From positions 682,001-746,000 of the forward strand of contig JAENRU010000279.1 of the NCBI GenBank assembly GCA_016647705.1: a stretch of 64,000 nt of DNA. The letters run 5' to 3'. How positions within the stretch are numbered: position 1 is the stretch's first letter; each line of letters opens with the position of its first letter. This document shows positions 1-64,000 of this stretch, one piece after another. The notes beneath the pieces were generated by a model. That model saw only the letters and a program-made list of their open reading frames with translations. It ran no database searches and was not told the origin of the DNA. A program made the position numbers and the translations under genes. Source of the stretch: Eucommia ulmoides. Lineage: Eukaryota > Streptophyta > Magnoliopsida > Garryales > Eucommiaceae.

Positions 1-1110
1 AAAAGGTGCGGCGGCACTTGCGGCATATTCGAAAAAGTATGCATCTCGATGCGAAGGCCCTCGCAAATAAGTTGGTTTACTTGATCTTGATAGCGTCCGT
101 ACTGATCCTGATATGTCCATAGCTCGTATTGTCCTTGCCGAAGATCCCAGAGTTCTTGATAAACTCGCTCCCCGTCGAATTCAGCCCGTCCGGGTGCCTC
201 GGGAGCTGGGGCCCCAGAAGGCCCTGTCTCGTCTCTCGCTTGCTCTTTATCCTGTGTTGCTCCTTCCTCAGTCTGGCCTTGAGCGCATGCCTTCCACATT
301 CTTGTAATAATGGCCAGATTGAGGTCAGCGATAGGGTCCAACGGGCTATCCCCAGGGATGACCACCTCGGCTCGCCTGAAAAGCACGGTCAAGAGCGATG
401 GAAATGAGAGACCGACCATCGTCGTGTTGACTGCATGGAGAATTGAAGAATAGATCAAGGATCCAACATTGATCGGCTTCTCAGTCTGGATCGAACATTG
501 TACCATGGCCCGGTCTTTAGAGATATCAGAGAAGTGCGACGTCGGGAAAAGACTTCTATACACAAAATTGTGCTAAATCATAGGGATTGGATTGAAAAAT
601 TTTGCTGGGAATGTGGCGAGACCTGGCCCAGTGTGTGTCCACTGGACATTGCCTAAAGTGATGGCTCTGATTACTGTATCCAAGCTCGGGTCATGGCCCC
701 CATAAGGTTCGTCAGTAGCTGGTCCCGGGGCTGCCAATCCCAAGACTTCGTTGATAAACTCTGAATTGGAAAAGATGGGGCGAGTGTGAACCCTTGTCTG
801 GCAGTCAACGGCTTCAATGACATTGGCATAAAACTCCCGTACTAGGGCCACCTCGCCTTGGGGAGGTGATTTGCATAACTTTTCCCAACTACAGCTTCGA
901 ATGACATTTTGAAATTCCTCCGGGTGGTTATCTAATGGTCCAAATCCCCTTTGTCGGATACAAGTTTGTTTTTTCTCAAATCGGTTGAAATGCTCATCCG
1001 CTTGCTTGGACACAAAGCGTGTGGAATCGTAGTCCGTAGCGGCACCTCCGATTCGAGAACTTGACCCTTAACCCCGTGCCCTCTTCGAAGCAACTCTTTT
1101 AGTCATGTTT
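1..1110 (-). pseudogene. Plant transposon protein (PF20167 / Transposase_32-like) coding region, broken
   Basis: The minus-strand translation resembles the widespread 'putative plant transposon protein' domain. Recognisable parts are the segment RFEKKQTCIRQRGF, a tryptophan-containing block followed by VREFYANVIEA, the block FINEVLGL, and farther on a segment reading ILHAVNTTMVGLSFPSLL with a downstream arginine pair. These are typical landmarks of the family. The region lies just inside the LTR element's leader, where Ogre/Tat elements can carry an extra reading frame ahead of gag, so it is probably that element's first coding region. It is a fossil with at least one break. It could instead be a passenger sequence captured by the element. 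The molecular function of the family is not known to me. Confidence 0.6.
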
Positions 1111-2501
1111 CCTAACAATCACAATCACAAAAGAAAACAACTCCATCATATATGCACAATGGAAAACAGTCCCCAAATCAACATTATCAAGATCAAGGCA
1201 TGAACTTAATACACATATACCAATTGCAACGATTTCAACAAAATACTAACAATATAGCATGCATTTTTGTTTCCCACAATTAAACAATTCATAGCAACTC
1301 AGTTTAACATGAAAAATCAAAGCAAAACCCCATAGAACATGAAAATCGCGAAAATGGGGGTTTAAGGGGTTAGGGCACATTCCAAAATCAATGATTCTTG
1401 AGATAATCTTGCAAATCAATCAAAGATTTCAACAAATATAAAATATGTAGAAGCTTAAACACTTACTTGTTGAGAAATGGAAGCCCAAACGATTAGAAAT
1501 TAAAGAAAATCGCACTGTCGCTCTTTAAACCCTAACTTTTCGAAAATGGGGAAAAATCCAAATTTTGGAGTGTGATTAGTGGTGGAAATTACATGTTTTG
1601 CAAAGAGAAGGATGATTTAGAGGGTTGGAAACGGTTTTGAGGGATGGGCTTTAAGAGATTTTGGGAGTATTTTGAAAAAGATGTGGCTATTTTGTTTTAG
1701 CGGGTTGGTTTTAATTAACCAGAGGCCTCACCGTTGCGGCAGTGTGAGCGCCTTTTTAAAACCAAATGTTTCTACTGTTTCACCCCCTAGGCGGTGGGAA
1801 TCACCGCCTCGGCGATGAAGCGCATTTTTCAAAACAAAACATTTTGTTGCTTCACCGCCGCGACGGTGGATTTCTCCGCTGCGGCGGTGAGGCATTTGTG
1901 TTGAAACTTAACTTACTGTATTTTCACCGCCTCGACGGTGTGCCTGCTTTTGGATTTTTCATTTTTTATTCAAGTTTTCACACAAAGGCTCCACACCATG
2001 CATTTCCACTTTGCTTTTTCAACAATTTTAAGTGCGAAATACATATCCGAATATCCTCACTCCTTAATTTACCTCCAAACACGCTCCGAGACCAATTTGG
2101 CCTCCAAAAAAAAAAAAAATAGCAAAAATCGGGTAAAAAATTGATACCCTCGGTTTTGGATAAAAAAAATTGTAACTTGCTTGATTTAGCGTCCCTAGTT
2201 GGACTTGGTTGATCATTTTTCACCAAAATCTCTCATAGATAAGGAATTTGGGAAAAATGCTCCATTGGATCACGATTCATGGTATTGAAGTTGGATTCTT
2301 GTCTCTTTCCTTATCCTTTTCAACTTACACTCGATCTCGGGATCTAGAGTCAAGAATTTCAACTTTTTCTACGATGCATGCACTGTTTGATCACAACTCA
2401 CGAAACAAATTAACAAAATAAATAAATAAAAAATTAAAACAAAAGAATTGTCTGGATTAATATTCAACTACTCAGTCGCAATATTAACCAATTCAACACC
2501 A
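1111..2501 (-). other. Untranslated leader of the LTR element
   Basis: About 1.4 kb lies between the primer-binding site and the first coding stretch of the LTR element. No convincing coding potential is seen on either strand; the open frames here are short and cross GC-rich palindromes and homopolymers. The leader carries the palindrome cluster at 1725-1945 and an A-run near 2106-2119. Long leaders are common in Tat/Athila-type elements. Confidence 0.5.
1725..1945. repeat. Cluster of GC palindromes (CACCGCC...GGCGGTG type) in the leader
   Basis: Several imperfect inverted motifs of the form CACCGCC-TMGG-CGGTG sit within 220 bp of otherwise AT-rich DNA, for example at 1781-1797, 1801-1818, 1850-1870, 1873-1891 and 1922-1940. 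Variants differ mainly in the central bases (CTAGG, CTCGG, CGCGA, CTGCG). The same motif family recurs in this element's LTR at 3570-3795. Each can form a short GC hairpin in RNA or single-stranded DNA. Function unknown. Confidence 0.7.
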
Positions 2502-2519
2502 TTCCCGGCAACGACGCCA
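2502..2519 (-). other. Primer-binding site, tRNA-Asp type
   Basis: On the plus strand these 18 bases match the 3' terminal sequence of plant tRNA-Asp including CCA (TCCCCGGCAACGGCGCCA) at 16 of 18 positions. The site lies six bases inside the end of the LTR, where a reverse-transcription primer should bind. This spacing and tRNA choice are those of Athila/Tat elements. Confidence 0.8.
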
Positions 2520-2525
2520 AAAACT

Positions 2526-3988
2526 TGTACGTCGAGGTGCTTGTTACGCGCTCGTGTATTGACTACTCTCAAGTGCACGAGATCTAGTTTTAATATAGCA
2601 GATCTATTAATATCGGATATCGTTCCCACAGGGACAGGTTGAATAAGTTGAATACCGCAATTTGCATAGTCTCATATTATCCAGACGGTTCAAGAAATAA
2701 TTTAAAATAAAACTAATTAAAATTAAACTAAACTACAATTAGTGGGTTAATCCTAACTAAGTTGATTACCTAGGGATTGACTTCGTTCACTTAATACACG
2801 TTTGATTTCATTTTAGTTAACAATAACGGAATTTATGGTATCCGATAATCTCGATTCTAAAACTCCTCTGCCACCTCTTCCGAGTGTAAGACCGGGGAAT
2901 ACGCGACTTTGTGTCAACACCGAGGTCCTCCTCAACGTCTTAACGGCTTTAGGCCGTGTGAGTCTTGCCCCAACGTCATCGATTGTACACTAACTAACGC
3001 CCTCCCGGGTCGTTAGATCGTAACGACGTGTTTATCCTAGTCTGAATCCAAGGTTACCTCTTCCGAGTGTCAAACCCTAGATTCTCAAATCTAACCCTAA
3101 TACCTTAACAAGCATATTGAAGTTGTCATAAAATGATAAACACAATCGAATTTAAAAGCAAACAACCTTTAAAGAAACATATATTAAACCAAACGAGTAT
3201 TTACACAACTACACCGATCCCTAACTAATATTTATCTAATCTATTGTGATCTTGACCATATAAGCATTAATACAAGAGATATTCATCATCATTTACAATA
3301 AAATATTAAATTACAAAGAGAGAAATAAAGAGAGAAAGATTAAATCTTAAAGTGGAGTGATCCACTGTCGCCAAAGATCGATCCGCCAATGTTTCCACTT
3401 TTCCGGATGATGAATCTCTTCTTCAAGAATGGCCAATGATCACCTCCTAAGGTTAGGGGCGTCCAACAATGTCCAGACCTCCTAAGTTGTCTTCAATGGA
3501 TGTGGGAGAATGATATTTATAGGCCTAAGATTTCAAAAATATCTAAAAGATATTTTCCTCTTTGCAGAGCTGACCGCCTAGGCGGAGGTTAAGTCGGTTT
3601 GCTTACCGCCTAGGCGGTGGTTCTTCGTTTAGGCGGTGGGTTGGCACACAATTCTCTGACGCTTCTCTGCCAAGGCAGTGGAGCAGCACTCCAACTCCCT
3701 GACGCTTCTCCGCCTAGGCGGTAGTTCTTGTTCATTTTTCAGCACATCTCTGCAATCTCACCGCCTCGGCGGTGGCTTCTTTGCTGCGGCGGTGGACCTT
3801 GTGATCTTGAAACCTTGTTTCTTCATAATTTCTTCACCGTTTTTTCACCATTTTCTCTCGTTTATCGCTTGTTTGTGTCCCTACACCCGAATTAACTAAA
3901 AACAAACTAAAAAGTAATTAAATATAACTAAAACACTCGAAAACTACTAAATCCGGTTTAGAAGTAGATTGATATTTTACCCCTATCA
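2526..3988 (-). repeat. 5' long terminal repeat of the Athila/Tat-type element
   Basis: 1463 bp, beginning TGTAC and ending CTATCA on the plus strand, which gives the TG...CA ends expected of an LTR in either orientation. It abuts the tRNA-Asp primer site on the low-coordinate side. The bases next to the outer end are TTGGG (3989-3993), one half of the likely 5-bp target duplication; the partner lies off-window. The LTR carries a second GC-palindrome cluster and an imperfect internal repeat of CCTCTTCCGAGTGT (about 2875 and 3057). It has no coding content. Confidence 0.75.
3570..3795. repeat. Cluster of GC palindromes (CCGCCTAGGCGG) in the LTR
   Basis: At least five copies of a CCGCCTAGGCGG or CCGCCTCGGCGG type palindrome, several extended to CACCGCC...GGCGGTG, occur in 225 bp, for example near 3573, 3606, 3711 and 3758, with half copies between them. 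The central CCTAGG is an exact palindrome. In element orientation they lie about 190-420 bp from the 5' end of the LTR. This is the same motif family as the cluster at 1725-1945. Confidence 0.75.
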
Positions 3989-4545
3989 TTGGGCCAAAAT
4001 CGTGAACCAAACCAATACTAGGCGGGTTGGGTTAGTTTGAACCTTGGACCGCCCAATGATGTACGGGGTAGGGCGGATTGGATTATGTGGTTTGGTTAGT
4101 TTAAACCGTGGGTACCCAACAATGTACGGGTTGAACCTATTTTCGGGTTGGACTAATCAGAATTGTGGATTGCTCTTAAATATAATAAATATTACTAAAA
4201 AGAAAAACCATTACATTACAAAAAATTTGTAGAAAAATTGCAACAAAATTATAGTAACAAAAATAAGAAAAAACTATAATGTAATTTGTAAACCATCACA
4301 AAAATAGGAAAAAATTACAAACGTAAGTAATAAAGTCTAAAACGGCGTCGTTTTGTGTCTACTTAGGCGGGCGGGTTGAACCCGTAAGAATATGGGTCAA
4401 ACCATAACCTGTCCATGCATGTGCGAGTTTCAAGATTTAACACCCATGCAATGCGCGGGTTAGTATTGAGTTTTTTTTTTTGCGGTGCAGGTTTGACGGT
4501 TTGGGCTGGTTTGGCGAGTTGGCCCAATCTGTCGCACACCCTTAA
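3989..4545. mobile_element. hAT-like non-autonomous DNA transposon remnant
   Basis: The right end, read in reverse, starts TAAGGGTGTGCGACAG followed by TTGGGCC, resembling the TAGGGGTGTGC ends of plant hAT MITEs. The left side begins with TTGGGCCAAAATCG and AACCAAACC, an imperfect inverted match to the subterminal part of the right end. The interior repeats GGGTTGG/CCAACCC-like words and lacks coding capacity. The outermost left end is missing from view because the LTR element is inserted next to it. The family assignment rests on end similarity only; no target duplication can be checked. Confidence 0.4.
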
Positions 4546-5239
4546 CTCTCATTCATTCTCAAGTGTAGTCTTTCACTTTTAGTTTCTTATACAAATTTAA
4601 TTGTTGATGTTCTTAGTTATTTAAAGAGTTTGAAATTGCATGTAAGATTTATTTATTATTTAATTTGTATTTTTATAATTATATGAAATTTTCTCCAACA
4701 ATTGCTACTCATACTCTTATTTTAATTATCTATGTTGATGATATAATTTGGAGGTTCTACAAAGTGAAGTTGAATATGGGTTCTTACATCTGTAACTATT
4801 AATTGTTTTGGCATAATGTAAGGTATGAGTGTTCTTCTAATACATATTCCCCGTTAGGATTAATATGTAATAGTTTTTTTTTTTTTGTTGTTGTAAATAT
4901 TGGAAGACGAATTTTTAAATATTAGGCCTCTAGCTAAAAAGGTTAGAAACTTCAAATTTGATTAGGAATCCTGTATTTTATGCTAGAATCAAACACATTG
5001 GAGTATTTTGTCTGTGAAAAAATGGTCCAAACTATCAGAAGCATTTCAACAAACACAAGGTGAATGACAATGAAGTACGAACACATTATAGAATTATTCT
5101 CATTTTAAAATAGTTTTTGAGAAAATAAAATATTTTATTTTTGTTATCATTTTAATTTTGTAAAGACGAAAAATAGAAATTATAGACACAGAATAGACGG
5201 GACAAATATCTTCCAATTTGAAGAACCGTGATTCAAACA
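4546..5239. other. Intergenic region upstream of DCI1
   Basis: About 700 bp of AT-rich DNA with no supported gene. It must contain the DCI1 promoter and 5' leader, but I see no clear TATA box at a fixed distance. A T-run near 4875-4885 and poly-A/T tracts at 5100-5165 are the only notable features. Confidence 0.4.
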
Positions 5240-8200
5240 ATGGAGGATTTCAAAACCCTCATCGTTCAAAAATCCCCAAATTCTCGAGTTTTCTACCTTC
5301 ACATCAATCGACCTTCGTTTAGCAATGCCTTGTCGCGTGATTTCTTCACCGAGTTCCCCAAAGCCCTCTTGTCCCTAGACCAAAACCCGGATGTCGGAGT
5401 CGTAGTTATTTCCGGCGCCGGAAACCACTTCTGCTCCGGCATAGATCTCAAAAACTTAGCTTCAATAACCGAAACAACCGAGTCTACAGACCGTGGTCGC
5501 ACTGGGGAGCGTATCCGTCGGGATATCAAGTTCTTTCAGGAAGCCATCACCGCAATTGAACGGTGTCGGAAACCGGTTGTCGCCGCTGTACACGGGGCCT
5601 GTATAGGCGCTGGAGTCGATATCATCACCGGTTGTGACATAAGATTTTGCACGGAAGCCTCGTTTTTCTCCGTGAAAGAGGTTGATTTGGCCATCGCAGC
5701 AGATCTCGGGACACTTCAGAGGCTGCCGCGTATAGTCGGGCACGGGAATGCGATGGAGTTGGCCTTGACAGGACGGAGATTCTCGGGTTCGGAGGCGAAG
5801 GCGTTAGGTCTAGTTTCTCGAGTTTTTGCTTCCAAGGAGGCCATGGACGAAGGCGTGAGAGCTGTTGCGGAGGGTAAGCCAATATATGTCCTTTTTTGCT
5901 TTCATTTGCTTGCTGTATCTAGTTCTTAATTTTTCTATTTGATTTCTAAAGACGAAGAATGTGCCTTGGGTAAGTTCAGAATCATGCAATGTAATTTGTT
6001 TTTGAGGTAATATGGTTGAGACAAGTAACTATGCAATTGCAAAGGATTTTAGTTATCAAACTTGTGGTTCCAAGGGTGTAAAAGTTGACCCTCACCTCTA
6101 TGTGCTAATTAGTGTAATATTTGTTGGTTTCGTAATGAAAAAGTGATTATTAAGTTAATGGTGGTTGGCCTGAGTTGTGTGAATTGAATGTGGGGAGGAG
6201 ATTAGTGAATGTAATAAAGAAACAAAAGAGGAGAATGGTAAGACAAAATTGAAGTATGAAAGGGAAAATATTGGAAACTTGAAGATAGTCCTCATATGTC
6301 TGACGTCCTTTTCATTTGTAACCTTTATGGTCTGTTTGGATTGAGAGAAATGGAGTGGAGAAGAGATTTGAAAGAGAAAAGGGGCAAAAGAGAAGAGAAG
6401 AGAATTTTATTTTTTCCTCTAGCTTGTTTGGTTATCTCATTAAAAGAAAAGAAGAGAAAGTAAAATTATTAGTAAAATGATTGTTATGCCCTATTTTTTA
6501 AAAAGAAACAAAGAAATTAAGGTTGTGTTTGGGTAAGGGATTTGGGGGAGGGATTTCATTTGGGTAAGGGATTTCAAAATTAATTTTTAACAAATACCTT
6601 GTTTGGGTATTGAGTAAGAAGGATTTGTAAAATTCCTTTAAGTGTCAAATAGTGTGAAAGAGAGGATTTAGAAATCCTTTTCAAATATGTGGAATTTGAC
6701 AAATCCTTCCAAGAGAGGATTTCATCAATCATGTTCATCAATCTTTTTCTTCGCGAATGAGCCCTCTTCTCCATCATCGTCCTTCTTCTGCTCTGAGCCC
6801 TCCGATCTTCGTCTTCTTCTTTGTCAACTTCGATTTAGGTGCAAGGCTTTGCCATTGTCGATTTCACAAATCTGAGACCTAGATCGTCGATTTCTTCTTC
6901 GTCAATCTCCTTCTTCGTCGTCCATCGGAATCAAATTCGTCGCCGTCGTCGATTGTCCATCATTCTGATTTTGGGTTTTTGATTGCAGAAATTGGAATCG
7001 CAATCAAATTCATTGCAGAAATCGAAATCAATCGTTTTAGGGTTCGTTGCAATTTCTTCTTCATCGCAATTTCTTCTTTGGCTTTTGTTCTTCTTCTTTG
7101 GCTTTTGTTCTTCTTCGTCGCAATTTCTTCTTCGTTCGTTGGCTTTCATTCTTCAGATTTCTTGTTCTTTTCATTTTGTTCTTTTGAGAATTGTTCTTTT
7201 GCTTTCTCAGTTTGAAAATTGTTCCATGATTCCGGTGTATTTTACAAATGGTGTTAATTTATCCAAACAAGAGAATTATAAAATTACATAATCAAATTCT
7301 TCGGTTAAAATAGTTATTCAAATAAGGGATTTGGTAAATAATGGGATTTCGAAATCCTGAATTTCGAAATCCCATCATTTACCAAATATCTTGAATTTGT
7401 CAAATCCCTTACCCAAACGCAACCTAAGGGTTTTATGGTTGTTGCCTTCATTTCTCTCTATTTCTCCCCAATTTGAGGAGAAAATACTATGTCAATTCAA
7501 ATAGACCCTTACGACTCGTTTAGTTGGACGGAATGGAATAAGGATGGAATGGAATGGAAGAAGTAATGGAATGAAATTGTCAATGGAATCACTATTCCAT
7601 TCACTTGTTTAGTTGGTATGGAATGAGGGAAGAAATAAAATAGTAAAATATAATAAAATTCTCATTATGCCCTTATAATAAAATTTTATTATATTTCACT
7701 ATTCTATTCATTCTCTCATTTTATTATATTTCATTATTCTATTCAAATTTCAGTTTCTGTTTTTTAATTTCTGTTTCTGTTCTCAATTTTCTGTTTCTGT
7801 TCTCAATTTTTTGTTCTCTAATTTTTTGTTATCTAATTTTCTGTTTCTGTTCTCAATTTTCAGTTCTCTAATTTTTTGTTTCTGTTCTCAATTTTATGTT
7901 TCTATTCTCTAATTTTTTGTTCTCAATTTTTTGTTTTTGTTCTTAATTTTCTGTTCTCAATTTTCAGTTCTTTAATTTCTGTCTGTTTTCTAATTTCTGT
8001 TTCTGTTCTCCAATTTCTAGATTGAGCTGAATTAGCGATGTTTTTTTTTTTTTTTTTTGTAATTTTAGTTTTGATTACATTGGGTTGGTTTTGATTTCAT
8101 TCCATTTCAAATGGAAGTTTATTCTCTTGATTTTCATTCTAATGGAATCACTTTTGTGATTCCATTGGAGAACCAAATAACGGAATAAGAATTAAAGCAG

Positions 8201-10030
8201 AATGTGATTTCATTTCGCCCCCGATTCCATTCAACCAAACATGCCGTTAGTGTTTAAGAAATAGCCTAGAAAGGTGTATTTGGTTGATATCAGTTGGGGT
8301 TTGTGTCCACAGAAACATAGGGACTCTAACGGCTCGTTTGGTTGGACGGAATGGAATGAGGGTGGAATGAAATGAAAGAAGTAATGGAATGAGAGAAGGA
8401 ATGAAATGGAATTGTCAGTGGAATCGCTATTCCATTCTCTTGTTTGGTTGGTATGGAATGAGGGAAGAAATGAAATAATGAAATATAGTAGAATTCTTAT
8501 GCCCTTATTACAAAATTTTATTATATTTCACTATTCCATTTCTTCCCTCATTTTATTATATTTCACTATTCTATTCAATTTTAAGTTTCTGTCATCTAAT
8601 TTATATTTTTTGTTCTCAATTTTCAGTTTCTATTCTCTAATTTCTGTTTCTATTCTCAATTTTCAGTTTCCGTTCTCAATTTTCCGTTATCTAATTTTCT
8701 GTTTTTCTCTCAATTTTTTGTTTCTGTTCTCAATTTTCTGTTTCTGTTCTTAATTTTCAGTTTTTGTTCTCAATTTTTAGTTTCCGTTCTCAAATTTCTA
8801 TTTTTGTTCTCAATTTTTAGTTTATGTTCTCAATTTTCTGTTTTTGTTCTTAATTTTCATTTTCTGTTCTCAATTTTATGTTTCTGTTCTTAATTTTTTG
8901 TTTTCAATTTCTGTTTCTATTTCCAATTTTCTGTTCTCTAATTTTTATTTATATTCTCTAATTTTTGTTTTTGTTTCTTAATTTTTTATTTTTGTTCTAA
9001 ATTTTTAAGGGTTTAAATACAAGGGTTATTATTTAATTTAAGATGTTGATTCTATTAGGTTGGAATTCCATACCACCCTATCTCAAATGGAATCACATTT
9101 CACCCTATTTCATTTCAATGGAATCACTGATTTCATTGGAGAACCAAATAACGGAATAGGAATCGAGGGTAGAATGCGATTTTATTCCGTTCCCGATTCC
9201 ATCCAACCAAACATGCCGTAAAGGTCTGAAAAATTAATAACGAAGGTTTTGATGCGACAACTGTAACTCTATAAGGAGATTGGAACTGTCAAATGTGTTC
9301 GGGAAAGCACGTTAGTTGTGGAGTTTGCTCTAAGGAGGGCGTCCACCTAGCTGTGTTAATAAGCGAAGGAGTTTCTTTTGTAGGGCTATATATATATATG
9401 ATATGACAATTTTTGTGTATGTGTTCACATTGTGCAAGAAGAATTAAACCTACAATTACATGGGGAGGTGGCTCGAACTCATGACATCCCATTCAGGAGA
9501 GTTCTCTACATCACCACAAGAAGAAATTTGGAAGGGTAGTAGTAGCAAGACTATTTATGTACTCAATGCGATCATTATATGCTTCAGCAGTCTTTTTTCC
9601 TTGTTCAAACTGGTTTTATGGGTCAATATTTTTTTTTTTTTTTTTTTTGCTTGTTTTATGTAAAATAGTTCCATTTTTCGTCCACATGTTTTAGTTTAGG
9701 AGATAGAATCATAGTATGCACGTTCTGATGCAGTCAATTCGTTGTTAGCTCATAATATATATATATATATATATATGCATGTGTGTGCGTGTGTGCAATC
9801 AAGTGATGGAGATGTGATTATGGCTGTTGTTGTTGGCAGGTATAGCTGCAAAGTCACCCCTTGCCGTCATTGGGACGAAGGCTGTGTTGCTAAAGAGTAG
9901 GGATTTGAATGTGGAGCAAGGTTTAGATTACGTTGCCACCTGGAATGCTGGTGTGCTCTCGTCTGATGATTTGAAAGAGGCAATTTTGGCGCACACCCAG
10001 AAGAGAAAACCCATTTTTGCCAAACTATGA
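5240..10030 (+). CDS. DCI1: Delta(3,5)-delta(2,4)-dienoyl-CoA isomerase, peroxisomal
   Basis: Two exons, 5240-5873 and 9840-10030, joined across a GT-AG intron after the first base of a glycine codon, give 274 residues; the Arabidopsis enzyme is about this long. The protein is a crotonase-fold isomerase that moves the double bonds of 3,5-dienoyl-CoA during peroxisomal beta-oxidation of unsaturated fatty acids. The oxyanion-hole segment HFCSGIDL is at residues 63-70 and HGACIGAGVD at 118-127. Asp127, Glu147 and Asp155 have the same spacing (20 and 8) as the catalytic Asp176/Glu196/Asp204 of the rat enzyme. The C terminus is AKL, a type 1 peroxisomal targeting signal. The ATG at 5240 starts MEDFKT, in line with relatives; an in-frame GTG at 5228 is not a plausible start. 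The frame is intact despite an intron full of MITEs. Confidence 0.92.
6328..7508. mobile_element. Tourist/Harbinger-like MITE (outer, interrupted)
   Basis: The left end reads TGGTCTGTTTGGATTGAGAG; the right end in reverse reads GGGTCTATTTGAATTGACA. The imperfect terminal inverted repeats are flanked by TTA at 6325-6327 and 7509-7511, the 3-bp target duplication of PIF/Harbinger elements. Without the nested insertion at 6521-7424 and its extra TAA, the element would be about 275 bp. It has no coding capacity. Confidence 0.7.
6521..7424. mobile_element. Tourist/Harbinger-like MITE nested in another MITE
   Basis: 904 bp. The left end is GGTTGTGTTTGGGTAAGG and the right end in reverse is GGTTGCGTTTGGGTAAGG, followed inward on both sides by GATTTG. 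Flanking TAA at 6518-6520 and 7425-7427 forms an exact 3-bp target duplication. A second inverted pair (GATTTCGAAATCC region, about 7340-7375) lies near the right end. The interior includes CT-rich tandem words (CTTCTTTGGCTTTTGTT) near 7073-7115. Open frames here are short and not recognisable. It is larger than typical Tourist MITEs, so it may be a deletion derivative of a full element or carry captured DNA. Confidence 0.75.
7512..8246. mobile_element. Tourist-like MITE, copy A of a pair
   Basis: 735 bp with ends CGACTCGTTTAGTTGGACGG and, in reverse, CGGCATGTTTGGTTGAATGG, flanked by TTA at 7509-7511 and 8247-8249. The left TTA is also the right target duplication of the preceding MITE, so copy A inserted exactly into that duplication. 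GGAATGGAAT-type subterminal repeats are present at both ends. The interior is an AT-rich minisatellite. Copy B at 8330-9218 is its close relative. Confidence 0.75.
7748..8020. repeat. Minisatellite inside MITE copy A
   Basis: A degenerate tandem repeat of the words TTCTGTTCTCAATTTT and TTCTGTTTCTG, with unit lengths varying about 16-25 bp. The same repeat fills the middle of MITE copy B. Confidence 0.75.
8330..9218. mobile_element. Tourist-like MITE, copy B of a pair
   Basis: 889 bp with ends CGGCTCGTTTGGTTGGACGG and, in reverse, CGGCATGTTTGGTTGGATGG, flanked by TAA at 8327-8329 and 9219-9221. It lies in the same orientation as copy A only 83 bp away and is similar throughout, but its interior minisatellite is longer. 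It is an independent insertion, because it has its own target duplication. Confidence 0.78.
8580..9005. repeat. Minisatellite inside MITE copy B
   Basis: About 425 bp of degenerate tandem copies of TTCTGTTCTCAATTTT-like units, longer than the equivalent tract in copy A. The long leucine/phenylalanine-rich open frame at 8406-8753 is a by-product of this repeat. Confidence 0.75.
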
Positions 10031-10437
10031 GCCTTAACATCCGAGTAATAAGCACTCCAACGTCGAGTGTATTTTCACACGAACCAGAAGTGCTTTTGGC
10101 GAACGTAGTTTTGTTGTGATAACACCCGATAATAACGCAAATAAACTCCAAGAGGCTTGTGAATTATTCACCATGTCATTTAAATTACGTGTATGTAAAA
10201 AAATTAAAAATGAATGTCTGAAACTTACTACGCTTTTTATGGTTGTGCCCTGTGAAATTTAGAACTTCATATGATAAGAGAGTTTCAACTTTAGTGCAGC
10301 GTATTAGCATAAAAAAGTGAAATTTAAAGATCTTTAAGCTTCGGTGGAAGGTTAGGTGATGTCTTTTCTAAATATTTCTTTTCTTTCCCTTTTTTTTTTT
10401 TGTTTCTTGAAAAGATGACTATAAACTATATTCGGTC

Positions 10438-10443
10438 AATAAA
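10438..10443 (+). promoter_or_regulatory. Possible polyadenylation signal of DCI1
   Basis: AATAAA 408 bp after the DCI1 stop codon. Plant signals are loose, so the real cleavage site may lie earlier; no nearer perfect AATAAA was noticed. Confidence 0.35.
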
Positions 10444-10660
10444 TTAATGAAATTTATAGTTGGGTTCATTTCATATTTGTTGAATTGAATATATATTTTT
10501 TTGGGAGACTGAATATATTATTATTATACAAGGGGGTGGAAAAAGAATATAGCAGGCATTTATAGAGTTGGCGGCTCTTTATCACATTGAAGCGTTACCG
10601 TCCCTTCCACATTTTGAGCACTACCTACCCCAATTTCTGTGGAGGACAAAGATAGTGTGC

Positions 10661-10674
10661 TATATAGTATATAC
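10661..10674 (+). promoter_or_regulatory. Likely TATA box of the PDH E1 beta gene
   Basis: A TATATAGTATATA-like stretch lies about 165 bp before the inferred 5'-leader splice donor and about 630 bp before the start codon. It would place transcription start near 10690-10710, followed by a purine-rich leader. Confidence 0.45.
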
Positions 10675-10827
10675 ATACAACTCTTCAATTTTTAAATAAA
10701 AGAAATAGAGAAGAACGAAGGCATGCGAGTGGAATGGGTCGCCATCAATAGCTGAGATTTGAGGAAAAAAAGAGCAGAAAGAGAGGGGCTCCGGCGCTGT
10801 CGCATCTACAGGAGTTCCTCCATCCAG

Positions 10828-11290
10828 GTACTTTTAAGATTCCGGCCTGTTTCTTCTCCGACCAACTCATATTCGTTCTCTCAGATCCGAAATACACACA
10901 CACACAAATATATGCGTCTGTTCTACGTTTCATTTCATGTTTCGCTTCCGTGTATTGCTTCTTATTTGTTTCATTAGATTTCAAATGGCACCAACTCTAT
11001 CTCTCATTTGACTTCCTGCTAAAACTTGTTGTATATTACCGGGCACAAATTGCTGTATAAGCTTTTGTTTTCAGTAACCATATGACCTTTTGAGGTTGTA
11101 TTGCTATGGATCAAATCCGTTACATTTCTAAATAGCCAATCTCTGATTTTACAACTTCAATTGAAAGGTGGAATCTTTCTATTTTGATTTTGATTTGATT
11201 TTTCGAGGGGAGCACGGAGTTCATATACCACATTGTCATTTTGATGCTCATTATCGATTTTGTTTGTGCTCTGTTTAGTCTCATCTCTAG
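10828..11290 (+). other. Inferred 5'-leader intron of the PDH E1 beta gene
   Basis: CATCCAG|GTACTT at 10827/10828 and CTCATCTCTAG|GCAG at 11290/11291 form a GT-AG pair in the leader, with a T-rich stretch before the acceptor. Removing it leaves a leader that meets the ATG at 11308. Inferred from splice motifs only. Confidence 0.5.
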
Positions 11291-11307
11291 GCAGAAACAA
11301 AGAGAAG

Positions 11308-14300
11308 ATGTGGGGGGTTATGAGGCAAAAAGTTGGTACTGGAGGAGGCTCTGCTGCTTTGGTAATCCCGCAACATTGTCCTGAATATTGAAAATTGTTG
11401 TCTTCATCCTGCTTTTGTTCAAACTCTTGGTTACTTGTACTGCAATTTAGTTCTTGATATCTTTCTTCTTAAAATTCTTTTCCTGCCCCCTTTGCAAATA
11501 GGTTTTTAGGCCTGTAACATCTACCTTGAGGAGTTATGCATCTGCAGCTGGAGAGGTACTTTTGCTTTGTCTTAATTTCGTGCCCCTTCATTTGCTTTTC
11601 ATTTTTGCCTTTTTTTTAGATTAGTTTTATGAAATTCTCTGGAAAATGTTAAAATCTTGATTGTAAGATTCCAATCTGTTGATATGCAACATTAAAACTT
11701 TATGATAAAGAGAGGCTGTCGCTCAACAAAGCCCAGTGTTTGATGCGATTTTGTTGGTTTTAATAAACTTATAACTAGAGTCGCGTATTCTTGACAAGTT
11801 ATTTGGAACTTGACAATTTCTAATCAGATGACGGTGAGGGATGCTTTAAACTCTGCCCTTGATGAGGAGATGTCCGCTGATCCTAAAGTCTGTTTAATAG
11901 GCGAAGAGGTAGAGAACTACTTTTTTTTAAAACCTTTTCAAGTTTTTCCATCTGTTTCTATCTAGTCTGAAGCTTGCTTTCTTAATGCAGGTCGGAGAGT
12001 ATCAAGGTGCATACAAGGTTAGGCTTCTCTAATGGGAGAAACTTAGCCCTCTCTCCCTCTCACACTCACACACGCACAAAAAACATATTGCAAACAATAC
12101 ACTAATTGTGGATTATCTGAAAATTTAGAAGATTATCAATCTTGTGTAGGTGTCTAAAGGATTACTGGATAAATATGGCCCCGACAGGGTTCGTGATACC
12201 CCAATCACAGAGGTTCATTTCCTGATCCAATAATTTTCTCACTTGTTTCTTCCAGCAAATTATTCAGTTATTTGCGAGTGACCAATGTCTTTTTTTCAAA
12301 ACTTCCATCAACCTTTTCATTCTTCCACATTTTTTTTTTTTTTGCAACCTCAACATTTATGCATGTTTACATATTTCACAGGCTGGATTTGCTGGGATTG
12401 GAGTTGGTGCGGCTTATTATGGTATTAAGCCTGTTATAGAGTTCATGACATTTAATTTCTCTATGCAGGTGATATATTACATTCTAATGCTTATGCATCT
12501 CTTTAGAGCCTTTCTACATATCAGACTACCCATTGTGATGTCTATTCACTATTTATTTTTTATTATTTTATAACAAGCTATTCGAACGAATAGAGAAAAG
12601 TTGTTTGCTTGCATTTAATGTTTTTTGTATAGCGTGCTCTCATTCAATGTTAATTAAGAATTCCATTTGATTTGCTTTAATTTGATGCTTAGAATAGCAA
12701 TTAAGAAAACATCATGGTGGTGATTTTGGTTTTTATTTACTTATGCAGGCAATTGATCATATTATCAATTCGGCCGCAAAATCAAACTACATGTCTGCTG
12801 GCCAGATTAATGTGCCTATTGTTTTCAGAGGACCAAATGGTGCTGCCGCCGGCGTTGGTGCCCAACACTCCCAGGTATGGTTTCTCAATTTTCTTCTCTG
12901 TCTCATGTCTTGTTAACCCCAATTCCTGTTTCCATAAACAACAAATTGTTCAATCTCTTATTTCATAGACACAGGAAACATCAAATCTTTTATTATAGAC
13001 GTTCGAACTGGAAGGCATGGTTGATCAGATATCTATGTTTTTTTTTTTTTCGGAGAAACCATTTTTCGAACTTTTCTGAAAAATATCCTATGCTTGATAA
13101 GCCCAACATCTTTATTGGCGTCAAAATAGGCTTCTGTTATTATCTTTTAGATTTGTAGTGATACATCAAATATAATGACTGTGATGCTTCTTCGGAATGA
13201 CTAGTGTTATGCTGCATGGTTTGGGTCATGCCCTGGATTGAAAGTGTTGGCCCCCTATTCATCAGAAGATGCTCGGGGACTTCTGAAAGCTGCAATTAGA
13301 GATCCTGATCCTGTTGTTTTCCTTGAGAATGAGTTGTTGTAAGTACAGAATAATACACAAATCATCAAACATTATCGTTGCAATGTGTAAGGTTATATTT
13401 GAGGGCGTAACTTTAATTTGTGGTTCAGATATGGTGAATCTTTCCCCATTTCAGCAGAAGCTCTTGATTCTAGTTTTTGCCTCCCCATAGGGAAAGCTAA
13501 GGTAGTTTCTTTGACATACCAATGTTACCTTAAGGAATGCATTCTAATGGTTCCCGGTATCATGATTGTGATTCAATTACGAATCATTAGTTTCTTGAAC
13601 CATATTTTCTCTTTACTTTTACCAGATTGAGAGAGAAGGAAAGGATGTCACAATTACTGCATTTTCAAAAATGGTGGGCTATGCCCTCAAGGTTCGTTGT
13701 GATGCCTATTCTTGAACTCCTGATGTGGTATTTGGCATTTAGGTGAATGAAACGGCATTTTATGTCAGATGGAGCAAGAACTAAAGCTTAGACATGTCTA
13801 GAACATCTGCGAGCAATGCTGAATTCATTCTTTTCCCAATATATTTAGAACCAGACAAGCATCTTTTCCGCATTATAAAAAAATGTAACCTTTGCTTCTC
13901 GTTCAGGCTGCTGATGTACTTGCGAAGGAAGGAATAAATGCTGAGGTAAAAGGTGGTGGTTAGATTAGAAGAGTTGCTAGAGTTGAATCCTTTTTCTAAT
14001 GCTGTAAATGATTTTACAGGTCATAAATCTGCGTTCAATCAGGCCGCTAGACAGATCTACAATTAATGCATCAGTGAGGAAAACTAACAGGCTGGTAACT
14101 GTCGAAGAAGGATTTCCTCAACATGGTGTTGGTGCTGAAATCTGGTATATTTGCTCATGCATTTTCTATAGAACTACAAAAGGAGTGTCTGCTTGTGTTT
14201 GACAACTGATCGATGAAGTGTTTGTTATTTTTCAGCGCGTCTATAGTTGAGGAAAGCTTTGGTTATCTTGATGCTCCTGTGGAAAGGATTGCTGGAGCTG

Positions 14301-14425
14301 ATGTTCCCATGCCCTATGCTGCTAATCTTGAGAGATTGGCTGTTCCACAGGTAGAAGATATTGTTTGTTCAGCTAGGAGAGCATGTTACAGATCCATAGC
14401 TACTACCATGGCTGCTGCTGCTTAA
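11308..14425 (+). CDS. MAB1: Pyruvate dehydrogenase E1 component subunit beta, mitochondrial
   Basis: Thirteen exons with consistent phases: 11308-11361, 11502-11555, 11828-11908, 11991-12017, 12150-12212, 12382-12468, 12749-12874, 13205-13338, 13429-13501, 13626-13691, 13907-13945, 14020-14144, 14236-14425. They encode 372 residues; plant relatives are about 360-375. With E1 alpha it forms the thiamine-diphosphate E1 enzyme that decarboxylates pyruvate and acetylates the E2 lipoyl domain in the mitochondrial matrix. Residues 1-36 are basic and lack acidic residues until the end, with LRSYAS as a likely presequence cleavage zone. The transketolase-type domain starts [10 protein letters not shown] at residue 37; [12 protein letters not shown] (61-72) holds the conserved glutamates near the cofactor. 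The block [20 protein letters not shown] and the C-terminal domain segment [10 protein letters not shown] are near-invariant in the family. The end, [12 protein letters not shown], is a few residues longer than in Arabidopsis. All splice sites are GT-AG and no damage is seen. Confidence 0.96.
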
Positions 14426-14778
14426 ACTTATCATCCTTGTCGTTCAGAGCCTGTTCAACCTCCCAACAGGATGTATGTTGGGCACGGTTCTTTTTTTTTT
14501 TTTTTGGGTTTTCGACTTTGCTAATTTAAAGACTGCTTTTGCTTCTTCTGCCTTAACAGTCGGTACAAGTTCCCCTCTTTTGAATAACATACCAGAAATT
14601 GAACTACAGCAAGAATCTTTTGCAAATTACATGAAATGAAAATAATAATTCTTTTTAAGTTCAATCTGCCCTTCATATATGTTTCAAATTATTGTCTGTG
14701 TTGTGTTCTTTCCTTTGACATGCTATTTCTTTCTTCAATAACATAATATTTTATGAGCTTACAGCTAACTATGTACAT
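14426..14778 (+). other. 3' untranslated region and flank of PDH E1 beta
   Basis: Holds the 3' leader of the preceding gene. T-run at 14491-14504; AATAAT-type signals near 14641 and 14740 could direct polyadenylation. No other gene is seen. Confidence 0.5.
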
Positions 14779-15563
14779 AGGTTGACAAATCGTGTCTTGG
14801 TCTGACACGAGCACAATAACACGTAACACAACCACGACACGTGTCACAAAACTTGAACACAAACATGATATGAAACTTATCGGGTTAATATGACATAATA
14901 ATTTATTTTGTTACAGGATAATACAAAATATTGAGAAGATCCAATAAAAATCATGTTACAGTAAAGATTTGTTTAACCTATTACACATTAAAGTCTGTTA
15001 CTACGATTTATAAAAGAACAAAACATAAGAAAATTATACAATTTCAAGAAAAACAAATCAAAAAAAAAAAAAAACAATCCACCAATAAATTCTCAAATAA
15101 TATTCACATGAACCACCAAATGTAAAAAGTCTTAAAATAAGTACCAACAACTCCATAATCCATAACCAATGACGTGAATTAGGGTATGAGAAAATATTGG
15201 TAACGCTAATAGTCTAATATACATATATATATAATATTGACTAAACCTTAATATTAGACAAATTTAGGGAATGTTTATAAACATTTGTTAGTATATTTTA
15301 TTTTAAAAAATAATTTACGAAATTATGGTGTGACCTATTATGTTTTTTCTTATCGTGTAACCTAAAAATCCAATTAATTATTATCGTGTCATTCCTGTTG
15401 TTTATCATGTTATCAGATAGACCCGAAATATTGACATGTTTACTATCGTGTTTATCGTATCCGACCCGATAGTGCCTGTTATCCAATGAGCTAAACCCAC
15501 ACTCAATAATTTCGTGCTAGTTTGGTGTCGTCCTATCGTGTAAATACTTTTTTTTGTTGGCCC
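14779..15563. mobile_element. hAT-like non-autonomous repeat (ACACGACACG-rich)
   Basis: The left part is rich in CGTGTC/GACACG words (for example ACACGAGCACAATAACACG near 14807) and starts GGTTGACAAATCGTG. The right part in reverse starts AGGGCCAACA and soon reads TACACGATAGGACGACAC. GACCCGA and CGGGTT words occur inside at both ends. This arrangement resembles plant hAT MITEs with a GTTGGC...CGTGTCG start. The middle is AT-rich and non-coding. I could not establish a matching target duplication, so the borders are approximate. Confidence 0.35.
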
Positions 15564-15848
15564 TATATATAGATGCATATATTTCAAATTTCTAACATTA
15601 GTGGAAAGGTAGAATGGTCTCTCCACTGGAGAGAGTTGAATTGGGTTAGGTTAGAGTTCAATGGCAAAGAAACATATATGGTACCCTCGACCAAGGATGA
15701 AAAAACCGCCACCATACTTTTAATTTAGTGGAACTTGTTCAGTTAACAAGTATCATAAAAAACTACAACATAATATATAGTCATATATATATAAATATGA
15801 GAGAGCAAGCAGGTGTTGCCTCCCCCAGTAGAAGAAAATGGGGACTTT
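15564..15848. other. 3' flank of the LRR gene
   Basis: AT-rich flank beyond the stop codon of the minus-strand LRR gene; it would hold that gene's 3' leader. Nothing else recognised. Confidence 0.4.
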
Positions 15849-16955
15849 TCAGTTGCAGCCTCCTACATCATATCTCACAAACCCCATAAGCTCAGGTCCT
15901 TCTAGCCTTGGGTTATTTGCAAAACTGCATCCAAACAGACCCCCTTCAGAAAATTAGATCCTAAGCCCTTGTAAGAAGAAGAAGAAGAAGAAGAGGAAGT
16001 AGATTACCTTTCCTCCGTGAACTTAGAGAAAGAGCCTGATGTTGGAAATGTTCCGCACAAATCGTTATTGGACACATCTCTGCAACTCGCACAGAATAAC
16101 TAAACTTGAAGAAGAACTATACACACACCAATATATGTATAAGAATATGAAGATTTTTGTTTGGAGAAATTACAGAATCTTGAGGTTTCCAAGCTTTGTG
16201 AGCTCTCTTGGGATTCTTCCAGTTAGCCTATTACCATTCAGTCGCCTGCATTAATTCAGTTATTGATTATATCAGACAGACTTCTCTCTGTTTGGATGTT
16301 GGTGTTGGGGTTGCTTACAGGAATCTGAGATTGGACAGAGTAGAGAGTGATGGGGGGATGGGCCCCGTGAGATTATTGTTGTAAAGATCCAAGCTTATAA
16401 GGTTCTTCAGCCTTCCAATTTCACCTGGTATTTCCCCCTCCAACTTGTTCATGTATACTTCCCTGCCCACACACACACACATTTTAATCACCTCTATCAT
16501 TCAATGTTGTTAAATTCGAAGAACTCACAAATATTGAAGACGTTCCAGCTTCCCCAACTCAGGAACTAGCTTTCCCGACAGCTTTGCGTTTCCCAGGTCA
16601 CTGCCATTGGAATTTCCATGGAAGCATAAGTTTCAAAGCTCGATGTCAGAGAGAGAGAGAGAGAGAGAGTAGAGAGAACATACAGTCGGGTGACCCGATT
16701 ATCAGAGTCACAGGTAACGTGAAACCAAGTACATGGGTCCACGAGAGTCGGATCCCAGCTCTGCAACACGTTTTGTGGGTCTTTCACAGCTCTCCTCAGT
16801 GCATATAGAGCATCACCTGTACAGGGAAACGAAAATGAAGAGAAACCAAAGAATTAATGAATCAGATCTGATACCCAACAAACAGATCTGTTCTTACCTT
16901 CCAAATTTGCATGTACTACTGCTGATAATAGGAGTAGTAGAAGCCATATCGCCAT
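15849..16955 (-). CDS. Secreted SERK-like leucine-rich-repeat protein (LRR only, no kinase)
   Basis: Seven exons in transcript order: 16955-16898, 16816-16684, 16600-16529, 16462-16319, 16245-16174, 16079-16008, 15924-15849. They encode 208 residues, about the size of plant LRR1-type proteins such as Arabidopsis At5g21090. Residues 1-16 form a leucine-rich signal peptide. An LRRNT cap follows, with the [17 protein letters not shown] signature of SERK proteins. Then come about five LRRs of the LxxLxLxxNxLxGxIP type (for example [16 protein letters not shown]). The C-terminal cap reads [11 protein letters not shown], then [20 protein letters not shown]. There is no transmembrane helix or kinase, so it should be secreted to the cell wall space, perhaps acting with receptor kinases (family-based inference). 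Four inner exons are 72 or 144 bp, one or two LRRs each, and all splice sites are GT-AG. It is the last gene before the satellite array. Confidence 0.93.
15971..15999. repeat. (GAA)n microsatellite in LRR intron 6
   Basis: About eight GAA units in the intron between the last two coding exons, just inside the splice region of exon 6. On the coding strand it reads as TTC repeats, part of the pyrimidine-rich stretch. Confidence 0.8.
16649..16678. repeat. (GA)n microsatellite in LRR intron 2
   Basis: AGAGAG tract next to the donor of the second intron; on the coding strand it is CTCTCT. Confidence 0.8.
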
Positions 16956-17051
16956 TCTCAAACTTGAAAAGAGTCGACCTTTCTAGAGAGAGAGAGAAGA
17001 CGTTGTTAGGTTGTACTTTGTTGGGAGGCAATGCTTGGAATGTGTGTGGGA

Positions 17052-17061
17052 ATATTTATAA
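17052..17061 (-). promoter_or_regulatory. TATA box of the LRR gene
   Basis: On the minus strand the sequence is TTATAAATAT, about 100 bp before the start codon at 16955. A CT-rich leader (TCTCTCTCTCT) between it and the ATG is typical of plant 5' leaders. Confidence 0.6.
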
Positions 17062-18139
17062 AAGCGAACCACGTATCGCCAATCGGTGGAAACAGGACAG
17101 ACAGAAACAGAGAACCAAAAGACAGTATAGTACACGCAGTCCATTAGTAAAATCCTAATAATATAAGGAAAAGAAATACAAATCAAAATCTCCACAAACA
17201 CACAAAAAGACTTCTCCTTCTTCTTGTTCTTAAGTTACGGATGGTGGGTGGGTCCTCCATCAGACAGATTGGTTGACTTGTTGTTTTCTACCACTGGGTT
17301 TCAAAGCTTTAACTTTTGCTCATCTTTTTATTTTTTTATTTTTTTATTTTTTATTCTCTCTCTCTCTAATTGTATATTGGATGATCTAAATCCCAAAGGG
17401 AAAATGAGCCTTGTTGCTGTGAAAATACAAAGTGGTGATATGATAATAGTAATATAATGGAAGCATATAGGACCACCAGAGGCACAAGCATAATCCTGAA
17501 AAAAGAAGAATAATAATCCACTTCTGACTCTCTTTATCCACCCCAGCAGTGCATTAAAATAGTGTTAATTCAAGGAATAGGAATAGGAATAGGAATAGGA
17601 ATTAGGAATTAGGAATGGGATTCGGTATTGAGTGGCTGTACTTAATCCAGTTTGACTTCATCGCCCCACCACTTATGATTATATATGCATGTGGCTGTAG
17701 GGTTATCTTGTGTACATCATTTCACCATCTTCCTTAAAAGAAGCGACTTTGACTAGTTAATGATATAGTGGGAGGGAGTGCTACTCAAAATGAAAAAAGC
17801 CCAGACACACATTCCTTCATTTTTTGTTTCATTCAAAATAGCCTTGTAGTAAATGTTTCCTAAACACTACAAAAATGATACACGAGAATGAAAATTGTCT
17901 GTATCATTTCAATGTCCTCAGTATCGATCAAATACTAATCAAGGATAAAATTAATGAAAATTTCTATTTTGGTGAGATATCAACCTTCAATTATTCTCAA
18001 TTTTGAAGTGTGACCAAATGCTCTCAAAACTCGATAAAATGTATCTAGAAGGGAAAATTAGCTAAATTGGCCTTTTGCTGAGGTATAGCCTCACAAATGT
18101 TCTTGATTTCGGTTTTTGGTCAAATATTTGTTCAACTCT
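17062..18139. other. Intergenic region between the LRR gene and the satellite array
   Basis: About 1.08 kb of unique-looking AT-rich DNA. Features are a T-rich stretch with repeated ATTTTTTT at 17325-17352, a CT run at about 17356-17367 and the GGAATA microsatellite at 17573-17615. No supported gene on either strand; the open frame at 17224-17457 is low-complexity. Confidence 0.5.
17573..17615. repeat. (GGAATA)n microsatellite
   Basis: Five to six units of GGAATA passing into GGAATTA units, about 500 bp from the start of the satellite array. Confidence 0.85.
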
Positions 18140-18940
18140 ACAAAAGAATAGAAGATGGCAAGAGTAATAAAAATTGTTATCAATTTAACTATTTTTAAGA
18201 AAAATTTGAAATCGTCAAATTTTGAAAAGATATAACTCATATAAATTTGATTTCTTTACTTTTATGAAAAAATCAAAATCTTTAAATTTTGAAAGACTAT
18301 AACTAATAAAAAAATATAATTTCGCTAGTTTTATGAAACACTCAAAATTCAAATTTTGAAAGACTGTAACTCATAAAAAAATCAATTTCGTGATTTTTAT
18401 GAAAATCTTGAAATGTTAATATTTTTAAAGGCCAGATTTCGCTATTTTCTATAAAAAACTCAAAATCTCGTAATTTTGAAATGCTATAACTTACAAAAAA
18501 ATTCGATTTCACTACTCTTATCAAAAAGTCAAAAATTTCAAATTTTGAAAGGTTCTAGTCCCCCCCCCCCAAAAAAAAAATACAGTTTCACTATTTTTAC
18601 AAAAATTTTGAAATTTTGAAAGGTTATAGCAAAAAAAAAAAAAAAAATCAGCTTCACTACTTTTACGAAAAGTTCAAAATATTTAAATTTTTAAAAAAGT
18701 TAAAGCTCACAAAAAAAATCCAATTTCGCTACTTTTACGAAATATTAAAATTCTAAAAAAGTTATAGATAAAAAAATAAAATAAAATCTAATTTTGCTAT
18801 TTTTATGAAAACTCGAAATCTTCATTTTTTGATCGACTATAGCTCACAAAATCCCAATTTTGCTACTTTATATGAAAAATCTGAAATTTTGTAATGTTGA
18901 AAGGCTATAGCTAAATTTTTTTTCGAAATCATGAAATTTT
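18140..18940. repeat. Left-edge satellite with a short unit of about 70 bp
   Basis: The words AAATTTTGAAAG (variants) followed by a CTATAACTCA-like block recur near 18214, 18285, 18352, 18419, 18471, 18541, 18611, 18686 and 18749, giving spacings of roughly 50-75 bp. Each unit reads approximately: TTTCGCTA, TTTTATGAAA, ACTCAAAATC, AAATTTTGAAAG, CTATAACTCA, AAAAAATC. The same unit is found inside the 175-bp monomer of the main array. The CCAATTTCGATACCATTACGAG block that marks the long monomer is absent here and first appears at about 18966. Homopolymers at 18560-18580 and 18632-18650 indicate slippage. Confidence 0.75.
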
Positions 18941-21011
18941 GAAAGGTTAACACTTACGAAACCCCCCAATTTCGATACCATTACGAGAAAATATTATTTG
19001 ATAGGGTAACAAAATCAATTGATTCGCAACTCAAAAATCTTGAATTTTTAAAAGCCTATAGGCTATAGCACATCGAAAAATCTCGATTTTGCTAAGTATT
19101 TTAAATACTCGAAATCGTGAAATTTTGATAACCCCTTGATTTCGATATCACTACGAGAAATCATCATTTGATTGGTAAATAAAAGAAATTAACCCAAAAC
19201 ACAAAATTATGAAATTTTCAAATGTTATAACACACCGAAAAATCCCAATTTTGTTACTTTTTTGAAATACTGGAAATTGTGAAATTTGAAAGGTTAACAC
19301 CCACAAAACATCTTGATTTCGATACAATTATGAGAAATCAACATTTGATTGGGTAATAGAAGAAATTCATCCGAAATTCAAAATTGTGAAATTTTTTAAG
19401 TAGCGCACACCGAAAAATTTCGATTTCGCTAATTTTTTGAAACATTTGAAATCGTGAAATTTTGAAGGGTAACACTCACGGAACCCCCCAATTTGGATAC
19501 CATTACGAAAATGCATCATTTGATAGGGTAACGAAAACAATTGATTCGGAACTCTAAATCGTAAAATTTTCGAAATCATGATTTTGCTACTTTTTTTAAA
19601 CATTCAAAATCGTAAAATTTTCAAGGCAAATACTCACAAAACCCCTCGATTTCGATACCATTACGAGAAGACATCATTTGATAGGATAACAGAAGCAATT
19701 GATCCAGAAATCAAAATCGTGAAATTATCAAAGGCTAATATTCACAAAACCCCTCGATTTTGATTCCATTATAAGAAAACATTATTTGATAGGGAAATGG
19801 AAGAAATTAACCATAACTCAAAATCATAAAATTTTCAAAGAGTATATAGAACATCAAAAAATTCTGATTTTATTTTTCTGAAACACTTGAGGATAACACT
19901 TACAAAACCCCCCAATTTCAATACCATTATGAGGAAGCATCATTTTATTGGTTAGGAGAAGAAATTCATTCGAAACTCAAAATTGTGAAATTTTCAAAGG
20001 CTGCACACTGAATTTTTTTGATTTCACTACTTTTTTTAAAACACTCGTGTTGGCTCAGTGAGTTACCCAAGAGAAGGGGGAATGAATTGAGTAGTAATAA
20101 AAATTATCAAATAATTAACACTTCAAAATACAAATAATTAATTTTATTTTAAATTAATTATTATCTTTATAGTAGCGGATATATATTATAGACTAGGTGC
20201 ACACCCAAACAACATAACATAAATAATGTAAAGAAAGCAGCAGACCAAAACTTATACTGGTTCACCAAGCTACTTTTGGCTAATCTAGTCTCCTGAGCTC
20301 TGTGGAGAGTCACACCCACTAATCATTATGATCCCTTTAATCAAGTAGGAACCAAACCCTTACAAAATGATTATTTTCCCAAACTTAAAATCAACCTTTA
20401 CAGTTCTTTTTCACAAGCTAAGGAATAACCTTATCTTTTCTCCAAGTTAAAGATTAACCTAATTCTTTTGTACTTAGACTAAGAATTAAACCTCACAAAA
20501 ACACTTCAAGTATTCTTTTACCAGGTAAGGATTGAACCGTTACAAATTCACTCAAAATTTAATTCTAGTCAGGAAGAATTGTCTCTATCTTTTTTCACGG
20601 AAAACGAGTAACCTAATCTTTTTGTACTCTAGGCAAAGATCAAATCTCAATCTCTTTATCGGAAGAGATTGAAACCAGCTACCCCTGATTAAATACTCCC
20701 AATAGTATCTAATCCGCACACAATTCACCAATTATAAAATTGACAAGCTTTTTTTCACTCGAAACTTCCACCACCCCAGATTAATTTAAACTTAATTAAT
20801 GTCCCGATACTAGTGATATAAATAAAGTGAGAATTTCAAAATCTGATTTTAATAAAAACGGGTAGCACACAATTTAGCACTTTATCAGATTTTCGCAAAG
20901 AAATCATTTCAAAAAATTTCAATCAATTTAAAGTTCAAAAAAATAATTTCAAAGATGAATATTCCAAGTAATAAACAATAATATCAAACAATAATTAATA
21001 GTAAAGACTTA

Positions 21012-21177
21012 GAACGATCTCACCAGGAATCTACCGAATGAATAAAGAATGAATAGCAATGAAACTTCAAATCGGTAACAACAATAATCCACAAGAACGA
21101 TCTCACCAGGCATCCACCGAATGAATAAAGAATGAATAGCAATGAAACTTCAAATCGGTAACAACAATAATCCACAA
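21012..21177. repeat. 83-bp direct tandem duplication in the solo LTR
   Basis: Two almost identical copies (21012-21094 and 21095-21177) starting GAACGATCTCACCAGG and containing CCGAATGAATAAAGAATG. Near-identity points to a recent duplication. Confidence 0.9.
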
Positions 21178-21689
21178 TAAAATTTCTCAAGAACAATTCT
21201 CAAGAATAATCTCACAATACACTTAGTATGAATTTAGAATGATCACTCTCAAAAAGCTTAGGAATTGAATAGCTCTTGAAATTTGATTGATTGGGATTAT
21301 TGGAATTTTAAAAACGCAGGTCTATCTATTCGGAATTGAAATAAGCCCTCCATCGGCTAGTTTCCACATATCATGATAATTAATTCCATTTATAGACCCA
21401 TTATATTATTATGACTCAATCCTGGTTCAATTCACTCAATTATATCTTTTAAAATATTCAATTTAGTCCCTCAAATATTTTCTCAAACTCCATTAGATAG
21501 AATAGAAAGTATTACATGCACTAATTTGAGAAATAATTAAATTATATGAACCATATCTGTAGGGATATCAAAATATCAATCACATATTTTAAATACCATC
21601 AGATCCCTAAGATATCTCTCAGATTCTAACCATAAAACTGTTAGTAACGGCTACTTTTTGGAAAAGATCCACGAAATCCTCTAAATCTA

Positions 21690-22010
21690 AAACAGTCCAT
21701 CGGTTGACCGACCAAAGTCCATAGGTTGACCGATCGATTTAGGTTGTAGTCCAAGCCAAAAGTTCTAGCCCGTCGGTCGACCGCTACTTCTTGGTCTGTT
21801 GACCGAACGATTCAGAGAGTTCCCTAGGCCAAAATCCAGCTATGGTAGGTCAACCGCTTCACTTTGGTCTGTCGACCTAACGATTCATAGAGTTTCACCT
21901 TTGGCCACATGTCGACCTAGCTGTCGACCGAACGATTTAAAGACTGAACCGTTTCCCAGCTCCTTCTCATTGGTTGACCGAACCATGTTAGTCGGTTGAC
22001 CGATCCTGCT
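21690..22010. repeat. Cluster of GGTTGACCGA / CGGTCGACCG motifs in the solo LTR
   Basis: About ten copies of a GTTGACCGA or GTCGACCG half-palindrome in 320 bp, for example near 21701, 21727, 21774, 21797, 21865, 21915, 21972 and 21991, separated by 20-60 bp with recurring CGATT words. They form a GC-richer island in an AT-rich LTR, similar in style to the CCGCCTAGGCGG clusters of the other LTR element. Confidence 0.75.
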
Positions 22011-23570
22011 AGAATAACTCTTCCTTAATCAATTTTTAACTCAACTCTTCAACGTTTTTGCCCCTTCAATCTATTTCTTTTCTCGGTTAACTTAATTGAC
22101 ACTTTAAATCAATTTTAATTTCTAATCTTTCTTAAATCAATATACCCTCTTCAATTTCACATATGAGCAAATATATTTAACTAATTAAAATTCTATAAAA
22201 AACACACATAATCATAAAATCATTTTTGTGTCGTGTGTGATCCTAATCGGGATACATTAAGAATAAAAAGTAACCTGAATTGTTTTTCCCTAAATTCTTT
22301 AAAATCTTCGGTCTCTTAATGCTCTTTTTTTTGTCAGTCTCTTGTATTCATAACATTCTTCAATAATTTCTTCATGATTAAAACATCAATGGAACTTTAT
22401 CACTGAAATACTAAATAAATTTATTAGTTCCACAAAAAAATATCAACATTTAATTGTCCATCAAAATCTTAGGATCAACAACTCGAAATCGTATAATTTT
22501 GAAAAACTAATACTCAAGAGACCCCCTATTTTCGATACCATTATGGAATGCATCATTTGATAGGGTAACAAAAATAATTAATTCAAAACTCAAAATCGTA
22601 AAATTTTCAAAAGGTATAATACATTGAAAAATTCCGATTTCATGGATTTTTTGAAACACTCGAAATTGTGAAATTTTGGAAGGATTACACTCACGAAACT
22701 CCACAATTTTAATGCCCATACGAGAAAGTATCATTTGATTGGGTAACAAATTAATTGATCCGAAACTCAAAATCATGAAATTTTCAAAGGATATTTAGTA
22801 CACTGAAAAATCTCGATTTCGCCATGTTTTTTAAACAGTCAAAATAGATAAATTTTCAAAGGTTAACACTCATGAAACCCCACAGTTTTGATACCATTAC
22901 GACAATGCATCATTCTATTGGTTAACTAAAGAAATTCATTTGAAACTCATAATCGTAGAATTTTTGAAAGTATAGCACACAAAAAAAATCTCGATTTTGC
23001 TACTTTTTTGAAACACTCGAAATCGTAAAATTTTTAATGGTAACACTTACGAAACCCCCTAATTTCAGTACCATTATGAGAAGGAATCATTTGATGGGGT
23101 AACATATTCTATTGAACCAGAACTCAAAATAATGCAATTTTCAAGGGCCATAGCGCGTTGAAAAATTTCGATTTTGCTACTTTCTCTAAACATTCGAAAT
23201 CTGTAAATTTTCAAAGGCTAACACTCACAAAACCCACGATTTTGATAACATTACGAGAAAACATTATTTAATAGAGTAACACAAGCAATTGATCCATAAC
23301 TCATAATCGTGATTTTTTCAAAGGCTAGCACACCAAAAAATTCTAATTTTGCTAATATTTTGGAACAATCGAAATCTTAAAATTTTAAAAGGTTATCACA
23401 AAATAATCCAATTTCGATACCCTTATGAGAAAATATCATTTGATTAGGTAACGAAAGCAATTGATTTGGAACGCGAAATTGTGAAATTTTCGAAAGTTAT
23501 TGCACACAAAAAAATCCTGATTTTACTATATTTTTGAAACACTCAAAATTGTGAAAATTTGAAGGATAAC

Positions 23571-23907
23571 TAGTTCGGGTTCGGCTCACTTTCATACAGA
23601 GCCAAAACCAAAACAATTTAACATATATAAAACAAAAACCAAAACTAAAATTGTGGATTTTTTTTAACAGTTTTAAAACCGCACTATTTAATTTTAACCA
23701 AAACCAAACCAAAACCGTGAAACCGTTTAAGATATTTAAATTTTATGAAAGCCAAAAGCAAAACCAAGGACCATTGTTTCTTATATATGAACAAAAATAT
23801 AACTAAAATATAAAACATAAATTCCAAAAATAAAAACCAAATCGCAAAATTATTAATTGTAAACATTCTCCAAATCATACAATCTTCAAAATAATTATTA
23901 ATTGTTT

Positions 23908-23969
<62 letters not shown>

Positions 23970-24175
23970 TAACGGTTATACGGTTTGGCTCATGGTTCGG
24001 TGACGTGGTTCGATTATGCGGTTACTATCCTAAAACCAAAACTAATATCAAAACCTCTTCGGTTGGTAAATTTAAAACTAAAACTAAAACCAAAATCATT
24101 TAATCGGTTTCAACCTAGACCATTCGGTTCGATTTCTCTCGGTTACTCGTTGGTTCAGTTTTTTTCCCACGCCTA
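23571..24175. mobile_element. hAT-like MITE inserted in the satellite
   Basis: 605 bp flanked by exact 8-bp duplications AGGATAAC at 23563-23570 and 24176-24183, the length typical of hAT elements. The ends are TAGTTCGGGTTCGG on the left and, in reverse, TAGGCGTGGGAAAAAAACTG on the right; the two share TAG and GGG but only a weak terminal repeat. AAACCAAAAC words on the left mirror GGTTTGG/GGTTCGG words on the right, giving a long imperfect inverted structure around a central (AT)n. No coding capacity. Confidence 0.75.
23909..23965. repeat. (AT)n microsatellite at the centre of the hAT-like MITE
   Basis: About 28 AT dinucleotides near the symmetry centre of the MITE's inverted structure. Confidence 0.95.
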
Positions 24176-27100
24176 AGGATAACAATAATGAAATTGTCCA
24201 ATTTTGATACAATTATGAGAAGGTATCATTTGATAGGGTAACAGAAGCAATTGTTCCGCAATTCAAAATCGTGAAATTTTCTAAGAGGCACACCAAAAAA
24301 TCTCGATTTGGCTAATTTTTTAAACGCTCGAAATCGTAAGATTTTGAATGACTAACACTCACGAAATCCCTCAATTTCAATACTATTACAAGAATGCATC
24401 ATTGTATTGGTTAACATAAATAATTAATTCAAAATTCAAAATTGTGAAATTTTTAGAGGCAATAACACACCAATTTTTTTTTTTATTTCACTAATTTTTT
24501 TTAAACACTTGAAATCGTAAAATTTTAAAAGGTTAGCACTTACAAAATTTCCCGATTTTGATACCATTACAAGAAGGTATCATTTGATGGGGTAACCAAA
24601 GTTAATTATCTAGAACTCAAAATCGTGAAATTTTCGAAGGCTATATAGCAGGCCGAAAAATCCTGATTCTGCTATTTTTTTTTAAATCTTCTAAATCGTA
24701 AAATTTTCAAAGGCTAACAATTATGAAATCACCAATTTCGATACCATTATGAGAAAACATCATTTGATAGGGTAATAGAGGCAATTGATCCAAAAACTAA
24801 AAATCTTGAAATTTTCAAAGGTTAAGTACACCAAAAAATTCAAATTTAGCTGCCTTTTTAAAACATTCGAAATTGTAAAATTTTTAACTACTAACACTCA
24901 CAAAATCCTTCGCTTTCGATACTGTTATGAGAAAATATCATTTGATAGGGTAACAGAAGCAGTTGATCCTGAACCCAAAATCGTAAAATTTTCAAAGGTT
25001 ATACCGCAACGAAAAATCCTGATTTTGTTAATTTTTTAAAACACTTGAAATCATGAATTTGTAAAAGGCTAACACTCATTAAACCACCTGATTTCGATAC
25101 CATTACAAGAAAGTATCATTTGATTGGGTAATGGAAGCAATTGATCTTGAATTCACAATCGTGAAATTTTCAAAGGTTAGCACACAAAAAAAATCTTGAT
25201 TTTGCTATTTTTTTGTAACACTCGAAATAATTAAATTTTGAAAGGTTTCACTCACAACACTCCCCAATTTTGATACCATTATGATAAGGAATCATTTGAT
25301 AGGGTGACAGAAGTAATTGGTCGGTAACTCAAAATCGTGAAATTTTTAAAAGCTATATATCACACCGAAAAATCCTAATTTTGCTAATTTTTTAAAACAC
25401 TCGATATTGAATTTTTTGGAATGGATAGCTTTCACAAAACCCCCCAAATTTGATACTATGACGAGAAAGCATCAATTTATTGGGTCCAAAACTCAAAATC
25501 GTGAAATTTTTCAAGGTTATAGCATACCGAAAAATTCTAATTTTGCTAATTTTTTAAAACACTAAAAATCATAAAAATTATACTGGAAAATACTCACGAA
25601 ACCCCCCAATTTAGATAATATTATGAGAAAGTATCATTCTATTGGTTAATAGAATAAATTCATTTGGAGCTCAAAATTGTGAAATTTTCGAAAGCTAGCA
25701 CACTTAAAAATCCTGATTTTACTACTTTTTTGAAACACTCGAAATCATGAAAATTTTAAAGGCTAACACTCACGAAACTACTTAATTTAAATACCTTTAC
25801 AAGGCATCAATTAATAGGGTAACTGAAACAATTGATCCATACTCAAAGTCGTGAAATTTCACAGGCTAGGCACACCGAACAATCCTGATTTGCTACATTT
25901 TTGAAACATTTCGAAATTGTAAAATTTTCGAAGGTTAATACTCACAAAACTCCCTAATTTATACCATTATGAGAAGGCATTATTTGATAGGGTAACAGAA
26001 ACAATTGATCCAAAACTTAAAATCGTGAATTTTTCAAATGCTATATCTTGCATACCAAAAAATGTCAATTTCACTGATTTTTTAAACACTCAAAATTGTG
26101 AAATTTTAAAAGGCTAATACTTACGAAACCCCCCAATTTGGATACCATTACAAGAATTCATCATTCTATTTGTTAAAGGACGAAATTCATTCAAAATTTA
26201 AAATCGTGAAATTTTCAAAGGCTAGCACATCGAAAAATCTCGATTTCGCTAGTTTTTTGAAACACTAAAAATCATGAAATTTTGAAAGGCTAACATTCAC
26301 AAAACCCATAAATTTCAAAACCATTACGAGAAGGCAACATTTGATAGGATAACAGAAGCCGTTGATCTGGAACTCAAAATGTTGATAGCACACCCAAAAA
26401 TCCTAATTTTGCTATTTGTTTTTTCAAATATTCAAAATTGTAAAGTTTTCAAAGGCTAATACTCACTAACCTTCCCCAATTTTAATACCATTAGTAGAAG
26501 ACATCATTTGATTGAGTAATGAAAGCAATTGATTAGAACTCAAAATTGTGAATTTTTTAAAGGTTACAGCACACTGAATTTTTTTGATTTCTCTAGTTTT
26601 CTAAAAATAGTTAAAATTGTGAAATTTTAGAAAGCTAACACTCACAAAACCCCCCAATTTTTATGCTATTATGATAAAGTATCATTTTTTTGGTTAACAA
26701 AAGAAATTCATTTGAAATTCAAAATCGTGAAATTTTCAAAGGCTACACAAAAAAATCCAGATTTTGCTATTTTTTTTAAAACAAACAAAATCGTGAAATT
26801 TTGAAAGGCTAATACTTAGGAAACCACCTAATTTCGAAACCATTACGAGAAAGAATTATTTGATTGGATAACAGAACCAATTGATCCGAAACTAAAAATC
26901 GTGAAATTTTTGAAGGCTATATAGTATACAAAAAAAATCCGATTTGGCAAATTTTTTTTAAATACTAGAAATCGTGAAATTTTAAATGGTTAACACTTGC
27001 GAAACTCCACAATTTCGATACCATTATGAGAAGACATAATTCGATAGAATGACGGAAGACATTGATCCATAACTCAAAATCGTGAAATTTTCAAAAGTTA

Positions 27101-28310
27101 ACGCTTACGAACCCCCCAATTTTGATACAATTATGAGAAGAAGTCATTTGATAGGCTAACGAAAGAAATTGATGCAAAACTCAAAATCGTAAAATTTTCA
27201 AAGGCTATACCATACCCAAAAATCTCAATTTCGTTACTTTTTTGAAACACTCAAAGTTATGAAATTTTAAAAGGCTAATACTCACAAAACCCCTCAATTT
27301 CGATACCATTATGAGAAAGTATCATTTGATTGGGCAATGAAAGTAATTGATTGGAAACTCAAAATCGAGAAATTTTCGAAAGCGCTTACTAAAACATCTT
27401 GATTTTTTTTAAAAACAATTGAAATCGTGAAATTTTGAAAGGTTAAGACTCACTAAAACCACCAATTTTGATACCACTATGAGAAAGCATCATTCTATTG
27501 GTTAGAAGAATAAATTCATTTGAAATTCAAAATTGTGAATTTTTGAAAGGTTAGCACGTCAAAAAATCTTAATTTCGCTACTTTTTTGAAACACTCAAAA
27601 TCATGAAGTTTCGAAAGGTTAACACTCATGAAACCCATTGATTTCGATACCATTTTGAGAATGCATCATTTGATAGGATAACAAAAGTTATTGATCCAAA
27701 ACTCAAAATAATGAAATTTTCATAAGCTATAGCATACCAAAAAATCCTGATTTTGCTATTTTGTGAAACATTCAAAATCATTAAAATTTCAAAGGTTAAT
27801 ATTCACAAAACCCTTGATTTTGATACTATTAGGAGAGGACATCACTTGATGGGTAATGGACGCAATTGACCATAACTCAAAATCGTGAAACTTTCAAAGG
27901 TAATAGGCATATCGAAAACTCCTAATTTTTCTAGTTTTTTAAACAATTGAAATTGTTAAATGTTAGAAGGCCAACACTCATGAACCCCCCAATTTTGCTA
28001 CCATTATAAGAAAGTATTATTTTATTGGTTAACAAAAGAAATTCATTCGAAACTCAAAATCGTGAAATTTTTAAAGGCTATAACACACAAAAAAAAAATC
28101 TCGATTTCACTATTTTTTTGAAACATTCAAAATTATAAAATTTTAAAAGGATAACACTCACAAAACCTCCCAATTTTGATACCATAATGAGAAAGCATTA
28201 TTTGATTGAGTGACAGATGTATTTGATCCGTAACTCAAAATCGTAAAATTTTTCAAAAGCTATAACACACTGAAAAATCATGATTTCTCTAAATTTTTTA
28301 AATATTGAAA

Positions 28311-29600
28311 TGCTCCGGAAATTTATATTTTTGAAAATAATATTTTATATAAGTTTAATATTTTTGGGGGACGGTTTTCTAAATTTGTGGTACAAATACA
28401 TACTTAAAAATCTTTGGAGTTAAATGTTAAATTTATATTTTTGAAAATATTATTTTATATTAGTTTAATATTTTTGGGTTGTTTTGTATATTATGAAAAT
28501 TTATAATAAGGATTTGATAATTTTGAGGAGATAAGTATAATTATTGGGTTTAATATGAATTACTTTATAATTATGGTGTGTTAAATGTAATTTTTTAAAA
28601 TCTTAACAATTAAGCAATCGTTTGTGGCCATGAAAAGAAAAAGAGGAAAAAAAATAGTGGCCACGAAATTTTCTCACACACATACACACACATATATATA
28701 TATATAGGAAGAAAAAAAGAAAGAAATTAGGAGAAGATTAATAAGGCAGAGCTCAGCAGTAAAAGGGGAGTCTTAGAATGGGAATTAGGGTTATAGTTTA
28801 TATATTTCAGATGTTTTTCAAGAGACTATTCCAGTTTGAATTTCAGATAGAATTTCTAACTCTTTTAATATATGTATTTAATTTTTCTATTATGAGATTT
28901 ATATTATTATCGTTGTCGAATTATAGTTGCTAATTCTCATGAAATAATTATGATTATGTAAAAATTATGAGGAATCATGCTTATGTGTTTTATTTGTTGT
29001 ATTAATTCGATACGCGTATTAGAGGGGTTGAAAAATTCTACTGAGCGTTGACTTGTAACCCCATAGTTTTGATTGCAGTGCCGGTGAGGACGAAACGGCA
29101 ACATGAATTTTATTTGAATTTTTATTTAATTTTTAATAATTGTATTTATTATTTATTGCTGTAAAAATTGACTTGATAATTCGATAATTAAAATTATTGA
29201 AAAATTACTTAATTTGGTGAGAATGAAATAATTGTGGATATGAAACGATTATCATAGTATTTGGCGAATTTATTATTTAGTTAAGTGATATTTATTTGGC
29301 ATATTTTTCTTTGATATTTATTTGGCCGAATATTTATTTGTAGGATGCTAAAATGATGATTTAGGATGAAATAGTTAATAATAATAAGCATTATTGTTTG
29401 AATATTATCCATTCATTTGAATATTAAATTATTAATACAAATTCATGTTGAAAAATTGATTCGATAAATCGACAAACTTTAATTGTCGCTTTGTAAAAAT
29501 TCTCAGATTCATGAGTATTGAAATATTGGTTGTTCGGTTTTAGTTTTAATTCCCCAAGAAGAGAAATCGCGTGACGGCCCTGGGAAACCAGGTCATTACA
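28311..29600 (+). repeat. LTR of the gypsy-like fragment
   Basis: 1290 bp from TGCTCCGGAAATTTAT to CCAGGTCATTACA, with TG...CA ends. The left border is set by where satellite similarity stops and could be off by a few bases. A 55-bp stretch (AAATTTATATTTTTGAAAAT...) occurs twice, near 28318 and 28430. An (AC)n/(TA)n tract at 28675-28705 and GAAAGAAATTAGGAGAAG nearby precede a possible transcript start. Confidence 0.55.
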
Positions 29601-29603
29601 AAG

Positions 29604-29615
29604 TGGTATTAGAGT
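29604..29615 (+). other. Primer-binding site, initiator tRNA-Met type
   Basis: TGGTATTAGAGT three bases after the LTR end. Plant copia and many gypsy elements have TGGTATCAGAGC here, complementary to the 3' end of initiator tRNA-Met; 10 of 12 bases agree. Confidence 0.6.
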
Positions 29616-30574
29616 GGGTTTGCGACTATCCTAAACTTGAGTTATAGTACCCATTACTCATAATAAACAAATAAATACCTAAAAAAAAAAAAAAAAAAGT
29701 AAGGAGGTTTACATCAATGATTTCAGATAAAGCTAAAAGTAATTATCGACGGACAAGCTAAAATACAGAAAGAAGACTGTTTGATGGCCAAAATATGCTC
29801 ACAGAAAAATAAAGGCCGATGCATTTCATTGGAAAAAAATAAAAGAGAATTAAAAAGATTTAGAACTTTTATTTGTCCAACTGCTTACTCACTCTACAAA
29901 GTAGTAATTCAATGGTTAGGGAAAAAAAAAAAAAAAACATATAGAGGTTGTGTAATTTTTTAGGCGTGGTTAGCGTCCCCTGCTTTATGTACAAGTTGAC
30001 TATCACAAAATCCTTTTTCAAAGTTCCACCAAAAAAAAAAAAAAAAAAGCACTTTAATCTTTTTTTGGACCCATATATCTTTAATTTTAAATTGCTAACG
30101 TGCTCGGAGATGCTGTCAACTTACCATTTTTATGGAGGATACTTGAGGGAAGCCCATGAGTCATGACTACAATTGCATATACTTGTTTCTTAAAATTTCT
30201 ATATAAATACTTATTTGATGCCTGATTCTAGCTTAATAAATACTTCTAGGGAGATCAAAAATATCATTATGTTTCTGATTAACATAAGCAAATACAAGAG
30301 GAAAATCTCATTACTCGCCATTGATGCAAATCGTTGCCACACTAACATTCGACTTTCATAAATACAACAGAAAGTTCCCCATTTCAAAATCATGTCATTG
30401 TCTTCTTTGTTTGATATTGTTGAAGAGGATAGACTTCGGTCTTAATGCATGTGCAACTTGCTTTTTGTAAAAAAAAATTTAAAAAAAAAAAGAAAAAAAA
30501 GAAGAAGAAGTTAAGTAAGACTTGATGAGTGTTGTGTAGTTGTGGACCATAGGGTTATTGGTTTAAAAAGATGT

Positions 30575-32110
30575 TTACTGTCTTCTATGTAAATTATCAA
30601 ATTATATTTTAGTATTAAATTAGAAAAAAAAAATCGTTGATGAAAATGAACAGTTTTATGATGTTAAATAGATCAAGTAAAATGTTAAAGGTGAAATTTT
30701 TATTTTTTTATTTTTTATCTTGTTATGCCATAGTCTTCTTGTCAGGAGGGTATGTCCTGCGAGATGTAGTTGATCCTCACAGGAGGACATTTCCTGTAGG
30801 ACATATATTGATATGTTGTGTTGAGACCTGTCAGAAGGGTAAGTCTTGCAGGTGATTGTTGTTATTGTTGGCTACTAATATGGTGGAGTTGAATATAATA
30901 TTGATTGTCAATATAGTGGAGTTGAATATGAAATTGACGATATAATATGGTGTAGTTGAATATGGAATTGATTATGAAAGAAAAAAAATAAAAAAAATTT
31001 GATGTTGATTTGATAGTAGAAGTATAATATGGAATGGATTATGAATATGTTGTTAAGACCTGACAGGAAGGCAAGTCTTTTAGGTAGTTCATTATGTTGT
31101 TGATATGGTAGTTTATACCATGTGCTGCTCCTACTATTGGAGATATTGCATGACCTTGGCACTGATAACAACCTTAGATTGCATAGTTATACAGGTTACG
31201 GTACCGTTGTAACTCCCGATCGTGAGGTGAAACGATCCTATGGCTGGTAGGAAAATTCGTGTGCGATATTTTATTATATATCAAAATAATTTGATTGGTT
31301 AATTTAAAAACATCATTTTATTGTGATGGTAGCTGTGGAATTTTATTTCGGCTCAATGTGCGGTTATATTTATATTATATTTTGAAAAGTGGTGTTTGAT
31401 AAATATACTTAATTCATAAATTATTTTTATATTATGAATATAGTGCCTAGATAGAGTGAGTGTATTGTCTTCTATATAAATTGTCAAATTATATATTCAT
31501 ACTAAAATGTGAAAAGAAAAGGTTTGTTGAAATGAACGCTTTTATAACGCTATGCGGATCAAGTAAATTTTAAAATGCGGAGAGTAATTTTTATTATCCA
31601 AATATGCCATAGTCGTCTCGTCAAAAGGGCATGTCCTGCGAGATGTGGTTGGTCCTTACAGGAGGGCATGTTCTGTAGGATGTTATATTGTGACCTGACA
31701 GAAGGACAAGTCCTGCAGGTGGTTGATATCTGTTGTTGTTGACAATGATGATTATCATCATGATATAATGGTTTATATCATGTGTTGGCTCCTACAATTG
31801 GAGATATTAAATGACTCTAACACTGATTGTAACCTTAGATTGCACAGACGTATATGTTATGATACCGTTATAACTCCCGATCGTGAGGTAAACGATCCTA
31901 TAACTAGGAAAGAAATAAAGTATTTTATTATATACAAGTGAGTTGACTAGTTGATTTAAATTTGAATATTCTATTTTGATGATATTTCGTTGGGATTTTG
32001 ATATTACCAAGTAAGTGGTTATATTTTGTTGGAAAATAGGTTTTGATAAAAGTACTTGATCTATAAATCGTTTTTTGTATTATGAAAATAACATACTGAT
32101 AAAATATTCA
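30575..32110. repeat. Direct duplication of an 885-bp unit in the fragment's internal region
   Basis: Copy 1 (about 30575-31460) and copy 2 (about 31461-32110, shorter) share a run of landmarks in the same order: GTCTTCTAT, ATGCCATAGTC, TGTCCTGCGAGATGT, ACAGGAGG, a GACCTG(A/T)CAG block, TTTATA(C/T)CATGTG, TTGGAGATATT, AACCTTAGATTGCA, AACTCCCGATCGTGAGGT and ATTTTATTATATA. Divergence is moderate. The TGTCCTGCGAG...CCTGTAGGACA part can fold into a hairpin. No coding frame is conserved between the copies. Confidence 0.8.
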
Positions 32111-32309
32111 AATAGATATTGGTCTACTACTAGCGTTAGGTGGAGCCGGAGTGTGGAGTCATTGTGAGACTATTGAGAGTTAATTGTTATTTGGAAATTT
32201 TAATTGGTATTTTAAAATTTTGATTGGGGGCTTTATGTAATTTTTTTTTTTATATACATTTGACGTTAGTATTGAACTCGTTATGTCACGTAACTTTGGA
32301 GATGTAATT

Positions 32310-32468
32310 ATATGTTTGAAACGTACTTATGTGGTTAAGATATATTTATGTGTTTTGAGACGTATTTATGTATTTCGATACATATTTATGAGGTTGACAC
32401 GTATTTCTGAGTTTCGAGCCATATTTATGTGGCTGACACGCAATTGTGTTTGGACACACAATTATGTG
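32310..32468. repeat. Minisatellite of about 20 bp at the fragment/satellite junction
   Basis: About eight degenerate copies of an ACGTATTTATGTGTTTGAG-like unit (19-20 bp), the last of which passes directly into the resumed satellite at TTATGAGAGAGCATC. Confidence 0.75.
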
Positions 32469-35400
32469 TTATGAGAGAGCATCATTTAATTGGGTAAATT
32501 CGAAACTCAAAATTGTGAAATTTTCAAAGGTTACCTCACTGAAATATCCCAATTTTGCTAGTCTTTTTGAACATTCAAAATCGTGAAAGTTTGAAAGGTT
32601 AACACTCGCGAAACCCCCTAGTTTTCATACAATTGTGAAAAATATCATTTGATTGGGTAACAGAAGCAATTTATTCGAAACTCAAAATTGTGAAATTTTA
32701 AAAGGTTAATACTTACGAAACCCCCCATTTTGATATCATTACGAGAAAGTATCATTTGATTGGGTGACAGACGTAATTGATCCAAAAATCAAAATCATAA
32801 AATTTTCAAATTCAATAGCTCTGTGAAAAATCCCGATTTCACTAATTTTGTAATCCCTCAAAATTGTGAAGTTTTAAAAGACTATAGCATACCGAAGAAT
32901 CCTAATTTGCTATTTTTCAAAAACACTTGAAATTATGAAAATTTGAAAGGTGTTCTCATGAAATCTTTCAATTTTGACACCATTATGAGAAAACAGAATT
33001 TTATTTGTTAATTGAAGAAATTCATTTGAAATTCAAAATCGTGAAATTTTCATAGGTTATACAAATCCAAAAAACCCCGATTTCACTAATTATTTTGAAA
33101 CACTTAAAATCGTGAAATTTCGAAGGACTAATACTCAAGAACCACCCAATTCTGATACCATTACAAGAAAGCATCATTTTATTAGGTAATAGAAGCAATT
33201 AATCCAAAACTATACAGTCGTGAAATTTTCAAAGGCTATATAGCATACTGAAAAATTTGAATTTTTCTATTTTTTTTTTAAGCATTCAAAATCGTGAAAT
33301 TTTAAAGTCTAACACTCATGAAACCCCTAATTTTGATATTATTATAAAAATGCATCATTTGATTGGGTAATAGATCCAATTTATCCAAAACTCAAAATTG
33401 TGAAATTTTCATAGGCAATTATAGTATACTGACAAATCTTGATTTCACTATTTTTTGAAACACCCAAAATATTAAATTTTGAAAGGTTAACACTCATGAA
33501 AAGTCTCAAATTTGTATACTATTATGAGAAAGCAACATTTAATTCGGTAATAGAAGTAATTTATCCGAAACTCAAAATTGTGAAATTTTCAATAGTTATA
33601 GCATATTGAATTTTTTTGATTTTGTTAGTTTTCTTAAAACCTCAAAATTGTGAAAGTTTGAAAGACTAACACTCACAAAATCCCCTAATTTTGATACAAT
33701 TACGAGAAAGTATCATTTCATTGGGTAATGAAAGCAAATGATCCAAAACTAAAAATCATAAAATTTTTAAAGGGTATAGCGCACAAAATATTTCGATTTC
33801 ATAATTTTTTTAAATAATTGAAATCGTAAAATTTTGAATGGTTAACACTCACAAAACTCCCTAATTTCGATACCATTATGAGAAGACATAATTTAATAGG
33901 TTAACAGAATAAATTGATTCAGAACTCAACATTGTGAAATTTTTAAATGCTAACATTTATGAAACTCACCGATTTTGATACAATTATGAGAAGGTATAAT
34001 TTGATAGGCTAATGGAAGAAATTGATCCAGAACTTAAAATCATAAATTTTCAAAGGCTACAGCTCACCAAATTTTTTTAATTTCACTACTTTTTCTAAAC
34101 TCTCAAATTCATAAAAATTTGAAAGACTAACACTCACAAAATCCCCCAATTTTGATGCTTTCATGAGAAAGCATAATTTGATTGGGTAATGGAAGCAATT
34201 GATCCGAAACTCAAAATCGAAAAATTTGAAAAAGGTTAATAACAGACCGAAAATATCTGATTTCACTATTTTTTTAAACACTCGAAAGCATAAAATTTTA
34301 AAAGATTAACACTCATGAAATCCCCCAAATTTGATACTATTAAAAGAAAGCATCAATCTATTGGTTAATGGAAGAAATTCATTCAAAACTCGAAATTATG
34401 AAATTTTCAAAGGTTATAGCACATTAAAAAATTTAGAATTTGCTACTTATGTGAAACAATCAAAATTGTGAAATTTGTGAACGGATAAACTCATAAAGCC
34501 CCCTAATTTTGATACTATTATGGAAAAAAATCATTTAATTGGGTAAGAAAATCAATTGATTAGAAACTCAAAATAGTGAAATTTTGAACAGCTATTGCAC
34601 ATTGAAAAATCTCAATTTCATTACTTTTTTGAAACACTCGAAATCGAGAAATTTTAAAAAGTTAATACTCACGAAGCCCCGCAATTTTGATGCGTTATGA
34701 AAAAGCATCATTTGATAGGGTAACTGAAGCAATTGATTGAGATTTCAAAATCGTGAAATTTTCATAGGCTAAAGCACACTGAAAGATCCTCCAAATTTCA
34801 ATAATTTTTTGAAACACCTGAAATTGTGAAATTTTGAACAGTTAACACTTAAGAAAACCCCCTAATTTTGATATCATTACGAGAAAATATCATTCTAATG
34901 GTTAAGAGAAGAAATTCATTCGAAACTCAACATTGTAAAATTTTCAGTGGCTGTACATCGAGAAATCTAGATTTTGCTACTTTTTTGAAATACTCAAAAT
35001 CGTGAAATTTTGAAATGGATAAACTCATGAAACCCCCTAATTTAGATACTATTACAAGAAAATATCATTTGATTGGGTAATGGAAGCAATTTATCTCAAA
35101 CTCATAATCGTGAAATTTTCAAAAGTTATAACACATCGAAAAATTTCAATTTCGCTAATTTTTTTAAACACTCGAAATCGTGAAATTTTGAATGGTTAAC
35201 ACTCCCAAAAACCTCCATTTTCAATGCCATTACAAGAAAGCATCATTATATTGGTTAACAAAAGAAATTCCTTTGAAACTCAAAATCATGAAACTTTCAA
35301 AGGTTATATAGTATACCGAAAAATTCATATTTTGCCACCATTTTGAAATAGTCAAAATCGTGAAAGTATAATTTTATTGGTTAAGAAATTCTTTAGAAAC

Positions 35401-38400
35401 TCAAAATCGTGAAATTTTCAAATGCTACCGAAAAATCTAGATTTAGATAATTTTTTGAAGCAAACGAAATTGTGAAACTTTGAAAGGTTAGCACTCAAGA
35501 ATCGCCTCCCCCAATTTCGATACCATTATGAGAAAATATCATTTGATTGGGTAACGGTAGCAATTGATTCGAAACTCAAAATAGTGAAATTTTCAAAGGC
35601 TATATAACATACCAAAAAAGTCATGATTTCGTGATTTTTTTAAATACTTGAAATCGTGAAATTTCGAATGGCTAACAGTCACCAAACTTCACGATTTTGA
35701 GACTATTACAAGAAGGCATAATTTGATAGGGTAACGAAAGATACTAATCCAAAACTCAAAATCTTGAAATTATCAAAGACTAATAATCACGAAACCCTCT
35801 GATTATGATACAATTATGAGAAGAAATTATTTGATCGGCTAACGGAAGAAATTGATCCAAAACTCAAAATCGTGAAATTTCAAGGGTTATAGCTTACTGA
35901 AAAATCCGAATTGATCGAAAATTGAAAATTGTGAAATTTTCAAAGACAATAGCTCATCAAAAAATCTCGATTTAACTTTTTTCGAACACTCAAAATCAAG
36001 AAATTTTGAAAGGTTAATACTCACGAAACCCATTGATTTCAATACCATTACGAGAAGACATCATTAAATAAGGTAGCATAAACTATTGATCCGAAACTCA
36101 AAATTATGAATTTTTCAAAGGCTATATAACAGACCGAATTTTTTTTTATTTAACTATTTTTAAAAAATATTTGACATCATAAAATTCAAAAAGGCTAATA
36201 CTCATAAAACCCTTCGATTTCGATACCATTAGGCAATTGCTTAGAAACTCAAAATAGTGAATTTTTCAAAGGCTTTACACTCAGAGAAATTCTAATTTCG
36301 CTTATTTTTTGAAACACTTAAAATCATGAAATTTTAAAAATCTAACACTCACAAAACCTCCATGTTTTGATACCATTATGAGAAAGCTTAATTTGATTGG
36401 ATAAGGAAAGCAATTGATTAGAAACTCGAAATCGTGAAATTTTCAAAGGTAGCACACAAAAAAATCCCGATTTTCTAATTTTTTGAAACACTCGAATTCG
36501 AAATTTTTTGAAAGGCTAACAATCATGAAACCCCCCAATTTTGACACCATTATTAGAAAACATCATTTGATTGGGTAACGGAAGCATTTAATCCCAAACT
36601 CAAAATAGCGATATTTTTAAAAGCTCTAGCATACTGAACAAATCCCGATTTTGCTAAGTTTTTCAAACACTCAAAATCTTAAAATTTTGAAAGGTTAACA
36701 CTCATAAACCCCCTCCCCCAATTCGGATACCATTACGAGAAATAATCATTTTATAGCACACCAAAAAATCTCAATTTCACAACTTTTTTGAAACATTCAA
36801 AATCGTGAAATTTTGAAAGCTAACATTCAATAGACCACCCAATTATTATACCATTATGAGAAAACATCGTTTTATTTGTTAAAGGAAGCAATTGATCAAA
36901 AACATAAAATCGTAAAATTTTCAAAAGATATAGCACACAAAAAAATCCTGATTTTCCAAATTTTTTAAGCACTCGAAATCATGAAATTTTGAAAGCTTAA
37001 CACTCATGAAACCCCTTAATTTTGATTCCATTATGAGAAATGTTCATTTTGTTGGTTAACAGAAGAAATTTATTAAAAACCCAAAAAATTAAATTTTCAA
37101 TGGCTATAGCACATCAAAAAATTCTAATTTTGCTAGTTTTTTGAAACAGTGAATATCGTGAAATTTTGAAAGGCTAAAACTAAAGAAATCCCCAAATTGT
37201 TACTCCATTGTGAGAAAAAATCGTTTGATTGGGTAATAGAAGCAATTCATTCGAAATTCAAAATCGTGAAATTTTCAAAGGCTATAACACATCGAAAAAT
37301 TCTAATTTTGCTACTTTTTTTTTTAAACAATGAAAATCGAGAATTTTTTGAAACAAATAAACTCACAAAACACTTTAATTTTTATACTATTATGAGAAAG
37401 AATCATTTGATTGGGTGACATAAGCAATTGATCAAAAACTCAAAATAAAGAATTTTTCATAGGCTAGCACACCAATTTTTTTTGATTTCATTACTTCTTT
37501 TGAAACACCCAAAATTGTGAAATTTTGAAAGACAAACAATCATGGAAGCTCCCCAATTTTTGATCCATTATTTGAAAGTAACATTTGATTGGGTAACGAA
37601 AGCAATTTATTAGAAAATCAAAATTGTGAAATTTTCAAAGGTTGCATATCGAAAAATCCCGATTTCGCTATTTTTTTAAACACTTGAAATCGTGAAACTT
37701 TGAAAGGTTAAACTCACTAAATCCCCTAATTTGGATACCTTCACCATAAAGCATCATTCTATTTTTTAACAGGAGAATAATTCCAAACTCAAAATTGTGA
37801 AATTTTCAAAGGCTATAGCACACTGAAAAATCCCGATTTTGCTTATTTTTTGACACTCGAAATCGAACAATTTTGAAACGCTAAAACTAATGAAATCATC
37901 CAAATTTTGATACCATTATAATAAAATATCATTTTCTTGGGTAATGGAAATAATTAATCCAAAACTCAAAATCGAAAAATTTCAAAAGCTATAACACATT
38001 GAAAAATCTCAAATTCGATAAATTTTTTAAACACTCAAGATCATGAAATTTTGAAAGTTTGACACTCACAAAACCCCCCCAATTTGGATACCATTACGAA
38101 AAAAAATCATTCTATTGGTTAATAGATGAAATTAATTCGAAACCCAAAATTGTGAAATTTTCAATAGGCTATATCACACCCAAAAATCTTGATTTTGCTA
38201 GTGTTTTGAAACAATAAAATTTGGGAAATTCTAAAAGGCTAAAAATCATGAAACCCATCAATTTTGATGCCATTATGAGAAAGTATATTTGATAGGGTAA
38301 CATAATGAATTGATTCAAAACTCAAAATCGTGAAATTTACAAAGGTTATAGCACAGCGAAAAAACCCGATCTCACTAAATTTTTTCAACACTTGAAATTT

Positions 38401-41400
38401 TGGAAGGATAACACTCATAAAACTCCCCAATTTTGACACAACAATAAGAAATCATCTTTCGATTGGGTAACAGATGCAATTGATCCAAAATTTAAAATCA
38501 TGAAATTTTCAAAGGTTATACATACCGATAAATCCCAATTTCACTACTTTTTTAAAACACTTAACATCGTGAAATTTTGGAAGGAAAACACTCATGAAAT
38601 CCCTCAATTTTGATGCCATGATGAGAAAATATCATTTAATTAGGTAATAGAAAGAATTGATCCAAAACTCAAAAATCATGAAATTTTCAAAGGCTATAAC
38701 ACAACGAAAAAATCCGATTTCGCTAATTTTTTTTCAACATTTGAAATCTTGAAATTCTGAATGGATAGCACTCATGAAACTCTCCAATTTTGATTCCACT
38801 ATGAGAAATAATCATTTGATTGGGTAACTTGTGCAATTGATCCAAAAGTCCAAATCGTGAAATTTTCAAAGGTTATAATATATAATATATCGAAAAATCT
38901 CAATTTCACTAATTTTTTGAAACACTCAAAATCGTAAAATTTGGGAAGGAAAACACTCACGAAATTTTTTTGATACCATTACAATAAAACAATATTTGAT
39001 TTGGTAATGAAAATAATTGATTAGAAACTTAAAATTGTGAAATTTTTAAAGGCTATATTGTACACTGAAAAATTCAAATTTTGCTAATTTTTTAAACACT
39101 AAAAATTGTGAAATTTTCAATGGCTAATAATCAAGAAACTCCAGATTTTTATACCATTATTAAAAATCATCATTTGATAGGGTTTCAGATGCAGTTGATC
39201 TAAAACTCAAAATCGTGAAATTTTCATAGGCTACAAAACACCGAAAATTCCCGATTTTTCTAATTTTTCTGAAACACTTGAAATCGTGAAAGTTCGAAAA
39301 GTAAACACTCATGAAACCCCTTATTTTTGGTACTGTTACGAGAAAATATCATTTGATTGGGTAATGGAAGCAATTAATTCAAAATTCAAAATTGTGAAAT
39401 TTTCAAAGGTTATAGTACACCAAAAATTTCGATTTCTCTATTTTTTTAAACATTCAAAATTGTGAAAATTTGAAAGGTTAACACTCACGAAACATCCCAA
39501 TTTCAATTCCATTATGAGAAAGAATCTTTCCATTGATTAACATAAGAGATTCATTTGAAACTCAAAATCGTGAAATTTTCAAAGGTTACATCAAAAATTT
39601 TTGATAGCGCCACTTTTTTGAAACACTCAAAATCATAATATTTTAAAAGGTTAATACTCATGAAACACTTGATTTTGATACCATTATGAGAAGGCATCAT
39701 TTGATAGGGTAACAGATGTAATTGATCTAAAACTCAAAATTGTAAAATTTTCATAGGTTATAGCACATCGAAAATTCCCGATTTTGTTAATTTTTGAAAC
39801 ACTTGGAATCATAAAATTTTGAAAGGTTAACAATCATGAAACCCCCCGATTTTGACATCATTCTGAGAAAACATAATTTGATTAGGTAATGGAAGCAATT
39901 GATTAGAAACTCAAAATAGTAAAATTTTCAAAGGCTATATAGTACACCAAAAAATTCTAATTTTACTATTTTTTTTTTAAACACCTAAAATCGTGAAATT
40001 TTGAAAAACTAACACTCAAGTAACCCCAAATTTTGATACCATTATGAGAAAGTATCATTTAATTAGATAAGGGAAGCAATTGATTAGAAACTCAAAATCG
40101 TGAAATTTTCAAAGGTTATCGCACACCGAAAAATCCCATTTTTGTTAATATTTTGAAACACTTGAAATAAAACGATTTTGAAAGGCTAACATTCACGATA
40201 TTCCCCATTTTTTATACCACTATAAAAAAATATCATTTGATTGGATAACAGAAGCAATTGATTAGAAATTCAAAATAATGAAATTTTCAAAAGCCATATC
40301 GAAAAATCCTAATTTCACTAATTTTTTGGAACACTCAAAAGCGTGGAATTTTGAATTTTCAACACTCACAAAACCCCCCCAATTTTGATACTATTATGAG
40401 AAAGCATTAGTTGATTAGATAACAGATTCAATTTATCGTTTACAGAAAATTATGAAATTTTCAAGAGTTATAGCATATCGAAAAATCCTGATTTTGCTAA
40501 TTTTTTAAATACTCGAAATCGTGAAATTTTGAAACCTTAACACTCATGAACCCCTCCAATTTTCATATCTTTCTGAGAAAACATAATTCTATTGGTTAAT
40601 AAAAGAAATTCATTCGAAATTAAAATCATGAAACTTTCAATAGCTATATAGCATACTGAAAAATTTCGATTTTACTACTTGTTTGGAAGACTAAAAATCA
40701 TGAAATTTTGAATGGTTAACACTCACGAAACCCATAAATTTCAATAACATTATGATAAAGCATCATTCTATTGGTTAACAAAATAAACCCCATAAATTTC
40801 AATTTCGTGAGTACTTGAATTCTAACAATTTTGAAAGGATAACTCTGAGGAAACCCCCCCAATGTTAATACCATTATGAGAAAATATCATTTGATTTCGT
40901 AATAGATGCAATAAAACCCAAACTAAAAATCGTGAAATTTTTGAAGGTATAACACACTGAAATTTTTTGATTTCGCTAATTTTTTAAAACACCCAAATTT
41001 GTGAACTTTTTAGAGGCTAACACTCACGAAACCCCCTAATTTGGATACCATTACGAGAAATATTCATTCTATTGGTTAATGGAAGAACTTAGTTCAAAAA
41101 CAAAAATCGTAAAATTTTTGAAAGCTATAACATATTGAAAAATCCCGATTTATTATTTTTTTGAAACACTTGAAATCTAACAATTTTGAAAGTATAACAC
41201 TTATGAAACTCCCAAATTTTTATACCATTATGAGAAAGTATGATTTGATTTGGTAATCCCAAACTCAAAATAGTGAAATTTTCAAAGGTTGTAGTACACC
41301 AAAAAAATCTCGATTTTGCTAATTGTTTTAAAAAATCAAAATCGTAAAATTTTTAAAGGTTAATACTCATGAACTCCCCCCCCCTCCCAAAAAAAAATTG

Positions 41401-44400
41401 GAAATCAATATGAGAAATAATCATACTATTGGTTTAAAAAATATTAATCAAAAACTCAAAATCGTAAAATTTTCGAAGGCTATATCACACCGAAAAATTA
41501 CGACTGCTTTAGTTTTTTTAAACACTTGAAATCATGAAATTTTGTAAGGATAACACTTAGGAAATTTTGCAATTTCGATACCATTATGAGAAAAATCCAA
41601 ATTTCACTACTTTTTGAAACACTCAAAATTGTAAAATTTAGAAAAGTCAACAATCAAGAAACCCCCTCAATTTTGATACCATTATGAGAAAGTATCATTT
41701 GATTGGGTAACGGAAGTAATTGATCTAACAACTCAAAATCATGAAATTGTCAAAGCCTAAAGCTAAACGAAAAATCCCGATTTCGCTAGTTTTGATACAC
41801 TCGAAATTGTGAAAATTTGAATGGTTAAGACTCACGAACTCCTCAATTTTGATACCATTACGAGAAATAATTGTTCAGTTGGTTAACATAATAATTCATT
41901 CAAACATAAATTGTGAAATTTTCAATGGCTATAACCCACAAAAAAGTCCAGATTTTGGTAAGATTTTGAAAGACTAAAAATTGTAAAATTTTGAAAGGCT
42001 AACAATCACGAAATCCTCCAATTTTGATGTCATTATGAGAAAGTATCGTTTGATCGGGTAACAGAAGGATCCAAAACTTGATCGTGAAATATTTAAAGGC
42101 TATAACATATCGAAAAATCCCAATTTCACTTTTTTTTTGGAACGCTCAAAAATCGTGAAAATTTTGAAAGGATAACATTCTCGAGACCCCCAATTTTTAT
42201 ATCATTAGTTGAAAACATCATTCTATTGGTTACGAGAAGAAATTCATTCAAAATTCAAAATCGTGAAATTTTCAAAGGCTATGTAGCACACAATTTTTTT
42301 TTTTTGGCTACTTTTTTGAAACAATCAAAATCGTGAAGAGTTGAATCGGATAAACTCGCAAAACCCCTTGATTTTTATATTTATTATGAGAAATAATCAT
42401 TTCATTGGGTAATGAAAGAAATTAATCAGAAACTCAAAATAGTAAAATTTTCAAATGGTATAGCACACTGAAAAATCCTAATTTCATTACTATTTTGAAA
42501 TACTAAAAATCGTGAAATTTTGAAAGGTTAACACTCACAAGACCCCTTAATTTTGATACCATTATGAGAAAATGCCATTTTATTGGGTAACGGAGGAAAT
42601 TGATTTGAAACACAAAATTGTGAAATTTTCAGAGGTTATATAACACCCCGAAAAATCCCAATTTCACTAATTCTTTAAAAACAAGAAATCGTGAAATTTT
42701 GAAAGCTTAACACTTACAAAATCCCTCAATTTTGATTCCATTATGAGAAATATTCATTCCGTAGGTTAACAGAAAATTTTGTTTAATGGAAAAAGTTTAT
42801 ATGAAATTAAAAATCGTAAAATCTTTAAAGGCTATAATACAACGAAAAATCCAGATTTCGTTAATTTTTTGAAATGCTGGAAAAAAGGCTAACTCTCACG
42901 AAACTCCCCAATATTGAAACCATTATGAGAAAGCGTCATTCGATTGGGTAAAGGAAGCAAGTAAACCCAAAATCAAAATTGTGAAATTTTCAAACGCTAT
43001 GGCGCATCGAGAAATCCCAATTTCGCTAATTTTTTAAGCACTGAAAATCGTGCAATAGGTTAACACTCACAAAACCCCTAAATTTTGATACCATTATGAG
43101 AAATAATCATTCTGTTGGTTAACATAAGAAATTCATTTAGAACCCAAACTTGTGAAATTTTCAATGGTTATAGCATACCAAAAAATCTTGATTTTGCTAA
43201 TTTTTTAAAACAGTGAAAATCGTAAAATTTTGAAAGGAAAAAACTCATGAAACCCACCAATTGTTTATGCCATTACGAGAAAATATCATTTGATTGGGTA
43301 ACAGAAGCAATTGATCCAAAACTCAAAATCGTGAAATTTTCAAACAATATAGCATATCGAAAAATTTCAATTGCATTAATTTTTTTAAACACTTCAAATT
43401 ATGAAATTGTGAAAGGCCAACACTCACAAAACTCCCGAATTTGTATACCATTATTAGAAAGCGTCATTTGATTGGGTAATGGAAGCAATTCATTCAAAAC
43501 TCGAAATCGTGAAATTTTTAAAGGCTAGAGTACATCGAAATATTCTGATTTTGCTACATATTTGAAATAGTTGAAATTGAGAAGTTTTGAAATGGATAAA
43601 ATCATGAAACGCCCTAATTTTAATACTATCACAAGAAAAAATCATTTGATTGGGTAAAGGAAGCAATTGATCAGAAACTCAAACAAGTGAAATTTTTAAA
43701 CGGTATACCACATCAAAAAAATTCCAATTTCACTACTTTTTTGAAACACTCAAAATTATGAAATTTTGAAAGGCAAAAACGCTAACGAAACTCCTCAATT
43801 TTGATACCATTATCATAATGCAACATTTGATTGTGTAATGGAAGCAATTGATCAAAAACTCAAAATCGTAAAATTTTCAAAGGTTAGCACATAAAAAAAT
43901 TCCAATTTTGCTATTTCTTTTGAAAACTCGAAATCATAAATTTTTTGAAAGGTTAGTACTCAGGAAATATTCCAATTTCAATACCATTAATATAAAGCAT
44001 CATTATATTGGTTAATAGAAGAAATTTATTCCAAACTCAAAATCATAAATTTTTCAAAGACTATATAGCGTATCGAAAAAATTCGATTTTGCTAATTTTT
44101 TGAAACACTAGACATCAAAATTTTTGAAAGGCTAAAACCCATGGGACACCCTAAATTTTGATACCATTATGAGAAAATATCATTTGATTGCGTAACTGAA
44201 GCAATTAATCCCAAACTCAAAATCAATTTTTTTTTAAAGATTATAGCACACCAAAAAAATGCTAAATTTGCAAATTTTGTCAAACACTAAAAATTGTTAA
44301 TATTTGAAAGGTTAACACTCATGAAGCCCCCAATTTAGGTACTATTACGAGAAATAACCATTCTACTGGTGAGCAGAAGAAATTAATTTTAAACCCAAAA

Positions 44401-44899
44401 TCTTGAAATTTTCAATAGCTATAGCACACCAAAAAATCTTGACTTCGCTAGTTTTTTGAAACACTAAAAATCATAAAAGTTTGAAAGGTTATCAGTCACG
44501 AAACTCCCTAATTTAGATGCCATTATGAGAAAGCATCATTTGATTGGATAATGAATACAATTGAACCAAAACTCAAAATTGTGAAATTTTGAAAGGTACA
44601 GCACACCGAAAAATTTAAATTTCATTATTTTTTTTGAACACTTGAAATCCTGAATCTTTTAAAGGATAACACTTACGAAACACTCCAATTTTGATACCAT
44701 TATGAGAAAGCATAATTTGAAAGGGTAACGGATATAATTGATCAAAAAATCTTAATAGTGAAATTTTAAAAGGTACCACACCGAAAAATTTCAATTTCAC
44801 TACATTTTTCAAACACTCATTATCCTGAAATTTTAGAAGGCTAGCATTCTCGAAAACCCCTAATTTTGATGCCATTAAAAGAAATCGTCATTTTATTGG

Positions 44900-47800
44900 T
44901 AACAGAAGAAATTCATTCAAAGCTCAGAATCGTAAAATTTTCAAAGGCTATAGTACATTGAAAAATTCTAATTTCACTACTTTCTAGAAAAACTCAAAAT
45001 CGTGATATTTTGAACGGCCAACACTCATGAAACCTCCCTAATTTTGATATATATATTAGAAAGTATCTTTTGATCGGGTAACATAAGTAATTTTGGGTAA
45101 CATAAGTAATTTATCAGAAACACAAAATTGTGAAATTTTACACACCGAAAAATCACGACTTCGCTAATTTTTTTAAACACTCGAAATTAGGAAATTTTGA
45201 AAGGTTAACACTCACGAAACCCTCTAATTTTGAAAGCATTACGAGAAAGTATAATTTTATTGGCTAACAAAAGAAATTCAAAGGAAACTCAAAATTGTGA
45301 AATTTTCAATGACTAGCACATTGAAAAATCCCGATTATGCTACTTTTTTCAAAGCACTCAAAATCGTGAAATTTTGAAATGTTAGCAACCACGAAACCCC
45401 CAATTTTTATCCTATTATGAGAAAACATCATTCTATTGGTTAACATAAGAAATTCATTCGGAACTCAAAATATTGAAATTTTCGGTGGCTATAGCATGCT
45501 GAAAAATTTCGATTTTGCTAATTTATTGGAATAATCAAAATCAAACAAATTTGAAAGGCTAGCTCTCATACAACCCTCCCAATCTTGATAACATTATGAT
45601 AAAGCATAATTTGATTTGGTAACATAAACAATCAAACCCAAATTGAAACTCATGAAATATTTGAAGGCCATAGCACACCTAAAAATCTCGATTAAGCTAT
45701 TTTTTTTTAAATAATCAAAATCGTAAAATTTTGAAAGTATAACATTTACAAAACCCCCCCACTTTGGATACTGTTATGATAAATAATCATTCCATTGGTT
45801 AATAGAAGAATTTAATTCAAAACCCAAAGTCGGGAAATTTTCAATGACTACAGAACACCGAAAAATCCCGATTTTATTAATTTTTTGAAACATTTGAAAT
45901 CGAACAATTTTGAAAGGGTAAAACTCACGAACCCCCCCGATTTTGATACCATTATGACAAAGCAACATTCGATTGGGTAACGGAAGCAATTAATCCCAAA
46001 CTCAGAATAGTAAAATTTTCAAAGGCCGTAGTATACCAAAAAATCCAAATTTCGCTAATTTTTAAGAATAATTAAACTCTTAAAAATTTGAAAGGTTAAC
46101 ACTCACGAAACCACCCCAAATTTGGATACCATTACGAGAAATAATCATTCTATTGGATAAAAAAATTGGTCCAAAACTCAAAACTGTGAAATTTTCAAAA
46201 GCTACAACACCCCGAAAAATTTGAATTGAACTAATTTTTTAAACACTTGAAATCGTGAAATTTTAAAAGAATAACACTTACGAAACCCCCCCAATTTTTA
46301 TACCATTATGATAAAAGTATCATTTGATTGGGTAATAGAAGCAATTGATTAGAAACTATGAAATTTTCCAAGACAAAACACACCAAGAAATCCCATTTTT
46401 CACTACTTTTTTGAAACACACAAAATCGTGAAATTTTGAAATGGCAACATTCAATAAATCCCCTTATTTTGATACCATTATGAGAAAATATTATTTTATT
46501 GAGTAACAGAAGCAAATGATAAAAAACTCAAAATTGTGAAATTTTCAAAAATTTGGGCACACCGAAAATGCCCGATATCGATAATTTTTTTAATGACTCA
46601 AAATCGTAAAATTTTGAATGTTAATACTCACGAAACCCTTCAATTTCGATACCATTATGAGAAATAATCATTCTACTTGTTAATGTAAGAAATTCATTCA
46701 AACTCAAAATCGTAAAAGTTTTAATGGATATAACGCTAAAAAAAATCCAGATTTTACTAATTTTTGAAACACTGAAAATCGTAAAATTTTAAAAGGCTGA
46801 CAATCATAAAACCCTCCAATTTTGATGTCATTATGAGAAAACATCATTTGACTGGGTAAAGGGAGAGATTGATCCAAAACTCGAAATAATGAAATTTTCA
46901 AAGGCTATATGGCAAACCGAAAAATCCTAATCACTAACAGTCTCGAAACCCCCCAATTTTGATACCATTAGTTGAAAAAATAATTCTTTTGGTTAACAGA
47001 AGAAATTTATTCGAAACACAAAATCGTGAAGTCTTCAAATGAAATATTGCACAATGAAAAATTCTGATTTTGCTACTTTTTTCAAAACTTTTAAAATTGT
47101 GAAGTTTTGAAACAGATGAAATGACAAAGCCCCTTGATTTTGATAATTATTAAGAGAAAGAATCATTTGATTGGGTAACGAAAGCAATTGATTGGAAAGT
47201 AAAAATAGTAAACTTTTCAGTGGGTATAGTACACGGAAAAATTCCAATTTCGCTACTATTTTGAAATAATAAAAATTGTGAAATTTTGAAAGGTTAACAC
47301 TTATGAAACCCCACCAATTTTGATTCCAATATGAGAAAACATCATTTCTATTGGGTGAGAGAAGCAATTAATTTGAAACACAAGATAATAAAATTTTCAA
47401 AGGCAATTGCACACCGAGAAATCCTAATTTCGCTAATTTTTTTAAGCACACAAAAACATGAAATTTTGAAAGCTTAACAATCACAAAATCCCCCAATTTT
47501 GATTCCATTATGAGAAATATTCATTCTATTGGTTAATAGAATAAATTCATACGAAACTCAAAATCATAAAATTTTTAATTGCTATAGCACTCCGAAAAAT
47601 CTAGATTTTGTTATTTTTTTAAAACACTCGAAATCAAACAATTTTGAAAGGATAACTCTCATGAAAGCCCCCATTTTTTATATTATTTTGCGAATGGATC
47701 ATTTGATTGGGTAGTGGAAGCAAGTAAACCCAAACGCAAAATCATAAAATTTTCAAAGGTAGTGGCAAACCGAATTTTTTTGATTTTGCTAATTTTTTAA

Positions 47801-50800
47801 ACACTCAAAATTGTGAAATAGTTTAACAATCACTAACCCTCCAATTTCAATACCATTACAAGAAATAATTATTCTATTGGTTAACAGTTTAAATTCATTC
47901 AAAACCTGAAATCGTGATATTTTCAATGGCTATAGCACAACAAAAACTCCGAATTTTGCTAGTTTTTAGAAATAGTGAAAATTGTGAAATTTTGGAAGGC
48001 TAAAACTCAAGAAACCTGTTAATTTTTATGCCATTATGAGAAAGTATCGTTTGATTATGTAACTGAAGCAATTGATCCACAACTAAAAACTTTGAAATTT
48101 TAAAAGGTACATACCAATTTTTTTTTTTTTTTTTTTTAATTTTGCTAATTTTTTGAAACACTTGAAATAATGAAATTTTGAAAGGCTAGCCCTCACAAAA
48201 CTCTGCTATTTATGAACCATTACGAGAAAACATCATTTGATTGGGTAACAGAAGTAATTCATTCAAAACTCAAATTCATTAAATTTTCAAAAGGACATAG
48301 AAAAATTCTGATTTTGCTACTTTTTGGAAACAATCAAAAGCTCCCTAATTTTGATACTATTATGAGAAAAAAAATCATTCGATTAGGTAATGGAAGCAAT
48401 CAATCAGAAACTCAAAATAGTAAAATTTTCAAATGCTACGGTACACCGAACAATTCTAATTTTACTACTTTTTCGAAAAGCTCAAAATTGCGAAATGTTG
48501 AAAGGCAAACACTCATGAAACCCTTCAATTTTGATACCATAATCAAAAAGCAATGTTGATTGCGTAACAGAAGCAATTGATCAGAATCTCAAAATTGTGA
48601 ACTTTTCAAAGGTTATGGCACATCGAAAAATTTCGATATCACTAATTTTTTTAAACACTTGAAATTGTAAAATTTTGAAAGGTTAACACTCATAAAATCC
48701 CCTAATTTTGATACCATTATAATAAGGAATCATTCTATTGGTTAACAAAAGAAATTCATTTTAAACTAAAAATCATGAAATTTTCAAATGTAAACATAGT
48801 GAAAAATCTTGATTTTGTTAATTTTTTTTAAACACTAAAAATCATGAACTTTTGAAAGGCTATCACTCACAAAAGCCCTCAATTTTGATGCCATTTTGAG
48901 AAGGCATCTTTGATTGGATAATGGAAGCAATTGAACCAAAACTCAAAATCGGGAAATTTTCAAAGGCTATATAGCACATCGAAAAATCGCGATTTCACAA
49001 TTTTTTTGAACACTTGAAATCGTGAAATTTTTAAAGTATAATACTTATGAAACACCCCAAATTTTATACCATTATGAGAAAGTATAATTTGATTGAATAA
49101 CAGAAGCAATTGATCATAAACTCATAATAGTAAAATTTTCAAAGGTGATAGCACAACAATTTTTTTTTTTTTTTTTTTAATTTCATTACATTTTTGAAAC
49201 ACTCAAAATCGTGAAGTTTTGGAAGGCTAACATTCCCGAAACCTCCCAATTTCGATACCATTACAAGAAATCTTCAATCTATTGGTTAACTGAAAAAATT
49301 CATTCGAAACTCAGAATAGTAAAATTTTCAAAGGCCACAACATACTGAAAAATCCCAATTTCACTACTTTTTTTAAACACTCAAAATCGTAAAATTTTGA
49401 ACGGCCAATACTCACACAACCTGAAAATTTTGATATCATTATGAGAAAGTATCATTTGATTGGGTAAGGGAAGCAATTTATAAGAAACATGAAATTGCAA
49501 AATTTTCAAAGGCAATAACACCCTGAGAAATTCCAATTTCACTAATTTTTTAAACACTCGAAATCAAGAAATTTTGAAAGCTTAACACTTACAAAATCCC
49601 TCAATTTCGATACCAATATGAGAAAGCATAATTCTATTTTTAATAGAAAAAATTCATTTGCAACTCAAAATCACGAAATTTTCAAAGATTAAGGCACACT
49701 AAAAAATCTTGAGTTCGCTATTTTTTGGAAACACTCAAAGTCGTAAAATTTTGAAAGGCTAACACTCATGAAATCACCCAATTTTTATACCATTATGAGA
49801 AATAATCATTCTATTGGTTAATAGAAGAAATTCATTTGAAACTCAAAATTGAGAAATTTCTAAAGGCTAATTATGAAATCCGAAAAATCTAGATTTCACT
49901 GATTTTTTGGAATACTCGTAATCGAACAATTTTGAAAGTCTAACTCTCCGGAAACCCCCCAATATTGATAGTATCCCAATATTGATAGTATTATGAGAAA
50001 ACATCATTTTATTTGGTAACAGAATCAATTAAACTCAAACTCAAAATCTTGAAATTTTTAAAGGCTACCACACCGAAAAATTTCGATTTCTCTAATTTTT
50101 TTTAACACTCAAAATCGTGAAATTTAGAAAGACTAATACTCACGAAACCCCCTAATTTGGATACCATTATGAGAAATAATCATTCTATCAGTTAATAGAA
50201 GAAATTCATTCAAAACCCAAAATCCTGAAATTTTTATTGACTATAGCATACCAAAAGATCTAGATTTTGCTACTTTTTTAAAATAGCAAAAATCTTGAAA
50301 TTTTGAAATGTTGAAACTCACCAAACCCTCCAATTTTAGGCCAATATAAGAAATCATCATTTGAATGGGTAAAAGAAGCAATTGATTCAAAAAATCAAAA
50401 TCGTGAAATTTTCAAAGTCTATAGCACACCTCAAAATCTCGATTTCAGTAATTTTCTAAACACTTGAAATCGTGAAATTTTGAAAGGGTAACACTCACTA
50501 AAAATGACTAATTTTATACCATTATAAGAAGGTATTATTTGATTGGGTAACGAAAGCAATTTATTTGAAACTCAAAATCTTAAAATTTTCAAAGATTGTA
50601 GCACACATAAAAATTCTGAATTTTTCTTCTGTTTTGAAAAAGTCAAAATCGAAAAATTTCGATATGAATAAACTAGAAACCCCCTAAATTTTAATACTAT
50701 TATGACAAATAATCGTTTGATTGGGTAGCAAAAGAAATTGATCCAAAACTCAAAATAGTAAAATTTTTAGAGGCTATAGCACACCAATATTTTTTAATTT

Positions 50801-52870
50801 TACTACTTATTTGAAACACTCAAAATCATGAATTTTTGAAAGATAAACACTCACGAAACTCTCTAATTTTTATACCATTGTCAGAAAGCAACATTTAATT
50901 GGATAACAAAAGTAATTGATCAAAAATCGTGAAATTTAGAAAGGTTAACACACACGAATCCCCCAATTTGGATACCATTACAAGAAATGATAATTTTATT
51001 GGCTAACAGAAGATACTAGTTTGAAACCCAAAATCTTGAAATTTTCAATGGCTATAGCATACCTCAAAATCTTGATTTTTCTAGTTTTTTTACAACCCTG
51101 AAAATGGTAAAATTTTGAAAGGGTAACACTCACGAAACCTTTCAATATTGATGCCATTATGAGAAAGTATCATTTTATTAGGTAATGGGAGCAATTGATC
51201 CAAAACTCATGATCGTGAAATTTTCGAAAAGTATAGCACACCGAAAAATCTCGATTTCGGTAATTTTGTTGAACACTTGAAATAGTAAAATTTTAAACAG
51301 ATAACACTTATGAAACCCTCTAATTATAATACTATTATGAGAAGACATCATTTGATTAGATAACAAAAGTAATTGATTAGAAACCATTATAGTGAAATTT
51401 TCAAAAGCGACACACCGAAAAATCCAAATTTCACTAATTTTGTAAACACAAAAAATTGTGAAATTTTGAAAGGTTATCAATCACAAAATCCCCCAATTTC
51501 GATATCATTACAAGAAAACATCATTCTATTGGTTAACAAAAGAAATTCATTTGAAACTCAAAATCTGAAATTTTTGAAGGATGTAGTACACTGATAAAAT
51601 TCGATTTTATTACTTTTTTGAAACAGTCAAATTCATGAAATTTTGAAATGGATAAACTCACAAAACCTAGTAATTTTGATACTATTATAAGAAACATTAA
51701 TTTGATTGGGTAACAAAAGTAATTGATCAGAAACTCAAAATAGTCAAATTTTCAAAGGTTATAGCACACCGAAAACTTCCACTTTCACTATTTTTGTGAA
51801 AGACTCAAAATCGTAAAGTTTTGAAAGGTTAAGACTCATGCAACCCCTATATTTTGTTACCATTGTGAAAAATCATCATTTGATTGGGTAATAGAACCAA
51901 TTGTTCTGAAACAAAAAATCGTGAAATTTTCAAAGCTTAACACTCAAAACCCGATACGTTTAATTCAATTACGATAAAAGCATCATTCTATTGGTTAATA
52001 GAAGAAATTCATTCGAAACTCAAAATCGTAAAATTTTCAAAGGTATATAGCACACCAAAAAATACCGAACACTTGAAATCGTTAAATTTTGAAAAATTAA
52101 CACTCACGACTCCCCTAATTTTAATACCATTATGGGAAAGTAACATTTTGATTGTTAACAGAAGAAATTAATTCCAAACTCAAAATTGTGAAATTTTTAA
52201 AAATTATAGCACACCAAAAATCTCAAATATTTGCTAATTTTTTACAACACTTGAAAGCGAACAATTTTGAAAGGCCAACTCTCACGAAACTCCTAAATAT
52301 TGATAACATTATGATAAATCATCGTTTTGTTAGGTAAGGGATGGAATTAAACCCAATATCGAAATTATGAAATTTTCAAAGGCAATAATATAACAAACTG
52401 AAAAATATCTATTTTGTTAAGTTTTTTGAACATTCAAAATAATGAAATTTTGAAAGTCTGACTCACGAAACCCCACAATTTGGATACTATTACAAGAAAT
52501 AATCATTTTATTGGTTAAGAGAAGAAATTCATTCAAAACCCAAAATCATGAAATTTTCAATGGCTATAGCACATCGAAAATCCTGATTTTACTTGTTTTT
52601 TTGAAACAGTGCAAATAGTGAAATTTTAAAAGGCCAAAACTCATGAAACACATCAATTTAGATGAAATTATGAGAAAACATCATTTGATTAGGTAACGGA
52701 AGCAATTTATCCAAAATTCAAAATCGTGAAATTTTCAAAGGCTATATACCATACCTAAAAATCCTGATTTCGCTAATTTTTAAAAAAATTTGAAATCGTA
52801 AAATTTTGAAAGGTTAACATGAACAAAACCCCTCCCAATTTCCATACTATTATGAGAAATAATCATTCTA
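44900..52870. repeat. Higher-order satellite block, copy A (about 8 kb)
   Basis: About 45 monomers that match the next block (52870-61010) one for one at an offset of about 7.97-8.14 kb. Linked oddities occur in both: AAAGCATTA in place of ATACCATTA (45233 and 53203), CGATTAAGCTA (45690 and 53661), TTGGATA...AAAAAAATTGGTC (about 46150 and 54150), CCTTGATTTTGATAATTATT (47141 and 55187), the fused short monomer (48336 and 56396) and TTTTGTTGAACACTTGAAAT (51261 and 59236). Confidence 0.8.
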
Positions 52871-55800
52871 TGGGTTAACAGAATAAATTCATATGAAACT
52901 CAAAATTGTGAAATTTTCAAAGGCTCTAGCTCACCGAAAAATTTTAATTTTTTTAATTTCTTGAAACTCTCAAAATTAACAAATTTGGAAAGGCCAACAC
53001 TCACGAAACCCTCCAATTTTGATTCTTTTATAAGAAAGTATCATTCGATTGGGTAACACAAGCAATTTATCAGAAACACAAAATTGTGAAATTTTCAAAG
53101 GCTATATAGCACACCGAAAAATTTCGATTTCTCTAATTTTTCTAAACACTCGAAATTGAGAAATTTTGAAAGGTTAACACTCACGAAACCTGCTATTTTT
53201 AAAAGCATTATGAGAAAGCATCATTCTATTGATTAATAGAATAAATTTAATGGAAACTCAAAACCGTGAATTTTTCAAAGGCTATAACACATTGAAAAAT
53301 CCTGATTATGCTATTTTTTTCCAAATACTCAAAATTGTGAAATTTTGAAAGATTAGCAACCACGAAACTCCCAATTTTTATACTGTTATGAGAAAACATT
53401 ATTCTATTGGTTAATAGAATAAATTTATTTGAAACTCAAAATATTGAAATTTTCGAAGGCTATAGCGCACTGAAAAATTCTGATTTTGCTAATTTCTTGG
53501 AATAATCAAAATCGAACAAATTTGATAGGATAACTCTCATGAACCCCCGTCCCCCCAGTATTATGAGAAAACATCATTTTATTTGGTAATGGAAGCAATT
53601 AAACCCAAACTGAAAATAATGAAATTTTTGAAGGCTATAGCACACCTAAAAATCCCGATTAAGCTAATTTTTTTAAATAATCAAAATCGTAAAATTTTGA
53701 AAGGATAATATTCACAAAATCTCCCAATTTGGATACTGTTATGATAAATTATCATTCTATTGGTTAATAGAAGAAATTAATTCAAAACCCAAAGTCGTAA
53801 AATTTTCAATGGCTATAGCACACCAGAATATTCCGATTTTGTTAATTTTTTGAAACACTTGAAATCAAATAAAAACATTTGAAATCAAATAATTTTGAAA
53901 GGTTAAAACTCATTAAACCCCCCAATTTTGATGCCATTATGACAATGCATCATTTGATTGGGTAACAGAAACAATTAATCCCAAACTTAGAACAAGTTAA
54001 TTTTTGAAAGCTGTAGAATACCGAAAAATCCAGATTTCGCTAATTTTTTTAAACAATTAAATTCATAAAATTTTGAAAGTCTAACACTCACGAACACCCC
54101 CCCTGCCCCGAAAAAAAATTTGGATACCACTACAAAAAATAATCATTCTATTGGTTAAAAAAATTGGTCTAAAACTCAAAATTGTAAAATTTTCAAAGGC
54201 TGTCAGCACCCCGAAAAATTCGTATTGCACTAATTTTTTAAACACTTGAAATCGTGAAATTTAAATGGATAACACTCAAGAAATCCCCCAATTTTTTTAT
54301 CATTATGAGAAAAGCGTCGTTTGATTGGGTAATAGAAGCAATTGATTGGGAAAAAAAATAGTGAAATTTTCAAAGGCTATAGGCACACTGAGAAATCCCA
54401 TTTTCACTACTTTTTTAAAACACACAAAATCTTGAAATTTTAAAAGGCCAACATTCAAGAAACCCCCTTATTTTGATACCATTATGAGAAAACATCATTT
54501 GATTGAGTAACAGAAGCCAATGATCAAAAACTTAAAATCGTGAAATTTTCAAAGGTTAGGGCATACCAAAAAATCCTGATATCGACAATTTTTTTAAAGA
54601 CTCAAAATCGTGAAATTTTGAATGGTTAATACTCATGAAACCCCTAAATTTTGATACCATTATGAGAAGTAATAATTCTATTGGTTAATGTAAGAAATTC
54701 ATTCAAATCGAAAATCGTGAAATTTTCAATGGCAATAACCCTTAAGAAATCCAACATTTTGGTAATATTTCGAAACAATGAAAATCGCAAATTTTGAAAG
54801 GCTAACAATCACAAAATCCTCCAATTTTGTTACCATTATGGGAAAGCATCATTTCATAGGGTAACAGGAGAGATTGATCCAAAACTCAAAATCGTGAAAT
54901 TTTCAAAGGTTATATAGCACACCGAAAAATCCTAATTTTACTACTTTTTTGAAAGACTCAAAATCACAAAACTTTGAAAGGCTAACATTCTCGAAACCCC
55001 CCAATTTTGATACCACCAGTTGAAAGAATCATTCTTTTGGTTAACAGAAGAAATTTATTCGAAACTCAAAATCGTGAAATTTTCAAAGGAAATATCGCAC
55101 ACCAAAAAATCTGATTTTGCTACTTTTTGGAAACAGTCAAAATTGTGAAATTTTGAAACGGATAAAATCACAAAAACCCTTGATTTTGATAATTATTATG
55201 ATATAGAATCACTTGATTGAGTAACGAGAGCAATTGATTAGAAACTAAAAATAGTAAACTTTTCAATGGGTATAACACACTGAAAAATTATAATTTCACT
55301 ACTATTCTAAAATACTAAAAATTATGAAATTTTGAAAGACTAACACTCACAAAACCCCTTAATTTTGATACCAATACAAGGAAACATCATTTTATTTGGT
55401 AACAAAAGCAATTCATTTGAAACACCAGATAATAAAATTTTCAAAGGTTATATAGCACACCGAAAAATTTCGATTTCGCTAAATTTCTTAAGCGCACAAA
55501 ATCACGAAATTTTGAAAGTTTAACACTCACGAAATCCACCAATTTTGATTCCATTACAAGGAATATTCATTCTATTAGTTAACGGAAGAAATGCATTTGA
55601 AATTCAAAATTGTAAAATTTTCAAAATTCTGTAGCACTCCGAAAACTCCCAATTTCGTTAATTTTTTGAATCACTCGAAATCAAACAATTTTGAAAGGAT
55701 CACTCTCATGAAAGACCCCAATTTATATACTATTATGAGAATGAATCATTCAATTGGGTAGTGGAAGCAATTAAACCTAAACCCAAAATCATGAAATTTT

Positions 55801-58800
55801 CAAAGGCAATGGCACATCGAAAAATTCCGATTTCGCTAATTTTTTTTAAACACTCAAAATTGTGGAATAGGTTAACACTCACTAACCCCCCCCCCCCCCT
55901 CCCCCCATTTGGATACCATTACGTGAAATAATTATTCTATTGGTTAATAGATTAAATCCATTCAAAACCCAAAATCGTGATATTTTCAAAAGCTATAGCA
56001 CAACGAAAAATCCTGATTTTGCTAGTTTTTCGAAATAGTGAAAATCGAAAAATTTGAAAGGTTAAAACTGAAGAATCCTGTCAATTTTAATGCCATTATG
56101 AGAAAGAATCATTTGATTGGGTAACAAAAGCAATTGATCCAAAGCTCAAAATTTTAAAATTTTCAAAGGCACACACCGAAAAAAAAATCAATTTCGCTAA
56201 ATTTTTGAAACACTTGAAATCATGAAATTTTGAAAGGTTAGAACTCATGAAACTCCCCAATTTATAAACCATTATCAGAAAGCGTCATTTGATTGGATAA
56301 CGGAAACAATTCATTTGAAACTCAAAATTGTGAAATTTTTAAAGGCTATATAACATATATAGAAAAGTCTGATTTTGCTACTTCTTTGAAACAGTCGAAA
56401 TTGCCCAATTTTTTATACTATTACTAGAAAAAAACCATTCGATCGTGTAATGGAAGCAATTAATCAGAAACTGAAATATTGAAATTTTTGAAGGCTATAG
56501 TACACCGAAAAATTCTAATTTATTATTTTCTCGAAATTCTCAAAATTGCGAAATGTTGAAAGGCAAACACTCACGAAACCTCTCAATTTTTGATACCGTT
56601 ATCAGAATAAAACATTTGATTGTGTAACGGAAGTAATTGATTAGAAACTCAAAATTGTGAAATGTTTAAAGGTAGCACATCGAAAAATTTCGATTTCCCT
56701 AATTTTTTTTAAACACTTGAAATTGTAAAATTTTGAAAGGTTAACACATGAATCCCCCAATTTTGATACCGTTATAAGAAGGAATCAGTTTATTGGTTAA
56801 CAGACTAAATTCATTCCAAACTTAAAATCAAGAAATTTTCAAAGGCTAACATACCGAAAAATCTTGATTTTGTTTATTTTTTGGAAACACTAAAAATTAT
56901 GAAATTTATAAAGGCTATCACTCACGAAAGCCCCCAATTTTGATGCCATTATAAGAAGACTTCATTTGATTGGATAATGGAAGCAATTGAACTAAAACTC
57001 AAAATTGTAAAATTTTCAAAGGCACACAGAAAAATCATGATTTCACAATTTATTTAAACACTTGAAATCATGATATTTTTCAAGGATAACACTTTAGAAA
57101 ATCCCCAATTTTTATACCATTATGAGAAAGCATAATTTGATCGGGTAACGGATGTAATTTATCATAAACTCATAATAGTGAGATTTTCAAAGGTTATATA
57201 GCATACCAAAAAATTTCAATTTTACTACATTTTTGAAACACTCAAAATCGTGAAGTTTTGGAAGGCTTACATTCCTAAAACCTCCAAATTTCAATACCAT
57301 TAAAAAAAATCTTCATTCTATTGGTTAACCGAAAAAATTCATTCAAACCTCAGAATAGTGAAATTTTCAAAGGCTATAACACAACGAAAAATCCCAATTT
57401 CACTACTTTTTTTAAAGACTCAAAATCATGAAATTTTGAATAGCCAATACTCAGGAAACTTGTAAATTTTGATACCATTATGAGAAAGTATCATTTGATT
57501 GGGTAACTGAAGCAATTTATAAGAAACACAAAATCGCAAAATTTTCAAAGGCTAGCACACTGAGAAATTCTGATTTCACTAATTTTTTTAAATACTTAAA
57601 ATTATGAAATTTTGAAACCTTAACACTCATGAAACCCCTGAATTTTGATACCAAGAATAATTCAATTGGTTAATAGAAGAATTTCGCTCGTAACTCAAAA
57701 TCCTAAAATTTTCAAAGGCCACAACACATTGAAAATTCCCAAGTTCGCTATTTTCTTGAAACACTCAAAATCGTGAAATTTTGAAAGACTAACATTCACG
57801 AAACTGCCCAATTTTTATACCATTATGAGGAATAATAATTCTATTGGTTAACATATGAAATTCATTTGAAATTCAAAATTGTGAAATTTTCAAAGGCTAA
57901 TTGTGAAATCTAAAAAATCCAGATTTTGCTAATTTTTTGGAATACTCAAAATCGAATATTTTTGAAAGGCTAACTCTTAGGAAACCCCCCAATGTTGATC
58001 CTAGTATGAGAAAATATTTTTTTTTATTTGGTAATGGAATCAATTAAACCCAAGGTCAAGATCTTGAATTTTTTAAAGGCTATAGCACACTGAGAAATCC
58101 CGATTTTCCAAAAATTTTTAAACTCTCAAAATCCTAAAATTTTGAAAGACTAACACTAACAAAACCTCCCAAATTCGATACCATTATGATAAATAATCAT
58201 TCTATAAGTTAATGGAAGAAATTCATTCAAAACCCATAATTGTGAAATTTTTAATGACTATTGCACGCCGAAAAATCTAGATTTTGCTAGTTTTTGAAAA
58301 CATTAAAAATCTAGAAATGCTGAAACTCAAGAAACCCTCTAATTTTAGGACAATATAAGAAAGCATCATTTGATTGGGCAACGGAAGCAATTGATTCAAA
58401 ACTCAAAATCATGAAATTTTCAAAGGTTATAGCACACCTAAAAATCTCGATTTCGATAATTTTTTTAAACATTTGAAATCATGAAATTTTGAAAGGATAA
58501 CACTCACTAAAAATCTTTATTTTGATACTGTTATGAGATAGCATCATTTGATTGGATAATTAAAGCAGTTTATTCGAAACTCAAAATCCTAAAATTTTCA
58601 AAGGCTATAGCACACCGTGAAATTTCGATTTTACTCATTTTTTGAAACAATCAAAATCGTGATATTTCTATACGGATAAACTAGAAAACCCCCCAAATTT
58701 TAATACTATTACAGGAAAGAATCATTTGATTAGGTAGCAAAAGTAATTGATTCGGAACTCAAAATAGTAAACTTTTCAAAGACTATAGCACACCGGAAAA

Positions 58801-61010
58801 TTTCAATTTCATCACTTCTTTGAAACACTCCCCATGACACTCCCCAATTGTGATACCATTGTCAGAAGACAACATTTGATTGGATATCGGAAGTAATTGA
58901 TAAAAAATTATGAAATTTAGAAATGTTTACACTCACGAAACCCCCCAATTTAGATACCATTATGAGAAATGATTATTCTATTGGTTAACCGAAGAAATTA
59001 GTTCAAAACCCAAAAGCTTGAAATTTTCAATGGCTATAATACACCCCAAAATCTTTAATTTTTTGAAACTCAGATAATCGTAAAATTTTGAAAGAGTAAC
59101 ACTCACGAAACCCTCACCTTTCAGGCCATTATGAGGAAGTATCATTTGATTAGGTAATAGAAGCAATTGATCCAAAACTCAAAATCGTGAAATTTTCAAA
59201 AGATATGACACACCGAAAAATCTCGATTTCACTAATTTTGTTGAACACTTGAAATAGTAAAATTTTGAAAGGATAACACTTATGAAACCCCCTAATTTTG
59301 ATACTATTATGAGAAAGCATAATTTGATTAGATCCAAATTTCACTAATTTTTTAAACACAAAAAATCGTGAAATTTTAAAAGATTAACAATCACGAAATC
59401 CCCCAATTTTGATATCATTACAAGAAAACTTCATTCTATTGGTTAACAGAAGAAATTGAAACTCAAAATCGTGAAATTTTCAAAGGCTGCACACCAAAAA
59501 AATCTGATTTTACTATATTTTGAAAACACTCGAAATCGTAAAATTTTGAAATGCTAACACTCCCAAAACCTCCCAATTTTGATACCATTACAAGAAAACA
59601 TCATTCTATTTGTTCACTGAAGAAATTCATTTGAAAATTCAAATCTTGAAGTTTTCAAAGGCTAGCACACCGATTTTTTTATTTTTTATTTTGCTACCTT
59701 TCCGAAAAAGTTAAAATCGTGAAATTTTGAAATGGATAAACTCACGACACTCTCTAATTTTGGTACTATTATGAGAAAGAATCATTTGATCGTATAATTG
59801 AAGCAACTTATCAGAAACTCAAAATAATGAATTTTTCAAAGGTATAGCATACCGGAGAAATTTTAAAACGCTCAAAATCGTGAAATTTTGAAAGGACAAC
59901 ACTCACGAAACCCCCATATTTTGATACCATTATGAGAAAGAAATATTTTATAGGGTAACAGAAGAAATTGTTTTGAAACAAAAAATTGTAAAATTTTCAA
60001 AGGTATAGCATACCGGAGAATCATGATTTTGCTAATTTTTTAAACACTCAAAATCATGAAAATTTTCAAGCTTAACACTCAAATACCCCCTACATTTGAT
60101 ATAATTATGATAAAAGCCTCATTCTATTGGTTAATAGAATTTTTTTTTCGAAACTCAAAATCGTGAATTTTTTAAAGGTTATATAGCAAAAAAAAAAAAA
60201 AAAAAAATGTCGAACACTTGAAATTGTTAAATTTCGAAATCTTAACACTCACGAACTCCCCTAATTTTAATACTATTATGAGAAAGTATCATTTTAATTA
60301 TTAACTTAATAAATTCATTCCAAACTCAAAATTGTAAAATTTTTAAAGGCTATATAGCACATCGAAAATATCCAATTTTGCTAATTTTTAAAACACTTGA
60401 TATCAAACAATTTTGAAAGCCTAACTATCCTGAAACCCCTAAGTAATGATACCGTTATGATAAATCACTATTTTATTAGGTAACGGATGAAATTAAACCC
60501 AAAATCCAAATCGTGAAATTTTCAAAGGCAATAATCCGAAAAATTTCGATTTTGCTAAGTTTTTTTGAACACTCAGAATAAGGAAATTTTCAAAGTATTA
60601 CACTCAAGAAATGCCCCAATTTGGATACCATTACAAGAAATAATCATTCTATTGGTTAACAGAAGAAATTCAGTCAAACCCAAAATTGTTAAATTTCAAT
60701 GGCGCTATAGAACACCGAAAAATCCTGATTTTGCTTGTTTTTTGAAACAGTGCAAATTGTGAAATTTTAAAAGGTTAAAACTCACAAAACACATCACTTT
60801 TGATGAAATTATGAGAAAACATAATTTGATTGGGTAACGGTAGCAATTGATCCAAAACTCAAAATCATGAAGTTTTTAAAAGTTGCACTTAAAAATCCTG
60901 ATTTCGCTAATTTTTTTAAAAACTTGAAATCATGAAATTTTGAAAGGTTAACACCAACGAAACCCCCTAATTTTCATACCATTACAAGAAATAATCATTC
61001 TATGGGTTAA
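52871..61010. repeat. Higher-order satellite block, copy B (about 8.1 kb)
   Basis: Counterpart of the block at 44900-52870; see there for the shared landmarks. Its length differs through local indels, including an additional CATTCTATT-type monomer near 59600 and a shortened monomer near 59335. It ends at the TCTATGGGTTAAC monomer (61001), which corresponds to 52868. Confidence 0.8.
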
Positions 61011-64000
61011 CTGAAGAAATTCATATGAAAATCAAAATCGTGAAATTTTCAAAGGCTATAGCACACTGAAAATTGTCAATTTTGTTAATTTTTTAAAACT
61101 CTTGAAATCAACAAATTTTTAAAGTTTAACAATAACAAAACCCCTAAATTTTGATGCCATTATGATAAAGCATCATTTGATTGGGTAATGGAAGCAATTG
61201 ATCCAAAACTCAAGATCGTGAAATTTTCTAAGGGGGGCATACAAAAAAATCCCGATGTCGCTAATTTTTTTAGATACTTGAAATCGTAAAATTTCAAAAT
61301 GGTAACACTCACAAACCCCCTAAAATTTGATACTATTATGGGAATAAATAATGTGGTTGGGTAACGGAAGCAATTCGTTTGAAACTCGAAATCGGGAAAT
61401 TTTTAAAGGTTATATAGCACATCGAAAAATTCTGAATTTGCTATTTTTTGGAAATATTCAAAATCAAGAAATTTTTAAATGGATAAACTCACTAAACCCC
61501 CTAATTTTGATAATATTACAAGAAAGAATCATTTGGTTGTGTAACAGAAGCAATTGATCAGAAACTCAAAATAGTTAAACTTTCAAAGATAGCACACCAA
61601 AAATCTCACTTTCACTACTTTTTTGAAACACTCAAAATCGTAAAATTTTCAAATTGTATAACATATTGAAAAATTTCAATTTCGTTAATTTTTTAAACAC
61701 TTGAAATTATAAAATTCTGAAATGTTAACAATCACGAAATCCCCCAATTTCGATACCACTACAAGAAAATATCAATATAATGATTACTAGATGAAATTCA
61801 TTTAAAACTGATAATTGTGAATTTTTCAAAGGCTATACAATACACAAAAAAATCTCTATTTCGATAAGTTTTTTAAACACCCAAAATCGTGAAATTCGGA
61901 AAGGTTAACACTCACAAAACCACTCAATTTGGATACCATTATGAGAAAATATCATTTGATTGGATAACAGAAATAATTAATCTAAAACTCTAAATCGTGA
62001 AATTTTCAAATGTGATATAACACCGAAAAATCCCGATTTCCCTAATTTGTTTCAACACTCAAAATCGTGAAATTGGGAAAGGTTAACATTCACGAAATCC
62101 TCCAATTTTGATACCATTACAATAAATAATCATTCTATTGGTTAATAGAAGAAATTAATTCAAAACTCAAACTCGAGAAATTTTCAATGGCTATAGCACA
62201 CCTGAAAATCTTGATTTTACTAGTTTTTTAAAGTACTAAAAATTATGAAAGGATAACACTCACGGAACCCCCCCAATTTCGATGCCATCATGAGAAGGTA
62301 TCATTCGATAGGGTAATGGAAGCAATTGAACAAAAACTCAAAATCGTGAAATTTTCAAAGGTTATAGCACGCCGAAAAATCTAGATTTCACTTATTTTTT
62401 TGAATAGTTGAAATCGTGAAATTTTGAAATGATAATTATCTCTTGTGAAACCACCAATTTTTTGTATCATTATGAAAAAACATCATTTCATCGGATAACG
62501 GAAGTAGTTGATCAGAAACTTATAACAGTGAAATTTTCAAAGGCTATAGCACCCCGAAAAGTTCCAATTTTACTATATTTTGCAAACACTCAAAATCGTA
62601 AAATTTAGAAATGCTAACACTCCCAAAACCTTCCATTTTTTATACCATTACAAGAAAGAATCATTCTATTTGTTCATTGAAGAAATTCATTCGAAACATC
62701 AAATCGTGAAATTTTCGAAGGCTATAGCACCCGAAAAATTTCAATTTTGCTACTTTTCTGAAAAGTCAAAATTGTGATATTTGGAAATGGAAAAACTCAC
62801 GGCACCCTCTAATTTTTCTACTATTCAAAGAAATAATCATTTGATTGGGCAATGGAAACAACTGACCACAAACTCAAAATAGTGAATTTTTTCGAATGCT
62901 ATAACACACCAAAAATTCCCAGTTGCATTACTTTTTTAAAACATTCAAAATAGTAAAATTTTGAAAGGAAAACATTCACGAAACCCCCATATTTTGATAC
63001 CATTATGAGAATGTAAGATTTTATTGGGTAACATAAGAAATTATTCTGAAATAGAAAATCGTGAAATTTTCAAAGGTTACAGTATATCGAAAAATCACGA
63101 TTTAGCTAATCTTTTTAAACACCCAAAATCGTGAAATTTTTAAAACTTAGCACTCATAAACCCCCCATATGTTTGATACAATTACGATAAAGTATAATTC
63201 TATTGGTTAACAAAAGAAATTTATTCGAAACTCAAAATTAAAATTTTCAAAAGCTATAGGACACCAAAAAATACCGAACACTCGAAATAGTTAAATTTTA
63301 AATCTTAACACTCACGAGCTCTCCCAATTTCAATAACATTGTAAGAAACTATCATTTTAATTGTTAACAAAAGAAATTCATTCCAAACTCAAAATCGTGA
63401 TTTTTTTAAAAGCTATAGCCACCAAAAATCTCCAATTTTCCTAACTTTTTAAAACACTCGATATTGAACAATTTTGAAAGGTTAACTCTTAGGAAACCCC
63501 TAAATATTGATACCATTATAATAAATCATCATTTCATTTGGTAACAAAAGCAATTAAACCCAAAATCCAAATCGTGAAATTTTTAAAGGCAATATAACAC
63601 ACCGAAAAATCCCGATTTTGCTAAAAAAAATTTTAACACTCAAGATAATGAAATTTTGAAAGTCTTACACTTACGAACCCCCCCTCTCTCCCCCCCAATT
63701 TGGATACCATTACGAGAAATAATCATTCTATTGGTTAACATAAAAAATTAATTCAAACCCAAAATCGTGAAATTTTCAATGGTTATAGAATACCGAAATT
63801 TTTTAATTTTGCTTGTTTTTTGAAACAGTGCAAATTGTGAAATTTTAAAAGGTTAAAACTCATGAAACACATCAATTTTCATGCAATTATGAGAAAGCAT
63901 AATTTTATTGGGTAACGGAAGTAATTGATCCAAAACTCAAAATCATGAAATTTTCAAATGCTAGAGAACACCTAAATTTTTTGATTTCACTAATTTTTTT
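59050..64000. repeat. Tandem duplication of about 3.07 kb at the right end of the window
   Basis: Monomers from about 59.05 to 60.9 kb recur at 62.1-64.0 kb with an offset of 3060-3079 bp. Linked landmarks: TTCTATTTGTTCA (59604 and 62664), a truncated monomer with CGAACAC (60212 and 63273), TTTTAATTRTTAAC (60290 and 63353) and TGAAACAGTGCAAATTGTG (60740 and 63820). The second copy runs off the window. Confidence 0.75.

Follow-up and report, generated by a model that had tools for sequence, protein, structure and literature searches.

The question raised by this locus is what left a repetition of about 8 kb inside an array of short satellite monomers in Eucommia ulmoides: a higher-order repeat (HOR) or an old duplication of a whole block. 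Every sequence comparison of the satellite was made within the window, that is, the whole 64-kb stretch of DNA analysed here. The pattern as a whole is very probably explained by one tandem duplication, in which a block of about 45 plant satellite monomers (~8 kb) was copied, most likely by out-of-register homologous exchange.

The satellite sets in at about 18.2 kb, is interrupted by other sequence at approximately 20.1-22.5, 23.6-24.2 and 28.3-32.5 kb, and runs unbroken from 36.2 kb to the end of the window (64.0 kb), where it is still continuing. Wraparound alignment to a 178-bp consensus gave 266 segments from 18 kb on, a count that includes the non-satellite stretches. The 160 segments starting after 36.2 kb, none dropped, are the core set, and the lag analysis was performed on 159 of them after a stricter cut.

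36206-64000, plus strand: uninterrupted array of the ~178-bp satellite; 160 monomer segments in a single orientation, by wraparound alignment to the consensus.

The monomers run head to tail and have nucleosomal length; with a consensus of 178 bp from 36.2 to 64.0 kb, they place this array among the plant satellite DNAs of ~170-180 bp. All nine minus-strand self-BLAST matches, with E values of up to 1e-10, fall outside the core array, at 7.3-7.7 and 23.9 kb. The monomer is composite: its consensus, when shifted against itself by 70 or 108 bp, matches at 34 or 33 bases, respectively, of 40 in the best window, and units of ~67-68 bp at the left edge of the satellite (window positions 18193-18912) can be aligned to its 70-bp part. 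These 68-bp units may be the ancestral repeat, and five monomers beyond 32.4 kb, just 98-111 bp long, have perhaps lost one part of the composite monomer. A text search of both strands of three consensus strings of 14-16 bases, covering printed text and not figures, returned no printed match for the satellite; one consensus pattern occurred in no viral contig, and Rfam gave no match at gathering thresholds. The pistachio satellite PIVE-180 (176-178 bp) was compared through two published primers as its sole proxy, which matched the consensus at best at 12 of 21 and 13 of 20 bases, values equalled by 124 and 15 of 300 shuffled primers, respectively.

To the left of the satellite, the following frames and fragments resemble known proteins:

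573-1067, minus strand: fragment resembling PF20167, 'putative plant transposon protein', scoring under the curated cut-off (33 vs 45 bits).
5,222-5,929: enoyl-CoA hydratase-like frame.
16,566-16,853, minus strand: open frame matching the N-terminal domain of SERK-type receptor kinases, with PF08263 (LRRNT_2); best PDB matches SERK1, OsSERK2 and BAK1.

The SERK-type frame lies ~1.3 kb from the first satellite units and, as a gene flanking the array, points to a land-plant host. Two arrays of T-rich repeats of ~20 bp (TTTCTGTTC-type) occupy 7743-8018 and 8575-9007. The largest non-satellite interruption (28341-32450, ~4.1 kb) has a GC skew opposite to that of its surroundings and contains direct repeats (30,711-30,801 with 31,590-31,680, 82%); four of its peptides matched no Pfam family.

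The core monomers fall into two classes. A principal-component split separated 98 A from 62 B monomers, which are interspersed in irregular alternation. The eight strongest diagnostic columns (33, 34, 41, 42, 48, 58, 63 and 66, counted from 0) span 34 of the 178 bp, a clustering that eight random columns attained in 4 of 200,000 draws; weaker diagnostic columns outside 33-66 include 15, 26 (the next strongest), 124 and 136, among others. In alpha satellite, the A and B monomers differ in a protein-binding box, and the compact diagnostic stretch and irregular alternation of the plant array show the same layout. Within classes, conservation of columns 33-66 was 0.833 for A and 0.859 for B, against 0.842 and 0.840 outside, with no clear functional signal. 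Because these columns are not clearly better conserved, reading them as a binding box is unsupported. It is very unlikely that the array is a fossil centromere which formerly relied on box-type binding and in which block duplications froze the order of the box-bearing monomers.

The 8-kb repetition claimed in the original prediction is real. The top-scoring off-diagonal self-BLAST alignment pairs 43,977-51,405 with 51,959-59,381 (80.1% over 7,603 columns) at an offset of 7.98 kb; among the best 60 matches listed, rows 2-37 have 68.5-71.2% identity and row 38, at an offset of 12.8 kb, has 74.5%. On the global alignment, the best log-odds segment extends from 45,016/52,992 to 52,925/61,057, with 85.5% identity over 7,698 aligned columns and 103 indels, the log-odds rates, pairs and segments having been selected after the diagonals had been seen. 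The copies can be described as follows, the end intervals comprising the positions within 3 log units of the best segment:

45016-52958, plus strand: copy 1 of the ~8-kb block, about 45 monomers, from the log-odds segment; left end 44,935-45,118, right end 52,894-53,023, drawn at the midpoint of the junction interval (52958).
52959-61057, plus strand: copy 2 of the ~8-kb block, adjoining copy 1; left end 52,911-53,074, right end 61,026-61,155.
45076-45112, plus strand: perfect tandem doubling of 19 bp, in copy 1 only (TRF, 100%), facing a 19-base gap in copy 2 at 45,074.

The 19-bp doubling is either a small later event or was lost from copy 2. When the global alignment was followed in 250-bp steps, identity was 0.785-0.903 in 44.9-52.9 kb (offset 7,967-8,146 bp) vs 0.705-0.84 outside. 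The original prediction had staked itself on identity being higher at the 8-kb offset than at other monomer offsets, and it clearly is: a lag of 46 monomers ranked first of 109 lags over all core monomers (0.777; next 0.759, median 0.743), where typical monomer pairs share 73-75% identity, and within 43,964-59,950 it reached 0.829 (next 0.773, median 0.741). The best window of 40 pairs at lag 46 had a mean of 0.840, a value reached by none of 500 shuffles that kept the A/B class order (mean 0.762, maximum 0.773). A scan for segments sharing rare variants, in which the older and 3-kb blocks described below were not listed, found one segment above threshold, at lag 46; the mean by lag was 0.59 at lag 46, followed by lags 73 and 17 (0.24 each), with a median of 0.12.

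In the set of 46 pairs of corresponding monomers (156-194 with +46 and 196-202 with +47, monomer 195 being omitted at the shift), 30 were reciprocal best hits, 7 were best hits in one direction and 9 were neither, and the A/B class was the same in 44. Across the array, 27 of the 40 reciprocal best hits stand at lag 46. Of the nine pairs without a best hit, the left end accounts for two and 50.5-51.5 kb for four, while the others lie singly at 51.8, 48.2 and 49.6 kb. Some monomers of these nine pairs are truncated, and local conversion from elsewhere is conceivable in these places. The spacings of monomers from which the repetition had originally been read were reproduced to within a few bases wherever they could be matched at no more than one mismatch (348, 861 and 544 from 47,526; 365, 853, 528, 345 and 178 from 55,572), but the same threshold did not recover the sites that the original spacings place near 49,637, 50,188, 50,997 and 58,203.

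The diagonal covers 7.91 kb of copy 1 and 8.07 kb of copy 2, close to the offset of 7.98-8.13 kb. Since the diagonal is about as long as the offset, and the right-end interval of copy 1 overlaps the left-end interval of copy 2, the block is present as two abutting copies. Their lengths correspond to 44.6 and 45.5 times 178 bp, and the first contains 46 segments and the second 47, in agreement with the predicted unit of about 45 monomers. Abutting blocks, a diagonal matching the offset and monomer pairs closer than the background are the marks of an adjacent (tandem) segmental duplication, and within the window the structure is a single such event, involving about 45 monomers, and no higher-order repeat with many copies. 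The point at which the copies meet could be narrowed to about one hundred bases:

52911-53023, plus strand: junction interval, defined by the overlap of both end intervals, monomer lengths and quarter-by-quarter matches.

The junction lies inside monomers 202 (52,825-53,004) and 203 (53,005-53,184), which are in phase. As both are full length (180 and 180 bp), the repeat phase was kept in the exchange. If a deviation of up to 3 bp from 178 is counted as in phase, a random break would be expected to give such a junction about 4% of the time, so the preservation of phase favours recombination between out-of-register homologous monomers over random end-joining. Such an exchange, whether an unequal crossover between sister chromatids or homologues or repair copying from a shifted register, would have joined monomers 45-46 units apart in phase, converting X-U-Y into X-U-U-Y, after which the copies would mainly have gained point mutations and small indels. 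Microhomology end-joining could also have produced the 8-kb duplication, and at such an age its product would look the same as that of homologous exchange.

The duplication of the 8-kb block was not the only one that the array underwent. Two further block duplications were found, one to the left of copy 1 and the other reaching into the end of copy 2:

40701-44269, plus strand: older block, at an offset of ~4.7 kb (lag 27 monomers), with partners at ~45.4-49.0 kb (copy 1) and 53,338-57,043 (copy 2).
59335-60871, plus strand: first arm of a ~3.05-kb duplication (lag 17 monomers), 85.3% identical to 62,161-63,949.
62161-63949, plus strand: partner arm of the ~3.05-kb duplication, truncated where the window stops, from the base-level alignment.

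The older block has 81.4% base-level identity with its partner in copy 2, its left end being loose (from 40,041), and its monomers average 79.4% identity with copy 1 and 80.1% with copy 2 (17 pairs each). Class-preserving shuffles reached the observed value in 0 of 500 cases at lag 73 (copy 2) and in 1 of 500 at lag 27 (copy 1). The 3-kb block has 82.7% identity over a wider stretch, and its 12-pair mean of 0.821 was reached by 0 of 500 shuffles. A supposed continuation of the older block at 4.4 kb (lag 25, 12 pairs, identity 0.779, K2P 0.264) is unsupported and was not counted with it, the 12-pair mean being reached by 371 of 500 shuffles; a selected base-level segment in that region has 81.2% identity.

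The relative age of these events can be read from distances and from shared sites. The K2P distance is 0.173 for the 8-kb pairs (0.162-0.187, n=46; 0.162 from the base-level alignment), 0.174 for the 3-kb pairs (8 selected pairs), and 0.243 and 0.233 for the older block at lags 27 and 73 (17 pairs each), vs 0.302 for random pairs of the same class and 0.338 for random pairs of different classes. The 8-kb event is thus a little over half as deep as a typical monomer split (0.173 vs 0.302). In a three-way site test of the older block, 246 sites unite copy 1 with copy 2, vs 124 and 152 for the other groupings; a second stretch, drawing on the 4.4-kb continuation that the shuffles did not support, gave 167 vs 67 and 77. 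These site patterns, with which the K2P distances agree, indicate that the older block preceded the 8-kb event. The same test applied to the 3-kb block split almost evenly (140, 136 and 113 sites), from which the 3-kb and 8-kb blocks appear about equally old. In this order of events, the ~4.7-kb block was duplicated first; the monomers had already diverged, in two interspersed classes, before the 8-kb event, and the ~3-kb block was duplicated at about the same time as the 8-kb block.

The original prediction had called the structure a higher-order repeat, a loose use of the term. TRASH defines an HOR as a pair of similar blocks, with a default maximum of 5 variants per monomer pair (PMC10199239). 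The two copies fit the pair-of-blocks form, but their 1,170 mismatches over 46 pairs, ~25 for each pair of monomers, lie beyond that default. HORs as usually described have tandem copies typically <5% apart (PMC12385485), and a homogenised HOR in the strict sense does not match two copies that are 14.5% apart. An active HOR is likewise disfavoured by this divergence and by the presence of just two copies in the window. It could still be argued that a true homogenised HOR of 45-46 monomers has been amplified further to the right and that the window covers its decayed edge: the array continues past the window, the copies of the block stand in tandem and keep phase, and a two-copy repeat of 52 monomers, by its authors' account without a read-level check, has been described on human chromosome 21 (PMC12385485). 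This is unlikely, given that the copies are 14.5% apart and that no third copy begins beyond 61.06 kb, where 61.28-61.9 kb compared with the start of copy 2 (53.15-53.9 kb) gives 0.73-0.74; what is repeated at 62.2-63.9 kb is confined to the end of copy 2 and stems from the 3-kb duplication.

The order of the A and B classes has some regularity of its own, a tendency to repeat every 5 monomers (~0.89 kb) in an ABAAB-like order, with a lag-5 correlation of 0.33. In the best 40-pair windows, the class agreed in 35 of 40 pairs at lag 5 vs 39 of 40 at lag 46. Outside the diagnostic columns, lag 5 shows no excess identity (0.770 vs a mean of 0.772), so that the 5-monomer pattern probably predates the present divergence of the monomers, and it looks like an older higher-order pattern. 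As this pattern structures the A/B order by itself, the 8-kb diagonal might be a mere effect of regular class order with no shared descent of the block. It is most improbable, for same-class pairs from which the 18 diagnostic columns had been removed still gave 0.815 at lag 46 vs a mean of 0.772 (6.8 SD over lags), none of the 500 class-preserving shuffles reached the observed value, and the copies form one continuous base-level alignment. Class order alone as the cause of the diagonal is thus refuted by the column removal and the shuffles. Satellite arrays are hard to assemble correctly and prone to assembly errors, but a duplicated read path or two haplotypes placed consecutively is scarcely credible here, false duplications being expected near-identical and these copies differing at 14.5% of aligned columns and by 103 indels.

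Descent of the two copies from one tandem duplication agrees with the state of the array at large. Among 190 near-complete monomers (those beginning beyond 22 kb in which >150 positions are covered, shorter monomers being excluded), none of the 17,955 pairs exceeds 90% identity; 39 pairs exceed 85%, and 24 of them stand at lags 46, 47, 17 or 64. Neighbouring monomers share 0.737 vs an all-pair average of 0.743, and lags 1-6 range from 0.735 to 0.744. As no pair exceeds 90% and neighbours are no closer than distant monomers, turnover seems to have stopped. The expectation that the repeat would be an old block duplication and not ongoing homogenisation is upheld by two copies 14.5% apart, the lack of near-complete pairs above 90% and the in-phase junction. 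Transitions affect 16-27% of consensus C and G sites vs 4-6% of A and T sites, and mismatches between the copies 25.8% of C/G sites vs 10.2% of A/T sites; differences are about 2.5 to 3.7 times as frequent at C and G consensus sites as at A/T sites, a bias that, judging by sequence, would be expected of old methylated repeats. Absence of recent near-identical copies and divergence independent of distance are the sequence marks of a dead or ancient satellite layer. The array may therefore be a dead or pericentromeric remnant, as far as its sequence can indicate, in which homogenisation would have ended before the 8-kb event.

The array preserves a readable record of growth in which, once the monomers had diverged, tens of them were copied at a time as blocks. 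With three block duplications that can be placed in relative order, it is useful for calibrating models of satellite turnover. The block-copying process itself has already been described in maize, pea and primates. The rice centromere satellite, too, is said to have been amplified by segmental duplication (Ma and Jackson, 2006, a likeness drawn from the title alone). In plants, HORs of 0.8-1.1 kb are described for switchgrass (PMC4053949), and non-centromeric arrays in Salicaceae are read as of ancient origin with recent expansion (PMC12046899), which sets them apart from the present array. The alpha HOR of 52 monomers on human chromosome 21 resembles it in having two copies of a block of ~50 monomers, but these copies are 0.2% apart and so recent (PMC12385485). 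In dead layers of alpha satellite beside human centromeres, the mean identity between monomers ranges from 0.71 to 0.85 depending on the layer, similar to the 0.73-0.75 found here; homogenisation is held to have stopped there, and one family has two irregularly alternating monomer types, like A and B in the present array (PMC2729386). That satellite is of primates and unrelated, and its position with respect to the active centromere is established in that system only (PMC2729386). In pea CEN6, long parallel diagonals likewise reflect segmental duplications of large portions of satellite arrays, although of other families (FabTR-107 and FabTR-85), a likeness drawn from the diagonals and not from block sizes or divergence (PMC10027222). 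In the CentC arrays of maize CEN10, as in the present case, a block of plant satellite monomers is duplicated beside itself, in a structure there termed HOR, and the monomers at block ends are treated as potentially recombinant (PMC4806543). Seven of those adjacent segmental duplications were dated to 98-498 thousand years, and one of 22.7 kb was attributed, by inference, to microhomology end-joining (PMC4806543). The youngest maize block has 10 monomers, whereas the one duplicated here has ~45 and its copies are strongly diverged (PMC4806543).
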